Shown in pieces: positions 1 through 54,354 of a stretch of DNA of 54,354 nt. Where the stretch lies: assembly GCA_013215655.1 (NCBI GenBank), contig JABSOX010000032.1:1-54354 (forward strand), written 5' to 3'. The notes under the pieces are model-generated. The model was not told the origin of the DNA and ran no database searches. It saw only the letters and a program-made list of their open reading frames with translations. The position numbers and the translations under genes were made by a program. The first letter of the stretch is position 1. Each line of letters opens with the position of its first letter. This DNA comes from Colwellia sp. GTDB taxonomy: Bacteria > Pseudomonadota > Gammaproteobacteria > Enterobacterales > Alteromonadaceae.

Positions 1-235
1 TAATGCTGCGTCGCATATTTAACTTTTTAACATCACTTAGTAAACTAAGCTCAGTGAAAAAGTTAGATAAGTGCCTTGCCTAAAGCACATTGATTTAGCG
101 TAAACGTGGTAATGTGAGTCATCAGTGAGCTTAATTCTGCGTTGCATATTTAACTTTTTAACATCACTTAGTAAACTAAGCTCAGTGAAAAAGTTAGATA
201 AGCGTCTTGCCTAAAGCACATTGATTTAGCGTAAA
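1..235. repeat. Two direct copies of a ~104-bp palindromic intergenic repeat
   Basis: Copy 1 (1-104) and copy 2 (132-235) are nearly identical and offset by 131 bases. They differ at a handful of positions, for example TAATGCTGCGTCG against TAATTCTGCGTTG. Each copy contains an imperfect inverted repeat: TAACTTTTT...CACTTAG, a short loop, then CTAAGCTCAGTG...AAAAAGTTA. The copies lie directly before trmB, and copy 1 starts at the window edge, so more copies may exist outside. No ORF runs through them. They resemble a dispersed palindromic repeat or non-autonomous element; the duplication is directly visible but the element type is inference. Confidence 0.85.
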
Positions 236-287
236 ATACTGTCGTAAATATTAGTAATAAATTTCATCCTTTAAGAAAGCAAAAGAT

Positions 288-1028
288 ATGACTGAAAAAG
301 AAAATGAACAGCGTACTCATAAAACCATTGAGCAAGCGGAACAAGAAGGTAAATACATCCGTAAGGTTCGTAGTTTTGTTAAACGTGAAGGGCGGCTAAC
401 GAATGGTCAAGCCAATGCATTAGAGAAGTATTGGAGTGTTATGGGCTTAAACCATAAAGATGGTTTAATTAACTCTGCCGTGCTTTTTGGTAATGATAAC
501 CCTATCGTATTGGAAATTGGTTTTGGCATGGGTAAATCATTGGTTGAAATGGCTAAGAGTGCGCCTCAGTTAAACTTTATTGGTGTTGAGGTTCATCGTC
601 CCGGTGTTGGTGCCTGCATTTCTTTAACCCAAGAAGAAGGTGTTAATAACTTAAAAGTATATGAGCATGATGCCATTGAAGTACTAGCAGATTGTATTGC
701 GGATGGCTCATTAACAACCGTGCAGTTATTTTTCCCTGATCCTTGGCATAAAAAGAAACACCATAAGCGCCGTATTGTTTCACCTGAATTTGTTGAAACT
801 ATTCGTCAAAAGTTAAAAGTTGGTGGTGTATTTCATATGGCTACAGATTGGGAAAACTATGCCGAGTGTATGCTTGAAGATATGAATACGGCATCAGGCT
901 ATAAAAACTTATCTGAAAATGATGATTATGTGCCTAGACCGGATTCAAGACCACTAACAAAGTTTGAAAATAGAGGCCAACGATTAGGTCATGGTGTCTG
1001 GGATATTCAATTTCAACGCACTGTGTAG
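288..1028 (+). CDS. trmB: tRNA (guanine-N7-)-methyltransferase TrmB
   Basis: The enzyme transfers a methyl group from S-adenosylmethionine to N7 of G46 in the variable loop of many tRNAs, in the cytoplasm. The 246-residue product is normal length for bacterial TrmB. It has the SAM-binding motif [16 protein letters not shown], the following [10 protein letters not shown] strand and the family signature [15 protein letters not shown], with a basic N-terminal extension of about 50 residues typical of gammaproteobacterial TrmB. The ATG follows a weak purine-rich AAGAAAG. It is the only plus-strand gene in the first 11 kb and stands alone after the repeat pair. Identification is secure from motifs. 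Confidence 0.96.
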
Positions 1029-1050
1029 CTTGTTTGTTGGATTTGTGTAG

Positions 1051-1099
1051 GTACTTGTAGCTCGACAATTATGCTCTATCACCATATTTGTCGAAGTAC
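1051..1099. terminator. Imperfect inverted repeat between convergent trmB and the 1122-1460 gene
   Basis: GTACTT...TCGACAA (1051-1068) pairs with TTGTCGAAGTAC (1088-1099) around a loop of about 19 bases. It lies in the short gap between convergent genes, so a bidirectional terminator or RNA-stabilising hairpin is plausible. There is no clear T-run, so the role is inferred. Confidence 0.4.
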
Positions 1100-1121
1100 T
1101 TATACCCATAGCTAATTCGAC

Positions 1122-1460
1122 CTACAATAGATCTTGCTCAATATGAAATAGATGCTGACTATTGCGCCAATTGCCAGTATCTTTTAACCACTGCTTATCA
1201 ATAATTTCTTGCTGCAACGCCACTTTTAAAATTCTACTTTTGTATTGTGTCCAATAATATATCGTTGCCCTTTGGTGGCAGTCATTATTTGGAAAAAGAT
1301 CTGATCTTTGTTGATCTAAGTTGGCAATGATTCTCTCTATGACTTGAGGTTTGATTTCTTGTTCAATACGTTGTTTAAATTTAGTAAATTTTTTAGCTTG
1401 AATAAGTTGCCAACAAAGCCATAGAAAAGTACTGCCTGCGATTATTATAATTACTTCCAC
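1122..1460 (-). CDS. Uncharacterised small single-pass membrane protein
   Basis: I do not recognise the family. The 112-residue product begins with one strongly hydrophobic segment (about residues 3-18, VIIIIAGSTFLWLCWQLI), followed by a basic patch (QAKKFTKFKQR). A soluble helical region with Trp/Tyr/Gln-rich stretches (YYWTQYKSR, WLKDTGNWR) follows. This suggests an N-terminal anchor with a cytoplasmic tail. It lies 74 bases downstream of ung in the same direction and could be read through from ung. Coding is supported by a full-length frame, the N-in topology signal and lack of overlap with other genes. Function unknown. Confidence 0.7.
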   Translation of the reverse strand: MEVIIIIAGSTFLWLCWQLIQAKKFTKFKQRIEQEIKPQVIERIIANLDQQRSDLFPNNDCHQRATIYYWTQYKSRILKVALQQEIIDKQWLKDTGNWRNSQHLFHIEQDLL

Positions 1461-1534
1461 AACTTTCCTGCTGAACTAAGAGCTATAAATATTTTGATGC
1501 TAGTTTACATTATTTCAATCGGAATTAATTATTA

Positions 1535-2218
1535 CTAAACCTGCCAATCAATAATCTTTTTATCGTGTGCTTTTAACCAGTTATTTGCTTTGGAAAAATG
1601 CTGACAACCAAAAAAACCGCGGTAAGCTGAAAGTGGGGAAGGATGAGGTCCGGCTAAAATATAATGTTTATCAGTATCAATGTTTTTACCTTTTTTCTGA
1701 GCATGGGCTCCCCATAACATAAATACACAGCCATTATTATGGGCTGAGATTTCGGAAATGATCTTATCAGTAAACACTTCCCAGCCAAGTTTGGCATGGG
1801 AATGAGCTTGTGATTCTTTTACGGTTAATACCGTATTTAAAAGCAATACACCTTGTTTAGCCCAGCTAATCAAGTTGCCATGTTGTGGTGTACTAAAACC
1901 ATCAATATCCGTTACTAATTCATTGTAAATATTAACTAAGGAAGGGGGCGTTTTAATACCATATTTTACTGAAAAGGCTAAGCCGTGTGCCTGTGACTGA
2001 CCCTCGTTACCTGCACCATGATAAGGGTCTTGACCTAATATCACCACTTTGATACTTGTTAAATCAACATATTCAAAAGCACTAAATACTTCGTGATCGG
2101 ACGGATAAATTGTTTCGCCATTAGCACGTTGTTGAGTTATTTCTGATGTAAGTATTTTAAAATATGATTTATTTTGTTCTGCGGCTAAAATATTTTTCCA
2201 TTGAGAGTTTATAGTCAT
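1535..2218 (-). CDS. ung: Uracil-DNA glycosylase (family 1)
   Basis: The enzyme removes uracil from DNA as the first step of base-excision repair. The 227-residue product has the water-activating motif GQDPYHG (residues 62-68, catalytic Asp64). It also has the uracil-recognition segment ending GLAFSV, and the C-terminal [10 protein letters not shown] loop with catalytic His192 and minor-groove intercalation residues. Length is normal for family-1 UDG. The gene follows the thr operon on the same strand but is separated from it by a hairpin at 2242-2264, so it probably has its own promoter. Identification is unambiguous. Confidence 0.97.
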
Positions 2219-2241
2219 AAATTTACTTTTTTAGATAAAAT

Positions 2242-2264
2242 AAAGGCAGTAATTAACTGCCTTT
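2242..2264 (-). terminator. Terminator hairpin after thrC
   Basis: AAAGGCAGT (2242-2250), loop AATTA, then ACTGCCTTT (2256-2264) form a perfect 9-bp stem. Both flanks are T/A-rich, and read on the minus strand the stem is followed by TATTTTATC. It sits 45 bases past the thrC stop and 24 bases before the ung start, so it closes the thr operon. Confidence 0.75.
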
Positions 2265-2308
2265 TTATTATATAGAAATATGAATATAGGGTGTAAAAAT
2301 TGTCACTT

Positions 2309-3607
2309 TTATTTTTTAGCGAGTAAATATTCACGTAATAACGAGAAATCTGCGTCCATATCAATTGATAAAGTTGTTTCTGAAGCACAATCTGCAAGTT
2401 CTTTGGGTAAACCAATAGGCTGGCCTAAAGTATTTTCAACAATATCTTTAAATTTAGCGGGATGAGCCGTTCCTAAAAATACACCAAATTCACCTTCTTG
2501 TGTGCCATATTGTAATGCTTTATAAGCAACAGCAGCATGAGGTTCACTGATATAACCCAATTTTGCCAGCTGTATCATAGTGATTTGTGTTTGTTCTTCA
2601 TCAATGGATACCGAGCTAACACAGTCTTGTGCAACAATGCCTGATTTAAGCATATGTTCAACACGAGGCCAATTATTAGGGTTACTGACATCCATAGCAT
2701 TTGAAATGGTTGCAACGGTAGTGTTTGGTGACCATTCACCCGTTTCTAAATAACGAGGTACGGTATCGTTAGCGTTGGTGGCGGCAATAAAACGTTTTAT
2801 AGGCAAGCCCATGGCTTTAGCAAATAAACCAGCAGTTAAATTGCCAAAGTTGCCACTAGGAATTGAGAAAACAATATCGTTAAGCTCAGATTTACCTTTT
2901 TGGCGGCTAAGTTGAGCTACCGCTTCAAAATAATAACAAATTTGTGCAAGTAAACGGCTAATGTTGATTGAATTTGCTGAATTTAAGCCAATGGTGTTTT
3001 TAAGTTCTTCATCATCAAAAGATTTTTTAACCAAGGCTTGGCAGTCATCAAAATCACCATCAATAGCTATTGTTTCAATATTTCCGCCTAAGGTAGTAAA
3101 CATTTTTTCTTGTAGTAGGCTGATTTTTCCTTTTGGATACATGATAACTACACGGATGTTGTCAATACCGTGGAAGGCATGAGCAACGGCAGCACCGGTA
3201 TCACCAGAGGTTGCAGTAAGGATAGTTATTTTTTTATTTTTGCTAAATTTTTGTAAACACTTAGCCATAAAACGTGCACCAAAATCTTTAAACGCCAACG
3301 TTGGACCGTGGAAAAGTTCTAGAATAGCGCGGTCGGCACTGATCGGTTGTATTTGTGCAGGAAAATTAAATGCAGCAGTAACAATATCTGTTAGCTGCTT
3401 TTCGTTAAGGTCTTCACTGACAAAAGGTTGTAACACTTTTACGCTTCGCTCTACTAATGGCATGGCAAGTAGAGCATCAATGTTATCAAAGCTAGGGATT
3501 TCTTTGGGGAAGAACAAACCTTGATTTTTTCCTAAACCTTGTTTGACTGCACCTGCAAAGCTAACTTGTTCATCATTTTCTTTTAAATTATAAAATTTCA
3601 CTTTCAC
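2309..3607 (-). CDS. thrC: Threonine synthase
   Basis: This PLP enzyme converts O-phospho-L-homoserine to L-threonine, the last step of the pathway. The 432-residue length matches the E. coli-type enzyme (about 428). The PLP lysine lies in GPTLAFKDFGARF (Lys107). The glycine-rich phosphate-binding loop TSGDTGAA and the SGNFGN motif that contacts the cofactor are present. It is the third structural gene of thrLABC, with 38 bases between the thrB stop and its start. A terminator follows. Expression is expected to follow the leader-peptide attenuator at the head of the operon. Confidence 0.97.
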   Translation of the reverse strand: MKVKFYNLKENDEQVSFAGAVKQGLGKNQGLFFPKEIPSFDNIDALLAMPLVERSVKVLQPFVSEDLNEKQLTDIVTAAFNFPAQIQPISADRAILELFHGPTLAFKDFGARFMAKCLQKFSKNKKITILTATSGDTGAAVAHAFHGIDNIRVVIMYPKGKISLLQEKMFTTLGGNIETIAIDGDFDDCQALVKKSFDDEELKNTIGLNSANSINISRLLAQICYYFEAVAQLSRQKGKSELNDIVFSIPSGNFGNLTAGLFAKAMGLPIKRFIAATNANDTVPRYLETGEWSPNTTVATISNAMDVSNPNNWPRVEHMLKSGIVAQDCVSSVSIDEEQTQITMIQLAKLGYISEPHAAVAYKALQYGTQEGEFGVFLGTAHPAKFKDIVENTLGQPIGLPKELADCASETTLSIDMDADFSLLREYLLAKK

Positions 3608-3645
3608 TTCTCACTATATCTAATGTATTTAATTGCAGGTTTATT

Positions 3646-4614
3646 TCATTTGGTATGAGTAAGCGTGCATGCGCCAATTTCATCTACTTTACAAACGTGA
3701 ACAAAACCTAGTTCAGTCTGCAAATAATGTTCTTTTAACCATAAAGCCATTTCTTGTGCTTTATCTAATTGTTCAAAAACAGCAAACAATGTAGGACCTG
3801 AACCTGAAATACCTACAGCTAAACTGCCTTGTGCTGTTAAATAATCACGAGCTTGTTCAAATTTAGGCAATAAATGTTGGCGATAAGGTTCTGCTATCAC
3901 ATCTTTTACTACGGAAAAAGCTTGTTGTTTATCGCCACGATGACAAGCATCAACAAAAGTTGCAAGGTTTTGACCATAAGTAATTACATCTTGACGAGTA
4001 TACTTTTCAGGTAATACTTCGCGAGCCGCTTTTGTTGAAACGACAATACCGGGATAGGCCATGATGTAATAACAGTCGTCAAAGCCGGGTAATGTTCGTG
4101 TAATAACATTACTGTCGGGTACCATAAGTTGTAAGTTACCTAAGTAACAAGGGGCAACATTATCATAATGCAAGCTACCACTAATTTTGGCTTCCATTTT
4201 ACCCATCATCAGTAACAGCTGTTTCTCATTAAAATAAGTATCACCCGTTGCCTGGAGATAATAGGCATTTAGTGCGACCAAGGCTGCAACAACCGAGCAA
4301 GCACTTGAGCCTAAACCACTGCCAACAGGCATTTTTTTATCTAAGGTGATTTTGACATGGTCTTTAACAAAACCAGATTCATCCATGGCTTTATTAAATA
4401 ATTGTAAACAATGCCAAACAATATTTTGTTTAGGTGACCTCGGCAATTTTTTAGAAAATTTACCAATAACTTCTAGGCTATCTTTATCGGCCAGCTCTAC
4501 AGTAACAACGTCACCCAAAAGTGTGCCATCAAGTGGTTTTACCGCTAAACCTAGCACATCAAAACCAACACTTACGTTACCAATAGAGGCGGGTGCAAAA
4601 ATTGAAACTGACAT
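3646..4614 (-). CDS. thrB: Homoserine kinase
   Basis: This GHMP-family kinase phosphorylates L-homoserine with ATP. I place the start at the ATG at 4614-4612, giving 322 residues, not at an upstream in-frame codon at 4632. The product then begins MSVSIFAPASIGNVSVGFD, matching the family N-terminus, and the ATG shares one base with the thrA stop (TAATG), a standard translational coupling. The ATP loop PVGSGLGSSACS and the C-terminal GISGSGPTLFA motif are clear. It sits between thrA and thrC in the operon. Confidence 0.96.
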   Translation of the reverse strand: MSVSIFAPASIGNVSVGFDVLGLAVKPLDGTLLGDVVTVELADKDSLEVIGKFSKKLPRSPKQNIVWHCLQLFNKAMDESGFVKDHVKITLDKKMPVGSGLGSSACSVVAALVALNAYYLQATGDTYFNEKQLLLMMGKMEAKISGSLHYDNVAPCYLGNLQLMVPDSNVITRTLPGFDDCYYIMAYPGIVVSTKAAREVLPEKYTRQDVITYGQNLATFVDACHRGDKQQAFSVVKDVIAEPYRQHLLPKFEQARDYLTAQGSLAVGISGSGPTLFAVFEQLDKAQEMALWLKEHYLQTELGFVHVCKVDEIGACTLTHTK

Positions 4615-7070
4615 TAGTGTTGTTGCTCCCAAGCAAGTGTTCTTAATAAATCACCAAATATACCTGCGGCAGTTACTGCAGCACCTGCACCATAACCACG
4701 TAATACAAAAGGTAGTGGCTGATAATATCGGCTATGAATTGCCAGTGCATTTTCACCGTCTTTAACGCTATAAAGAGCATGGTCTTGTGCAATGGCTTCA
4801 ATGGATACTTGGCATTTACCATCAACAATGTTGCCGATATAACGTAATACTTTTCCTTGAGCTTTTGCATCACTAACTCGTTGACTAAATTCAGCATCCA
4901 CAGCGCTTAAGTTTTGCATAAAGTTAGCTATATCGCCGCTATCATCAAAACCTGCAGGTAATATCGGTTCAATTTTTATATCCGATAATTCTAATTGCAT
5001 ACCGGCTTCACGTGCCAAGATTAATAATTTACGTGCGACATCCATGCCACTTAAATCATCACGAGGGTCAGGTTCGGTAAAGCCATTTTCTTTGGCTATT
5101 GCTGTCGCTGCGGATAAGGCCATGCCTTCGTCTAACTTACCAAAGATGTAAGATAAAGAACCCGATAATATGCCTTCAAAACGTTGTAACTCATCACCTG
5201 CTTTAAGTAAGTTTTGTAAGGTATCTATAACCGGTAAGCCAGCGCCAACAGTTGTTTCGTATAAGAAACGACGGTTGGTTTTTTGTGCCGCAACTCTAAG
5301 CGCTTGATAATATTCCCAAGAGTCGGTATTGGCTTTTTTGTTTGGTGTAACGACATTAAAACCTTCTTCAAGAAAACCTACATAACTCATCGCTAGCTCT
5401 TCATTTGAAGTTGAATCAATAAGTACTGGGTTAATTAGGTGATTATCACGGACAAAGGCTTTAATGTTATCCACGTTAACAGCTACGGCATCTTTATTTA
5501 GTGTTGCTTGCCAGTTATCTAAATCAATACCATTTTCATCGAAGACCATGCCCTTACTATTGGCTAAACCGTAAATTCTTAGTGAAATATTTTGTTTTTT
5601 CAATTTAGGTTGTTGGCGAGAAATTTGTGCAATTAATTCACTACCAACAACACCACAACCTACTAAAAACACGTCAACCGTCTGTTTGTGTGAGAAGAAA
5701 TTTTGATGACTAACTTTCATCGCGTCAGTGCATTTACGTTGCTCAATAACCACTGAAATACTACGTTCAGATGAGTCTTGAGCAATCGCTACTACATTGA
5801 CTCGTGCTTGTGCCAATGAGCTGAAAAACTTAGCAGCAACACCACGCTGATGGTGCATGCCGTCGCCAACTAAAGATACTATTGATAATTCAGGAGTCAA
5901 CGATAATGGTTCTAATAAGCCATTAAGTAACTCAAGTTCAAATTCTTCTTGTAAACTATGTTCTGCTCTCGCTGCATCGGCGGTATATATACAGAAGCTA
6001 ATACAATATTCACTAGACGATTGGCTGATCAAAATAAGGGAAATTTTTTCTCTGCTCATCGTAGCAAAAACACGACTGGCCATACCAACCATACCTTTCA
6101 TGCCCGGTCCTGAAACATTAACCATAGTAAGGTTATCAAGATTTGAAATCGCTTTGACTACTTTTTCTTGAGAATTTTCATTGGCTATTAATGTCCCTGG
6201 TGCTTGCGGATTACCGGTGTTTTTAATTAAACAAGGAATGTGATATTGCGCAATAGGACCAATAGTTTTGGGATGCAATACACTAGCGCCAAAATAAGAA
6301 AGCTCCATAGCTTCTTGGTAGGATAAATAATCTAGTAGGCTTGCTTCTTTTATTACGCGAGGGTCGGCATTATAAACACCGTCAACATCTGTCCAAATTT
6401 CACAACATTCGGCTTGAGCACATACGGCAAGTACAGCTGCTGAATAATCTGAGCCATTTCGACCTAAAGTGGTGACTTGGTCATTACTGTCTACACCTAT
6501 AAAACCGGGCATAATGGCAATATTATGTAAGCCATCATAGTTTAATTGGAATTTTTCTTTACAGAGTACTAAATCAGCAACCGCGTTGAGAGAAGCATCG
6601 TTGGTACGTAAGAAATTTTCAGGTGCAATGATTGAAACCTCTTCGTTTTTTGCCTGTAATACCGATGTTAAAATTGCCACACTTAGACGTTCACCCATGC
6701 TGATGATGCGAGCTCGAATATGCTCTGGGCAATACGACAACATCGTCGCACCTTGTAAATATTGACTTAATTTACTTTCCCAATTTGCTAATGCTTGTTC
6801 TGAATGTTGACGATTAAATTCAGCTAAACTGGCACTTAAGTCATCAATGATGGTGGTAATTGCGCGTCTAAATGAGCTTAAATCAGTGGTTAATTTTGTT
6901 TCATCACTAGTGTTTTCTGCCATGGCAACTAAATGATTAGTTACCCCTTGTGGTGCTGAAACCACGATGGCCACAGGTGATGATAAGCTCTTCTCTTTGA
7001 TGATTGCCGCAACTTGCAAAAAACGCTCAGCTGTTGCTAATGATGAACCACCAAATTTTAATACACGCAT
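4614..7070 (-). CDS. thrA: Bifunctional aspartokinase I / homoserine dehydrogenase I
   Basis: The fused enzyme catalyses the first and third steps from aspartate toward threonine. The 818-residue length matches E. coli ThrA (820). The N-terminal aspartokinase starts with KFGGSS (residues 5-10) and carries the catalytic-region motif TLGRNGSDYSAA. Tandem ACT regulatory domains occupy roughly residues 315-460. The homoserine dehydrogenase begins near 465 with the NAD(P) fold FLVGCGVVGSEL and contains NKKANT and the substrate motif FTEPDPRDDLSGMD. Threonine feedback is expected from the ACT domains. It is the first structural gene after the leader and attenuator. Confidence 0.97.
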   Translation of the reverse strand: MRVLKFGGSSLATAERFLQVAAIIKEKSLSSPVAIVVSAPQGVTNHLVAMAENTSDETKLTTDLSSFRRAITTIIDDLSASLAEFNRQHSEQALANWESKLSQYLQGATMLSYCPEHIRARIISMGERLSVAILTSVLQAKNEEVSIIAPENFLRTNDASLNAVADLVLCKEKFQLNYDGLHNIAIMPGFIGVDSNDQVTTLGRNGSDYSAAVLAVCAQAECCEIWTDVDGVYNADPRVIKEASLLDYLSYQEAMELSYFGASVLHPKTIGPIAQYHIPCLIKNTGNPQAPGTLIANENSQEKVVKAISNLDNLTMVNVSGPGMKGMVGMASRVFATMSREKISLILISQSSSEYCISFCIYTADAARAEHSLQEEFELELLNGLLEPLSLTPELSIVSLVGDGMHHQRGVAAKFFSSLAQARVNVVAIAQDSSERSISVVIEQRKCTDAMKVSHQNFFSHKQTVDVFLVGCGVVGSELIAQISRQQPKLKKQNISLRIYGLANSKGMVFDENGIDLDNWQATLNKDAVAVNVDNIKAFVRDNHLINPVLIDSTSNEELAMSYVGFLEEGFNVVTPNKKANTDSWEYYQALRVAAQKTNRRFLYETTVGAGLPVIDTLQNLLKAGDELQRFEGILSGSLSYIFGKLDEGMALSAATAIAKENGFTEPDPRDDLSGMDVARKLLILAREAGMQLELSDIKIEPILPAGFDDSGDIANFMQNLSAVDAEFSQRVSDAKAQGKVLRYIGNIVDGKCQVSIEAIAQDHALYSVKDGENALAIHSRYYQPLPFVLRGYGAGAAVTAAGIFGDLLRTLAWEQQH

Positions 7071-7093
7071 TTATATATCCTCTTAAAAACAAA

Positions 7094-7123
7094 AAAGCCT
7101 GTGATGTTGAAGTCACAGGCTTT
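7094..7123 (-). terminator. thr operon attenuator (Rho-independent terminator)
   Basis: AAAGCCTGTGA (7094-7104) and TCACAGGCTTT (7113-7123) form an 11-bp stem with an 8-base loop. Read on the minus strand the stem is followed by TTTTTTGTTTTT, a proper U tail. It lies between the leader peptide and thrA, exactly where ribosome position on the leader would decide termination. Mechanism is known from E. coli thr; the hairpin and tail are directly visible. Confidence 0.92.
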
Positions 7124-7144
7124 GATAAAAATTTCTTTTACACG

Positions 7145-7216
7145 TCAGCCAATGACTACCATCTCAATGAGGGTGGTAGTGGTAATAATGGTAATGTGGC
7201 GAATTAGTGTAGTCAT
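7145..7216 (-). CDS. thrL: thr operon leader peptide
   Basis: A 23-codon ORF lies upstream of the attenuator. It starts at the ATG at 7216-7214 and stops at TGA 7147-7145. It encodes MTTLIRH, then the run ITIITTTTLI, then EMVVIG. Seven of 23 residues are Thr and six are Ile, the regulatory amino acids of E. coli thrL. Slow translation through the Thr/Ile codons when those charged tRNAs are scarce would favour antitermination and thrABC expression. The peptide is not similar in sequence to E. coli ThrL outside the Thr/Ile run. A TTGACA box (minus strand, 7252-7247) lies 30 bases before the ATG, but no well-spaced -10 leaves room for an RBS, so I do not assign the promoter. Confidence 0.9.
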   Translation of the reverse strand: MTTLIRHITIITTTTLIEMVVIG

Positions 7217-7365
7217 GGCGTATAAAATGCCTGATTAGAGTAAATATGTCAATAATTAATTGTGAATAAAAAGGTGTTGATTTATGAATAAAGACCGTAG
7301 CTTTTTGAATAAACTCGTCAAATATAAGGAAACTGAATTATTTTATACAATTAGCCTTGTTAATG

Positions 7366-8307
7366 CTAAGGCAATTCTGTAGATAAACAGACTCTGTTTC
7401 GGCCAGAAGATTTAGCTTTATACAGTGCATTGTCTGCATTTTGGATTAAATCTTCATAGCGTTTATCTTGGCTGTTTATAATGCTAACGCCAACACTTAC
7501 TGATGTTCGTATTATTTGATCTTGAAAATTTATATCAGTACCTTCAATTGCTGCTCTAATGCGTTCTGCAACATCTGCCGCACCAACCAGGTCAGTTTCA
7601 GGTAAAACAATGGCAAACTCTTCGCCGCCGTAGCGTCCAAATTGATCGCATAATCGTAATAATGATTGAATGGTTTTACTTGTTTCAACCAATACTTTAT
7701 CTCCGCCTAAGTGACCGTAGGTATCGTTTAGTAACTTAAAGTGGTCTAGATCAAACATGATTAACGCCAGTCCATGATTATAGCGACGAGCTCGAGAAAA
7801 TTCTTTGGCTAAACATTCTTCCCAGTGTTTACGATTAAATATTTGGGTTAAACCATCAATGCGGTTTGCCATGGCTAAACTTTCTAAGGTTTTATTTAGC
7901 ATGGTTTGATAATGACAGACATCGGTAGCATCTTCGATAAGAATGCAGATGTGGGTTATGACGTTATCTGATGTTATTGGTAAAAAGGTACAGTTTTGTG
8001 CCATAAAATGGCTATCAGTTGTTATTGGGCGAGTATGCGGTAACTCAAATAAATGATGGCGTTGCTCCCATGAACAAAAAGATTGTGTACCTAATTGAAT
8101 GACGCTAGATAATTTGCGCTCAAACCATTTTTTTGGTAATTCTGGAAATACATCAAAAATACATTTTCCTAATACCTTTTCTGGAGTCACATTGGCGTGA
8201 ACTTGTAAAAAACGATTCCACTTTACAATGGTAAAATCTAAACTAACAACCAGAATACCAGTGTTAATTTGATCTGATATGGTTTCACAGAAATTATCAA
8301 CAGACAT
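7366..8307 (-). CDS. PAS-GGDEF diguanylate cyclase
   Basis: Predicted to make cyclic di-GMP from two GTP. The 313-residue cytoplasmic protein has an N-terminal PAS-like sensor (about 12-130, with LVVSLDFTIVKWNR) and a GGDEF domain (about 150-310). The active-site loop is GGEEF at 227-231, a functional variant. The inhibitory I-site RxxD is present at R218-D221, five residues before it, so product inhibition is likely. The metal/GTP motif FDLDHFKLLNDTYGHLGGD is intact. There is no membrane segment. Its ATG overlaps the stop of the CheC-like gene as TAATG, making it the last gene of a three-gene signalling operon. Confidence 0.94.
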   Translation of the reverse strand: MSVDNFCETISDQINTGILVVSLDFTIVKWNRFLQVHANVTPEKVLGKCIFDVFPELPKKWFERKLSSVIQLGTQSFCSWEQRHHLFELPHTRPITTDSHFMAQNCTFLPITSDNVITHICILIEDATDVCHYQTMLNKTLESLAMANRIDGLTQIFNRKHWEECLAKEFSRARRYNHGLALIMFDLDHFKLLNDTYGHLGGDKVLVETSKTIQSLLRLCDQFGRYGGEEFAIVLPETDLVGAADVAERIRAAIEGTDINFQDQIIRTSVSVGVSIINSQDKRYEDLIQNADNALYKAKSSGRNRVCLSTELP

Positions 8308-8915
8308 TAAAATTCATCCAAAATTCGGTTGAGTACTGTTTTTATATTGATAATCGCAGATTCAGGGATCAGCAATATCATATCGCAGTTAAATGAATAG
8401 TCAGTAACTTGGTAAGTGATTTTAATCTTTAATGCTAAATCCCAATTAAAAGAAAGTTGATGTAAATGCTCAGACACTAAACTTTTGGTTGAAGATAAAA
8501 GGCGTGGCGCACTGTATGACATTTGATTATCTATTTGACCAGCAAAAACATTTAAAAAAGTTGTTGTTAAAATGGAACTTAAATCAATAATTTGTTCTTC
8601 AACGGAAAGCTCTTCGGGTTCATAACCTAATAAGTCGGCCAAACGATCCGAATCTCTTGGTTGATAGATAAGTAATGCCTCACCTCTGATACCTTCATAG
8701 CCGAAGAATCCTTGGCTAACAACAGCGACAGCCATTTGCTCATCATTTAAAGAGTTGGATAAACTTTTTGCATCAACTTGTTCAATACTGGGTACTTTTA
8801 AATGAACAAAAGTATCTAAATAACGAGCTAGTTGATCACTGGCTTGCCCCATGGCAACATTGATAAGTTCTTGTAGACAATCTTGTTGGTCTTCATTTAA
8901 GTTTAAAGCACTCAT
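8307..8915 (-). CDS. CheC-like phosphatase / chemotaxis-type regulator
   Basis: A 202-residue protein of the CheC/CheX/FliY type, which dephosphorylate CheY-like receivers. The first helix carries the catalytic pattern [DS]xxxExxN as D12-xxx-E16-xx-N19 (DCLQELINVAMGQASDQLA). The equivalent second helix (SSILTTTFLNVF, 113-124) keeps Asn122 but has Thr119 where Glu is expected, so only one of the two CheC active sites looks intact. It follows the receiver gene with a 4-base overlap and precedes the diguanylate cyclase with a 1-base overlap. The natural inference is that it acts on the adjacent receiver, possibly tuning the cyclase. Confidence 0.85.
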   Translation of the reverse strand: MSALNLNEDQQDCLQELINVAMGQASDQLARYLDTFVHLKVPSIEQVDAKSLSNSLNDEQMAVAVVSQGFFGYEGIRGEALLIYQPRDSDRLADLLGYEPEELSVEEQIIDLSSILTTTFLNVFAGQIDNQMSYSAPRLLSSTKSLVSEHLHQLSFNWDLALKIKITYQVTDYSFNCDMILLIPESAIINIKTVLNRILDEF

Positions 8916-9277
8916 AAAAAACCGTGCTTAGTTAAATGTTCATTTAATACTTCTGTTTTTACTGGCTTACGTAAAAATTCTTTTGCTCCTAAAGCTAAGA
9001 CCTTGCTTTGCATTTCGGGCTGAATGTCTGCTGAGATAACAAAAACAGCAATGTTGATATTTTCATCTTTTATCGCTTGTAAAACTCCGACACCGTCTAG
9101 TACCGGCATGGTTAAATCAAGAAATAAAATGTCAATATTTTGACTTCTCAAAATTTCTAACGCTTCTTCGCCGTTAGTCGCAATTTGAGTCTTTGTAGAT
9201 AATTGCTCAGGTAAGCTTCTTAATAGCTGCTTTCGAGCTAAATTAGAGTCATCACAAACGAGTACAGACGAGCCCAT
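8912..9277 (-). CDS. Single-domain CheY-like response regulator
   Basis: A 121-residue stand-alone receiver domain. Acidic pocket residues D9/D10 (LVCDDSN), phosphoacceptor D54 (FLDLTMPVLDG), switch Ser82 (VISAD) and Lys104 (FLRKPV) are all present, so it should be phosphorylatable. It has no output domain. It is the first gene of an operon with a CheC-like phosphatase and a PAS-GGDEF cyclase, joined by overlapping stop/start codons. No histidine kinase is adjacent; the nearest kinase gene, 7.7 kb away at 16933, is on the other strand, so the phosphate donor is unknown. Confidence 0.93.
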   Translation of the reverse strand: MGSSVLVCDDSNLARKQLLRSLPEQLSTKTQIATNGEEALEILRSQNIDILFLDLTMPVLDGVGVLQAIKDENINIAVFVISADIQPEMQSKVLALGAKEFLRKPVKTEVLNEHLTKHGFL

Positions 9278-9469
9278 ATAAGTTATAATCCATATTTATT
9301 TTTATTTTGATGGTATTAATTTACCCTAAAAGCGCTGCAGTGTTAATCAATTACGTCTTAAATTAGGAATTTTTACATTTTATGATGTAAAAATAGTCAA
9401 TTTATTAGCAAGTCATTGAAATAACGATTATTGCATTAAAAAGTAAGGAACTAAAATTATTGGTTTTTG

Positions 9470-9565
9470 CTATAAGCCGAGCAGTACCTTTAATAGTAAT
9501 ACTGATAGCAGCGCAGAGGTGATGTATATAATTGTCATCTTCATACTGTGTTTATTTAATCTCAT
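9470..9565 (-). CDS. Possible 31-residue single-TM microprotein
   Basis: ATG at 9565-9563 to TAG at 9472-9470 encodes MRLNKHSMKMT followed by the hydrophobic stretch IIYITSALLSVLLLKVLLGL. A positively charged N-terminus before one transmembrane-length segment is typical of bacterial small membrane proteins. No good ribosome-binding site is visible, and the ORF overlaps a hydrophobic ORF on the opposite strand. Random AT-rich sequence can also yield such peptides. Function unknown; existence uncertain. Confidence 0.25.
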   Translation of the reverse strand: MRLNKHSMKMTIIYITSALLSVLLLKVLLGL

Positions 9566-9587
9566 AATTTACTCGTTGTTATTTTAA
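9522..9587 (+). CDS. Possible 21-residue hydrophobic microprotein
   Basis: ATG at 9522 to TAA at 9587 encodes an almost entirely hydrophobic peptide (MYIIVIFILCLFNLIIYSLL then Phe). An AGAGGTG sequence lies immediately before the ATG, a good Shine-Dalgarno match but with tight spacing. It overlaps the minus-strand candidate at 9470-9565, so at most one is likely to be real. Conservation would decide. Confidence 0.25.
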   Translation: MYIIVIFILCLFNLIIYSLLF

Positions 9588-9656
9588 TATTATGAAATTA
9601 TTAAACAATTTTTGTGCCAACTGCTTTTAATACGTTTTTATAGGGGTTTATAGATA

Positions 9657-10358
9657 TTACCAAGTAAGTTGTGATTGGTGCTTTTTAAGCCAAAGTTGGG
9701 CATCTTTATAATTTGGGTAATATTGGTCGACTAACTGCCAAAATTTATTTGAGTGATTTAAATGTTTGAGATGGCAAAGTTCATGAATAATGACATAGTC
9801 TACTACCCACAAAGGCGCCATCATTAATAAATAGTTGAAACTCAACTCACCTTTATTATTACAACTGCCCCAACGTGCTTTGTATAATCGTATTTTGAAA
9901 GATATCGGGTTTAACCCAGTCTGAGTTACTAATAGAGGAAGTTTTGTTGTTATATAGTGGCAGGCTTGTTCTTTTAACCATGTGGCAAGTTGCTTTTTAA
10001 TTTGCAATGATAAGTATACCTTTTCAAGACACTTAGTCTCAATTCTTTGCGGTAATATCACTAAGATTTTATCATCTAAATTTTCAAGGGATGATTTTTT
10101 TTCAAAATGTATATGGAGCGTTTTTTTCTTTCCATTTATCCATAGGCAACTTCCAGCGACAAACTTTGCCTCATTAGCGGTCTCTATTTGCATGGCATCG
10201 TTTAACTTGCTTTTTAACCACGCTGATTTTTTAGTGATGACCAGATCGATTTGTTGCTGTGATAAGAAGCTGGGGGCACGAACGATTATCTGACCATTTC
10301 TTACTTGTAAAGAAATGGTCCTACGGCGAGTGCTGCGTATCAATTGATAATCAAACAT
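9657..10358 (-). CDS. YgjP-like zinc metallopeptidase family protein
   Basis: A 233-residue protein of the YgjP/WLM (DUF45) metallopeptidase family. The zinc motif is HELCH (192-196), with a third probable ligand in NHSNKFW (His202). The family signature RWGSC (163-167) and the basic N-terminus RSTRRRTISLQV are present. It is cytoplasmic with no signal peptide. Substrate is unknown for the family, though members are proposed to be proteases. It lies 23 bases downstream of yebG on the same strand, so it may be co-transcribed with that SOS gene. Confidence 0.88.
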   Translation of the reverse strand: MFDYQLIRSTRRRTISLQVRNGQIIVRAPSFLSQQQIDLVITKKSAWLKSKLNDAMQIETANEAKFVAGSCLWINGKKKTLHIHFEKKSSLENLDDKILVILPQRIETKCLEKVYLSLQIKKQLATWLKEQACHYITTKLPLLVTQTGLNPISFKIRLYKARWGSCNNKGELSFNYLLMMAPLWVVDYVIIHELCHLKHLNHSNKFWQLVDQYYPNYKDAQLWLKKHQSQLTW

Positions 10359-10381
10359 GAGCTATGCTTAAACCATTTAAA

Positions 10382-10768
10382 TTAAGCTTCTTCTTTTATA
10401 GCGGCTGATTTCTTTTTTGTTTTCTCAGCTACTTTCTCTTTTACCGTTTCTTTCACTACTGCTTTTTGGGCGGCTTTTACTGAAGTTTTTACAGCGGCTT
10501 TTGGTGGAGCTTCTTTTGGTGGAGACGATGGGGCTTTTGCCTTTTTCGCCTGCAACGCAATTAAAACATCCTCTCGGTTTTTGGCTAAGTAGATACTAAG
10601 TTCTTCTTTAATATCATCACTTAATTCAAATGGAACTGATTTTAGCATCTCTGTTAAGTTATCAGCCATATCCAACATTTTGTCATATTCATCAGCGGCT
10701 TTTTTTTCCATGAACGTCTGCACCTCCACACCATGTCGAATGACAACAAATCGATTCTCAACTGCCAT
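10382..10768 (-). CDS. yebG: SOS-inducible YebG family protein
   Basis: The N-terminal ~75 residues closely follow E. coli YebG: MAVENRFVVIRHG, the KKAADEYDKMLDMAD segment and LSIYLAKNREDVL. E. coli YebG is a LexA-regulated protein of unclear biochemical role. This 128-residue protein is longer than E. coli YebG (96) because of a Lys/Ala/Pro-rich tail (about 78-128, repeated KAAVK/KTVK-like units) resembling histone H1 tails. A perfect LexA box lies 113 bases upstream. A good RBS (AAGGAAAA) precedes the ATG. Confidence 0.93.
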   Translation of the reverse strand: MAVENRFVVIRHGVEVQTFMEKKAADEYDKMLDMADNLTEMLKSVPFELSDDIKEELSIYLAKNREDVLIALQAKKAKAPSSPPKEAPPKAAVKTSVKAAQKAVVKETVKEKVAEKTKKKSAAIKEEA

Positions 10769-11217
10769 TTTTTTTCCTTACTTAATCATATTTAAAAGTC
10801 ATTTGAATACAACTATCAATCAATAAAGTTATTAACTTAAACGAATTGAATATCATATATGAAAAAACAATCATTAAAAGCTGTATAAAACAACAGTACA
10901 GTACGCTTATTTTTAGTTAATGCCAACAAAAATAATTAAAAATGTAGTTGTTTGTCCTGCGATGTATAACTAAAGAGGCTGATATTTTGTTGCTAAGCAT
11001 TTACGAATGTAAAAAGACGATTCTACGAAATAAGCCGTACTTTGCTTGTATGCATTATAAAACAAGATGTTAGTTGGTTTTTATGAGTCGCTACTCGTTT
11101 AGGTTTGCTTACATTTAGTCAAATTTAAAGGGCAACTTCTTTTAAAAAAAGATCCATTATTATATTGAACACGGCAAAACACTGACGGTGTTACCACTAT
11201 AATTTTTGGAGAATATT
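10769..11217. other. Divergent intergenic region between yebG and the DUF3718 gene
   Basis: A 449-base AT-rich gap between divergent genes. The yebG side contains a LexA box (10881-10896). The DUF3718 side ends in a clear Shine-Dalgarno (TTGGAG, 11206-11211). No ORF of credible quality and no RNA gene could be recognised in between. Confidence 0.6.
10881..10896 (-). promoter_or_regulatory. LexA box (SOS operator) of yebG
   Basis: CTGTATAAAACAACAG is an exact CTGT-N8-ACAG match to the gammaproteobacterial LexA consensus, extended by TA on the right. It lies 113 bases upstream of the yebG ATG. Known biology: yebG is LexA-repressed in E. coli. This supports DNA-damage induction of yebG and possibly of the downstream peptidase gene. 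Confidence 0.88.
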
Positions 11218-11565
11218 ATGAGAAAATTTAAATCTACAGTTTATGCAATCGTTTCGACTAGTTTATTCGTTGGTGCAAGTTTTAATAGTTTTGCGATGGA
11301 TGAGCATATTGAGTCAGCATTAATCGAAGTTTGTAAATCAGCGCAAAAGGGTAACTTATTACAGTTTAAAAATACCACTAAGTCATTTCGTTTAAGTGAT
11401 AAAAATGTTGCGATGAAGGTGATGTGTAATGGTGATGATATTATCGACTTTGCAAGTAAACATGGCTCAGTTCGAATTGCAGAAAAATTAGAGCAAAGTA
11501 TTGGCGGTGTAAGTATTACTGATATGGCTGCAGTTTCAATAATTAATGTGACTTTCGCAGAGTAA
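11218..11565 (+). CDS. Secreted DUF3718 family protein
   Basis: A 115-residue exported protein. I use the ATG at 11218 and reject an in-frame TTG at 11206, because TTGGAG at 11206-11211 is the ribosome-binding site seven bases before the ATG. The signal peptide is MRKFKSTVYAIV...GASFNSFA, cleaved about residue 26. The mature part has two cysteines (EVCKSAQKG and KVMCNGDDIIDFA), a pattern I associate with DUF3718 proteins of marine gammaproteobacteria and probably forming a disulfide. Function is unknown. It is a single gene, convergent with dbpA. Confidence 0.8.
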   Translation: MRKFKSTVYAIVSTSLFVGASFNSFAMDEHIESALIEVCKSAQKGNLLQFKNTTKSFRLSDKNVAMKVMCNGDDIIDFASKHGSVRIAEKLEQSIGGVSITDMAAVSIINVTFAE

Positions 11566-11610
11566 ATTAACCTTACGGTATAATAATAAAATATGTTTAA
11601 AGCTTTGGTG

Positions 11611-11673
11611 TAGCCAAATAACGGTTAATGTTCTACAAGAAATATTCTAAAGAACGTTGAAATTATTTGGCTA
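11611..11673. terminator. Long inverted repeat between convergent DUF3718 gene and dbpA
   Basis: TAGCCAAATAACGG...GTTCT (11611-11634) pairs with AGAACGTT...TTATTTGGCTA (11651-11673), with a few mismatches and a 16-base loop. Arms are about 23 bases. It sits between convergent genes, so a bidirectional transcription barrier is likely. The absence of a U tail and the long arms also allow a dispersed palindromic element. Confidence 0.6.
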
Positions 11674-11709
11674 ACCTAAGTTCATATTTTCAGATGAAAT
11701 CTAAGTGTT

Positions 11710-13098
11710 TTATAACTGCCTAACTCTAAAGTTACGCCCTTTTAATTTACCCTCACTTAATTTATGTAGTGCTTTTTTCAAAGATGATCGAGCAACCGCG
11801 ACATAAGCCCAGTTAGCACCTAGTTGAATTTTCCCGACATCTTTACCGGCAATACCATTTTCTCCGGTTAAAGCTCCTAAAATGTCTCCAGGTCTAATTT
11901 TTTGCTTTTTACCGCCATCTATTTGTAATGTAGTCATTTCTGGTACAAATACAGGCGTTTCTAATACATCTGCACTGGGAAGTAACTCGCTTTCAATGGA
12001 TTTATTTAGATAGTCTTCTAATAAGCCTATTTTATAACTTTCTTTATCGCTATATAGAGAAAAAGCGGTGCCTTTATTTCCTGCTCGTCCGGTTCGGCCA
12101 ATACGATGAACATGAATCTCACTATCTCTGGCAATGTGAAAATTAAACACAGCATCTAATGTTTCAATATCTAAGCCTCTTGCTGCAACATCTGTAGCAA
12201 CCATGATAGAAGCACTTTTATTAGCAAATTGTACCAAGGTTTGGTCTCTATCTCTTTGCTCAAGGTCACCATGTAAAGCGACGGCACTAAAGCCATAATT
12301 TATTAAGCTATTGGCAACTTCTTGTACTTCTCGTTTGGTATTACAAAAAATAACACTGCTTTTGGGTTGGTATTTTAATAACAGCAAACGTATTGCCAAT
12401 ACACGCTGGGCATTATCATTGTCATCAACTTTATAAAAGAGTTGTGTGATACTGCTATCATCATGAGTTGTCGCAGCTTGCACCATTTCTGGTTCAACCA
12501 TTATTTTATTTGCTATTGCTTGGATTTGTTTAGGGAAAGTAGCACTAAACAGTAATGTTTGGCGTTTTGAGGGTATTTGTTCAACGATATTATCTAGAGA
12601 CGCTTGAAAGCCCATTTCAAGCATTCTGTCTGCTTCATCCAAAATGAACATTTCAACATCAGGCAAAGTTAATGTACCTCGTCCGAGATGGTCTTCTATA
12701 CGGCCAGGTGTGCCAACAATAATATGAGCGCCGTGTTCTAGTGAACCTACTTGAGGACCAAATGGGACGCCACCACAAAGAGTTAATACTTTGATGTTAT
12801 GGATAGCTCGGGCAAGTTTTCTAATTTCTTTGGCGACTTGATCGGCCAACTCCCTCGTTGGACACAATACTAATGTTTGGATACGAAAGCGTTTTACGTT
12901 TAATTTATTAAGCAAACCTAAACCAAAAGCTGCGGTTTTTCCTGAGCCGGTTTTCCCTTGTGCAATAACATCTTTTCCAGCCAAAATATGTGGCAAGCTT
13001 TGCGCTTGAATATCTGTCATTTCATGGTATTCAAGCGTTGCTAAATTTTTAATAAGTTCAGGCTTTAGTGGTAAAGATGAAAAGTTTTTATCGTTCAA
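11710..13098 (-). CDS. dbpA: ATP-dependent RNA helicase DbpA
   Basis: A DEAD-box helicase acting in 50S ribosome assembly, targeted to hairpin 92 of 23S rRNA. The 462-residue protein has motif I AQGKTGSGKT (46-55), DEAD (153-156), SAT (LFSATFP) and motif VI HRIGRTGRAG. The C-terminal domain (about 390-462: RPGDILGALTG, GKIQLGANWAYVAV, GKLKGRNFRVRQL) is the DbpA RNA-binding domain that separates it from RhlE or SrmB. Length matches E. coli DbpA (457). Single gene on the minus strand. Confidence 0.94.
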   Translation of the reverse strand: MNDKNFSSLPLKPELIKNLATLEYHEMTDIQAQSLPHILAGKDVIAQGKTGSGKTAAFGLGLLNKLNVKRFRIQTLVLCPTRELADQVAKEIRKLARAIHNIKVLTLCGGVPFGPQVGSLEHGAHIIVGTPGRIEDHLGRGTLTLPDVEMFILDEADRMLEMGFQASLDNIVEQIPSKRQTLLFSATFPKQIQAIANKIMVEPEMVQAATTHDDSSITQLFYKVDDNDNAQRVLAIRLLLLKYQPKSSVIFCNTKREVQEVANSLINYGFSAVALHGDLEQRDRDQTLVQFANKSASIMVATDVAARGLDIETLDAVFNFHIARDSEIHVHRIGRTGRAGNKGTAFSLYSDKESYKIGLLEDYLNKSIESELLPSADVLETPVFVPEMTTLQIDGGKKQKIRPGDILGALTGENGIAGKDVGKIQLGANWAYVAVARSSLKKALHKLSEGKLKGRNFRVRQL

Positions 13099-13163
13099 GG
13101 GATCATTCCAGAGTATACAATTGACGATATTTTACCGTGTTTAGTGCTTGGTTGATATTGTTA

Positions 13164-13877
13164 TTACGGCTTGAACCATTCTTTAAGTGCGTTAGCTAAT
13201 AAAGCAGGTTGCTCTAGGGGTAACATATGCCCCGTATTTTTAAACGCTTGAATGGTAACGTTTTGATTGTATTTAGTAATCTTCGATATTTGTTCAATAC
13301 TTGCAATGTTGTCTTGCTCACCAATGCAAAACGTAACGGGTATTGATATTTCGGCTAATTTAGGTAATAAATTCTTACGTTGAGTGGTAACGGTTAATTG
13401 ATGTAATAAAACGTCTTTACCTAAGTCTTTATCCATCGTTTTAATTGTGGAAGTTATACTTTGATTTTTATAAGCATTGTTGTGTAATAAGCTCTGGATA
13501 CGTTTCATCGGTATGCCGGAATAGCCATTTGATCTTATCCAGTCAATGGTGCGAGACCTTTCTTTTAATTCGTTATCGACAAGGGTGCTCGACATATTGG
13601 AAACTAATAATAATTTTTTAATTTTATCTGGATATTTAATGGCTAGTGCACTTGCTAGATAACCACCCAAAGAGAAACCAACAAGCAAGCTGTAATCTTT
13701 AATTATCTGTTTCGCGAGGTGGGTAACAATTTTGTCAATAGTATTGTATTGCGGTATCTCTAGATGAATAAGATTTAGCGGAGGCTGTGCTGTTTTTTGA
13801 AGTTCATGCCACAGCGGTAGCCATAAACGTTCATCACACATGGTGCCAGGAATAAAGTAAATTGATTGGTTTGTCAC
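13164..13877 (-). CDS. Alpha/beta-hydrolase fold protein
   Basis: A 237-residue cytoplasmic hydrolase. It shows the oxyanion-region motif FIPGTMCDERLW near the N-terminus, the nucleophile elbow GFSLGGYLAS (Ser about 84), a probable acid in CIGEQDNIAS and the catalytic His in GHMLPLEQP. Length and layout resemble BioH/MenH-type esterases, but nothing specific identifies the substrate. It lies 65 bases upstream of dbpA on the same strand, with no obvious functional link. Confidence 0.85.
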   Translation of the reverse strand: MTNQSIYFIPGTMCDERLWLPLWHELQKTAQPPLNLIHLEIPQYNTIDKIVTHLAKQIIKDYSLLVGFSLGGYLASALAIKYPDKIKKLLLVSNMSSTLVDNELKERSRTIDWIRSNGYSGIPMKRIQSLLHNNAYKNQSITSTIKTMDKDLGKDVLLHQLTVTTQRKNLLPKLAEISIPVTFCIGEQDNIASIEQISKITKYNQNVTIQAFKNTGHMLPLEQPALLANALKEWFKP

Positions 13878-14041
13878 TTATACAGTTCTCCTTGTCTATA
13901 TTTTATTTGGCATTTCGTTATTTAACTAATATGTTATCAAAATAACTAGCAGGGAAGCATCTTTATCACTTGCTGATTTCTGTATCTTAAAGTAATTTGG
14001 GTATATATTTATTGCAGACATGAAATTTAGGCTCTGATTGA

Positions 14042-15697
14042 ATGGAAGTAACCAGTAAAAATGATTTAAACGATTTTTCTCAACTCAATGTTTTGCTTAT
14101 TGATGATAACCGTTTAATCCATGACTTTATGAAAAGTACGTTTTTTGGCCTTGGTTTTCAAAATGTAAAATGTGCAGAAACTGCCTTTTATGGTTTGAGG
14201 TTATGTGATGAAATACATTTTCATATCATTATTTGTTCATTTAATATCAAAAGTGATAAGGATGGTTTTCATTTACTTGAAGAGTTGAAGTTTAAAGGTC
14301 ATGTTAAAAAAACCACTATATTGATATTTCTTAGCACAGAAACGAGTGAATCACTTGTTAATTCAATTGTTGAATTGCAACCCGATGATTTTTGGGTAAA
14401 GCCATTATTTCCTAAACTGGTCGAAGAAAGGCTGTTACAAACGATAGAGCTAAAAAAGCAATTGTTTGGTATGTATTATGCCATTGATAATAAAGATTTT
14501 GCTAAAGTTATTTATTATGCAGACCGACATTTATTAGATAAAGAATTAGCAAAATATCACCCCAATATATTAAGGATGAAAGGCGAAGCATTACTGAGTT
14601 TATTGGAATTTAAAGAAGCTGAAGTTTTTTTTAAAAAACTTATTACCAAATACGATTATGCTTGGGTGCATGTAGGTTATGTTAAATCATTATTAAAACA
14701 AGGTCGTATTGATGATATTCATGGTTTATTAACGACCTTAATGAAAAAGCCGGATACACGTTTTGCCATGCATGACATGTTGGCGCAATATTATCTTGAG
14801 TGCGAAGAGTATGAATTGGCCTATGAAGAAATTAAAAAGGCAACAGCTCTTTCTCCAAGGAATATCGAACGAAATAAAAAATCTTGGGATTTAGCGCGAC
14901 TAAATCATGACCATATGGGCCAATATGTGGCGACACGTAATATTGCTCAACAAGCGAAAAACTCTATTCATGACTCTCCGGTATTACTGCTTAATGTCAT
15001 ACGCTCTGGAATTGATCTCGCCTGTACGATCACTGACGATAGTTCAAATAAAATACTTGGGCAAGTGGAAGGCTTTATGCGTAAGTTAGAAAATGACTAT
15101 GCAGACGCTCATGAATTTAAACAGCAACTTATTGTTGCGCAAGCTCGATTGCATAACGTACGAGATGAAAGAGACATTGCCGAAAGATTGGTGCAAACCC
15201 ATTTAAATTTACGTCCGTCACCACTTATTGAAGATAATTTGGATAAAGTAAAGGTATTTCATGAATTGGGTATGCGTGAAGAAGCGCTTACGTTGCTTAG
15301 TGCAGTTAAAAATCAAATTGCCGGTGATTCATTATCAAGCGAAGTGATTAATAAATATGTAGAACAAGAAACCGATGAGCGCTCTGAAATACATTTTACG
15401 CCTAAACAGCTAAATAGCATGGCTGTTGAGCTTTTTCAAAAAAAGAAATTACAACCTGCGCTTGATTCTGTAGTACAAGCACTTCAGCTTGCACCTAAAA
15501 ATGTGAAACTTTTATTCAGTATTTTTAAAATTCTCATTGTTATTAAAAAACAAGATGAAGCTGATGATAGCCATAACGAATTAGCAGATAAAATTATGGG
15601 TTTATTGGAAGACTTTAATTTAGATGAAAGAAGGCTTGATGCATATAAAAGCTTAAAAGCTAAGTGGGATGCAGATAGTGATAAAACGGTTCATTAA
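14042..15697 (+). CDS. Pseudo-receiver plus TPR-repeat protein
   Basis: A 551-residue cytoplasmic protein. Residues 14-130 are a CheY-like receiver: LLIDDNRLIHDF (D21/D22), LSTET (S98) and WVKPLF (Lys120). At the phosphoacceptor position it reads IIICSFNIKSDKDG, with Ser66 where Asp is expected, so normal phosphorylation looks impossible. Residues about 145-540 are helical TPR-like repeats (for example ALLSLLEFKEAEVFFKKLI, AVELFQKKKLQPALDSVVQAL). Receiver-TPR proteins occur widely in Vibrio, Shewanella and Colwellia with largely unknown roles. It is a single gene with upstream and downstream gaps. Confidence 0.88.
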   Translation: MEVTSKNDLNDFSQLNVLLIDDNRLIHDFMKSTFFGLGFQNVKCAETAFYGLRLCDEIHFHIIICSFNIKSDKDGFHLLEELKFKGHVKKTTILIFLSTETSESLVNSIVELQPDDFWVKPLFPKLVEERLLQTIELKKQLFGMYYAIDNKDFAKVIYYADRHLLDKELAKYHPNILRMKGEALLSLLEFKEAEVFFKKLITKYDYAWVHVGYVKSLLKQGRIDDIHGLLTTLMKKPDTRFAMHDMLAQYYLECEEYELAYEEIKKATALSPRNIERNKKSWDLARLNHDHMGQYVATRNIAQQAKNSIHDSPVLLLNVIRSGIDLACTITDDSSNKILGQVEGFMRKLENDYADAHEFKQQLIVAQARLHNVRDERDIAERLVQTHLNLRPSPLIEDNLDKVKVFHELGMREEALTLLSAVKNQIAGDSLSSEVINKYVEQETDERSEIHFTPKQLNSMAVELFQKKKLQPALDSVVQALQLAPKNVKLLFSIFKILIVIKKQDEADDSHNELADKIMGLLEDFNLDERRLDAYKSLKAKWDADSDKTVH

Positions 15698-15712
15698 GTG
15701 ATATATTTTAAT

Positions 15713-15729
15713 TTTGTATACAGTATGCA
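15713..15729. promoter_or_regulatory. Putative GntR-type operator before the reductase gene
   Basis: TTGTATACAGTATGCAA lies 41 bases before the ATG at 15770. Its left half, TTGTATACA, is shared with the perfect palindrome TTGTATACAA at 21301-21310 in the hydroxyproline cluster. Assignment as a regulator site, plausibly for the GntR/FCD protein at 24634, is inference. Confidence 0.4.
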
Positions 15730-15769
15730 ATAATATTTAATTATAAAACAATTAAATATAGACCTGATC

Positions 15770-16717
15770 ATGATTACTATTGACGCATCAACGATAAACC
15801 AAGCTTTAGATTTTCCTTCCTTGATTAATGCCTTAGCACAAGGTTTTACCGAACAGACCGTTGTTCCTCCTCGACAGCATTTTGATATGAAAAATCCAAA
15901 AGAAAGTCGAGAAACTACCTTGCTTATTATGCCTGCATGGCAAGAAGGTGGAGTTGCAGGGGTAAAGTTAGTAACGGTAGCGCCAAATAATGCTCAGAAA
16001 AACCTACCATCGATTCAAGGGACATATTTATTATTGGATATAGATACCGGATCGCCAGTGGCAATGATGGATGCACCTGCATTAACAGCAAAACGTACTG
16101 CTGCTGCATCAGCTTTAGCCTCTCGTTTTTTATCACAAGAAAATAGCAGTAACCTATTGGTTATTGGTACAGGAACTCTGTCGTCACAACTTATTGCCGC
16201 TCATTGTGCCGTTCGCCCTATTAAAAATGTAAAAGTATGGGGACGGTCGTTAGAGAAAGCTCAAGCAGTTAGTAACTTAGTCTCCCATCTTGATATTGAT
16301 TGTCAGCCTGTGACTGATATTGAAAGTAATATTGAGCAAGCAGATATCATTTCATGTGCAACTTTGAGCCAACAGCCGTTAGTGTTTGGAAAATGGCTTA
16401 GAGCGGGACAGCATTTAGATATGGTCGGTGCTTACCGTCCTGATATGCGAGAAATGGATGATGAATGTTTATTACGTTCGCGGGTGTTTGTTGATAATTT
16501 AGATGGTGCATGTCGGGAAACAGGTGATATTGCTATTCCTTTAAATCAAGGAATTATCAGTAAAAGTGATATTGAAGCTGATTTATTTACATTGTGCAAA
16601 AAAGAGATCCATGTGATTAGACAAGCGAATGACATCACCGTATTTAAATCGGTAGGTCATGCTCTTGAAGATCTAATTGCCGCAAAACTCGTTGCACAAT
16701 ATGTTTCTACAATTTAA
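15770..16717 (+). CDS. Ornithine cyclodeaminase-family reductase, probable Δ1-pyrroline-2-carboxylate reductase
   Basis: A 315-residue member of the OCD/mu-crystallin family. It has the NAD(P)-binding loop LLVIGTGTLSSQL (the usual G-x-G-x-x with Thr in the middle), the substrate-region motif GVKLVTVAPNN, and DAPALTAKRTAAASALASRFL. Family members include ornithine cyclodeaminase, alanine dehydrogenase and Δ1-pyrroline-2-carboxylate reductase (LhpI). I favour the last because a trans-3-hydroxyproline dehydratase, which makes Δ1-pyrroline-2-carboxylate, lies 4.5 kb away and the two promoter regions share a TTGTATAC element. The product would be L-proline. Substrate is inferred from context. Confidence 0.8.
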   Translation: MITIDASTINQALDFPSLINALAQGFTEQTVVPPRQHFDMKNPKESRETTLLIMPAWQEGGVAGVKLVTVAPNNAQKNLPSIQGTYLLLDIDTGSPVAMMDAPALTAKRTAAASALASRFLSQENSSNLLVIGTGTLSSQLIAAHCAVRPIKNVKVWGRSLEKAQAVSNLVSHLDIDCQPVTDIESNIEQADIISCATLSQQPLVFGKWLRAGQHLDMVGAYRPDMREMDDECLLRSRVFVDNLDGACRETGDIAIPLNQGIISKSDIEADLFTLCKKEIHVIRQANDITVFKSVGHALEDLIAAKLVAQYVSTI

Positions 16718-16932
16718 ATAAGTAAAAAAAGTAAATAATTTATTGAATTAGGAGGAAATTTATCTATTTAGCAGCTAAATTATTAATAGAGAATAACAAA
16801 GTCATATTCATGTTGACATAATTCTTATTCAAACTTCTAATTAACAGAGCTAAAGCGATAAGGCGTAAATAATTTAGTTTACTAACGAAGACTTAAGGTT
16901 AGATTGTAAAACTAAGTTATAGGATAAATTTA

Positions 16933-18513
16933 ATGGCAAATACAATTTCCTCTACGAATAAACTAAGCCGGCGTGTGCTGGCTTATATTTTATTGTGTAG
17001 CTCTTTTTTATCCTTATGCTCTACAGCAATTCAATTGTATGTAGATTACCAAGATAATTTGTCGGCATTAAATCAACGTTTTGACAACATTGAAACCAGC
17101 TACATCCAATCAATTTCTACCAGTTTATGGGATTTTAATGAAGCACTTGTTCAACAACAAATACAAGGTATTGTAAAGTTACCCGATATTCGTTTTGTTA
17201 AAATTACTACGGGTTTTGGCAAAGTTTATCAGCATGGCAATGAAGATGTTGTTGCTGCTAAGGTGGTAGAGTTTCCTATTGCTTATGAGCAGAATAATAT
17301 TGGTATTTTGATCATTTCTGCAGATTACGAAGACATTTATGCTCGGCTTTGGCAAAAAGCGGGTTTTATTGTTGCGTCTGAATTTGTCAAAATATTTATT
17401 GTCGCTTTATTGATGGGCTTTATCGTCCATTGGCTGATCACTCGTCATATCTATCGAATTACCACTTATTCACAAAATATTTCAGGTGAGAACTTAGATG
17501 TGCCACTGACTTTGCTTAAACGCTCAGCTAATAAAGATGAGTTAGACCTGTTAGTTGATGCCATTAATGATATGCGATTAAAGCTAAAAAATGACATCGT
17601 TAAACTCGAAGAAGCAGAAAATGCGCTGATCAGTTTAAATGGAGAGTTGGAAATAAAAGTATATGACCGTACCTCTAAACTTGCTGAAAGTAATAAACAA
17701 TTACAGGTATCTTTAGATCACTTAACCTTAGCAAAAGATCAGTTAGTACAGTCTGAGAAAATGGCATCTTTGGGACAATTAGTTGCAGGTGTTGCTCACG
17801 AAGTAAATACGCCTTTAGGCATATGTGTTACATCAATTACCGCGTTAAAAGAAAAAGTACAAGAACTCAGTCATGCCATTGAAACTGAAAATTTAACTAA
17901 ATCTAAATTAACCAGTACTTTGTCATTATTGATTGAATATCAACAAATTATTGAGCGTAGTTTATCTAAAGCTGTTGATTTAATTCGTGGCTTTAAATCC
18001 GTTGCTGTGGAACAACATACCGATCCAGAGTTAAAAATTAATTTGGCTCAACATGTTAATGACGTTGTTAATACAGTGAAAACACTTTTTAAACGTAAAA
18101 ATTATAATATTGTTGTTGAAGTTGATGAGTCACTTAATTTAGTGACTTATCCAAGTGCATGGAACCAAATACTGACAAATTTTTTAATGAACTCCCACAT
18201 TCATGGCTTTGAAGGACGGGACAGTGGTGAAGTTTCTATTGTTTTTACCGAAGATGAAGGTTATTTAACACTTATTTATAAAGATGACGGTCTAGGATTA
18301 AGAGAAGATATAAAGAGTCGTATATTTGACCCTTTTGTCACCACTAAACGAGGCCAAGGAGGTACCGGCTTAGGTATGAATATTGTTTTTAACTTAGTTG
18401 ATGCCAAATTAGGTGGAACAATTAAATATATTGAGAGCGATGTTGGTTGTATCTTTAAAGTTAAAGTACCTATTGAGCATGAAAAAATAATCAAGGCCGC
18501 AAAAATCAGATAA
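16933..18513 (+). CDS. Membrane-bound sensor histidine kinase
   Basis: A 526-residue kinase. TM1 is about 16-37, a periplasmic sensor about 38-142 (SLWDFNEALVQQQIQGI and VKITTGFGKVY, like dCache/PAS sensors), TM2 about 148-170, and a HAMP linker to about 225. A coiled coil follows to 270. The phosphoacceptor is in GVAHEVNTPLG (His289). The N box (NQILTNFLMNSHIHGF), G1 (KDDGLGL), F box (FDPFVTTK) and G2 (GGTGLGMNIV) are complete. The HEVNTPLG form is typical of kinases with an insert between H and N boxes. There is no partner regulator adjacent; the protein upstream is an OCD-family enzyme. The stimulus is unknown. Confidence 0.92.
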   Translation: MANTISSTNKLSRRVLAYILLCSSFLSLCSTAIQLYVDYQDNLSALNQRFDNIETSYIQSISTSLWDFNEALVQQQIQGIVKLPDIRFVKITTGFGKVYQHGNEDVVAAKVVEFPIAYEQNNIGILIISADYEDIYARLWQKAGFIVASEFVKIFIVALLMGFIVHWLITRHIYRITTYSQNISGENLDVPLTLLKRSANKDELDLLVDAINDMRLKLKNDIVKLEEAENALISLNGELEIKVYDRTSKLAESNKQLQVSLDHLTLAKDQLVQSEKMASLGQLVAGVAHEVNTPLGICVTSITALKEKVQELSHAIETENLTKSKLTSTLSLLIEYQQIIERSLSKAVDLIRGFKSVAVEQHTDPELKINLAQHVNDVVNTVKTLFKRKNYNIVVEVDESLNLVTYPSAWNQILTNFLMNSHIHGFEGRDSGEVSIVFTEDEGYLTLIYKDDGLGLREDIKSRIFDPFVTTKRGQGGTGLGMNIVFNLVDAKLGGTIKYIESDVGCIFKVKVPIEHEKIIKAAKIR

Positions 18514-18601
18514 CTCAATAACTCAATAAAGCTACATCCTTTATCGAGATATTCCTAAATTTAATATTTTCAGTTAGATAGTTATGCTTAGATAGTTCTA
18601 G

Positions 18602-18813
18602 TTAGACGCTGTCAATTTGTGTCAATACCATACTGATATAATCAACCATACCAACAATCTTGTCATTTTCTATTACTGGCGCGGTATGCACACCAAAACG
18701 TTCAAATAAGCGTACGGTAATGGTTGACGTAGTTACTCCACCAAAATAATCGCTAATAAGCCTTTAAAACTACCGGTGAAAGCTTTTAAAAAGCTAAGTA
18801 ATTGTTGATTCAT
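18602..18813 (-). pseudogene. Remnant of a CBS-domain protein
   Basis: Reading the minus strand from an ATG at 18813 gives MNQQLLSFLKAFTGSFKGLL then AIILVE and a stop. One frame over, the sequence continues GVTTSTITVRLFERFGVHTA, PVIENDKIVGMVDYISMVL, TQIDSV and a stop at 18602. The second part looks like the end of a CBS domain (APVIENDKIVGMVDY). The frames differ and the combined length (about 70 residues) is far too short for a two-CBS protein, so I read this as a frameshifted, internally deleted gene. It occupies much of the 408-base gap between the histidine kinase and the D-amino-acid dehydrogenase. Confidence 0.65.
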
Positions 18814-18921
18814 TGTACTTAAAAGTTGTATTTTTTATTTAGTATAAACAATTATTTAGAAAGTACTTTATCTAAAGTAAATAATGGTAAATGGGCTAAT
18901 TCAATAACTTAATACAAAAGC

Positions 18922-20190
18922 TTAGTTAAAACGACTGATGCAAAACGGACTGATATCTATAGCTGTTTTTTGCTTCGTCATTATTTGACCAATCAATTTT
19001 CCGGTAATTGCGCCTTGGGTTAATCCAAGGTGCTGATGACCCAACGCAAAAAATATATTAAGGTGATTAGGTGCTTGCCCTATTACCGGTAATGAATCAG
19101 GTAAAGAAGGTCGAAAACCGAGCCAGCGTTGTTCATCTTTAGCGGTATTTGTATCAAATGGTGCAATATCAACTAACATTTCTTTTGCGTGTTGATACAA
19201 CATATCGGCACGTTGCATATTCGCTTTTTGTTCAAGGCCTGCAAATTCAACGGTACCTGACAGGCGTAATCCTTGCGCCATAGGTGTCATAATAAAACGT
19301 CGGTCAGCAGAAGCTACAGGCCGAGTTAATTCAGGCTGATTTGCCTGTTCTAGGTTAAGACTGTAACCACGCTCTGCTTCGATTGGCAGTTTATAGTTTA
19401 ATTGTTTGAGTAATGGCTCAGACCAAGCACCTGTAGCGATAACAATTTGGTCGAAGGTTAATGTTTGTCGATCACCAACCAAGTTTACTTTGTTTGCTGA
19501 ATGTTCAATTTTGTTCACCACAAACTTTTGATATTTAGCTCCTATAGTTTGTGCATATTGCGCAATAGATTTACAAATTGCATGAGGATCAGCAGTATGA
19601 GCAACGCTAGTGAAATACAAACCATAATTAATTTTGTCACTTAAATTTGGTTCTAATAATAAAACTTGTTCGCGGTTGAGTAATTTTACGGCAATACCGG
19701 CTTCACTATAATGTCTAAATTGTTTTTCAACGGCTTTAAACGATGTTTGTTCAAAAACCAGCAAGCTACCTTTTTGAGTTAATAAGTGCTCAGCATTTGC
19801 TGCTTTTAATACCGGTAGGTAGTAATTAATTGCATGTTTATTAAGTGTTTTTAGTGCAGCACCATTTTTATTACGCTTTGATTTCAGCATATTGCCGATA
19901 AACTTGATAAACCAAGGTAATACTTTGGGAAGGTATCGAGGAGATAAAGCTACAGGGCCTAATGGATCAAGTAGCAACTTAGGTAATTGCCATAATAAGC
20001 TCACTTCAGCTAACGGAAATACTTGTTCGCTAGCAAAGTGTCCAGCATTTCCTTTTGAGCAACCTTCACCTATTGCAGCTTTATCAAGCAAAGTTACATT
20101 AAAGCCAAGTGATTGTAATTCAGCAGCACAATTTACGCCGATTATACCGGCACCAATAATTGCTACGGATTTTTTATTTTCTGAGTCCAT
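18922..20190 (-). CDS. FAD-dependent D-amino-acid (D-hydroxyproline) dehydrogenase, DadA-like
   Basis: A 422-residue FAD oxidoreductase of the DAO/DadA family. The dinucleotide motif is VAIIGAGIIGVNCAAEL (residues 9-25). GEGCSKGNAGHFASEQ matches the D-amino-acid dehydrogenase signature, and the C-terminal GHQHLGLTQGAITGKLI closes the FAD domain. By context it probably oxidises cis-4-hydroxy-D-proline, the epimerase product, to Δ1-pyrroline-4-hydroxy-2-carboxylate, passing electrons to the respiratory chain. It follows the trans-3-hydroxyproline dehydratase gene by 13 bases, so the two form an operon. The exact substrate is inferred from neighbours; D-proline or other D-amino acids are alternatives. 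Confidence 0.85.
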   Translation of the reverse strand: MDSENKKSVAIIGAGIIGVNCAAELQSLGFNVTLLDKAAIGEGCSKGNAGHFASEQVFPLAEVSLLWQLPKLLLDPLGPVALSPRYLPKVLPWFIKFIGNMLKSKRNKNGAALKTLNKHAINYYLPVLKAANAEHLLTQKGSLLVFEQTSFKAVEKQFRHYSEAGIAVKLLNREQVLLLEPNLSDKINYGLYFTSVAHTADPHAICKSIAQYAQTIGAKYQKFVVNKIEHSANKVNLVGDRQTLTFDQIVIATGAWSEPLLKQLNYKLPIEAERGYSLNLEQANQPELTRPVASADRRFIMTPMAQGLRLSGTVEFAGLEQKANMQRADMLYQHAKEMLVDIAPFDTNTAKDEQRWLGFRPSLPDSLPVIGQAPNHLNIFFALGHQHLGLTQGAITGKLIGQIMTKQKTAIDISPFCISRFN

Positions 20191-20203
20191 TTATAAACCT
20201 ATT

Positions 20204-21247
20204 TTATCGAAGAAGAAAACCTGTTGGAAATATGTCGCTTTTATTCAACATAAACTGATGACAACCGGTAATAAAAGATCGCCCACTTACTCTAGGGATG
20301 ACGGCTTCTTTACCGTGATAGTTGAGTCGGGATTGAACACTTACTGTCATCTTACCGCCAACAATACTTTCAATAGTAATGTCTTGCTGCGTAATTATTG
20401 CTTCTTTTTGTACTAAGATCGCAATGCGAGCGCTAACTCCTGTTCCTGTAGGTGAACGGTCAACTTCACCGTCTGCAAATATACAAACATGACGAGAATG
20501 AGAGTCTTTGTTATCTGTTTTCGAGGAATAAAAAATGACACCGTATAAAAAACTTAAATCTTCTTCAATAGGGTGGGTAATCGTATAGTTTGCCATTACG
20601 GCTTTTTTAATTGCCTTCCCCGCATTAATAAGTGTCTGTTGATTTTCAGGTGTACAGGCTAAGTTTAATGTATCTGCATTTACATAAGCGTAATAAGCAC
20701 CGCCATAGGCGATATCATAATTTACTGTTCCTAAACCTTCGATAGTTACTGTTTGATCAAGTATCTCAACAAAGGAAGGAACATTATCAAAACTTACTAA
20801 TAAATTGTTATTGTTGTCATATTGAGCATAAGCATGAATTAATCCTGCAGGTGCGTCGATTTTAATTGCGGTATTTATTGCTGGTAACATAAGTGCACCT
20901 GTTTCAACTGCAACCGATACAGCCGCGATAATGCCGTGACCACACATACTGCTATAACCTTCATTGTGCATAAATAATATACCAAAATCGCTGTCTATCG
21001 AGCATGGTTTGGTAATCAATGCACCATACATATCAGCGTGTCCACGGGGCTCAAACATCAATAATTGTCTTAAATGGTCGAGCTCTCTGGTTAAATAGGC
21101 TCTTTTTTCCAAAATAGTATTACCAATGATTTCGGGATATCCGTCTATTATGATCCGTAGGGGCTCACCTTCAGTATGAGCATCTATGGTTTTAATTGAT
21201 TTATAACCACTTAAATTATTTGTATTAAATTGCACTATTGACCTCAA
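20204..21247 (-). CDS. Trans-3-hydroxy-L-proline dehydratase (proline racemase family)
   Basis: A 347-residue proline racemase-family enzyme. The first catalytic position is Cys102 ([12 protein letters not shown]). The second is Thr267 (DRSPTGTG) instead of Cys. In this family a Cys/Cys pair marks racemases and epimerases, while Cys/Thr marks trans-3-hydroxy-L-proline dehydratase (the human L3HYPDH type). The expected product is Δ1-pyrroline-2-carboxylate, a substrate for the OCD-family enzyme at 15770. It is the first gene of a two-gene minus-strand operon, divergent from the plus-strand genes across a region holding a TTGTATACAA palindrome. Confidence 0.88.
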
Positions 21248-21300
21248 TTAAGGTAATTAACCTAACTTTTATAAACATAACGGTTGCGTGATTTGAATAA

Positions 21301-21310
21301 TTGTATACAA
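21301..21310. promoter_or_regulatory. Palindromic operator candidate TTGTATACAA in the divergent promoter region
   Basis: A perfect 10-bp palindrome, extended to 12 as ATTGTATACAAT (21300-21311), lies between divergent operons. It is 54 bases from the dehydratase start and 78 bases from the start of the deaminase pseudogene. TTGTATACAA-like palindromes are known operators of GntR-family regulators with FCD domains. A regulator of that family is encoded at 24634. Binding is inference. Confidence 0.55.
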
Positions 21311-21387
21311 TATCCCAAATAATTTCTAGCGATACTTTTATAGTATTAATGAATTTATTAAGTACAGTATTTATAAGGTAAAAGATT

Positions 21388-21896
21388 ATGAACAATATTA
21401 ATTGGCAAGGTGTATACCCAGCAGTAACTACACAATATTTTGATGACATGTCGATCAACTTTGCAGCGACCCAAACTATGATTGATAGTTTAATTAAAGA
21501 AGGTGTTGACGGTATTATCGCGCTGGGTACGGTCGGTGAAAATTGTTCTCATACTCGTGAAGAAAAGAAAGCTATTATTATTGCTGTAAAAGAAATTGTT
21601 GCTGGTCGTGTACCCGTTATTTCGGGAGTTGCTGAAACCACAACACAATTTGCTATTGAATATGCACAGTTGTGTGAAGAAGTTGTATTGATGGCTTGAT
21701 GGTTTTACCGGGTATGGTTTATCGTTCAAGTGAACGCGAAGCTATATATCACTATCAACAACTTGCAGGTCGTGGTAGTGAAGTTACCCGAGCACCGCGT
21801 TTACCACTTGTGGGTGAAGAAAGAGCACGTGTTGAAAAGCTTTATAATGAAGCGGTAGCAACACGCATTGATTTATCAAAATTTAACTTAGATTAA
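21388..21896 (+). pseudogene. Decayed Δ1-pyrroline-4-hydroxy-2-carboxylate deaminase (DHDPS/NAL family)
   Basis: The N-terminal ~100 residues read well as the family (NWQGVYPAVTTQYFDD, ALGTVGENCSHTREEK). The frame then ends at a stop (21697-21699) after QLCEEVVLMA. In another frame the expected continuation resumes (LMVLPGMVYRSSEREAIYHYQ), a one-base frameshift near 21683-21688. About seven codons later it jumps to the family C-terminus (EVTRAPRLPLVGEERARVEK). About 135-140 residues are missing relative to the usual ~300, including the Schiff-base lysine region. Two independent lesions make a sequencing error unlikely. The start codon, position before the epimerase gene and C-terminus are preserved, so the gene decayed in place. 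Confidence 0.9.
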
Positions 21897-21914
21897 TTTT
21901 TATTAAGGCGAAAT

Positions 21915-22928
21915 ATGAACAAAGGAACTTTCTTTTGTATCGATGCACATACTTGTGGTAATCCAGTACGTTTGGTAACAAGTGGTCACCCTAATTTAAT
22001 AGGGCAAACTATGAGTGCTAAGCGCCAAGATTTTTTAGACAATTATGATTGGATCAGAACGGGGTTAATGTTTGAACCTCGTGGTCACGACATGATGTCA
22101 GGTGCTTTCATTTATCCGCCATGTAGTGAAGATGCTGATGCTTCAATTCTTTTTATTGAAACATCAGGTTGTTTGCCGATGTGTGGGCACGGCACTATAG
22201 GTACGGTTACTGCGGCGATAGAAAATGGTCTAATTACACCAAAGAATAAGGGCCAACTATTACTTGATGTTCCCGCAGGGAAAATCAAAGTTGAATACCA
22301 ATTATCTGGCGATAATGTGAGTGCAGTGAAACTTTATAATGTTGCTTCATACTTAGCTTATGAAAACATTGAGTTGGATATTCCTGAATTAGGTAAGTTA
22401 ACGGTTGATGTTTCTTATGGCGGCAACTATTACGTGATTGTTGATCCACAAGAAAATTTCCCCGGCATTGATCAATGGAGTGCCAATGATATTTTGCGTT
22501 GGAGCCCAATTGTTCGCGATATTGCAGATAAAGCATTGACCTGTATCCATCCGGAAGATGCTAGTGTCAATGGTATTTCTCATGTTTTATGGACAGGTAA
22601 ACCACAAGCGACTGGCTCTGATGGTGCAAATGCGGTGTTTTACGGTGAAAAAGCTATTGATAGATCGCCTTGTGGCACGGGCACTAGTGCACGTATGGCA
22701 CAGTTATTTGCGAAAGGACAATTGCGTTTAGGTGATAGCTATGTTCATGAAAGTTATATTGGCAGTCAATTTGTTGGAAAAATTGAAGATGTTATTGAGA
22801 TAGAAACTGAAAATGGTTTCATTGCCGCTATTAAACCGAGTATTCAAGGTTGGGCAAAAGTTTTTGGTAAAAACTGTATCACTATCGATGATGATGACCC
22901 CTATGCAAATGGCTTTGTCGTTAAATAA
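21915..22928 (+). CDS. 4-hydroxyproline 2-epimerase (proline racemase family)
   Basis: A 337-residue enzyme with both catalytic cysteines: Cys90 (LPMCGHGTIG) and Cys253 (DRSPCGTGTSAR). The Cys/Cys pair and the hydroxyproline catabolic context favour trans-4-hydroxy-L-proline to cis-4-hydroxy-D-proline epimerisation (HypE/LhpA type) over proline racemase itself. It is paralogous to the Cys/Thr dehydratase 0.7 kb away. RBS AAGGCG lies just before the ATG. The upstream neighbour is the deaminase pseudogene, 18 bases away, and the semialdehyde dehydrogenase gene follows 27 bases later in the same operon. Confidence 0.88.
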   Translation: MNKGTFFCIDAHTCGNPVRLVTSGHPNLIGQTMSAKRQDFLDNYDWIRTGLMFEPRGHDMMSGAFIYPPCSEDADASILFIETSGCLPMCGHGTIGTVTAAIENGLITPKNKGQLLLDVPAGKIKVEYQLSGDNVSAVKLYNVASYLAYENIELDIPELGKLTVDVSYGGNYYVIVDPQENFPGIDQWSANDILRWSPIVRDIADKALTCIHPEDASVNGISHVLWTGKPQATGSDGANAVFYGEKAIDRSPCGTGTSARMAQLFAKGQLRLGDSYVHESYIGSQFVGKIEDVIEIETENGFIAAIKPSIQGWAKVFGKNCITIDDDDPYANGFVVK

Positions 22929-22955
22929 AGTTAGATAAATTAAAGAGATAAAACT

Positions 22956-24497
22956 ATGACACTTACAGGTAAAAATTTTATTGCAGGCGAATGGTCTGGT
23001 AATACAAATAATGGCTTTACGGCAACCAATGCCAGTACTAATGAAGCAATGACAACTACATTTGCAGATGCGACTGAGACGGAAATAGAACAAGCGGTAA
23101 CCGCAGCTAACTCAGCGTTCATCTCTTATAGCCAACTTAGTTCAACTAAACGTGCTCATTTTTTACGCACAGTTGGAGAACAAATAGTTGCTTTAGGTGA
23201 TGAGCTTGTTGACATCGCTAGTGCAGAAACCGGTTTACCCGCAATGCGTATTCAAGGTGAAAGGGGGCGAACAGTAGGGCAACTTAACTTGTTTGCAGAC
23301 TTATTAGAAAGTGGTGAATATCAAGGTGTTTTTGACCAAGCGGATAATGAACGTCAGCCTATGCCTAAACCTGATACACGTTTAGGGTATCTGCCATTAG
23401 GCGTCGTTGGTGTTTTTGCTGCTAGTAATTTTCCTTTAGCGTTTTCCACAGCAGGTGGTGATACTGCATCAGCTTTGGCGGCGGGGTGTCCTGTTATCAT
23501 GAAAGCACATGCTGCTCACCCCGGTACTGCTGAACTTGTTGGCCGTGCTATTGGTAAAGCTATTACTTTGTGTGGTATTAATGCTGGCGTTTTTTCATTA
23601 ATTCAAGGGAAAAACTACGCTATTTCAAGCCAAATTGTGACTCATCCATTAGTTAAGGCTATTGGTTTTACGGGTTCAGAGCGCGTCGGCATGATTTTAC
23701 AGCAACAAATAAATCAACGAGCAGAGCCTATTCCATTTTATGGTGAACTGGGTAGTGTTAACCCACAGTTTATTTTAACAAATAAGCTAAAGGAAGATGC
23801 AGAGCAAATTGCTCAGGCTCTAGTGGCATCATTAATGATGGCGCAAGGGCAATTTTGTACAAGTCCTGGGATTTGGGCTGTGATCGATAATAAAGAGTCA
23901 GACAGTACGGTGGAGTGCTTCATTGATACCGCTATTTCAGCGATTGAAAATACAGAGGCAGGTGTTATGTTAACGTCGGGCATCGCCGCTTCATATAAGG
24001 CTGCGGTGAACGAATGGCAGGCAATTGATGGAGTAACGCTAGTTGCTCAAGGCCAGCAATCATCAACGGAACATTTATGTTCAGCGGCTTTATTTAGCAC
24101 CAGTTTTGCTACTTTTGAAAAACATACAGTATTGCATGAAGAAGTTTTTGGAGCATCGGCATTAATTGTTCGTTGTGCTGACGATGATGAAATGATGCAA
24201 TTAGTCGCCTCACTTAAAGGTAATTTAACTGCCAGTATTCACGGTCTTGATAGTGATTTAAAACAAGCACAGGCTGTTGCACAATTTCTTGCGCACAAAG
24301 TTGGGCGGTTGATTTATAACCAAATGCCGACCGGTGTTGAAGTATGTGCATCAATGAATCATGGCGGGCCTTTTCCCGCATCGACAAATATACGTTCTAC
24401 ATCAGTGGGTAGTGAAGCAATTAAACGCTTTCAACGACCTATTTGTTATCAAAATATGCCACAAGAATTGTTACCGTTGATATTGAGAAATACCTAG
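22956..24497 (+). CDS. 2,5-dioxovalerate (α-ketoglutarate semialdehyde) dehydrogenase
   Basis: A 513-residue aldehyde dehydrogenase. Key residues: Asn158 (AASNFP), Glu264 (YGELGSVNP) and nucleophile Cys301 (GQFCTSPG). The N-terminus NFIAGEWSGNTNNGFTATN and the overall length match the KGSADH subgroup that ends hydroxyproline, glucarate and pentose oxidation at 2-oxoglutarate. It is last in the plus-strand operon and followed by a good terminator. Its expected substrate in this pathway comes from the deaminase that is now a pseudogene, so it may serve another source of the semialdehyde. Confidence 0.9.
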   Translation: MTLTGKNFIAGEWSGNTNNGFTATNASTNEAMTTTFADATETEIEQAVTAANSAFISYSQLSSTKRAHFLRTVGEQIVALGDELVDIASAETGLPAMRIQGERGRTVGQLNLFADLLESGEYQGVFDQADNERQPMPKPDTRLGYLPLGVVGVFAASNFPLAFSTAGGDTASALAAGCPVIMKAHAAHPGTAELVGRAIGKAITLCGINAGVFSLIQGKNYAISSQIVTHPLVKAIGFTGSERVGMILQQQINQRAEPIPFYGELGSVNPQFILTNKLKEDAEQIAQALVASLMMAQGQFCTSPGIWAVIDNKESDSTVECFIDTAISAIENTEAGVMLTSGIAASYKAAVNEWQAIDGVTLVAQGQQSSTEHLCSAALFSTSFATFEKHTVLHEEVFGASALIVRCADDDEMMQLVASLKGNLTASIHGLDSDLKQAQAVAQFLAHKVGRLIYNQMPTGVEVCASMNHGGPFPASTNIRSTSVGSEAIKRFQRPICYQNMPQELLPLILRNT

Positions 24498-24534
24498 GTA
24501 ATTAGGATTTTTGACTGGTTTTTAGCTGATTTAA

Positions 24535-24567
24535 AGGGGATTATGTTTTAATTAATCCTCTTTTTTT
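24535..24567 (+). terminator. Rho-independent terminator of the hydroxyproline operon
   Basis: AGGGGATTA (24535-24543) pairs with TAATCCTCT (24553-24561) with one G-U pair, followed by a run of T to 24567. It lies 38 bases after the dehydrogenase stop. Confidence 0.85.
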
Positions 24568-24615
24568 GCATTACTACTGTGAATTAATTTTTGATTCCCT
24601 ATAATGGTTGGCATT

Positions 24616-24627
24616 ATTCCTAGGAAT
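24616..24627. promoter_or_regulatory. Palindrome ATTCCTAGGAAT before the GntR regulator start
   Basis: A perfect 12-bp palindrome lies between a TATAAT box (24600-24605) and the ATG at 24634. Its right half, TAGGAA, also serves as the Shine-Dalgarno. Its position just after the -10 would suit an autoregulatory operator, but it does not resemble the TTGTATAC element. Role uncertain. Confidence 0.35.
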
Positions 24628-24633
24628 TGTCTT

Positions 24634-25305
24634 ATGACCATAGTATATAAAACTCGAACTCAGTTAGTTGTTGAAACCCTTAGAGAAAAAATATTAAGTG
24701 GTGAAATTAAAGCTGGACAACCGTTACGCCAAGCCGCATTAGCTGAAGAGTTAAATGTTAGCCGTATTCCGGTTCGAGAAGCTTTATTGCAACTTGAAGC
24801 TGAAGGTTTAGTTGCTTTTGAACCACATAAAGGTGCGACCGCAACCGAACTTAATGCTAGCCAAGTTGATGAGTTATTTGAATTAAGAGCTATGTTAGAA
24901 GGTGATTTACTCGCCGCTTCAATTCCAAATTTGAGTGAAGAAGATTTAGCGCATGCAACGCAATTATTAGGCAAGCTTGATAAAGCGTTAGGTAAAGAAA
25001 ATGCGGCGAATACCTGGAGCGAGTTAAATTCTGATTATCACAACTGTTTATATTCAGGTGCAGTTCGTCCACAGACACAAGATTTAGTTAATACCTTAAA
25101 TAAAAATGCTGATCGTTATATTCGCATGCACTTATTGTGGGCTGGTGGTATTTCAAAAGCAGAGTCTGAGCATAACGAAATATTAAGGTTATGCAAAATG
25201 CGTGATGTCGAAGGTGCGGTTACTATTTTAAAACAGCATATACTTAGCTCGCGAGATGAAATCAAAGAGTTTTTAAGTGGCCGTGAAGCGGCTGAGAAAC
25301 AATAA
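24634..25305 (+). CDS. GntR-family transcriptional regulator with FCD domain
   Basis: A winged-helix repressor of the FadR subfamily. I choose the ATG at 24634 (223 residues), with TAGGAA before it, and not the ATG at 24604, which lies inside a TATAAT promoter box. The DNA-binding domain is about residues 5-70 (QAALAEELNVSRIPVREALL, then QLEAEGLVAFEPHKGA). The C-terminal FCD ligand domain is about 80-215 (ELFELRAMLEGDL, HNEILRLCKMRDVEGA). It is encoded directly after the hydroxyproline genes, so it probably controls them, sensing a pathway compound; that is inference from position. Confidence 0.88.
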   Translation: MTIVYKTRTQLVVETLREKILSGEIKAGQPLRQAALAEELNVSRIPVREALLQLEAEGLVAFEPHKGATATELNASQVDELFELRAMLEGDLLAASIPNLSEEDLAHATQLLGKLDKALGKENAANTWSELNSDYHNCLYSGAVRPQTQDLVNTLNKNADRYIRMHLLWAGGISKAESEHNEILRLCKMRDVEGAVTILKQHILSSRDEIKEFLSGREAAEKQ

Positions 25306-25613
25306 GTTAACAAAATCAAAAAGATAACCGTATTTAATTTTATTGTGAAATTGTACGGTTATTGACTTTTCGTACAACACTCTATAGTATTCCCGCCGCC
25401 TAAAACCCCAAAATTCAATACGTTTAGTTCAAATAAACTATCAAGGTTAATTCATTTTTATCTTGATGGTATTTATTGCCTATTATTAAGTCATAGTATG
25501 TTTTATTTGAATTCATATTATGTGTTTGTGACCATGAAATTATTGCAGTTTGAACATCAGCGTCATACTGCACAGTAAAATACAAATTGCTCTTTTAAAA
25601 ACGTGAGAAAACG
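25306..25613. other. Long leader region upstream of the SulP gene
   Basis: This 308-base gap contains a promoter and nested inverted repeats near 25325-25390, then about 220 bases of AT-rich untranslated leader before the SulP ATG. A 14-codon ATG frame at 25534 (KLLQFEHQRHTAQ after the Met) has no good RBS. No known riboswitch consensus is recognised. Confidence 0.5.
25351..25390 (+). promoter_or_regulatory. Promoter with overlapping inverted repeat upstream of SulP
   Basis: TTGACT (25362-25367), a 17-base spacer and TAGTAT (25385-25390) form a good sigma-70 promoter. TTGTACG (25351-25357) and CGTACAA (25371-25377) form a 7-bp inverted repeat bracketing the -35, placed as an operator. Transcription from here would give a ~215-base leader before the ATG at 25614. 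The boxes are visible; use is inferred. Confidence 0.55.
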
Positions 25614-27143
25614 ATGTTTGAATTACATGCCAGTAAAGTTTCTAATCTGAAAAATGATGTGCTTTCGGGGTTAACGGTTGCATTAGCGCTCGTTCCTGAA
25701 GCCATCGCCTTTGCCTTTGTTGCCGGTGTTGAGCCATTAGTTGGTTTATATGCTGCCTTTATGGTTGGCCTGATAACGTCTATTTTTGGTGGTCGTCCAG
25801 GCATGATCTCTGGTGCTACGGGTGCTATGGCTGTAGTTATGGTGAGTTTGGTTGCCATTCATGGCGTTGAATATTTATTTGCGACTGTGGTACTCACCGG
25901 TTTACTGCAAATAGTGTTTGGACTTTTTAAATTGGGTAAATTTATTCGTTTAGTGCCACACCCGGTAATGTTGGGTTTTGTTAATGGTTTAGCGATTGTT
26001 ATTTTCTTAGCACAACTTGGGCAATTTAAAACACCTAATGCTGCTGGTGAATTGGAATGGATGCAGAGTACACCATTACTTACCATGGCAGGCTTGATTA
26101 TTTTAACCATGGCAATTATCCATTTTTTGCCTAAATTAACAACAGCAATACCTTCTACTTTAGTCGCTATTGTCGCAGTGTCGTTGCTTGTTTTTGGCAT
26201 TAACCTTGATACTAAGTTAGTGGGTGATATTGCTTCTATTGCGGGTGGTTTACCGACCTTTAGTATTCCCAATGTGCCGTTTGATTTAACTACTTTAAAA
26301 GTTATTTTTCCTTTTGCTTTAATTTTAGCGGCAATAGGCTTAATCGAATCATTATTAACATTGACCTTAATTGATGAACTGACGGGTACACGTGGCCGCG
26401 GTAATAAAGAATGTATTGCCCAAGGCGCAGCTAATACGGTTACTGGCTTGTTCGGCGGTATGGGTGGTTGTGCGATGATTGGTCAATCTATGATCAACGT
26501 CAATTCCGGTGGTCGTGGCCGTGCCTCAGGTATTAGCGCGGCATTAGCACTATTAGGTTTTATTTTATTTGCTTCTGGTTTAATTGAACAAATTCCCCTT
26601 GCAGCCTTGGTGGGGGTTATGTTTATTGTAGTTATTGGTACTTTTGAATGGTCAAGTTTTAGGATATTACGTAAGGTTCCTAAAGCAGATGCTTTTGTTA
26701 TTATTTTAGTTTCAGGGGTAACGGTTGCAACCGATTTAGCAATTGCTGTGGTGGTTGGTGTTATTGTTTCCGCTCTTGTATTTGCGTGGGAACATGCAAA
26801 ACATGTTATTGTGCATCGCAGTATTAATGAAGAAGGTTCTACTGTTTATGATGTTACTGGGCCACTATTTTTTGGCTCTGTATCGAACTTTTTAGAACAG
26901 TTTGATATGGATAATGATAGTGATGATGTCATTGTTGAATTTAAAAATACACGAGTTGCTGACCATTCGGCAATTGAAGCCATTGATACGCTAGCTGAAC
27001 GTTATCTTTCTCGTGGTAAGACGATGCATTTAAAACATTTAAGCCATGAATGTAGAGAATTATTAACTAAAGCGGGTAGCTTGGTTGAAATAAATGTCAT
27101 TGAAGATCCTGATTATCACATTGCTACTGATAAGTTAGGGTAA
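25614..27143 (+). CDS. SulP-family inorganic anion transporter with STAS domain
   Basis: A 509-residue inner-membrane protein. The N-terminal SulP core has about 12 hydrophobic segments and family motifs ([35 protein letters not shown]-like [15 protein letters not shown]). A cytoplasmic STAS domain follows at about 400-509 ([29 protein letters not shown]). The substrate may be sulfate, bicarbonate or another anion; sequence features such as [19 protein letters not shown] are shared with BicA-like bicarbonate transporters, but I cannot decide. The following DUF1289 gene starts 21 bases after its stop, suggesting co-transcription. Confidence 0.9.
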
Positions 27144-27164
27144 ATAGCGACGAGCTAGAAGTAT

Positions 27165-27470
27165 ATGCAATTAGAGTTTTTTGATGTTCCAAGTCCATGC
27201 ATTGGTATTTGTCAGTCTGATGACAAAGGGCAATGTTTGGGCTGTTTTCGTACCAGAGATGAACGTCAATCTTGGACAACACTTACTTCAGACGATAAAC
27301 AAAAAGTAATTAAACGTTGCCTGCAACGTAAAAAGCGTAAAGACGGCAAGATAAAAGCGAAAGTCATTGAGCAAGAAATGGACGTTGTACAGCCGTCGTT
27401 ATTAGATCCTCCCGCAAAAAAGCTATTAGATAATTCATCAGATTTAGACTTTGGTGATTTTGACTTATAG
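27165..27470 (+). CDS. DUF1289 family protein
   Basis: A 101-residue protein. The N-terminus carries the DUF1289 cysteine motif SPCIGICQSDDKGQCLGCFRTRDERQSW, four conserved cysteines (written here in parts: PCIGIC, QCLGC) that probably bind a metal. A basic helix (QRKKRKDGKIKAK) and an acidic C-terminal tail (DLDFGDFDL) follow. Function is unknown for the family. It sits 21 bases behind the SulP transporter gene and is followed by a terminator, so it closes that transcript. Confidence 0.88.
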   Translation: MQLEFFDVPSPCIGICQSDDKGQCLGCFRTRDERQSWTTLTSDDKQKVIKRCLQRKKRKDGKIKAKVIEQEMDVVQPSLLDPPAKKLLDNSSDLDFGDFDL

Positions 27471-27493
27471 TATTTATCTATAGTTAAAATTCA

Positions 27494-27519
27494 GTCCTTA
27501 TTTAATTTAGGACCTTTTT
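27494..27519 (+). terminator. Terminator after DUF1289 gene
   Basis: GTCCT (27494-27498) and AGGAC (27509-27513) form a short stem followed by CTTTTT. It overlaps the last codons of the convergent sulfotransferase gene. The stem is short, so moderate confidence. Confidence 0.5.
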
Positions 27520-29517
27520 AAGTGGTGCTAAATACTGTTCAAAGTGCCGCCACTGTGCTGTGGCACTTTTGTAAATGGGTTGGCGCACTTGCTCAGAGCT
27601 TGGCGTTTTAATATTACGTTTGGTTTTATGAAAATCAAGGCATGATTGTTCAAATGTTAAGCCACAAAAATCAAGCATTCTTCGCACCTCTTGATCTAAA
27701 TTATTAACAACGCCTTCATGGTTCACTGTTAAAACAAAGCCTGGCAGTACATCATCCCAATGTGCCATTAGTTTCAGATATGCTTGGTAGTAACGACCGA
27801 TGTCTTCAAGGTTGTAGCTAAAGTCTTGGCCTTCGGCAAATAACTGCTTAAAGCCGCTAAAACAGCAAGCCATGGGGGAACGTCTGGCATCAATAATTTT
27901 GGCGTTTGGTAATATTAATCGAATCAAACCTATGTGCAGAAAATTATTGGGCATTTTATCGATAAATAGTGGCGATTGCTCTCGATAGACACGGGTTTCA
28001 TCAATAAATTGTTGGCCAAAACGCTTAAAGTAATCTTGATTAATAACACTTAAATTTTGAGGATATTGTCGCTCTTTATTATTCCTTCCTTGTAACCTAT
28101 TGGCTAAACCCAAAATATTATGTAATTCCATGGTGCCATCAACTTGACTGTGTGAGGCAAGTATTTGTTCAAGTAAAGTAGAACCAGCACGTGGCAAACC
28201 GACAATAAAGATAGGATCAGGACAGTTGAACCCTAAATGGCCACGGCTTTCAAATAATTCGGTGGTACAGTATTTTATTTGATCGGCTACTTGTTGTTCC
28301 AATTTGTTAATGTCGAAACTATTTTGAGCATGCTGTAATTTGTTACCTTGTTGGTAAGCTTGAAAAGCTTGGTTGTATTCCTGCCTGTCTTCAAAGGCTT
28401 TACCTGTGGCAAAATGCAGTTGAACTCTATCGGTTAATGATAAATTTTGGTTTTCTCGTTGTGTTTGCATTTGAGCAATTTCTTCATCATTAAAGCGATA
28501 GGTCTTTGTATTCGCTAGGCTCCAATAAGCATCACCATAACTTGGGCTTAATTGGTGCGCTTTTTGGTAATTGGCAACCGCTTGTTCAATGTCACCTTTG
28601 GCTTTAAGTGCATGCCCTAACTGTAAGTGGAAGCTAGCAACTTGCTTATCTATAGCAATGGCTTGAGCAGTAGCTTGTGATGTGGCTTTTGCGATGGCTT
28701 GTTCAAATAAGGCAATGGCTTGTTCTATCTTACCTAAACCTGTTAATACGCTGGCTTTGGCTACTTTAAAGCTAAGGTTTTCAGATTGTTCCAATAAGAG
28801 CTTTTCAACCTGCTGTTCTGCCGCTTTGTATTTTCCTAAACGTATAAGTAGATTGAGATATAGAGAACGTGCATGAATATGATTTGGCGCTAACTCAAGT
28901 GCGCTAGCAAGTAAAAATTCTGCATCGTCATATATTTTGAGTTCGATACCTATTTCAGCAAGTAAACACATGCCTTCAATATGACGACTATTACTTTGTA
29001 AAAAGTGCCGACAAATTTGTTCTGCTTTTAGTAGTTTCCCTTCGTGCATTAACTCCGTTACCGCGAGTAGAGCTGGCGGCAGTGTTTTTAGTTTAGCCAA
29101 TTGGTTTGCGGCTTTTTGAACTTGCTCTTGTTGACCCTTGTCACGATAAAGTTGAATTAGTTCTTGCCAGCTAGCCATTAAACTTGGATTGAGTGTAACC
29201 GCTTGTTCAAATGAAGATATTGCCTTTGTTTGCTGATGTAGCGCGAGATTAATATAGCCTTGTTCTTGATAAGCTCGGCTGTGTGAGTGATTAAGCTTAA
29301 GAAGCTCTTCAATACTGACAACCGCTTGAGAAAATGATTTTTCATAACGTTGAGCAACGGCGATTAAATACCACAATTCAATTTGTTGTTGTTCATCGGT
29401 GGTTTCTTGTTGTAGCTGTTTGCTTTGTTTAATAGCGTCTTCGAATTTTGCCGCTTGAATCAATTGTTGAATAGATTTTAATTGTGTTTCAATTGTGGAT
29501 GTGGATGTTTTATTCAA
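27502..29517 (-). CDS. TPR-repeat sulfotransferase family protein
   Basis: A 671-residue two-part protein. Residues about 1-380 are tandem TPR units (for example HSRAYQEQGYINLALHQQTKA, split here as a sample; IEQAVANYQKAHQLSPSYGD). Residues about 430-671 form a P-loop sulfotransferase domain: the PAPS 5'-phosphosulfate loop FIVGLPRAGSTLLEQIL, the 3'-phosphate region ARRSPMACCFSGFKQ, and FIDKMPNNFLHIGLI. Similar TPR-sulfotransferases are common in marine proteobacteria; acceptors are unknown. No signal peptide is visible. It is convergent with the DUF1289 gene and not in an operon. Confidence 0.88.
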   Translation of the reverse strand: MNKTSTSTIETQLKSIQQLIQAAKFEDAIKQSKQLQQETTDEQQQIELWYLIAVAQRYEKSFSQAVVSIEELLKLNHSHSRAYQEQGYINLALHQQTKAISSFEQAVTLNPSLMASWQELIQLYRDKGQQEQVQKAANQLAKLKTLPPALLAVTELMHEGKLLKAEQICRHFLQSNSRHIEGMCLLAEIGIELKIYDDAEFLLASALELAPNHIHARSLYLNLLIRLGKYKAAEQQVEKLLLEQSENLSFKVAKASVLTGLGKIEQAIALFEQAIAKATSQATAQAIAIDKQVASFHLQLGHALKAKGDIEQAVANYQKAHQLSPSYGDAYWSLANTKTYRFNDEEIAQMQTQRENQNLSLTDRVQLHFATGKAFEDRQEYNQAFQAYQQGNKLQHAQNSFDINKLEQQVADQIKYCTTELFESRGHLGFNCPDPIFIVGLPRAGSTLLEQILASHSQVDGTMELHNILGLANRLQGRNNKERQYPQNLSVINQDYFKRFGQQFIDETRVYREQSPLFIDKMPNNFLHIGLIRLILPNAKIIDARRSPMACCFSGFKQLFAEGQDFSYNLEDIGRYYQAYLKLMAHWDDVLPGFVLTVNHEGVVNNLDQEVRRMLDFCGLTFEQSCLDFHKTKRNIKTPSSEQVRQPIYKSATAQWRHFEQYLAPLKKVLN

Positions 29518-29574
29518 CGACTTGGCTCCATAGATAACGAAAGATAACTTTTTTACAAAATGTACTTTATCAAT

Positions 29575-29611
29575 AAAAAGCCGTTTGATACAAAGTTCAA
29601 ACGGCTTTTTT
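29575..29611 (-). terminator. Strong terminator downstream of the TonB receptor
   Basis: AAAAGCCGTTTGA (29576-29588) and TCAAACGGCTTTT (29597-29609) form a perfect stem with an 8-base loop and T-rich flanks on both strands. It lies 36 bases past the receptor stop, and its A/T flanks would let it work in both directions. Confidence 0.9.
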
Positions 29612-29646
29612 AGTGCTTTATTGAGGTTTTAGTCTTTGGCTAAAAT

Positions 29647-32301
29647 TTAATAAAAATCATAAGAGAACCTAAAGCCAATGGTACGAGGCCTATTGGTCAC
29701 TACTTTAGGGGTAAATTGTTGAGTATCAATATACAAAACGGCACTTTCATCGGTTAAGTTATCGATATATAGCTCAGCTTTCCATTCTTCATTGGTCACC
29801 CCAAAACTTAAGTTTGCCAATACATAACTGTCTTGTACATAGCGACCACCAGCAAATGTTTGGCCATTACTGTCTTGATAATTTACACCTGCATAAACAT
29901 CAGCTTCTTTTTCAATACTTAATCCTGAGCCTGTGCCGTAGACCAAATTAGTGGTGTCTTCTAGTACATAGGCATCCATGGTCATACTTGCGAGTCTGTC
30001 TCCCGTATAACTTATTGAGCCGTTTATATAACCTGTTATATTTTCGGTAAGATCATAAAAATATTCTGCTTGTAAATTACCTGAAAACTCGGCTGAATAC
30101 GGTAGTCGACTGCCTACTGCTGGCGCAATGCCAACGAGTTCGCTATTGATCGACGTGAGCTCAGTATCAATAAAGCTGAAAGCACCAGAGATTAGGAAGT
30201 TATCAGTTACTACCCAAGTAAAGTCGCCATCAATACCTCTAATTTCAGCGTCACCGACATTATCAGTAAATACTAAGAAACTGATGTTGGTTGGGTCAAA
30301 GCGTGATGTTTGTAGATCCGATATTTTTGAATAGTAGGCGGTCGCATTAAAGCGCAATGTTTGCTCAAACAATGTTGATTTAACACCAAATTCAATATTA
30401 TCTAAACTATCTGTGGTGGAGTATACCGGAATGCGAAAACCATCAAAGGCACCTGCTTGGTTTTTGGCTAAACCACCACCGACACGATTTGTTACTGGGG
30501 GTCTAAAACCTTCAGAATATGAAGCAAATAACATTACATCATTTGATACCTTCCAATCTAGTGATGCTTTGATGATCGTATCATCGACGGTGAGTGTGCC
30601 ATCATTATCAAGTAAGCTTGTTTCTAACTGACCGCTGGCAATTGCTGCTTGAATTGCTGCCGCTTCTTCCGCACCAAAAAATTCGGTTAGGGCCGCATCA
30701 CTACCATCGCCAAAGGCTCTTAACCTACCACTGACATCAACTGTTGTTGTTGCACCTTTAAAAGTATCTTCTATTTCATACCAACGCGCACCAAAACTTG
30801 CTGTGACGGTGTCAGTTAAATCAAATTCTAACTGACCAAATACGGCGATTTGATCTATGGTGTGGGTAATATCATTAACGAAGCTAATTTCAGATGAGAA
30901 AGGTCCTCCATTAGTATTGATGCCTTCATTACCGGCAAGGGTTCTTTGTAAATTAGTAAAATAAGGTAAATCTGTATTACCTATTTGAAATTGGCCAACC
31001 GTTGATAATTCTTGTGAATCATAAAACACACCAGCAGTGATCCGCCAGCGATTTTCAGCTGAGGTATTTATGCGAAACTCATGAGTGATACGTGAGGTAC
31101 TTGTTTCTTCTTTATAAAATTTTGTTGGGTCAACACAGACTTGGGTTTCAGGTGTGCCGGCATAGTTACAGGCATAATAGGCTGCAAAAGAGCCACCATT
31201 GGTGTACCCCGTATAATCAATAGTTGAATTGATATCTCTGTCAAGATAACCGCCCGTATAAACAATATCGAGATGCTCAAGTCGACCTTCTAATGTCCAT
31301 GTAGTTAAGCCAAATTCATCGTTGTTGTCTTCAGGTATAAAACGATTAGTGGATGATTCACCTTCAAGGTTAGGATCATAAGAAAATACCCCTTCGGTAT
31401 CGAGGGATTGTTGGGTATGTTGAACTAACAGTTCCCACTCATCATTGATTAAATAAGATAAGCCAAAGCGCGCACCAGCATAATTTGTTGCATTAAAGTT
31501 ATCCTCAACTAATGCATCATTTTTTGGTGCAGTAACCGGTACATTTTCAGGATTTGTTAATGCGCCACCTGAAACTCTACTAATGACTACGGCACTACCG
31601 TTATAGCCACCTTGTCCAGGGATATTTAAGATATTATCAATCCAGCCGCCTTGATGATCATTGTAAGCGGCAACACGTACCGCTAGTGAATCAGTTAAAG
31701 ACATATTGAAATATGCTTCAACAGAATTACTCATATCACCGCCCCTAGTGAAGCTAGTATCAGTATCAAGACCTGCGGAAAAACCATCATGATTTGGCTT
31801 GTTGGTGATTAAGCGTACTGTACCTGATTGTGAACTAGCTCCAAAAAGTGTGCCTTGTGGGCCAGGCAAAACTTCTATACGCTCAACATCGGTAGCATAA
31901 ATATCTAAATTACGTCCTTGCATTGATACCGGTTGTTCGTCTAAATAAAATGCAACTGAGGGTTGTAATGCTTGCACAGATGAAACAGCAATACTGGTTT
32001 GCGTGGTTGCTGCGCCACGAATATATATTTCATTTTGCCCAGGACCTGTACCCTGAAATACAACGTTGGGTAAAAACTCTACATATTGGTCAAAATTTGC
32101 TACGCCAAGTTTTTCTAAGCTATCACCTGTTAATGCGGTAACTGTAACGGGAATATCTTGAATGGACTCAGTGCGTTTAGTGGCGGTGACTTCGATAATT
32201 TCAATTTTTGCGTTTTCTTGCTTTTTTTCTTCCTCTGCGTAGAGCGAGCCGGATGCTGCTATGGCGGTTAACACTGCACAATGAAGCTTAGTGAATTTCA
32301 T
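29647..32301 (-). CDS. TonB-dependent outer-membrane receptor
   Basis: An 884-residue outer-membrane transporter. A signal peptide (MKFTKLHCAVLTAIAASGSLYA) is followed by a TonB-box-like IEIIEVTATKR, a plug domain (QDIPVTVTALTGDSLEKLG, IYIRGAATTQ, RIEVLPGPQGTLFGAS) and a beta barrel ending in the C-terminal signature TIGFRFSYDFY. The plug style is the RTESIQDIPVTVTAL group seen for iron complexes, carbohydrates and other large substrates; the substrate cannot be told from sequence. It is divergent from the BCCT transporter gene across a 242-base region and may be co-regulated with it. Confidence 0.92.
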   Translation of the reverse strand: MKFTKLHCAVLTAIAASGSLYAEEEKKQENAKIEIIEVTATKRTESIQDIPVTVTALTGDSLEKLGVANFDQYVEFLPNVVFQGTGPGQNEIYIRGAATTQTSIAVSSVQALQPSVAFYLDEQPVSMQGRNLDIYATDVERIEVLPGPQGTLFGASSQSGTVRLITNKPNHDGFSAGLDTDTSFTRGGDMSNSVEAYFNMSLTDSLAVRVAAYNDHQGGWIDNILNIPGQGGYNGSAVVISRVSGGALTNPENVPVTAPKNDALVEDNFNATNYAGARFGLSYLINDEWELLVQHTQQSLDTEGVFSYDPNLEGESSTNRFIPEDNNDEFGLTTWTLEGRLEHLDIVYTGGYLDRDINSTIDYTGYTNGGSFAAYYACNYAGTPETQVCVDPTKFYKEETSTSRITHEFRINTSAENRWRITAGVFYDSQELSTVGQFQIGNTDLPYFTNLQRTLAGNEGINTNGGPFSSEISFVNDITHTIDQIAVFGQLEFDLTDTVTASFGARWYEIEDTFKGATTTVDVSGRLRAFGDGSDAALTEFFGAEEAAAIQAAIASGQLETSLLDNDGTLTVDDTIIKASLDWKVSNDVMLFASYSEGFRPPVTNRVGGGLAKNQAGAFDGFRIPVYSTTDSLDNIEFGVKSTLFEQTLRFNATAYYSKISDLQTSRFDPTNISFLVFTDNVGDAEIRGIDGDFTWVVTDNFLISGAFSFIDTELTSINSELVGIAPAVGSRLPYSAEFSGNLQAEYFYDLTENITGYINGSISYTGDRLASMTMDAYVLEDTTNLVYGTGSGLSIEKEADVYAGVNYQDSNGQTFAGGRYVQDSYVLANLSFGVTNEEWKAELYIDNLTDESAVLYIDTQQFTPKVVTNRPRTIGFRFSYDFY

Positions 32302-32353
32302 GTTGATTATCCCTTGGCTTTTAATTATCTCTTGAATAATGCTATTAGAGTTT

Positions 32354-32386
32354 TATACCCAAGCATCTTGAGGTAGCTTGGGTATA
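32354..32386. repeat. Inverted repeat TATACCCAAGC...GCTTGGGTATA
   Basis: 11-bp perfect arms (32354-32364 and 32376-32386) flank an 11-base loop ATCTTGAGGTA. It lies 53 bases upstream of the TonB receptor start. Elements of this form (TACCCAAGC - ACCTCAAGAT - GCTTGGGTA) recur in genomes of related marine bacteria as far as I recall, so it is probably a dispersed intergenic hairpin and not a specific operator. Confidence 0.6.
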
Positions 32387-32477
32387 ACGGTATTTATTGT
32401 TAATTATAGCCTAGCAATAGATCTGTTTTTTTCAACAGCTTACAACGATTATCTTTATCTAAGGCTATTTTTATATG

Positions 32478-32494
32478 CGCTATTGTATATAGCG
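32478..32494. promoter_or_regulatory. Inverted repeat CGCTAT-TGTAT-ATAGCG before BCCT gene
   Basis: CGCTAT (32478-32483) and ATAGCG (32489-32494) flank TGTAT. It is 50 bases upstream of the BCCT start and in the divergent promoter region shared with the TonB receptor. A dimeric repressor such as a TetR/BetI-type protein could bind, but no regulator gene is adjacent. Role inferred. Confidence 0.35.
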
Positions 32495-32543
32495 TAACTA
32501 AAACAGATATAATACTAATGAAAACTAAATTCAGGAGAGTGAT

Positions 32544-34514
32544 TTGTCTTCACCCGTTTCTTTACCCAATAAAAGCCAATTAAATAAAAAAGTATTTTTC
32601 AGTGCCTCCTCTATTATTATTGCACTTTTGTTTTATACCGCCGCACTTCCTAAACAAGCACAGTCCCTATTTGCCCTGATGCAGGCCAGCATTGTTGACA
32701 ATGGCAGTTGGTTTTATGTGCTCACCGTGGCATTTATTTTCTTTTTTGTTATTTTCTTAGGCTTTTCTCGTTATGGAGATATTCGTTTAGGGCCAGACCA
32801 TGCGACACCTGACTATTCCTTAGTCACTTGGATTTCTATGTTATTTGCGGCGGGAATGGGCATTGGTTTAATGTTCTTTGGTGTGGCAGAGCCATTGATG
32901 CACTATCTTGCTCCACCTACAGCGGAAACAGGTACAACCGCGGCGGTTCAAGAAGCGATGAAGATGACCTTTCTCCACTGGGGGCTACATGGGTGGGCCA
33001 TCTATGCCATTGTTGGACTAGTTTTGGCGTATTTTAGTTACCGACACAATTTACCGCTGACTTTACGCTCAGCGTTATATCCACTTATTGGTGAGAGAAT
33101 TTATCAATGGCCGGGGCATTTGGTTGATATTTTTGCAGTAGTAAGTACTGTTTTTGGAGTCGCTACCTCTCTTGGGTTAGGGGCTTCACAGGTTAATGCG
33201 GGTTTTAACTATTTATTTGGTATTGATATTTCTACTATCAATCAAATAATCATTATGTGCGGGATAACAGCATTTGCGGTTTTGTCTGTGGCAACAGGCT
33301 TAGATAAGGGCATTAAACGACTTTCTCAAGCAAATATGATTTTGGCTATTTCACTGTTAGTGTTGATTTTTGTACTGGGTCCATCGGTGTTTTTATTGAA
33401 AGCCTATTTGCAAAATATTGGGGATTATTTAGCGGATATAGTACATAACACCTTTAATTTATTTGCTTATAAGAAGACCAATTGGATCGGCGGTTGGACT
33501 ATATTTTATTGGGGTTGGTGGCTTGCCTGGGCACCCTTTGTTGGCTTGTTTATTGCGAGAATTTCTCGTGGTCGCACGATTAGAGAATTTATTTTAGGTG
33601 TGATGTTGATACCGACCGTATTTACGTTATTGTGGATGACTATTTTTGGCAATAGTGCCATTGATTTAGTTCATAACCAAGGAGTCGTTGTTTTAGGGGA
33701 TATGGTCAATGAAGACCCATCAGTGGCATTATTCGTTTTTCTCGAGAATTTCCCGTTAACCAACGTGCTTTCTTTTTTTAGTGTGATAATGATAGTGATC
33801 TTTTTTGTCACATCGTGTGATTCAGGCGCTATGGTGGTTGATATGCTTTGTTCACACGGCAGCAACGATACACCTTTATGGCAACGTGTATATTGGGCAG
33901 TAGGTATCGGTGTGGTTGCGGCAATATTGTTGCTGGCGGGCGGGCTTAATGCATTACAAACGATGACAATTGCCAGTGCCTTGCCTTTCGCAATCGTGTT
34001 ATTGCTCGCTATTATTGGTTTGATTAAAGCGCTAAGAGTAGAAGGATTTAAACAAGAAAGTCAGCTAATAGCAGCGATACCGCATTCAAACAGTGAGCAC
34101 AATGATGGTTGGAAAATGCGGCTAAAGAACATTGTTGATTTCCCCAATAAGACTAATGTTAATAAATTTATTAAGCAAATAGTTGCTCCTGCATTTACAT
34201 TAGTTGCTAAAGAGTTAAAGGAAAATAAAATCACTGTTGATATCTCAGATGAAAGTGGTTTGAGCCTAATTGTCAATCATGGTGAAGAGCAAGAGTTTGT
34301 TTATCGGGTACTTGCGCGAAAGCACTCACAACCTGACTTTGTAGCAGAAACAGGGGAAGCAGATGACGATGAGCAAACTTATTATCGAGCAGAAGTTCAC
34401 TTAGGCGAAGGAGGGCAGGATTATGACATTATGGGTTGGTCAAAAACTGCGGTGATCAATAACATTATTGACCAATACCATAAACATCTTCATTTCTTAC
34501 ATTTACTACGTTAA
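32544..34514 (+). CDS. BCCT-family betaine/choline/carnitine transporter
   Basis: A 656-residue inner-membrane protein with about 12 TM segments. BCCT signatures are present: GMGIGLMFFGVAEPLMHY in the substrate region, and WTIFYWGWWLAWAPFVGLFI with ARISRGRTIREF. A long hydrophilic C-terminal domain (about 505-656) resembles BetT of E. coli, where it regulates osmotic activity, so choline or betaine is the likely substrate; this is inferred. The start is TTG at 32544, seven bases after a strong AGGAGA; no alternative ATG fits as well. The gene is followed by a 15-bp hairpin. Confidence 0.92.
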   Translation: MSSPVSLPNKSQLNKKVFFSASSIIIALLFYTAALPKQAQSLFALMQASIVDNGSWFYVLTVAFIFFFVIFLGFSRYGDIRLGPDHATPDYSLVTWISMLFAAGMGIGLMFFGVAEPLMHYLAPPTAETGTTAAVQEAMKMTFLHWGLHGWAIYAIVGLVLAYFSYRHNLPLTLRSALYPLIGERIYQWPGHLVDIFAVVSTVFGVATSLGLGASQVNAGFNYLFGIDISTINQIIIMCGITAFAVLSVATGLDKGIKRLSQANMILAISLLVLIFVLGPSVFLLKAYLQNIGDYLADIVHNTFNLFAYKKTNWIGGWTIFYWGWWLAWAPFVGLFIARISRGRTIREFILGVMLIPTVFTLLWMTIFGNSAIDLVHNQGVVVLGDMVNEDPSVALFVFLENFPLTNVLSFFSVIMIVIFFVTSCDSGAMVVDMLCSHGSNDTPLWQRVYWAVGIGVVAAILLLAGGLNALQTMTIASALPFAIVLLLAIIGLIKALRVEGFKQESQLIAAIPHSNSEHNDGWKMRLKNIVDFPNKTNVNKFIKQIVAPAFTLVAKELKENKITVDISDESGLSLIVNHGEEQEFVYRVLARKHSQPDFVAETGEADDDEQTYYRAEVHLGEGGQDYDIMGWSKTAVINNIIDQYHKHLHFLHLLR

Positions 34515-34522
34515 TTTAAATG

Positions 34523-34554
34523 AGTGTCAGAAAATGATTTCATTTTCTGACACT
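34523..34554. terminator. Bidirectional hairpin between BCCT and yceI genes
   Basis: AGTGTCAGAAAATGA (34523-34537) and TCATTTTCTGACACT (34540-34554) form a perfect 15-bp stem between convergent genes. A T-tail is weak, but the A-tract within the stem and the position make a shared terminator likely. Confidence 0.8.
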
Positions 34555-34584
34555 GCTCTCGCTTGTTTATAATATTAATTGCTG

Positions 34585-35145
34585 TTATTTACGTATGCCT
34601 TCAATTTGTAAATCAAAGCTAATATCACCAAAATTACTATCTATGCCAAAATCTTTCATTGTGATCTTAGTGGTTGCGGAAAAACCGATACGATAGCCGC
34701 CCCACGGATCTTTGCCTTCACCCACTTTATTTGCATCAAGTACTAATGATTTTGTTACACCGTGCAAAGTTAAATCACCGGTAATGGATAAAGCACCATT
34801 GCCTTTATCTTCAACTTTCGTACTTACAAATTTTGCTGTAGCAAACTTGTTGGTATCAAGAAAATCGTCAGTGCGAATATGTTTATCACGTTTTGCGTGG
34901 TTAGAATCTATACTTGTTGTATCGATATTGATAACAATTTTAGATGCCTCAATATTGTTTTCATCATAAGAAAATGAACCATCAAACTTATTAAAACGAC
35001 CTGTTAGCCAGCTAAAACCAATATGTTGTATTTTGAAATTAATTGATGCATGCGCACCTGACGTATCAACGGTATAATCCGCTGCATTGGCCGTTGATAA
35101 AAAGCTGCTCGCTATAAGTGCTACGCTAAAAAGTGTTTTTTTCAT
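34585..35145 (-). CDS. Periplasmic YceI family protein
   Basis: A 186-residue secreted protein with signal peptide MKKTLFSVALIASSFLSTANA. The mature part is a YceI-type lipocalin-like barrel (YTVDTSGAHASINFKIQHIG, FNKFDGSFSYDE, LTLHGVTKSLVLDA). Family members bind isoprenoid chains such as polyprenyl or ubiquinone precursors. It lies 90 bases downstream of the cytochrome b561 gene on the same strand, the common yceJ-yceI arrangement, so a membrane quinone or redox link is plausible. Confidence 0.92.
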   Translation of the reverse strand: MKKTLFSVALIASSFLSTANAADYTVDTSGAHASINFKIQHIGFSWLTGRFNKFDGSFSYDENNIEASKIVINIDTTSIDSNHAKRDKHIRTDDFLDTNKFATAKFVSTKVEDKGNGALSITGDLTLHGVTKSLVLDANKVGEGKDPWGGYRIGFSATTKITMKDFGIDSNFGDISFDLQIEGIRK

Positions 35146-35235
35146 GAGATTTCCTTTAAAGTTAATGGTGTAAATTCGTTTCTATATTTCTTTTTGATAC
35201 TTCGTTTTTGTTATTTAGGGTTAGTCTTCATCTTG

Positions 35236-35775
35236 TTATTTTATCATGCGCATTAATGTGGCATCTTTATCAATAAAATGATGTTTAAGTGCAGCTAATG
35301 CATGAAGAATGGAAATAGTTATAATGCTATAGGCGCCATATTTATGAATCACTCCGGCGACATCTTCTTGATTAGTAAAAAGCTCACCAAGAGATGGCAG
35401 ATCAAACCAGGTAAAAACTGCAATGACGCGATCATCAGCCGTTGGGATGAGATAGCCACTGAACATCATTAGAAACAACATAAAGTAAAGTATGATATGG
35501 GCAATAGTAGAGCTTCGTTGCACCATGATGCTATGAGTCTCAAGCGCTGTTGGTTTTATATTGAATGTTCGCCAAACAAGGCGAGTAATGGTTACTATTA
35601 ATAGCAGTATACCTATGCTTTCATGCCAATGCGGAGCTGTTTGATACCATTGGCTGTAATAATCTAGATCAACCATCCAATAACCTAATGCAAATAAGCC
35701 AAAAATGGTTATTGCCGAGAGCCAATGGAATGATTTGGTTATAAGGCCAAATTGTAATTTGGTATTTTTAAGCAT
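35236..35775 (-). CDS. Cytochrome b561 (YceJ/CybB-like)
   Basis: A 179-residue four-helix di-haem b membrane protein. Probable haem ligands are His17 (SFHWLS), His51 (HWHESIG), His144 (VIHKYGAYS) and His158 (SILHALAALKHH). Hydrophobic segments are about 15-33, 51-70, 90-110 and 145-165. Such proteins pass electrons between quinone and periplasmic partners. It is the first gene of a probable two-gene unit with yceI. Confidence 0.92.
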   Translation of the reverse strand: MLKNTKLQFGLITKSFHWLSAITIFGLFALGYWMVDLDYYSQWYQTAPHWHESIGILLLIVTITRLVWRTFNIKPTALETHSIMVQRSSTIAHIILYFMLFLMMFSGYLIPTADDRVIAVFTWFDLPSLGELFTNQEDVAGVIHKYGAYSIITISILHALAALKHHFIDKDATLMRMIK

Positions 35776-35888
35776 GATTCACGTTTGTTGACCAAGTTGA
35801 AAGTCATTATCATACGCAAACTTATCTTGATTAAAAGCAGTATAAAGGCAATTCATTGTTCTTATGTTGCGAACAGTGAACATCTTTC

Positions 35889-35917
35889 TTTACAGGTATC
35901 GTAATTAACTATACTAT
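35889..35917 (+). promoter_or_regulatory. Promoter of tRNA-Phe with GC-rich discriminator
   Basis: TTTACA (35889-35894), a 17-base spacer and TACTAT (35912-35917) precede GTGCGCTC. The GC-rich stretch right after the -10 is the usual sign of stringent (ppGpp) control at stable-RNA promoters. The mature tRNA begins 45 bases after the -10. Confidence 0.7.
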
Positions 35918-35961
35918 GTGCGCTCTTCGATAATCTCCCATCTATCGAAATTGTTAGCATT

Positions 35962-36037
35962 GCCTTGATAGCTCAGTCGGTAGAGCAGAGGATTGAAAAT
36001 CCTCGTGTCCCTGGTTCGATTCCGGGTCAAGGCACCA
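35962..36037 (+). tRNA. tRNA-Phe (anticodon GAA)
   Basis: 76 bases including an encoded 3' CCA. Acceptor arms GCCTTGA and TCAAGGC pair. The D arm holds GCTCAGTCGGTAGAGC. The anticodon stem-loop is AGGAT-TGAAAAT-CCT-type with anticodon GAA. The T arm is CCCTGGTTCGATTCCGGG, with the invariant TTCGA. It decodes UUU and UUC. It stands alone, with no adjacent integrase or att duplication visible. Confidence 0.97.
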
Positions 36038-36103
36038 TTTCTTATGTAATAATCACTTCTATCCTTTTTTTGATTTATCTCTTTGGTATAAGTTGTGTTC
36101 AGA

Positions 36104-37177
36104 CTATTCAATATTCTTAATCATTTGTTCCATAATGCTATATGAGAGTCGGTTAAACGGCGGAACAAATAATTCTGAATTGAAAAGATCAGGATAATTA
36201 TCTAAAAGTCCTCTGTTTTTAATTGTCATACTGGCGGGTAACATTGATAGTTCATCAGCAATGCGTTGTTGCACTTTTTTACCTATTAAATAATTAGCAA
36301 CAACTTCTGCTGCTTCTAACTTTTTCCCTGAAAGATTTTTTACAAAGTTTATGGTATCTAGCCAAGCCAAATGACCTTCTTTAAAATCAATAAGCTGCCA
36401 GTTACCACCGTTTTTATTTTGTCTATTAATTTCAGGTCCCCAACTGGAAACAATATCTAAATTTGCGCTAAATTTAGTTGAGCTTTGCCAAAAATTATTA
36501 CTATTTTTATAGAGAGCTTGGAGTTTTTTATTTAGTGGGGTATCAACTTTTGTCAGTTCTTTTAGCTTATCTCGTTTTCGTTGTTGTGCAAGCTGCTCCA
36601 AATAAAAAGGATGATGATCCAAAGCTTGCAATGTTAATCCCACATTATACCAAAATTGACCTTTATTAAGAGAAAATCGGTTGGCCCATTTGGGAAGCCA
36701 TAGATCTTTAACTGAACGGGGAATATCTTCTTTCTTAACTTTATCTGCATTAACATAAAAACCATATACTCCGCCGCCCCAAGGAATATAAAGAGGTTTT
36801 TTATCGCTGACTCCCATGGCTAGTTGAGTGATATCAGGATTGAGTGTTTTATAATTAGTAAGTCGAGGTGAATTTGTATTAATGCTCTGTAATAATCTTG
36901 ATGTTTTGTCGCCATGCATTTTGATAAAAAATAAGGTGAGAAAAGTGATATCACATTGATTGTTACGGATCACAGAAAACATCTGTTCGGCATCTTCTGC
37001 CAATGTTTCAATGATTTCCGCTTCAAAGTTATAGTTTTTATCGACGAGCTCTTGGTTGATTTCCTGAATATCATTAGCAGTAATGTATCCTTCCCATGTG
37101 AAAATCCTAAGCTTTTCTGCTGCAGCTACTTGATAAGATATGAATAATAAAAAAGGCAGGAGAATAATTTTTAACAT
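36104..37177 (-). CDS. Orphan extracellular solute-binding protein, PotD-like
   Basis: A 357-residue periplasmic binding protein with signal peptide MLKIILLPFLLFISYQVAAA. The mature start KLRIFTWEGYI is like spermidine/putrescine binding proteins (family 1). The hinge region IPWGGGVYGFYVNADKV and DLWLPKWANRFSLNKG are also PotD-like. No ABC permease or ATPase genes are nearby, so it may serve a distant transporter or act as a sensor protein. The ligand is not predictable. It is preceded by a 292-base gap shared with the divergent HDOD gene. Confidence 0.82.
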   Translation of the reverse strand: MLKIILLPFLLFISYQVAAAEKLRIFTWEGYITANDIQEINQELVDKNYNFEAEIIETLAEDAEQMFSVIRNNQCDITFLTLFFIKMHGDKTSRLLQSINTNSPRLTNYKTLNPDITQLAMGVSDKKPLYIPWGGGVYGFYVNADKVKKEDIPRSVKDLWLPKWANRFSLNKGQFWYNVGLTLQALDHHPFYLEQLAQQRKRDKLKELTKVDTPLNKKLQALYKNSNNFWQSSTKFSANLDIVSSWGPEINRQNKNGGNWQLIDFKEGHLAWLDTINFVKNLSGKKLEAAEVVANYLIGKKVQQRIADELSMLPASMTIKNRGLLDNYPDLFNSELFVPPFNRLSYSIMEQMIKNIE

Positions 37178-37469
37178 GGATGAATGAAATGATGACCAGA
37201 AGTTAATGATAAATTAATAATAGCTTACGCAATGATTAATACCATTAGATTTATACTCATGTTACCTAAAATACAGAATCACAAAGATGCTTGAGCAAAT
37301 TATGCTTTTCGTTGTACCTGTTTAAATAGAATACTAATATCTTCAATAATAGCTTGTCTGCATGGCTACAGGTCATAAAACAAAGAGTTCCATAGCAAAT
37401 AAATTGTATGGTATATACTTCCATTAAAGTTAATTTTAATAAAAATACGTTCTGTAAGATTGGAATTCT

Positions 37470-38306
37470 ATGATTTATATTGATGATAAAGTAATAGAAG
37501 AGGTTGCAAGTGGTTTTCACATACCCGTAAAACCAGAAATATTAACAGAATTACAACATGTTATGAGTAAACGCGAATCGAACATCTTTGATGAAGCGTC
37601 AGTTATAGCAAAAGATGTCGGTTTATCTTCCGCTATTCTTAAAACAGTGAATTCTTCATTTTTTGGTTTGCGAAAAAAAATTAGTGACATACATCAAGCT
37701 GCTTGTTTTTTAGGTATGGATATTTTAAATGACCTAGTTACGGCATTATTATTTAAAAGCTCCTTTGACGGTATTCCCAGCTGTCTTTCATTAGAAAGAT
37801 ATTGGGATGACGCCAGTGATGCCGCTAATGCAATGATATTTATATCAAAAAACATTACTACCCCTTTACCCGTAGAATGTTTATATTCGATTGGGCTTTT
37901 TCACGACTGTGGAATACCTGCTTTATCTAATAAATTCGATGATTATAAAAAATTATTGATAGAGGCGAATACACGAGGTCAAAGCTCCATTGCATTAGAA
38001 GAAAGTAAATACAAAACTAATCATGCCATAGTCGGTTATTTTATTGCTTCATCTTGGAATTTACCGAGTATGGTTTGCAATATTGTACTTAATCATCATG
38101 AAATGAATTTTTTAACTAAAAGCACATCCATTGATGAAAAATTAGGTTATGCAACATTAAAACTTGCGGAAAACTTAGTTGAGCGTAAAAAAAGAGATAA
38201 TACCTCTCCAGACTGGGAAGAGCTAAAGGATTCTCTCCTTAAAATACTAAACCTGACAACTGATCAATATAGTGAATTAGAGAATGATTTTTGCACGCCT
38301 TCTTAA
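37470..38306 (+). CDS. HDOD-domain protein
   Basis: A 278-residue cytoplasmic protein whose main part is an HDOD domain (about 20-215: IPVKPEILTELQHV, SVIAKDVGLSSAILKTVNSS, FFGLRKKISDIHQAACFLGM). HDOD proteins resemble HD phosphohydrolases but lack full metal ligands and act in signalling, often with chemotaxis or c-di-GMP components. Here no receiver, GGDEF or EAL domain is fused. A weak TTGGAA precedes the ATG. Monocistronic; partners unknown. Confidence 0.88.
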   Translation: MIYIDDKVIEEVASGFHIPVKPEILTELQHVMSKRESNIFDEASVIAKDVGLSSAILKTVNSSFFGLRKKISDIHQAACFLGMDILNDLVTALLFKSSFDGIPSCLSLERYWDDASDAANAMIFISKNITTPLPVECLYSIGLFHDCGIPALSNKFDDYKKLLIEANTRGQSSIALEESKYKTNHAIVGYFIASSWNLPSMVCNIVLNHHEMNFLTKSTSIDEKLGYATLKLAENLVERKKRDNTSPDWEELKDSLLKILNLTTDQYSELENDFCTPS

Positions 38307-38314
38307 GAAAATGT

Positions 38315-38980
38315 TTATTTAAAATCTTCAGTCTCATAATACATTGGCTTCATCGCACCACAATACGTTAACTTATAGTAAACTTCTTGTGGAGTAGGTA
38401 CTGCCTTTGAAGAGGTGAAGTTGGTAATACAACTGACATCGTCAGCAAGATAAATTATTTGTGCGTAACTGGGTGGAAATTGAATTTTATGAACAAGTAT
38501 TCTTTCTTTGCGTGGTAATTGCACCACATCATATTTTTGTCGGGTATTTGATTGTTCTAAGTTTTCCATAACTCTGTGGTAGAGTTTTTTATGGAATGTA
38601 ATCGTCATATCTTTATAGGTTAACATGCCGCCTCGTTTAAAATGGCCCAAATAAATATCAGCTTTTATTTCGAATTTTTCACCACGCATCATTCGTTGCA
38701 AATTAAAAACTTCTGGTTTAATGGTTACAAGATCAGCATCTCTAACCAACTGTATTAAGGCAATATCTTGTACATTGAGCTTATATAATATTTGTACATT
38801 ATTAGGCTCAGCATAAGAGACCAAATGAGAGGCATAAATTGCAGAACCCTTGTTAAATAACACCAAATTATGATGTCCCATATATTTGGGATCTAATGGC
38901 GGTAGCTCCTTTACTTCTTCCTTGGCCAAACCAACCGTAGAAAAAAGTAATAACGTAATAAGCAGGATTATTTTGTTCAT
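38315..38980 (-). CDS. Uncharacterised secreted protein
   Basis: I do not recognise the family. The 221-residue product has a clear signal peptide (MNKIILLITLLLFSTVGLA) and a mature domain with a DADLVTIKPEVFNLQRM segment, a HFKRGGMLTYKDMTITFHK beta region and two cysteines near the C-terminus (DVSCITNF, LTYCGAMKP) that could form a disulfide. It is probably periplasmic. It converges with the HDOD gene (8 bases between stops) and has no obvious operon partner. Confidence 0.8.
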   Translation of the reverse strand: MNKIILLITLLLFSTVGLAKEEVKELPPLDPKYMGHHNLVLFNKGSAIYASHLVSYAEPNNVQILYKLNVQDIALIQLVRDADLVTIKPEVFNLQRMMRGEKFEIKADIYLGHFKRGGMLTYKDMTITFHKKLYHRVMENLEQSNTRQKYDVVQLPRKERILVHKIQFPPSYAQIIYLADDVSCITNFTSSKAVPTPQEVYYKLTYCGAMKPMYYETEDFK

Positions 38981-39122
38981 TTATAGCCTAAATGATGTAA
39001 TACCAATGCTTTATTTTAGCACTTATTTACTAAAATAAATTTCATTTTTAATAAACTTTATTGATTAAAAACAGCTATTTCCTATTAATAAGCTATATAC
39101 CCTTTTAAATCTTTGAATGTTA

Positions 39123-39953
39123 TTAACGAACTCCGGCCGCGGGAGGATTTGATGGTTTTCCTGCAAAACATTGAGCAATATCAAGCCACTGTTGTGCGCA
39201 ACTTCCTTGAATGATTAAATCGGTATCGGCAGCATTTCGTGTTTGTGTTACTACTTGGCAAAAGCCTAACGCCGAACCATTAATTTTATTAGCAGATTGA
39301 GGATCATTCCATTGCCAAATTTCACCTGAAGGAGACGTTAGTTCAACAAAAGGTTTTACTTCGGGAACGGGGATATTTTTCCCTTGAAAAGACCAGCGGA
39401 AAGTTTTGATACCAAGCTCGGCAATATAATAAAGTCTTTGAGTGCTAGTTCTTGTGATTTTTAAGGTATCTAAAATCGATTGACCGTGTGCCCATGTTTC
39501 CATTAATCGTGCGGCAATAAATGACAAAGTACTCATTGGTGGACCAAACCAAGGTAGTTTTTGCTCGGCGGAGTCATCTTGTAAACATTGGATCAATTCA
39601 AGGTAAGTCGTAGACCATTTAGTTAATAGCTGTAGCGGAGGTTGTAAACCGATATGCTCTCGAGCTATTTCAACAAAGCTTTGGGTTTTAGCCTTTTGCT
39701 TAAATTGCTCAACATACTGCTCAAATGCTTGCGGTTGTTGTAGAGCACTTAAACCTTGTAAATCAAAAAAGTGTAAATGTTCAACATGATCATAAATCGA
39801 CCAATTTTTAAATGGGGATTTTTGCTGCCATTGTTGTTCAGTTAATGTTGATAGAACGGCTGCTAACTCTTCATATTCAGCGAGTAAATCTTGACAGATT
39901 TTTTTCATATCGTGTAAATTTATGTATTTGATTTGCTGAGCAGCATAAGACAT
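39123..39953 (-). CDS. DinB-like putative metal-binding protein (TIGR03084 type)
   Basis: A 276-residue cytoplasmic protein. The N-terminal four-helix part (about 16-180) has the layout of the DinB/mycothiol-dependent isomerase superfamily: DLLAEYEELAAVLSTLTEQQW, split here as a sample; NWSIYDHVEHLHFFD with His59, and RLMETWAHGQSILD with a second His. These histidines would form a metal site. I recall TIGR03084 as the best-fitting family. The reaction is unknown. The start used lies right after a hairpin (39954-39983) whose arm supplies GGGAAT as a possible RBS; an internal Met16 is an alternative. It follows the btuB-lipoprotein pair on the same strand. Confidence 0.78.
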   Translation of the reverse strand: MSYAAQQIKYINLHDMKKICQDLLAEYEELAAVLSTLTEQQWQQKSPFKNWSIYDHVEHLHFFDLQGLSALQQPQAFEQYVEQFKQKAKTQSFVEIAREHIGLQPPLQLLTKWSTTYLELIQCLQDDSAEQKLPWFGPPMSTLSFIAARLMETWAHGQSILDTLKITRTSTQRLYYIAELGIKTFRWSFQGKNIPVPEVKPFVELTSPSGEIWQWNDPQSANKINGSALGFCQVVTQTRNAADTDLIIQGSCAQQWLDIAQCFAGKPSNPPAAGVR

Positions 39954-39983
39954 TTATTCCCGCTAATCCATTAGCAGGAATAA
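39954..39983 (-). terminator. Hairpin between the btuB-linked lipoprotein gene and the DinB-like gene
   Basis: TTATTCC-CGCTAA (39954-39966) pairs with TTAGC-A-GGAATAA (39971-39983), with a C/A mismatch. It fills the 42-base gap. It could end the btuB transcript, but it lacks a U tail and overlaps the probable RBS of the next gene, so it may instead modulate that gene's translation. Confidence 0.5.
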
Positions 39984-39995
39984 ATTTAGATTTTG

Positions 39996-41480
39996 TTATT
40001 TTTCAATGAAAACTATTGTCCCTGGATTTAACTCTGTTGTTAATCTTGGGAACTCTAAGGTATTTGTTGCTGTATTGATTACATCAATGCCTGAGTTTTC
40101 TGGATCGCTAATACTAAGCCATAAAAAATTGGCTTCATCTAATGCAATGGATTTGATATTTTCTGAACCAGTATCAACAACATTTTCTGCGGTGATTGCA
40201 CCTGTTGTTGGGTTAAATTCAATTAAGTTTGAAACTTCGTGATATGAAGGTTCAAAAAGTGCTTTACTCGCCACTAAATAACCTTTGTCTGCAGAAACAA
40301 TTACACTGCTAGTAAAAAAAGCACTGACATTTTCGTTAAGTTGATCTGCTGATATCACTGTACGTACTGCGTAACTAGTCGTATTAATTTCTTCGATACG
40401 ACTTAATGATAAATCAAAATCACTGTAGACATTACGTGTAGTAACATAAACCTGCTCATTAGCAGTACTGATGCCATTTGGATTGATGCCACTAAGAGGG
40501 ATGCCCATGACATCATCATCAGCATTGGCATTCGTCTCTATTTCTAAATCAGTAGTTACATCAAAAACGGCAACATAAGCGGTATTACCCGTCCAAGCAT
40601 CAGATAAACGTTGCATAGCGATGTATAATTTTCCGTTTGCAATAGTTGCAGCTGAAGGGCTTGGTGTATCACTACTATTGTTGTCAGGAATATAGCTTGA
40701 TAAATCAAGCACTCCTATTTTAAAGTCTTCAGCTGTGGTTGCTTGTGGGTTAACAATCCACACTTTCGAAGAGCCATAACGCAATATATAAGCTTTAGTT
40801 TCATCAACCGAAATTAATGCTTGTGGATTACGAGTGATAGAGTCTTGATTATCTTGAGTTGAAAAGCTCCACAATTCATTTTCTAAATCATCAGCATTAT
40901 ATTTAGTAATCGTATCAATGAAATAACGACCAATATGATACACATCTGATTTATATGTGCTTAATGTATAATCTGAAGCGGCTTTAATATAATAACCCGA
41001 GTTCACTTGTTGCGTTTGTGCATCGATAGTAATGACTTCTGAACTTGAGTAATCAGGTGCAACGGTTTGTACTAGTGCAAACGAAGGCGTATCTTTTTCA
41101 TCTCCAACTGAAACTTGAATGGCAAGCTGACCCGCTAAATTATCTTTACTATCATCGGTGGCAACAATAGTGACACTAAATGGACCAATATCACCATTAT
41201 CATAATCAGGTGCTTGGATAAAGTTTAAGCTGCCGGTTTGATCAATGGTAAATAGGTTACTTGCATTACCTGTAATACTTAATGTAATTGCATCACCATT
41301 GGCATCGCTAGCAGAATAATTACCGACGTTTATGGTGTTTTCTGCCACTACTGGGCTGCTATCACCACTAACAACAGGTGCTACATTTTTTTCACTTGAA
41401 CCACCGCCACAACCACTTAGTAAGCTGGCGCTTATTATTAGGCTGAGTGGTAAAATTTTATTTTTTAATGTTGATAACAT
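39996..41480 (-). CDS. Outer-membrane lipoprotein with cadherin-like domain and probable beta-propeller, coupled to btuB
   Basis: A 494-residue lipoprotein with lipobox LLSGC (Cys24) and no Asp at +2, so outer-membrane targeting is expected. Residues about 30-130 form a cadherin-like Ig fold (YSASDANGDAITLSITG, NFIQAPDYDNGDIGPF, VTIVATDDSKDN). Residues about 133-494 hold repeating beta units with a YncE/NHL-propeller flavour (NPQALISVDETKAYILRYG, SAATIANGKLYIAMQRL, PNGISTANEQVYVTTRN, KSIALDEANFLWLSISD). Its ATG follows the btuB TAA with no gap, so the two are translated together under the cobalamin riboswitch. Bacteroides BtuG is a surface beta-propeller lipoprotein that captures B12 for BtuB. 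A similar job is an attractive inference, not a demonstrated homology. Confidence 0.8.
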   Translation of the reverse strand: MLSTLKNKILPLSLIISASLLSGCGGGSSEKNVAPVVSGDSSPVVAENTINVGNYSASDANGDAITLSITGNASNLFTIDQTGSLNFIQAPDYDNGDIGPFSVTIVATDDSKDNLAGQLAIQVSVGDEKDTPSFALVQTVAPDYSSSEVITIDAQTQQVNSGYYIKAASDYTLSTYKSDVYHIGRYFIDTITKYNADDLENELWSFSTQDNQDSITRNPQALISVDETKAYILRYGSSKVWIVNPQATTAEDFKIGVLDLSSYIPDNNSSDTPSPSAATIANGKLYIAMQRLSDAWTGNTAYVAVFDVTTDLEIETNANADDDVMGIPLSGINPNGISTANEQVYVTTRNVYSDFDLSLSRIEEINTTSYAVRTVISADQLNENVSAFFTSSVIVSADKGYLVASKALFEPSYHEVSNLIEFNPTTGAITAENVVDTGSENIKSIALDEANFLWLSISDPENSGIDVINTATNTLEFPRLTTELNPGTIVFIEK

Positions 41481-43493
41481 TTATATTCCCTCTAAGGTAT
41501 ATTTTAATTGAATACTACGACCCTGAGCGGGTCTGTTTGCAAGATCTTGGTAGTTGTCATTAAATAAATTATTAATGTTTAATGCCAATTTATGTTTTTG
41601 AGTCTGCCAATTTATTGATAGGTCTGATGTTATGCGATCAGCAGGATTGCCATTGCCGAGTTTATTGTTTTTATTTTCAAATTTATTAGAAAGATTAAAA
41701 TAAAGCTCTTTATCGATATTGGTTTTTAAATTGATTTTCCAGGCATCGTTAATTTGATATTGAAGAGCGGTACTGAATTGTTGGTGATAAATACCGGGCA
41801 ATTTTTTCTGATCAAAGGCACTGAATTTTGAACTGGTTTCGCTATCAATGAGATTACTCTGTAAAATAATCGACAGGTTTTTCATTACTTGATACGTGCC
41901 TTGAAATTCAAAACCAAGCAATTTGGCATTATTTACATTACTGTAACTTCCGACGTTGCTAGAGTTAAAAATAGCTACAATAGAGTTTTCTAATTCTTGT
42001 TGGTAAATTGACGACGAAAAACTAAATTGTTGATAACGATATTGTGCACTTATCGATATGTTTTCAGCTTCTTCTGGCAATAAATTGTCGTTGCCTTTAA
42101 ATGAGCCTCTATCACCAAATAATTCATACAAGGTTGGTGTTCTTATACCCTTACTAAAATTAACCAGCGTTTTAAAATTACCATTTTGATAATTAACCCC
42201 CAGTTCATAAGATAAATAATTATCATTATTTTGATATTTTTCTGCATCATCATGATTAATGGCAATATTGCTATTATCTTCATCTAGCTTGCTAGCTAAG
42301 ACGTAAGAGCTTATTGGTAACGCATTTGGTTGCCATTCAGCTCTTACACCATAGTTAAATTGTTTTTGTTGAGCGGCAATATCACAACTACTGATGCCAT
42401 TACATTGGTTAGGTTTACCATTTCGTTTACTTTTCGAAGTGAATTTTTGTTCATTATAATTTAAGAAAGGTGTTAATTTTAATGTCTGCCAAGTGAACAG
42501 TGGTTTAAAACCTAAGTGTTTCTTTATGGTGTGATATTCACCGTTATTTCTTCTACTCTCATTTGGACTATTAACATAGAGCTCATCTTTGTCTTCGTAG
42601 TTCAGTTCAAATTCGATGTTATCTAACCATGACGAATCACTAAGCCAATTATGCTGATAACTATAACGGATGTTGTCAGATTCTAATTTTGAGCCGTTCT
42701 CAGGCGAATTATTTTGATAGTTAGGTAGCGCTTTTTCTTGGTTATTGTATTGAATGTTCACGCGAATTTGATGTTGACCAAATTGTGCATTTTCATTAAT
42801 AAATAAGGTGTGTTTTTTGAACTCATTATTTTTTAATGGCTCGTTTATTGATGTTGAACTATCGTTGAAACTTTGTGGTACGAGGTAATCATAGTTATTT
42901 TTACTGCTGACATAATTACCGCCAAATGAAAAACTATGGTTTTTAAAAGCATTGTTTTGAATGATATTTATTTCTTGATAATCAAAAGAACCAGCGGCAA
43001 GAGTTATTTTAGTAGTATCTTCTAGCGGATTATAAGTATTAATACGGATCACACCACCAATAGGGGTAGCGCCGGTACCTATTGCTTGATTTTTACTAAT
43101 CTCTATACTTTCAATTTGTTCTGTTGGAATTTGGTTTAAATCGAAACCACCAAATTGACTATCATTAACTAATTGACCATCAATATAAAATTGTACTTGT
43201 TTACCTGTCGAGCCTCTAATGGAAATGGATGTTGGATTACCCAAACCACTTATTTGTCGTATCTGAATACCATTAACGGTTTGTAATAAATCGGATAATG
43301 TTTGTGATGAGTTTACAAAATCATCACGATGCAGTATTTGGTAATTTGGCGAGGTAAAATCTTGACCATTGACGACTTCAATAACTTCAATGTCATCAAC
43401 TTGTTGCGATTGATTAAGCTCTTGCGCGCAAACGTTAAGGCTTAGCAAACTAGCGAAAGCTAATGATATAAAAAGTAATTGACGAAATGACAT
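41481..43493 (-). CDS. btuB: TonB-dependent vitamin B12 receptor BtuB
   Basis: A 670-residue outer-membrane receptor importing cobalamin and other corrinoids. Signal peptide MSFRQLLFISLAFASLLSLNVCAQ; TonB-box-like DDIEVIEVVNG. Plug motifs include TLSDLLQTVNGIQIRQISG, ISIRGSTGKQVQFYIDGQ and IGGVIRINTY. The C-terminal barrel ends NNLFNDNYQDLANRPAQGRS...LKYTLEGI. Assignment to B12 rests on the cobalamin riboswitch directly upstream and the adjoining btu/cob genes as well as the plug sequence. The RBS (GAGG) is held in a hairpin, and the lipoprotein gene follows with zero spacing. Confidence 0.93.
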   Translation of the reverse strand: MSFRQLLFISLAFASLLSLNVCAQELNQSQQVDDIEVIEVVNGQDFTSPNYQILHRDDFVNSSQTLSDLLQTVNGIQIRQISGLGNPTSISIRGSTGKQVQFYIDGQLVNDSQFGGFDLNQIPTEQIESIEISKNQAIGTGATPIGGVIRINTYNPLEDTTKITLAAGSFDYQEINIIQNNAFKNHSFSFGGNYVSSKNNYDYLVPQSFNDSSTSINEPLKNNEFKKHTLFINENAQFGQHQIRVNIQYNNQEKALPNYQNNSPENGSKLESDNIRYSYQHNWLSDSSWLDNIEFELNYEDKDELYVNSPNESRRNNGEYHTIKKHLGFKPLFTWQTLKLTPFLNYNEQKFTSKSKRNGKPNQCNGISSCDIAAQQKQFNYGVRAEWQPNALPISSYVLASKLDEDNSNIAINHDDAEKYQNNDNYLSYELGVNYQNGNFKTLVNFSKGIRTPTLYELFGDRGSFKGNDNLLPEEAENISISAQYRYQQFSFSSSIYQQELENSIVAIFNSSNVGSYSNVNNAKLLGFEFQGTYQVMKNLSIILQSNLIDSETSSKFSAFDQKKLPGIYHQQFSTALQYQINDAWKINLKTNIDKELYFNLSNKFENKNNKLGNGNPADRITSDLSINWQTQKHKLALNINNLFNDNYQDLANRPAQGRSIQLKYTLEGI

Positions 43494-43498
43494 CTAAA

Positions 43499-43516
43499 CC
43501 TCAAAAAATATTGAGG
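43499..43516 (-). promoter_or_regulatory. RBS-sequestering hairpin of btuB
   Basis: On the minus strand CCTCAA (43516-43511), a 6-base loop and TTGAGG (43504-43499) form a hairpin. The 3' arm contains the btuB Shine-Dalgarno GAGG, 5 bases before the ATG. Ligand-controlled formation of this hairpin would block translation initiation, which points to a translational riboswitch. Confidence 0.75.
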
Positions 43517-43564
43517 GAGATACGGAATAACAACAAACGAAAATAAAATTCACGTTTAATATTT

Positions 43565-43705
43565 CCGTAGCGCCCACCGCACCGCAAGTAATGTTATTCA
43601 GGCCGGTCTCCGGGCTTAACCTTTTTAAGAAGGTATTACCGTTGCGGGGGCAGCGTCAGAATTAGAGGTAAAGCACCTCATCACTAACTTCCCAGATTAT
43701 CTCTT
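43565..43705 (-). ncRNA. Cobalamin riboswitch
   Basis: Read on the minus strand, the conserved core elements appear in order: GGGAAG...GAGGTGC, GCCCCCGCAACGGTAA, then the B12 box AAGCCCGGAGACCGGCCTG (43617-43599), followed by the L13-like GCGGTGCGGTGGGCGC. These match the consensus of adenosylcobalamin-type riboswitches. It controls btuB and the coupled lipoprotein. Boundaries are approximate. Confidence 0.95.
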
Positions 43706-43738
43706 TTATCATATGAATACTGCGTTGAAACAGAAGTA

Positions 43739-43766
43739 TTTATATGAATATTGAGCACCTAAACAA
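43739..43766 (-). promoter_or_regulatory. Probable promoter of the riboswitch-btuB transcript
   Basis: On the minus strand TTGTTT (43766-43761), a 16-base spacer and TATAAA (43744-43739) precede the aptamer by about 35 bases. The placement fits a transcript that starts just before the riboswitch. Moderate match to sigma-70 consensus. Confidence 0.5.
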
Positions 43767-43824
43767 TTTGAGCGCGTAGTGTGATGACGTTTATGAAATA
43801 AGTCAAATTATTTAAGTAAACTAA

Positions 43825-44904
43825 TTAGTTTCCAGTGTTTTTTAGTTCGTTTAGGTTTTTACAAGCTTGACGACAGGCGCTTTCTAAACGCTTAATGGAT
43901 CCTTCTTTGCCTATGCCAAACCTAAGAGTCTCTTGCTCATCAGATAGCCGACAATATATGCCTTGTTGACATAACAAGTGATAGATTTTTTTTGCACTAT
44001 CATGCTGGTGAAAACTTAAGGTTAGGAATAAATCACAGCCTTGAATGCATTTCACTAACTTCTTAGTGAATAGTTGCCACAATAATGCTTCTTGATGAAT
44101 TCGTAGAGAATTCAATTTATTGCATTGCTCTATGTGCCAGTTTGTATCACGTAATGCATGCTCTGCTATTATTTGCGCAGGTCCGTTGACTTGCCATGGC
44201 CCTAATAATGCTTCAAACTTTTGGCACCAATAATTATCAGCCACTAAAAATCCGATACGAATACCGGCTAGGCCAAAAAACTTGCCGAATGAGCGCAATA
44301 CTAAAGTATGACTGTCATTAACTTGGCTACTAAAGGATGGATTATTGGGTATCACATCGATAAAGGCTTCATCCAGTATAAAGAGGCCATTTAGCTGTTT
44401 TAATTTTGCTTGATATTGACTTAATACCTCATGGTTAAATACTTGTCCGGTTGGATTGTTAGGGTTAATGACCACTAAAACACTGTTTGGTTGTAATTTA
44501 GTTATTTCGGGTAAGTTTCCTTGATAAAAATGCAAAGTATAACCAGCCATTTTCCATGCGTGTGCATGTTCTTTGTAACCGCGATATGGCACATATACGT
44601 CTTGGCTTTCAATATTCTTCTGACGATACAATGTGGGTAATGCTTGGATAATGGCTTGACTACCATTGGTTACAACCAGCTGCTGACATTGATAATATTG
44701 CTTTGCTACAGCGATAAGTTCTGAGCTTTGTTGTGGCAATTGCTGCCAAACAGTTAATGGTATATTTGGAATAGGGTAACTTATAGGCGCAATACCTGTC
44801 GATAAATCGAGCCAATCTGCTGTCGGAATTTTATATTGTTCCGCGACCTGATGTAACTGCCCACCATGAATCAATGTCATTTTAACCCAATCATTATAGT
44901 TCAT
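43825..44904 (-). CDS. cobD: L-threonine-O-3-phosphate decarboxylase (CobD/CobC type)
   Basis: A PLP enzyme of the aminotransferase class I fold that makes (R)-1-aminopropan-2-ol phosphate, the linker of the B12 nucleotide loop. The 359-residue protein has the N-terminal IHGGQLHQVAEQY, DLSTGIAP, the NPNNPTGQVF motif and the PLP lysine in RSFGKFFGLAGIRIG. The product is used by CbiB, whose gene is directly upstream. An internal Met9 (MTLIHGG) is a possible alternative start, as neither has a strong RBS. It is last in the long cob operon before the btuB riboswitch. Confidence 0.92.
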   Translation of the reverse strand: MNYNDWVKMTLIHGGQLHQVAEQYKIPTADWLDLSTGIAPISYPIPNIPLTVWQQLPQQSSELIAVAKQYYQCQQLVVTNGSQAIIQALPTLYRQKNIESQDVYVPYRGYKEHAHAWKMAGYTLHFYQGNLPEITKLQPNSVLVVINPNNPTGQVFNHEVLSQYQAKLKQLNGLFILDEAFIDVIPNNPSFSSQVNDSHTLVLRSFGKFFGLAGIRIGFLVADNYWCQKFEALLGPWQVNGPAQIIAEHALRDTNWHIEQCNKLNSLRIHQEALLWQLFTKKLVKCIQGCDLFLTLSFHQHDSAKKIYHLLCQQGIYCRLSDEQETLRFGIGKEGSIKRLESACRQACKNLNELKNTGN

Positions 44905-44911
44905 ACCTATT

Positions 44912-44965
44912 TAGTTAACTTTTATGTAGTTAACTTTTGTATAGTTAACTTTTGTATAGCTAACA
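44912..44965. repeat. 15-bp tandem repeat between cbiB and cobD
   Basis: Units TAGTTAACTTTTATG (44912-44926), TAGTTAACTTTTGTA (44927-44941) and TAGTTAACTTTTGTA (44942-44956), plus a partial TAGCTAACA, fill the 75-base gap. Each unit contains the palindrome AGTTAACT. It could be a slipped-strand repeat changing spacer length, or clustered protein-binding sites. Confidence 0.85.
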
Positions 44966-44979
44966 TATGCGAATAATAC

Positions 44980-46026
44980 TCAAATCCAATCTACTAGCTG
45001 GAAAATAATGGCGAATACCAGCAATATCAAACTAGCCCGACTGACAATGATTAAGCTTGTTAGAATATCATCAGGGGATACTTTACGCCCTTGACCTAAA
45101 GTCACAGAATTTACTATTTCTCCTTGATATTGCGCACTGCCGCCGAGCACTCGATACATGACTGTGGCACCTGATGCCATCACCCAGCCACCGTTATGAC
45201 TTTTGTATCTATTGCCTTGTTGATAGGCATTAAGTATTGCTCTATGGAAGTATCCTTGCTTTATACCTTGTATTGCATAAAGTAAGGCACAGCATTTACC
45301 AGAAATGAAACCCAGCAGATCATCAAGTCTGGCACTAGCGTAGCCAAACTCTTTAAATCGTGAGTTTTTATATCCCCACATCGCATCTAAGGTATTGGCA
45401 AAACGATGCAATATGACCAGCTGTGCTCCCCCGATCAAATAATAAACCAACGATGCAACGACAGAATCATGGCCATTTTCTAACATAGATTCAATTGTTG
45501 CTCTTGACATTTCTTGCTCTGAAAGCGCGTTGGTTTCTCGGCTGACTAAATAACCTGTAAAGTAACGTGCTTTTGTTAAATCACCTGATTTTAGCGACCA
45601 ATAAACTTGCATCGCGTGTTGATGCAAACTATTTAGGCCTATGGCTAAGTACAGTACGGTAGCATCAGCCACTATTTGCCAATACCAAGTAAAATGGTCA
45701 ACTAGGAAAAAATAAAGCACTGGCAATGGTAGAACCAGCAAACTCCAGGCAATTGCGCCAAAGAGCTTTGTTTTGATAGATGATAGCTTCTTAGCATGTT
45801 TTAGTTCACCATCACCATCTATTTCAATATGGTTACTTGGTGTAGTAGCTTGTTTAGGGTTTAGTTTTATTTCGAGCTTATTTGCTAGCCAGCCAAAGCC
45901 AACCAAGTAGTGAAAGTGTTTAGCTTCACCTAAGACTTTATCTAGCAGTAGTGCTAATAAGAGTGTTAAGACACTTCTGGATTCAAGTGCTAATGCGATG
46001 ATTTGATTGAAAGTATTTTCGTTCAA
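44980..46026 (-). CDS. cbiB: Adenosylcobinamide-phosphate synthase CbiB
   Basis: An inner-membrane enzyme that joins aminopropanol phosphate to adenosylcobyric acid. The 348-residue protein has several hydrophobic segments and family motifs: LLLALLLDKVLGEAKHFHYLVGFGWLA (shown as LALLLDKVLGEAKHF), VSRETNALSEQEMSRATIES, and DSVVASLVYYLIGGA. The usual GEP...HP of the N-terminus is GEA...HY here. A charged insert (about 60-85, IEIDGDGELKHAKK) is longer than in E. coli CbiB. It lies 75 bases upstream of cobD, separated by the tandem repeat. Confidence 0.92.
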   Translation of the reverse strand: MNENTFNQIIALALESRSVLTLLLALLLDKVLGEAKHFHYLVGFGWLANKLEIKLNPKQATTPSNHIEIDGDGELKHAKKLSSIKTKLFGAIAWSLLVLPLPVLYFFLVDHFTWYWQIVADATVLYLAIGLNSLHQHAMQVYWSLKSGDLTKARYFTGYLVSRETNALSEQEMSRATIESMLENGHDSVVASLVYYLIGGAQLVILHRFANTLDAMWGYKNSRFKEFGYASARLDDLLGFISGKCCALLYAIQGIKQGYFHRAILNAYQQGNRYKSHNGGWVMASGATVMYRVLGGSAQYQGEIVNSVTLGQGRKVSPDDILTSLIIVSRASLILLVFAIIFQLVDWI

Positions 46027-46094
46027 TGTAAACGTCGCATTAGTATTCTTGGCTAATAGAGTGAATTAAACTGAAATGTTTAGTATTGGTCATA

Positions 46095-46676
46095 TTAAGG
46101 TATTAACTGAAAACTGCTGTTGTGGTGATCATAAGTTAATTGAAACAGGCAACCGTTATTGAATAATTGATAAGCATTATCCGTTGAACTCTCGCCTAAT
46201 TTTGCCAGTAAGCAACGTAAAGCTTCGCCGTGAAATATAATCAATAAATTCTTATTTTTGTGCTTTTGTACCAGCATATAAAGCGTTTGATAAATTCGCT
46301 CAGCACAGCCAATGGAACTTTCACCACCTTCTGGTTTTAATTCGGTGTACTGATGTAATATTTCGTTATAATTTTTGTGGGATTTAAGTTCATCAACATG
46401 TTGTCCTTGCCAATGACCTAAGTCTCGCTCATTGAGCCCATCTAAAGTGATTACAGGTATACACAATTTTTGTTGACATATATTTGCGGTATCAATCGCT
46501 CGCCCTAATGAAGACGAGACGATTAAATCAATTTCTTTATTGATTAACTGCTGGGCAATTTTTTCAGATTGTTGCTTCCCTGTCTCAGTAAGTTTGCTGT
46601 CTAGCTGACCTTGAAAACGTTGCACTTTATTCCATTGGGTTTGTCCATGACGAGCTAAAAATAAGTTCGTTTTCAT
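46095..46676 (-). CDS. cobC: Histidine phosphatase, probable α-ribazole phosphatase CobC
   Basis: A 193-residue phosphoglycerate mutase-like phosphatase. The catalytic RHG motif is FLARHGQTQWN (His10). GLNERDLGHWQG supplies the acidic residue and IIFHGEALRCLLAKLG the second His. CobC removes phosphate from α-ribazole-5'-phosphate or adenosylcobalamin-5'-phosphate. A second histidine phosphatase is encoded at 49793 in the same operon, so which one is the true CobC cannot be told. The gene starts 3 bases after the btuF stop. Confidence 0.82.
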   Translation of the reverse strand: MKTNLFLARHGQTQWNKVQRFQGQLDSKLTETGKQQSEKIAQQLINKEIDLIVSSSLGRAIDTANICQQKLCIPVITLDGLNERDLGHWQGQHVDELKSHKNYNEILHQYTELKPEGGESSIGCAERIYQTLYMLVQKHKNKNLLIIFHGEALRCLLAKLGESSTDNAYQLFNNGCLFQLTYDHHNSSFQLIP

Positions 46677-46679
46677 TTA

Positions 46680-47648
46680 TTAATCTTTCATCTTCGTTTT
46701 TATGTTTTGTTGTTGGTAATACTGACGAGCCTTATCAATACCAATACAAAGTTGTTCCAATTCATTTAGCAGCCGAGGTGTCATACGGTGTAGCTTATCG
46801 GAATTTGGTTGAATAAATTGGTTATGTTTAGCGGCTGGGATTTCTTGCCATTGCGCCCAGTTAACCGCATCAGGGTTGGGTTCACCTTCAGACATAGGTT
46901 GAATGATCAACTCAGGTTTTGCTATGACGACTTGTTCTAAACCAATTTGAGGATAGACGCCTTTATTATTAACAAATGGATTAGTCGCTCCACAAATATC
47001 TAAATGTTGTTGCGGCCAATCATATTTGGCAACCGTGGTTAATGGTCGTGACCATAATTCATAAAAAACCGATATCGGTTTCTTATTTTGATAGGTATTC
47101 CGCAGTTTTTTTAAACTTTCTTCGTATTTCTTTGCTTGATTTTGTGCTTGTTCACCTGCATGGGTGAGACGACCAAAAAGCCTAAGCTCTTGGGCGACAT
47201 CATCAAGAGATTGAGGATCGGAATAAACAATATTTAAACCTAGTTGTTCTAATCTAGCTAAGTCATCACTGGGGTTTCCGGTACGCCAAGCGATGATTAA
47301 ATCAGGTTGATACGCTAATATTTGTTCAATCTTAAGACGCGCATAATTACCAATACGTGGAATTTTATTGGCGGCTTCAGGATAATCTGAATGTTCAGTT
47401 GTACCAATGATTTTATCGCCTACTCCTAATTCAAATAACATCTCAACAATATGGGGGGCAAGAGCTATTATTCTTTTATAGTCTTGATGCTCATGATTCG
47501 TTTGTTGGCCACTATTTGCTTTTTCGTTACTTACCTGCTGATAATTTGAAAAAGCAAATAGTGCAAATGGCACTGACCATAATAAAAATGACCATAACGA
47601 TAATGCTATACATAGTTTGCTGGTTATCTTGTTTTTTATCATGTCCAT
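46680..47648 (-). CDS. btuF: Vitamin B12 ABC transporter substrate-binding protein BtuF
   Basis: A 322-residue periplasmic binding protein. An N-terminal hydrophobic signal (KLCIALSLWSFLLWSVPFAL) is followed by a BtuF/FhuD-type domain: RIIALAPHIVEMLFELGVGD, IPRIGNYARLKIEQILAYQP, DLIIAWRTG, and the conserved C-terminal region NQFIQPNSDKLHRMTPRLL. It delivers corrinoids to BtuCD, encoded at the far end of the cluster. The gene starts 3 bases after the cobO stop. The mature part begins with a Gln/Asn/His-rich linker (about 37-55). Confidence 0.9.
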   Translation of the reverse strand: MDMIKNKITSKLCIALSLWSFLLWSVPFALFAFSNYQQVSNEKANSGQQTNHEHQDYKRIIALAPHIVEMLFELGVGDKIIGTTEHSDYPEAANKIPRIGNYARLKIEQILAYQPDLIIAWRTGNPSDDLARLEQLGLNIVYSDPQSLDDVAQELRLFGRLTHAGEQAQNQAKKYEESLKKLRNTYQNKKPISVFYELWSRPLTTVAKYDWPQQHLDICGATNPFVNNKGVYPQIGLEQVVIAKPELIIQPMSEGEPNPDAVNWAQWQEIPAAKHNQFIQPNSDKLHRMTPRLLNELEQLCIGIDKARQYYQQQNIKTKMKD

Positions 47649-47651
47649 GAC

Positions 47652-48257
47652 TTACCAATCCACGCCTTTTTGTACTCTAATACCATTATCAAAAGCATGT
47701 TTTATTGATTGCACTTCAGAAACTGTATCGGCTAATTCAATCAGTTTACGATGACATGCTCGTCCGGTGATCACCACGTGTTGCATTGCTGGACGATTAT
47801 TTAATGCTTCAATAACGTCATCTAATTCGATATAGCCATAAGTGACCATATAGGTTAATTCATCAAGTAAAATAATATGAATATCAGGATCTTGTAGTAA
47901 TAATTTAGCTTCTTGCCAAGCAAGTTGTGCAGCAGCTGTATCGGCTTCTTTGTTTTGTGTTTCCCAAGTAAAGCCGGTATTCATCACATGTGATTTAACG
48001 CCATGTTGCTTAAGCAAGTTAAGCTCACCGCATTCCCATGTACCTTTAATAAATTGGATAATACCGGCTTTTAAACCATGACCAACTGAGCGAGTGATCA
48101 TGCCAAAACCTGATGTTGATTTACCTTTACCATTACCGGTAATAACTAATAAAAGCCCTTTATCTTCGGTAGCTGCGGCAATACGCTCATCAACTTTTTC
48201 TTTTAGTTTTTGTTGACGCTCTTTGTGGTTTTGTTTCTTTTGTTCGTCACTTACCAT
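47652..48257 (-). CDS. cobO: Cob(I)alamin adenosyltransferase (CobO/BtuR type)
   Basis: A 201-residue cytoplasmic enzyme that moves the adenosyl group of ATP to the cobalt of corrinoids. The P-loop variant is TGNGKGKSTSGFGM, followed by FIKGTWECGELNLL, the LLDELTYMVTYGYI segment and a C-terminus VKSIKHAF...GVQKGVDW-like end (VQKGVDW). The basic Lys/Glu-rich N-terminus (QKKQNHKERQQKLKEKV) is typical of the family. The gene starts 1 base after the cobQ stop, showing tight coupling. Confidence 0.95.
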   Translation of the reverse strand: MVSDEQKKQNHKERQQKLKEKVDERIAAATEDKGLLLVITGNGKGKSTSGFGMITRSVGHGLKAGIIQFIKGTWECGELNLLKQHGVKSHVMNTGFTWETQNKEADTAAAQLAWQEAKLLLQDPDIHIILLDELTYMVTYGYIELDDVIEALNNRPAMQHVVITGRACHRKLIELADTVSEVQSIKHAFDNGIRVQKGVDW

Positions 48258-48258
48258 G

Positions 48259-49800
48259 TTAGTTTCTCCAAGTGGTTAAAATTTGATTAAGTTTTGCTAA
48301 ATCTAAGTGTTCTTGACAAGCATCGGCTAATTTATCAAGGGCAATGTTTTCTTGTTGTTGATGACTTATAGGTGGTGAAATACTAGCGCCACACCATTTG
48401 ATAATAAGTTGTAGGGCTTCACCTTGATCAAATAAACCGTGTAAATAACTACCGGCTATTTGCCCATCATTAGTGACGAGTCCGATATTCTCATTGTCTA
48501 TTTTGATGATCGGCTGCAACGTTTCATTCTGTATTTCTGCAGAGATTAACTGGCTCTGACCCGCATGTATTTCATAGCCGCTAATATTGGCCGTATCGTC
48601 ACTTAATGATAATTCACCACTAACATTAGTTAGTGTTTTATTGGCTGTTAACGTGGTGGTGATAGGCAAATAATTTAGTGCTGAACTAGTTCCTGGCTGC
48701 CCTTCAATACCTAGAGGGTCAGCAATATTTTTTCCTAACATTTGATAGCCACCACAAATGCCCCAAACTTTACCGCCGTAACGTAAATGTTTAGCAATAT
48801 CATCATGCCAGCCTTGTTCTTTTAAAAAGGCTAAATCGGCGCGAACATTTTTACTACCGGGTAAAATAATTAAATCAGCAGCAGATAATGGTGTTTTTTG
48901 TTGTTCGCTGGCATAAATAAACTCTAAATCAATATCTTGATGCCAACGTAAGGGGTCAAGGTCATTATGATTACTCATCCTTGGATAGACAGGTACAATC
49001 ACTTTTAATTTCGGTTTCTCTGTGACTTGTTGAGTATCAACGGCATCTTCAGCGGCAATGGTTAAACCGTGTAAATAGGGGATCACGCCAAGTACCGGTT
49101 TACCCGTTCTCTCTTCTAACCAATCTAAGCCCGATTGCAATAAAGCAATGTCACCTCGAAAACGGTTAATGACAAAACCTACAACACGGTTTTGTTCACT
49201 TTTTGAAAGTAAATCTAAAGTACCGACCAAATGCGCAAATACACCTCCACGGTCAATATCTGCAATTAAGATAACTGGGCAGTCAACGGCTTCGGCAAAC
49301 CCCATATTAGCAATGTCACCCGCCCGTAAGTTTATCTCAGCAGGGCTGCCCGCACCTTCAACCATAATATATTCAAAACGTTTTGATAAACGTTGATGAG
49401 AAGTGAGTACGGCTTGCATCGCCACTTTTTTGTAGTCGTGATAAGCAGCTGCTTCCATATCACTTATCGCTTTGCCGTGAATAATAACTTGTGCACCCGT
49501 ATCTGAGTTCGGTTTAAGCAATACTGGATTAAAATCTACTTCAGGTTCTATATTGGCAGCTCTTGCTTGCACTGCTTGTGCCCGACCAATCTCACCACCA
49601 CAAGCCGTAACTGCACTATTGAGTGCCATGTTTTGTGGTTTAAAAGGAGCGACTTTTTTGTTTTGACGCGCAAATATTCTACAAAGAGCCGCTACCAATG
49701 TGGTTTTACCAGCATCTGAAGTAGTACCTTGCACCATTAAGGTTTTTGCAAGTTGTTGTATAGTATTATGTTCATTACTTCTTATGTGTTTACTATTCAT
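48259..49800 (-). CDS. cobQ: Cobyric acid synthase (CobQ/CbiP)
   Basis: A glutamine-dependent amidotransferase that amidates side chains b, d, e and g of adenosylcobyrinic acid a,c-diamide. The 513-residue length is standard. The N-terminal ATP-binding domain has [25 protein letters not shown] and DIDRGGVFA. The C-terminal triad-type glutaminase domain has the nucleophile in [11 protein letters not shown] and His in [10 protein letters not shown]. The first 8 bases overlap the end of the phosphatase gene at 49793. Its presence without visible ring-synthesis genes means upstream steps must lie elsewhere or that it acts on salvaged precursors. Confidence 0.95.
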
Positions 49801-50467
49801 CAGCTGTTAAACCTGATAACGGCATAGCAATAGCATGTACTTTAATGTCATTACTACTGTTCATTGGATTAATATTACTACTTAGGTGAGTAATGCTAGC
49901 GTTGCCAATTTGTAATTGACTAAAGAGTTTGGCATTTTTCCAATCTAGGCCAAGCACTTCGGCTAAGATCATTCTGATCACACCACCATGCGTAATTAGT
50001 AAGATATTTTCATCTGTATATTTTGTAAGTTGAGCCTGCCATGCATGTTTAATACGAAGGTAAAAATCATTGAGCTTTTCTGCATCGGGTAATGGATATT
50101 TAACTGGATTTTGCCAAAATCTCTCTAGGTCCGTCCAAGGTCTTAGATCATCACCAACCGTATTTGCGATGCTTGGATCCGTATAAGGAATATCGTCAAA
50201 AGCTCGCCCATCATAATCGCCAAAATTTATTTCTTGTAGGTCTTCTATAATGGTAATTGGCTTTTTTATCTGCTGAGAAAAGTTTTGTGCAAGAGTTGCA
50301 CAGCGCTTTAAGGGCGAAGTGAGTACTTGCGTGAACTTATCTTGATGATTGATTAATGTCGTCAGTATTTCATTATCTATTGTTGATGAAACCTCAATAT
50401 CCGTTTTACCGTAAAGAGCTGCAGGGCCGTTAACTTTGCCATGACGGAGTAAATAGATATGACTCAT
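49793..50467 (-). CDS. Histidine phosphatase family protein (second CobC-like)
   Basis: A 224-residue phosphoglycerate mutase-like protein. I start at the ATG at 50467 ([20 protein letters not shown], His9), which lies 10 bases after the cobU stop, not at an in-frame TTG at 50494. Further motifs are [27 protein letters not shown] and [18 protein letters not shown] with the second catalytic His. In the operon it sits between cobU and cobQ, a usual place for α-ribazole phosphatase, but a paralogue is encoded at 46095. One may act on adenosylcobalamin phosphate and the other on a different substrate. Confidence 0.82.
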
Positions 50468-50477
50468 ATGTTTAGGC

Positions 50478-51092
50478 TCATTTGTTTTTCTCAACGATTG
50501 AATCTTTTAATGTGAGTGGAATACCTGCAGTAACTAAGGTGACCTTATCTGCAATTTTGGCAATGGCTTGGTTTAACCACCCGGCATAATCTACATATAA
50601 ACGATTACTTGCACCCAGTGGAATAATACCTAAACCGACTTCGTTGGCGACAAAGGTGATGGTTAAATTTTTGTTTTTTACTGTATTGATTAATGTTGCC
50701 ACTAATTGATCAAAATGCTGCTGTAAGTTTTGTTTAGCATCATCCATCTCAAACTTTTCACCAAAAGAATAAATAAGGTTGTTTAGCCATAGTGTTAAAC
50801 AATCAACAAGGATGATTTGGCTATCAGTACATTCTTCGCTACATTTTTCGTTATATTTCTCGATTAGGCTTGATAGTGCTAAAGGACACTCAACTAATTG
50901 CCAGTTTTTATCTCGATCATCTTGATGTTGCTTAATGCGTTCGTTCATCTCTTGATCAAAAGCGGTTGCTGTGGCGACATATATTAATGGCTGCTCTTGA
51001 GCTTGATTCTGAACTTGACTCAGAGCTAAGCACCACTGTTCAGCAAAGCTTGATTTCCCCGAACGTGCGCCGCCTATAACGAGATGGATCAT
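50478..51092 (-). CDS. cobU: Adenosylcobinamide kinase / adenosylcobinamide-phosphate guanylyltransferase
   Basis: A bifunctional enzyme that phosphorylates adenosylcobinamide and attaches GMP, a key salvage step. The 204-residue protein has Walker A VIGGARSGKSSFAEQW, the RIKQHQDDRDKNWQLVECP segment with the catalytic His, LVDCLTLWLNNL (Walker B-like) and VANEVGLGIIPLGASNRLY. Length is close to the family norm (about 180). Its start overlaps the cobS stop by 4 bases (ATGA). Confidence 0.95.
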   Translation of the reverse strand: MIHLVIGGARSGKSSFAEQWCLALSQVQNQAQEQPLIYVATATAFDQEMNERIKQHQDDRDKNWQLVECPLALSSLIEKYNEKCSEECTDSQIILVDCLTLWLNNLIYSFGEKFEMDDAKQNLQQHFDQLVATLINTVKNKNLTITFVANEVGLGIIPLGASNRLYVDYAGWLNQAIAKIADKVTLVTAGIPLTLKDSIVEKNK

Positions 51093-51919
51093 AAGCTTGC
51101 CCCAGCAAGTTGAATGGTTGTGGTGGCAGTTGCTGCAATATTAGCAGCCGAAAGAGCAACCAGAACAAGATAGATAATTAACTCACTTATTTGCTGACAG
51201 GCACCTAAACAATCACCGGTATAGCCGCCAATTCTGGCATTAAGCCAGCGTTTAAAAAACATTCTAAAAATGAACAGGCTGCTTAAAAGAATGACACTGT
51301 AAAAAAAGGGCTGGAATAATAAGGGTATACAACCAATCAATACTAATATCATCAGCTCATTAGTACTTTGTTTATTAGCTAATGGTTTACTTTTACTGGT
51401 ATCACTGTCACTAACATAATTCATATCAGAAATTAAACTACCCGCAACGGCTCGCGATAGGGCATACCCGAGTATTAATGTATTAATAAACATTGTGCTT
51501 TGAGCAAGCTCTACTAAAACTAGCCATTTTAATGATAACGCCATAAACAAAGTGACTGCGCCATAGGTACCAATGCGACTGTCTTTCATTATGGCTAAAC
51601 GCTTTTCGATAGTCATGCCACCACCAATGCCATCAGCCATATCAGTTAAGCCGTCTTCATGAAAAGCACCGGTGAGTAATAAGCTGGCGATGATAATGAG
51701 ACTTATGGTGATATTGTTGCTGAAGTACGGCGTTAATAATGTATATAAAGTCACTAAAATTAACGCCAGTAAAATTCCTACTAGAGAAAAATAACGACCT
51801 GATTTATTTAATAATTCAGGGCTATAATAACTTGATTTAGGCACAGGAATTCGACTGAAAAAGCCCAGCGCTAAATAAAACAAATTAAGTTGGTAACGAA
51901 AGCTTTTCAAGTTAAACAT
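51089..51919 (-). CDS. cobS: Adenosylcobinamide-GDP ribazoletransferase (cobalamin synthase)
   Basis: An integral membrane enzyme joining adenosylcobinamide-GDP with α-ribazole(-phosphate). The 276-residue protein has multiple hydrophobic segments and family motifs FFSRIPVPKSSYY near the N-terminus, GAFHEDGLTDMADGIGGG (metal/substrate acidic motif), RLAIMKDSRIGTYGAV and GGYTGDCLGACQQISEL. The gene follows cobT by 2 bases and overlaps cobU by 4 bases. Confidence 0.95.
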   Translation of the reverse strand: MFNLKSFRYQLNLFYLALGFFSRIPVPKSSYYSPELLNKSGRYFSLVGILLALILVTLYTLLTPYFSNNITISLIIIASLLLTGAFHEDGLTDMADGIGGGMTIEKRLAIMKDSRIGTYGAVTLFMALSLKWLVLVELAQSTMFINTLILGYALSRAVAGSLISDMNYVSDSDTSKSKPLANKQSTNELMILVLIGCIPLLFQPFFYSVILLSSLFIFRMFFKRWLNARIGGYTGDCLGACQQISELIIYLVLVALSAANIAATATTTIQLAGASL

Positions 51920-51921
51920 GG

Positions 51922-52992
51922 TTAAACCGTTACACCTGCACTTTTAAAACTAGCCATGTCATTGTAAAAATGAGCAGCAGCATGTAATAAAGGTAAAGCA
52001 AGTGCTGCGCCGGTACCTTCACCTAAACGTAAACCTAAATTAAGTAGTGGCTTAGCATCGAGTGTTTTTAATAATAACTGATGTCCTGATTCTTCTGATT
52101 GATGAGCAAAGATTAAATAATCACGAACATTTGGCGCCATTCTTACCGCAAGTAATGCGGCTGTACTGACAATAAAACCATCAATTAAAATGGCAATGCC
52201 TGCTTGTGCAGCGGCAATAATAGCGCCAGTCATTTGGGTTATTTCAAAGCCGCCAACTTCTTTTAAAATGGTTTTAGGATCAGATGAATCAAAGCGAGCA
52301 AGGGCTTGAGTGATCAGTTGTTTCTTTAAGGTGAGTTGCTCTTGGTTGATACCTGTGCCTATACCAACACATAGTTCAACAGGCTCTTTAGTGAGTGCCG
52401 ATAAAATTGCTGCCGCTGAGCTGGTATTACCTATGCCCATTTCACCTAATAACAAAACGCTACAATCACTGTTAATCAAAGGCTCTATCGTTTGTTTGCC
52501 GTAGGATAAACCTTGTTCTACTTGGATTTCAGTCATTGCCGATTGATTGGCAAAGTTTTTAGTACCTGCACCTAAGCGATAATTAATTAAGTTCTTATGA
52601 CGTTTAGCGATAGGGTCAATAATACCAGTATCAACCACTTTAAAGTCAATATTGTTACTACGACAAAAACAGTTTATTGCCGCTCCACCCGCCAAAAAAT
52701 TCAATACCATTTGTCGTGTTACTGCACTAGGTGCAATTGAAACACCTTGCTCACTAATGCCATGATCACCAGCAAAAATAATTACTGTAGGTTTAGATAT
52801 GGAAACCTTATCAACTAATATTCTTTGTTTTTGACTTTGAATTAAGGCAAGTTGTAGTGCAACCTGTTCAAGTTGTCCCAATGAACCAAGGGGTTTGGTT
52901 TTTTGATCTATTTTATTTTGAATAACTGCTTTATATTCGATATTTAAGGGCGTTACTTGTCCAGGCTGCATATTTTTCATGGTATTACTCAA
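51922..52992 (-). CDS. cobT: Nicotinate-nucleotide:dimethylbenzimidazole phosphoribosyltransferase
   Basis: The enzyme activates the lower ligand base to α-ribazole-5'-phosphate. The 356-residue length is standard. Motifs: [50 protein letters not shown], and a C-terminal [14 protein letters not shown] with the catalytic Glu. There is no dimethylbenzimidazole synthesis gene in the window, so the base may come from outside or from genes elsewhere. It lies 40 bases downstream of btuC and begins the tightly packed cobTSU block. Confidence 0.95.
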
Positions 52993-53032
52993 TTATATTT
53001 TTAATGTTATTTAAGTTATATCTATCTTTGGT

Positions 53033-54019
53033 TTACATTTTTCGCATGATTAATAAGAAGAAGATACTGCCAATAGCTGAGGTAATAACACCAATAGGTA
53101 TTTCTTGACCACTTAGTGAAGTGCGCGCCAATACGTCTACCCATACTAAGAAACAGCCACCAAATAAGCCGGTAGCAATAAGCAATCTTGATGTGGTTAA
53201 ACCAACAAAACGACGTACAATATGTGGGATCATCAAACCCACAAAACCAATACCACCACAAAATGCAACAATGACCGCGGTAAGGGCTGCACAAAGTATT
53301 AATACAATCATTCTTAACTTTTCAACATTAACACCTAGTGTACGTGCACTGTCATCACTGAGTAGTAAGGCATCAAGTTGTCGTCCTAATAACAAGGCAA
53401 CGATGGTAGCAACGAGCACTACCGGAAAAATCCACATTAAGGCGGTATGATCAGCTCGGGCAAGGCTTCCCATTAACCAAAAAATCACTCGGTTACTGGA
53501 AAATGCATCACCCATATAAAGGATAAAACTTGTTACCGAACTAAAGAGAAAATTAACAGCAACACCTGCTAATAATAGGTGTTCAGTTTTACGCCAGTTA
53601 TTTCCTATCACTACCACAATGACAATAAATACCGCAAATAAAGCCCCAAAGAATGCAGCTAAAGGTAATGAAAAGAACTGTAAGTTAGCAGGAAGAAAAG
53701 TCGATAAGGTGGCACCTAAACCAGCGCCGGCAATGATGCCAAACAGGTAAGGGTCGGCAAGAGGGTTACGAGTAACATTTTGCATGAGCGCGCCTGCAAT
53801 CGCTAAACCAAAACCAGCCAAAAAGCCAAGTAATACTCGTGGAAAGCGTATTTGCCATAAAATAGTATCGTAAACTGGTTTTTCGCAACCACTGCTAATG
53901 CATTGCCATACCGCGTCATGACCCAATTCAGCAACGCCAAAACCCATGGATAACAATACGGTTAATAGCACTAAACTCGATAATATGAGTAACGTTGATT
54001 TTGTCGATAATCTAGTCAT
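53033..54019 (-). CDS. btuC: Vitamin B12 ABC transporter permease BtuC
   Basis: A 328-residue FecCD/BtuC-family permease with about ten hydrophobic segments. Family motifs: RFPRVLLGFLAGFGLAIAGA, MQNVTRNPLADPYLFGI, GLGATLSTF, LGVNVEKLR and the cytoplasmic EAA-like FVGLMIPHIVRRFVG. It works with BtuD and BtuF to move corrinoids across the inner membrane. Its start overlaps the btuD stop by 8 bases. The B12 assignment comes mainly from gene context, since siderophore permeases share the fold. Confidence 0.92.
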   Translation of the reverse strand: MTRLSTKSTLLILSSLVLLTVLLSMGFGVAELGHDAVWQCISSGCEKPVYDTILWQIRFPRVLLGFLAGFGLAIAGALMQNVTRNPLADPYLFGIIAGAGLGATLSTFLPANLQFFSLPLAAFFGALFAVFIVIVVVIGNNWRKTEHLLLAGVAVNFLFSSVTSFILYMGDAFSSNRVIFWLMGSLARADHTALMWIFPVVLVATIVALLLGRQLDALLLSDDSARTLGVNVEKLRMIVLILCAALTAVIVAFCGGIGFVGLMIPHIVRRFVGLTTSRLLIATGLFGGCFLVWVDVLARTSLSGQEIPIGVITSAIGSIFFLLIMRKM

Positions 54020-54354
54020 TGTTGATCAACTCCGCATCATCATTATTCGTCGTCTGTTGATTATTGCAATTATTATGACTATTACCTGAAAAAGTTATCC
54101 GTGGTGATTGTGTAAAAGGGTTTTTATCAATGTGACAATCTAATTTGAATACTCTACTTAACAGTTTCTGATTAAAAACTATTTCTGGTGTAGCATCAGC
54201 GCACAATTTGCCATTATCGATTAAGACAATACGATCACAGTATTGCGCGGCTAGATTTAAGTCATGGATAGTTAATAATAGGGTTATTTTGAGCTTCTTG
54301 GCTAATTGCAAAATTTGATGTTGATAATAGATGTCTAAATGGTTGGTGGGTTCA
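54012..54354 (-). CDS. btuD: Vitamin B12 ABC transporter ATP-binding protein BtuD (partial, start beyond window)
   Basis: Only the C-terminal ~113 residues are in the window. The frame runs open to the edge, beginning EPTNHLDIYYQHQILQLAKK (end of Walker B and D-loop). The H-loop is LLLTIHDLNLAAQYCDRI, and GKLCADATPEIVFNQKLL follows, as in FecE/BtuD-type ATPases. The tail is Asn-rich (NSHNNCNNQQTTNNDD). It overlaps btuC by 8 bases. The Walker A and signature motif lie outside the window. Confidence 0.9.
   Translation of the reverse strand, partial: EPTNHLDIYYQHQILQLAKKLKITLLLTIHDLNLAAQYCDRIVLIDNGKLCADATPEIVFNQKLLSRVFKLDCHIDKNPFTQSPRITFSGNSHNNCNNQQTTNNDDAELINND

Follow-up and report, generated by a model that had tools for sequence, protein, structure and literature searches.

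The locus examined here, in a window of 54,354 nucleotides from Colwellia sp. (the whole stretch of DNA that was analysed), raises the question of whether a gammaproteobacterial BtuB-type transporter is served by a lipoprotein resembling BtuG, whose mode of corrinoid capture has so far been presented as characteristic of Bacteroidetes and linked to gut competition. On the strength of structural modelling and gene context, we consider it likely that the lipoprotein encoded here is a BtuG-like corrinoid-capture protein and the partner of the BtuB-type transporter encoded before it.

Both genes lie on the minus strand. The transporter gene (41481..43493; 670 aa) was placed in a BtuB-like lineage by its Plug and beta-barrel domains, its family profile and its riboswitch, and it is followed by the gene for the BtuG-like lipoprotein (39996..41480; 494 aa). 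The exact ORF coordinates agree with the earlier sequence-only reading that the lipoprotein begins right at the transporter stop codon, as the stop codon abuts the start codon (...TTA GAG GGA ATA TAA ATG). A GAGGGA motif read from the sequence inside the transporter reading frame (41487..41492, minus strand) is Shine-Dalgarno-like and may serve the lipoprotein gene, and a pattern scan found no terminator-like site on the minus strand at the junction. Co-transcription and translational coupling of the two genes are probable, and only in this form does the description of the pair as "translationally fused in time" hold.

The cobalamin riboswitch reported before the pair was recovered as an RF00174 aptamer at 43584..43739 on the minus strand (Rfam cmscan; 54.9 bits against a gathering score of 31.5); a search of the 5.56-Mb genome turned up no other RF00174 match. 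When the leader is folded to minimum energy (whole-leader z -3.44), CCTCAA pairs with TTGAGG in a hairpin at 43499..43516 (minus strand), a candidate expression platform that would sequester GAGG, the transporter gene's ribosome-binding site. It was also observed that a B12 salvage and uptake cluster, absent from the earlier reading, occupies 43.8-54.3 kb on the same strand. Through NCBIfam scans, the genes at 43825..54353 were assigned as cobD, cbiB, cobC-like, btuF-like, cobA/btuR, cobQ, cobC-like, cobU, cobS, cobT, btuC-like and btuD-like, the last cut by the window end. No match to CbiC was found in the genome, which fits a corrinoid salvager.

We examined the lipoprotein itself for its signal, domains and predicted fold. 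A signal peptide ends in the lipobox LLSGC, found at residues 20-24 as had been read before, with lipidation at Cys24 (41409..41480, minus strand). Among the homologues, taken as the best 80 of 94 confirmed relatives, a script detected a lipobox in 69 of 80, the calls for L079 and L106 being doubtful. AlphaFold2 modelled the mature protein with a mean pLDDT of 93.7 as a propeller (residues 131-494; 39999..41090, minus strand) on an N-terminal Ig/cadherin-like stalk domain (residues 25-130; 41091..41408, minus strand), and our own strand assignment on the model counted seven blades, in keeping with the propeller-like repeats suggested earlier. The cadherin-like character of the stalk finds weak support in the sequence: it is a predicted beta-strand domain whose top match in a single-sequence PDB search was a weak one to protocadherin (E 1.8e-4), while no Pfam cadherin match was found in the lipoprotein. 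At least 100 residues precede the propeller in just 23 of 71 aligned members, so a stalk is not a defining part of the family.

A Foldseek search of 350,542 PDB chains then provided the comparison with BtuG that had been proposed. Chains of BtuG1, BtuG2 and BtuG3 from Bacteroides thetaiotaomicron took ranks 1-11 and BtuG accounted for 14 of the best 15 matches, the remaining one being XusB at rank 12; the top match was BtuG1 with cyanocobalamin (E 3.0e-13, 18% identity, TM by target 0.77). The nearest solved folds are thus BtuG chains, which supports the BtuG-likeness of the lipoprotein. A viral fold library returned generic propellers only. Like the three BtuG proteins, the Colwellia protein is a lipoprotein with a predicted seven-bladed propeller, encoded beside btuB in a cobalamin-riboswitch context. 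It differs from them in showing 10-18% identity in fold alignments with no significant profile match, in its extra stalk domain, in a setting where the Bacteroidetes-type export signal is not expected, and in having its homologues in Gammaproteobacteria and deltaproteobacterial lineages.

The sequence relation to BtuG is correspondingly faint. Neither the single lipoprotein sequence nor a first 12-member profile matched BtuG in the PDB, and we therefore do not claim homology by sequence. The propeller profile (E 0.26-0.4) and the 71-member profile (E 0.01-0.6) gave BtuG matches that were not significant, and the best PDB match of the latter was a sensor-kinase propeller (E 1.2e-6); common ancestry with BtuG is at the sequence level only hinted at. 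The available text of a 2018 paper places BtuG only in Bacteroidetes, using BlastP at E 1e-10 across 313 gut genomes (PMC6143338). Because our PDB profile searches, BtuG chains included, reach E 0.01 at best, the lipoprotein is very unlikely to match B. thetaiotaomicron BtuG at E 1e-10 or better. The earlier term "analogue" of BtuG may say either too little or too much. The lipoprotein family is not covered by any Pfam or NCBIfam model.

We next consider whether the pairing is conserved. Homologues among the best 80 of 94 relatives lie in Gammaproteobacteria and deltaproteobacterial lineages, and the suggestion of a component new to the gammaproteobacterial lineage does not extend to confinement there. 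In this set, a transporter gene adjoins the homologue in 79 of 80 loci, and in 78 of 80 it lies immediately upstream in the same orientation, with a gap of at most 79 bp or an overlap in 73 of those 78. A cobalamin riboswitch directly precedes the transporter in 69 of the 75 loci with at least 500 bp of upstream DNA; a further 5/75 show the gene order btuD-btuC-btuR-btuF-btuB-lipoprotein, and one (1/75) has neither. Two homologues, L079 and L084, carry their own cobalamin riboswitches (102.5 and 117.3 bits). This was the genome survey of btuB and riboswitch linkage that the sequence-only reading had called for, and it was noted that neither of the computational outcomes named there as speaking against the idea, a non-propeller fold and a lack of linkage, was encountered. 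The earlier interpretation is largely supported. Several of the 80 loci (e.g. L039, L042, L055, L056) lie on contigs of another surveyed genome set, and the sets are not independent. Alignment A5 left out 10 of the 80 for doubtful starts or incomplete ends, and A6 left out 7 of the 80, comprising five whose transporter genes were missing or truncated and a pair of duplicate genomes. In a random sample of the phylum, one of 200 genomes held a family member, namely the window's own genome, indicating that the family is uncommon. No relatives were found on viral contigs, and two plasmid records matched, both to the N-terminal part only.

Because the BtuB name matters to this interpretation, we assessed the transporter separately. 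It scored 98.8 bits against TIGR01779 (BtuB), far below the cut-off of 599.7, and no match above that cut-off was found in the whole genome; the name therefore rests on other evidence, and this model did not decide the identity. A fold search with the transporter model placed OprC first and did not separate the transporter kinds, and it was dropped as an identity test. The transporter family profile returned BtuB1, BtuB3 (two), XusA, six E. coli BtuB and BtuB2 as its best 11 PDB sequences, that is, BtuB in 10 of 11 with XusA fourth, followed by a drop to YncD. For the tree we used 34 of the 76 lipoprotein-linked transporters, hand-picked, and 13 of 14 transporters without a lipoprotein (L143 was dropped for a masked stretch); the 20 comparison regions were hand-picked from the riboswitch list. 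All 34 fell together on the same side of a branch supported at 100, and E. coli BtuB grouped apart from them with riboswitch-linked transporters lacking a lipoprotein. The lipoprotein-linked transporters are most likely a distinct BtuB lineage. E. coli BtuB resembles the Colwellia protein as a TonB-dependent transporter with a sequence profile match, and differs in length (614 aa vs 670 aa) and in its next gene, which is murI rather than a lipoprotein gene.

These searches also bear on whether the propeller could be a lid like XusB, with a siderophore or some other metal complex as its ligand. The Bacteroides siderophore system XusAB likewise joins a TonB-dependent transporter to a seven-bladed propeller lipoprotein lid (PMC13142918), and XusA was the best PDB match of the single transporter sequence (3.4e-12, ahead of E. 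coli BtuB at 5.5e-9), in line with its fourth place by profile and the Foldseek rank of XusB. We give this explanation very little weight, as the systems differ in ligand class, BtuG outscores XusB in fold comparison, cobalamin riboswitches precede most of the transporters and two of the homologues, and B12 salvage genes adjoin the pair in the window; the consulted portion of the XusAB source makes no mention of a cobalamin riboswitch.

Conserved residues of the BtuG-like propeller were then mapped. D170, Y263 and R291 are invariant in the 71 aligned members and N218, N333, R234 and Q290 are kept in 69-70 of them; by our strand assignment, these near-invariant polar residues share one end of the propeller, spread over four neighbouring blades. 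In BtuG2, cyanocobalamin is held through hydrogen bonds that blades 1 to 4 provide (PMC10404256). Loop charge was dropped as a guide to the binding face since the loops are acidic at both propeller ends. It is hardly to be expected that the propeller serves the transporter solely in assembly or as a structural element, without ligand binding: strict co-occurrence alone would be compatible with this, and E313 and P245 are invariant at the opposite end, away from the presumed binding end, but the near-invariant polar residues gather at a single end, and every one of the nearest folds binds a ligand. Distances among lipoproteins and transporters were correlated (Mantel r 0.92, 65 pairs, without a permutation control), a value expected for neighbouring genes and not counted as evidence of contact.

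An intriguing question is which side of the outer membrane the lipoprotein faces. In Gammaproteobacteria, the majority of outer-membrane lipoproteins point into the periplasm, commonly remaining on the inner leaflet, and a B12-binding propeller there could take corrinoid from BtuB and hand it to BtuF. E. coli offers a precedent of sorts in PqqU (YncD), whose gene adjoins that of the propeller protein YncE (Foldseek rank 42, E 2.8e-7); in the tree PqqU falls outside the lipoprotein-linked transporter group. We regard a periplasmic orientation as improbable: BtuG is a far nearer fold, and hhalign of YncE with the family profile gave 1.2% probability and no sequence-profile relation. In addition, the residues that follow the lipid Cys form a segment rich in Gly, Ser, Asp and Asn, with a mean net acidic charge of 1.8 over +2 to +12 and Gly (34/64) or Ser (13/64) at +2, although from sequence such a segment is not a proven surface signal. 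The genome carries a type II secretin gene, and type II secretion is a possible export route; the Slam export family PF04575 gave no match, yet controls likewise gave none, making that search uninformative. Exposure at the surface is what we infer for the BtuG-like lipoprotein.

In the mechanism that we propose, the riboswitch would let both genes be expressed from a single transcript when cobalamin is scarce, and the lipoprotein would be anchored in the outer membrane via Cys24. Its seven-bladed propeller may bind cobalamin or a precursor at one propeller end and, sitting as a lid over the transporter mouth, would pass the corrinoid on for TonB-driven import, after which BtuF and BtuCD would deliver it to the salvage enzymes of the neighbouring cluster.

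We lean towards the broader view that the BtuB transporters of a whole branch, found in marine Gammaproteobacteria and in deltaproteobacterial lineages, possess a dedicated, surface-exposed, corrinoid-binding propeller lid, that gammaproteobacterial cells display it without the Bacteroidetes export signal, and that this form of capture is much older than Bacteroidota or arose twice. For annotation, a putative, model-based function could then be named for the family. If true, free-living marine bacteria, for which B12 is scarce, would have a BtuG-like partner, the strategy being older or reached repeatedly, and the pair would offer a second, readily tested model of BtuG-type capture. The question is also raised of the route by which such a lipoprotein reaches the gammaproteobacterial surface. 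Lid-assisted B12 capture may be commoner than believed.

A cobalamin riboswitch (RF00174; 43584-43739, minus strand; 54.9 bits) was the only match to this family found in the window's genome, and it heads the gene for a 670-residue, BtuB-like TonB-dependent transporter (41481-43493, minus strand). The start codon of the 494-residue lipoprotein gene (39996-41480, minus strand) abuts the transporter stop codon with no intervening base, as the sequence-only reading had described when it placed both genes behind one riboswitch. In the minimum-energy fold of the leader, the GAGG site 5' of the transporter ATG is enclosed in a small hairpin, a plausible expression platform, and a GAGGGA read inside the transporter gene just 5' of the lipoprotein ATG fits translational coupling. 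The next gene belongs to the TIGR03084 family (39123-39953); an A+T-rich inverted repeat (TTATTCC.GCTAAT..ATTAGC.GGAATAA, 39954-39987) lies between it and the lipoprotein gene and may end the transcript, and it was absent from the list of a terminator scan of the window. In the region at 43.8-54.3 kb, upstream and likewise on the minus strand, NCBIfam scans assigned threonine-phosphate decarboxylase, CbiB, two ribazole-phosphatase-like proteins, adenosyltransferase, CobQ, CobU, CobS, CobT, and BtuF-, BtuC- and BtuD-like proteins, several of them (e.g., BtuF, CbiB, BtuC) below equivalog cut-offs. The corrin-ring enzyme CbiC had no match in the window's genome, in a search whose controls were positive in 7 of 14 genomes. 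From these salvage and uptake genes and the missing CbiC match, the host organism looks like a corrinoid salvager.

The proposed linkage to btuB was found to be conserved among relatives. Homologues covering the propeller occurred in 11 of 97 other genomes (98 including the window's own). All 11 follow directly on a transporter ORF, which a contig end truncates in one case. A cobalamin riboswitch precedes 10 of these ORFs; the exception, L032, lies on a 3.7-kb contig. Among 84,980 species genomes scanned, 94 relatives were confirmed and the best 80 kept for counts, many of them from metagenome-assembled genomes. Their hosts include Colwellia, Cognaticolwellia, Pseudoalteromonas, Paraglaciecola, Psychrosphaera, Catenovulum, Marinobacter, Thalassolituus, Alcanivorax, Hahella, Spongiibacter, Panacagrimonas, Nevskia, Granulosicoccaceae, Desulfobacterales and others. 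We saw a transporter ORF at 79 of these best 80 loci, and at 78 it immediately precedes the propeller gene in the same orientation; the L079 transporter is convergent with the propeller gene, and the L094 contig begins 24 bases ahead of that gene. The spacing was at most 79 bp or overlapping in 73 of the 78 loci and exactly zero in 18, the overlap figures being partly due to over-long ORF calls.

The expected association with cobalamin riboswitches was likewise recovered. A search model built from 13 riboswitches located a match immediately ahead of the transporter at 67 of the best 80 loci, and Rfam, applied to 23 of the 80 including those with weak model scores (the others scored at least 42.9 bits), added L102 and L091 for a total of 69. 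With five loci left out because a contig end lay within 250 bp (L056, L060, L094, L108, L113), 69 of 75 assessable loci carry a riboswitch directly before the transporter, five more stand in a B12 operon and one is without. Five Colwellia loci (L036, L038, L041, L043, L044) share the row btuD-btuC-btuR-btuF-btuB-lipoprotein, where no riboswitch was found directly before btuB; the L036 operon head gave a cut riboswitch match (23.1 bits). L110 had no riboswitch match in 507 bp upstream. The strongest genetic tie to B12 is provided by L079 and L084, where the propeller gene has its own riboswitch directly before it (5507-5710, Rfam 102.5 bits, and 4726-4914, 117.3 bits), separate from those before the transporter genes, so that the propeller gene is B12-regulated even off the transporter's transcript. 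It was also observed that another strong cobalamin riboswitch (L085:7323-7507, 116.3 bits) lies just downstream of a lipoprotein homologue, with a score nearly equal to that of the riboswitch before the L085 transporter.

The suggested propeller fold was supported by an AlphaFold2 model built from an alignment of 71 family members (mean pLDDT 93.7, pTM 0.84). Against 350,542 PDB chains, Foldseek ranked BtuG chains 1-11 and 13-15, with XusB, the propeller lipoprotein of the siderophore transporter XusA, at rank 12. The top match was BtuG1 with cyanocobalamin (E 3.0e-13, 18% identity; TM 0.77 by target and 0.58 by query; 378 columns, the propeller), which makes BtuG the nearest solved fold to the predicted model. 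The first archaeal surface-layer propeller followed at rank 16 (E 7.9e-10) and E. coli YncE at rank 42 (E 2.8e-7). Many propellers match at well under E 0.001 (529 matches), and fold likeness alone does not prove common descent with BtuG. Sequence kinship is only hinted at. A 12-member full-length profile found no BtuG match in the PDB, and the corresponding propeller profile listed six sequences, all of BtuG type and near copies of one another (E 0.26-0.4). A 71-member profile listed 17 sequences, led by three sensor-kinase propellers (E 1.2e-6, 0.0013, 0.0013) and including nine BtuG-type chains (E 0.01-0.6), of which seven were identified by title or publication and the other two, 8puj and 8baz, were counted from molecule name and matched stretch only. 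When hhalign was used to compare the family profile to E. coli YncE, the probability was 1.2%.

Three residues (D170, Y263, R291) are invariant in the 71 sequences, N218 and N333 are kept in 70, R234 and Q290 in 69 and Y235 in 66, and position 185 is R or K in all. By our strand-to-blade assignment on predicted strands, these sit on four neighbouring blades, at the D-A/B-C end. In BtuG2, according to the available text of PMC10404256, blades 1 to 4 hold cyanocobalamin through 13 hydrogen bonds, a parallel without a residue match. E313 and P245 are likewise invariant at the opposite propeller end and could touch the transporter. Loops are acidic at both ends (mean -10.4 and -13.5).

In E. coli, Asp after the lipid Cys is an inner-membrane retention signal; among the 64 members with a Cys start, this residue is Gly in 34, Ser in 13 and Asp in 3. 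The mature lipoproteins begin with an acidic, Gly/Ser/Asp-rich stretch that may resemble the start of surface lipoproteins such as Shewanella MtrC, and the window's genome encodes a type II secretin. The lipoprotein may be displayed at the surface. No lipobox was called by script in 11 homologues, nine of them deltaproteobacterial (L068, L084-L087, L091, L102, L113, L114), which are apparently secreted in unlipidated form; the other two, L072 and L095, have an NGC lipobox visible by eye, so lipidation is a trait of the gammaproteobacterial members. The extra stalk held only in part: at least 100 residues precede the propeller in 23 of 71 members and mostly 12-41 in the rest, and the stalk is an elaboration.

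We also assessed the transporter lineage. Among PDB sequences, a 74-member transporter profile matched BtuB1 best (180 bits), then BtuB3 (170, 169), XusA (168.5), six sequences of E. coli BtuB (165-161), BtuB2 (159) and YncD (132); the window transporter alone matched XusA (3.4e-12) ahead of E. coli BtuB (5.5e-9), with both matches in the plug. Fifty-two transporters were placed in a quick maximum-likelihood tree (midpoint root, long branches, no bootstrap); the 34 sampled lipoprotein-linked transporters fell on one side of a branch (SH-aLRT 100), and on the other were 13 riboswitch-linked transporters of lipoprotein-less relatives, E. coli BtuB, PqqU and three more transporters of the window's genome. 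Median lengths were 683.5 residues with and 635 without the lipoprotein. In 20 hand-picked riboswitch regions of lipoprotein-less relatives, 14 contained a transporter and none a propeller homologue on the riboswitch's strand. The tree split, the lengths and these partner-less regions point to two kinds of riboswitch-linked B12 transporter, with and without a partner. The B12-receptor model TIGR01779 gave 79 segment matches across the window's genome, none over cut-off, a mark of a genome rich in TonB-dependent transporters. In the lipoprotein-less relatives, the gene after riboswitch-linked btuB often encodes a secreted DsbA-like protein of 207-231 residues (L128:2565-3188, L131:2502-3125, L136:2428-3054, L144:2585-3280; all plus strand); PF01323 was found in all four checked, the L132 and L133 genes are alike by eye, and a disulfide oxidase is a puzzling neighbour of btuB.

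In the available text of PMC6143338, BtuG homologues were confined to Bacteroidetes (BlastP, E 1e-10, 313 gut genomes); the literature covered also includes PMC8941943, PMC13398666, PMC13142918, PMC11287211 and PMC12751083. No report of such a protein in Gammaproteobacteria was found in titles and abstracts of the open-access journal literature. We do not class the lipoprotein as a BtuG member, since homology by sequence, corrinoid binding and a complex with the transporter are all putative. The best reading, and one we consider quite probable, makes the lipoprotein a BtuG-like protein that partners a distinct lineage of BtuB.
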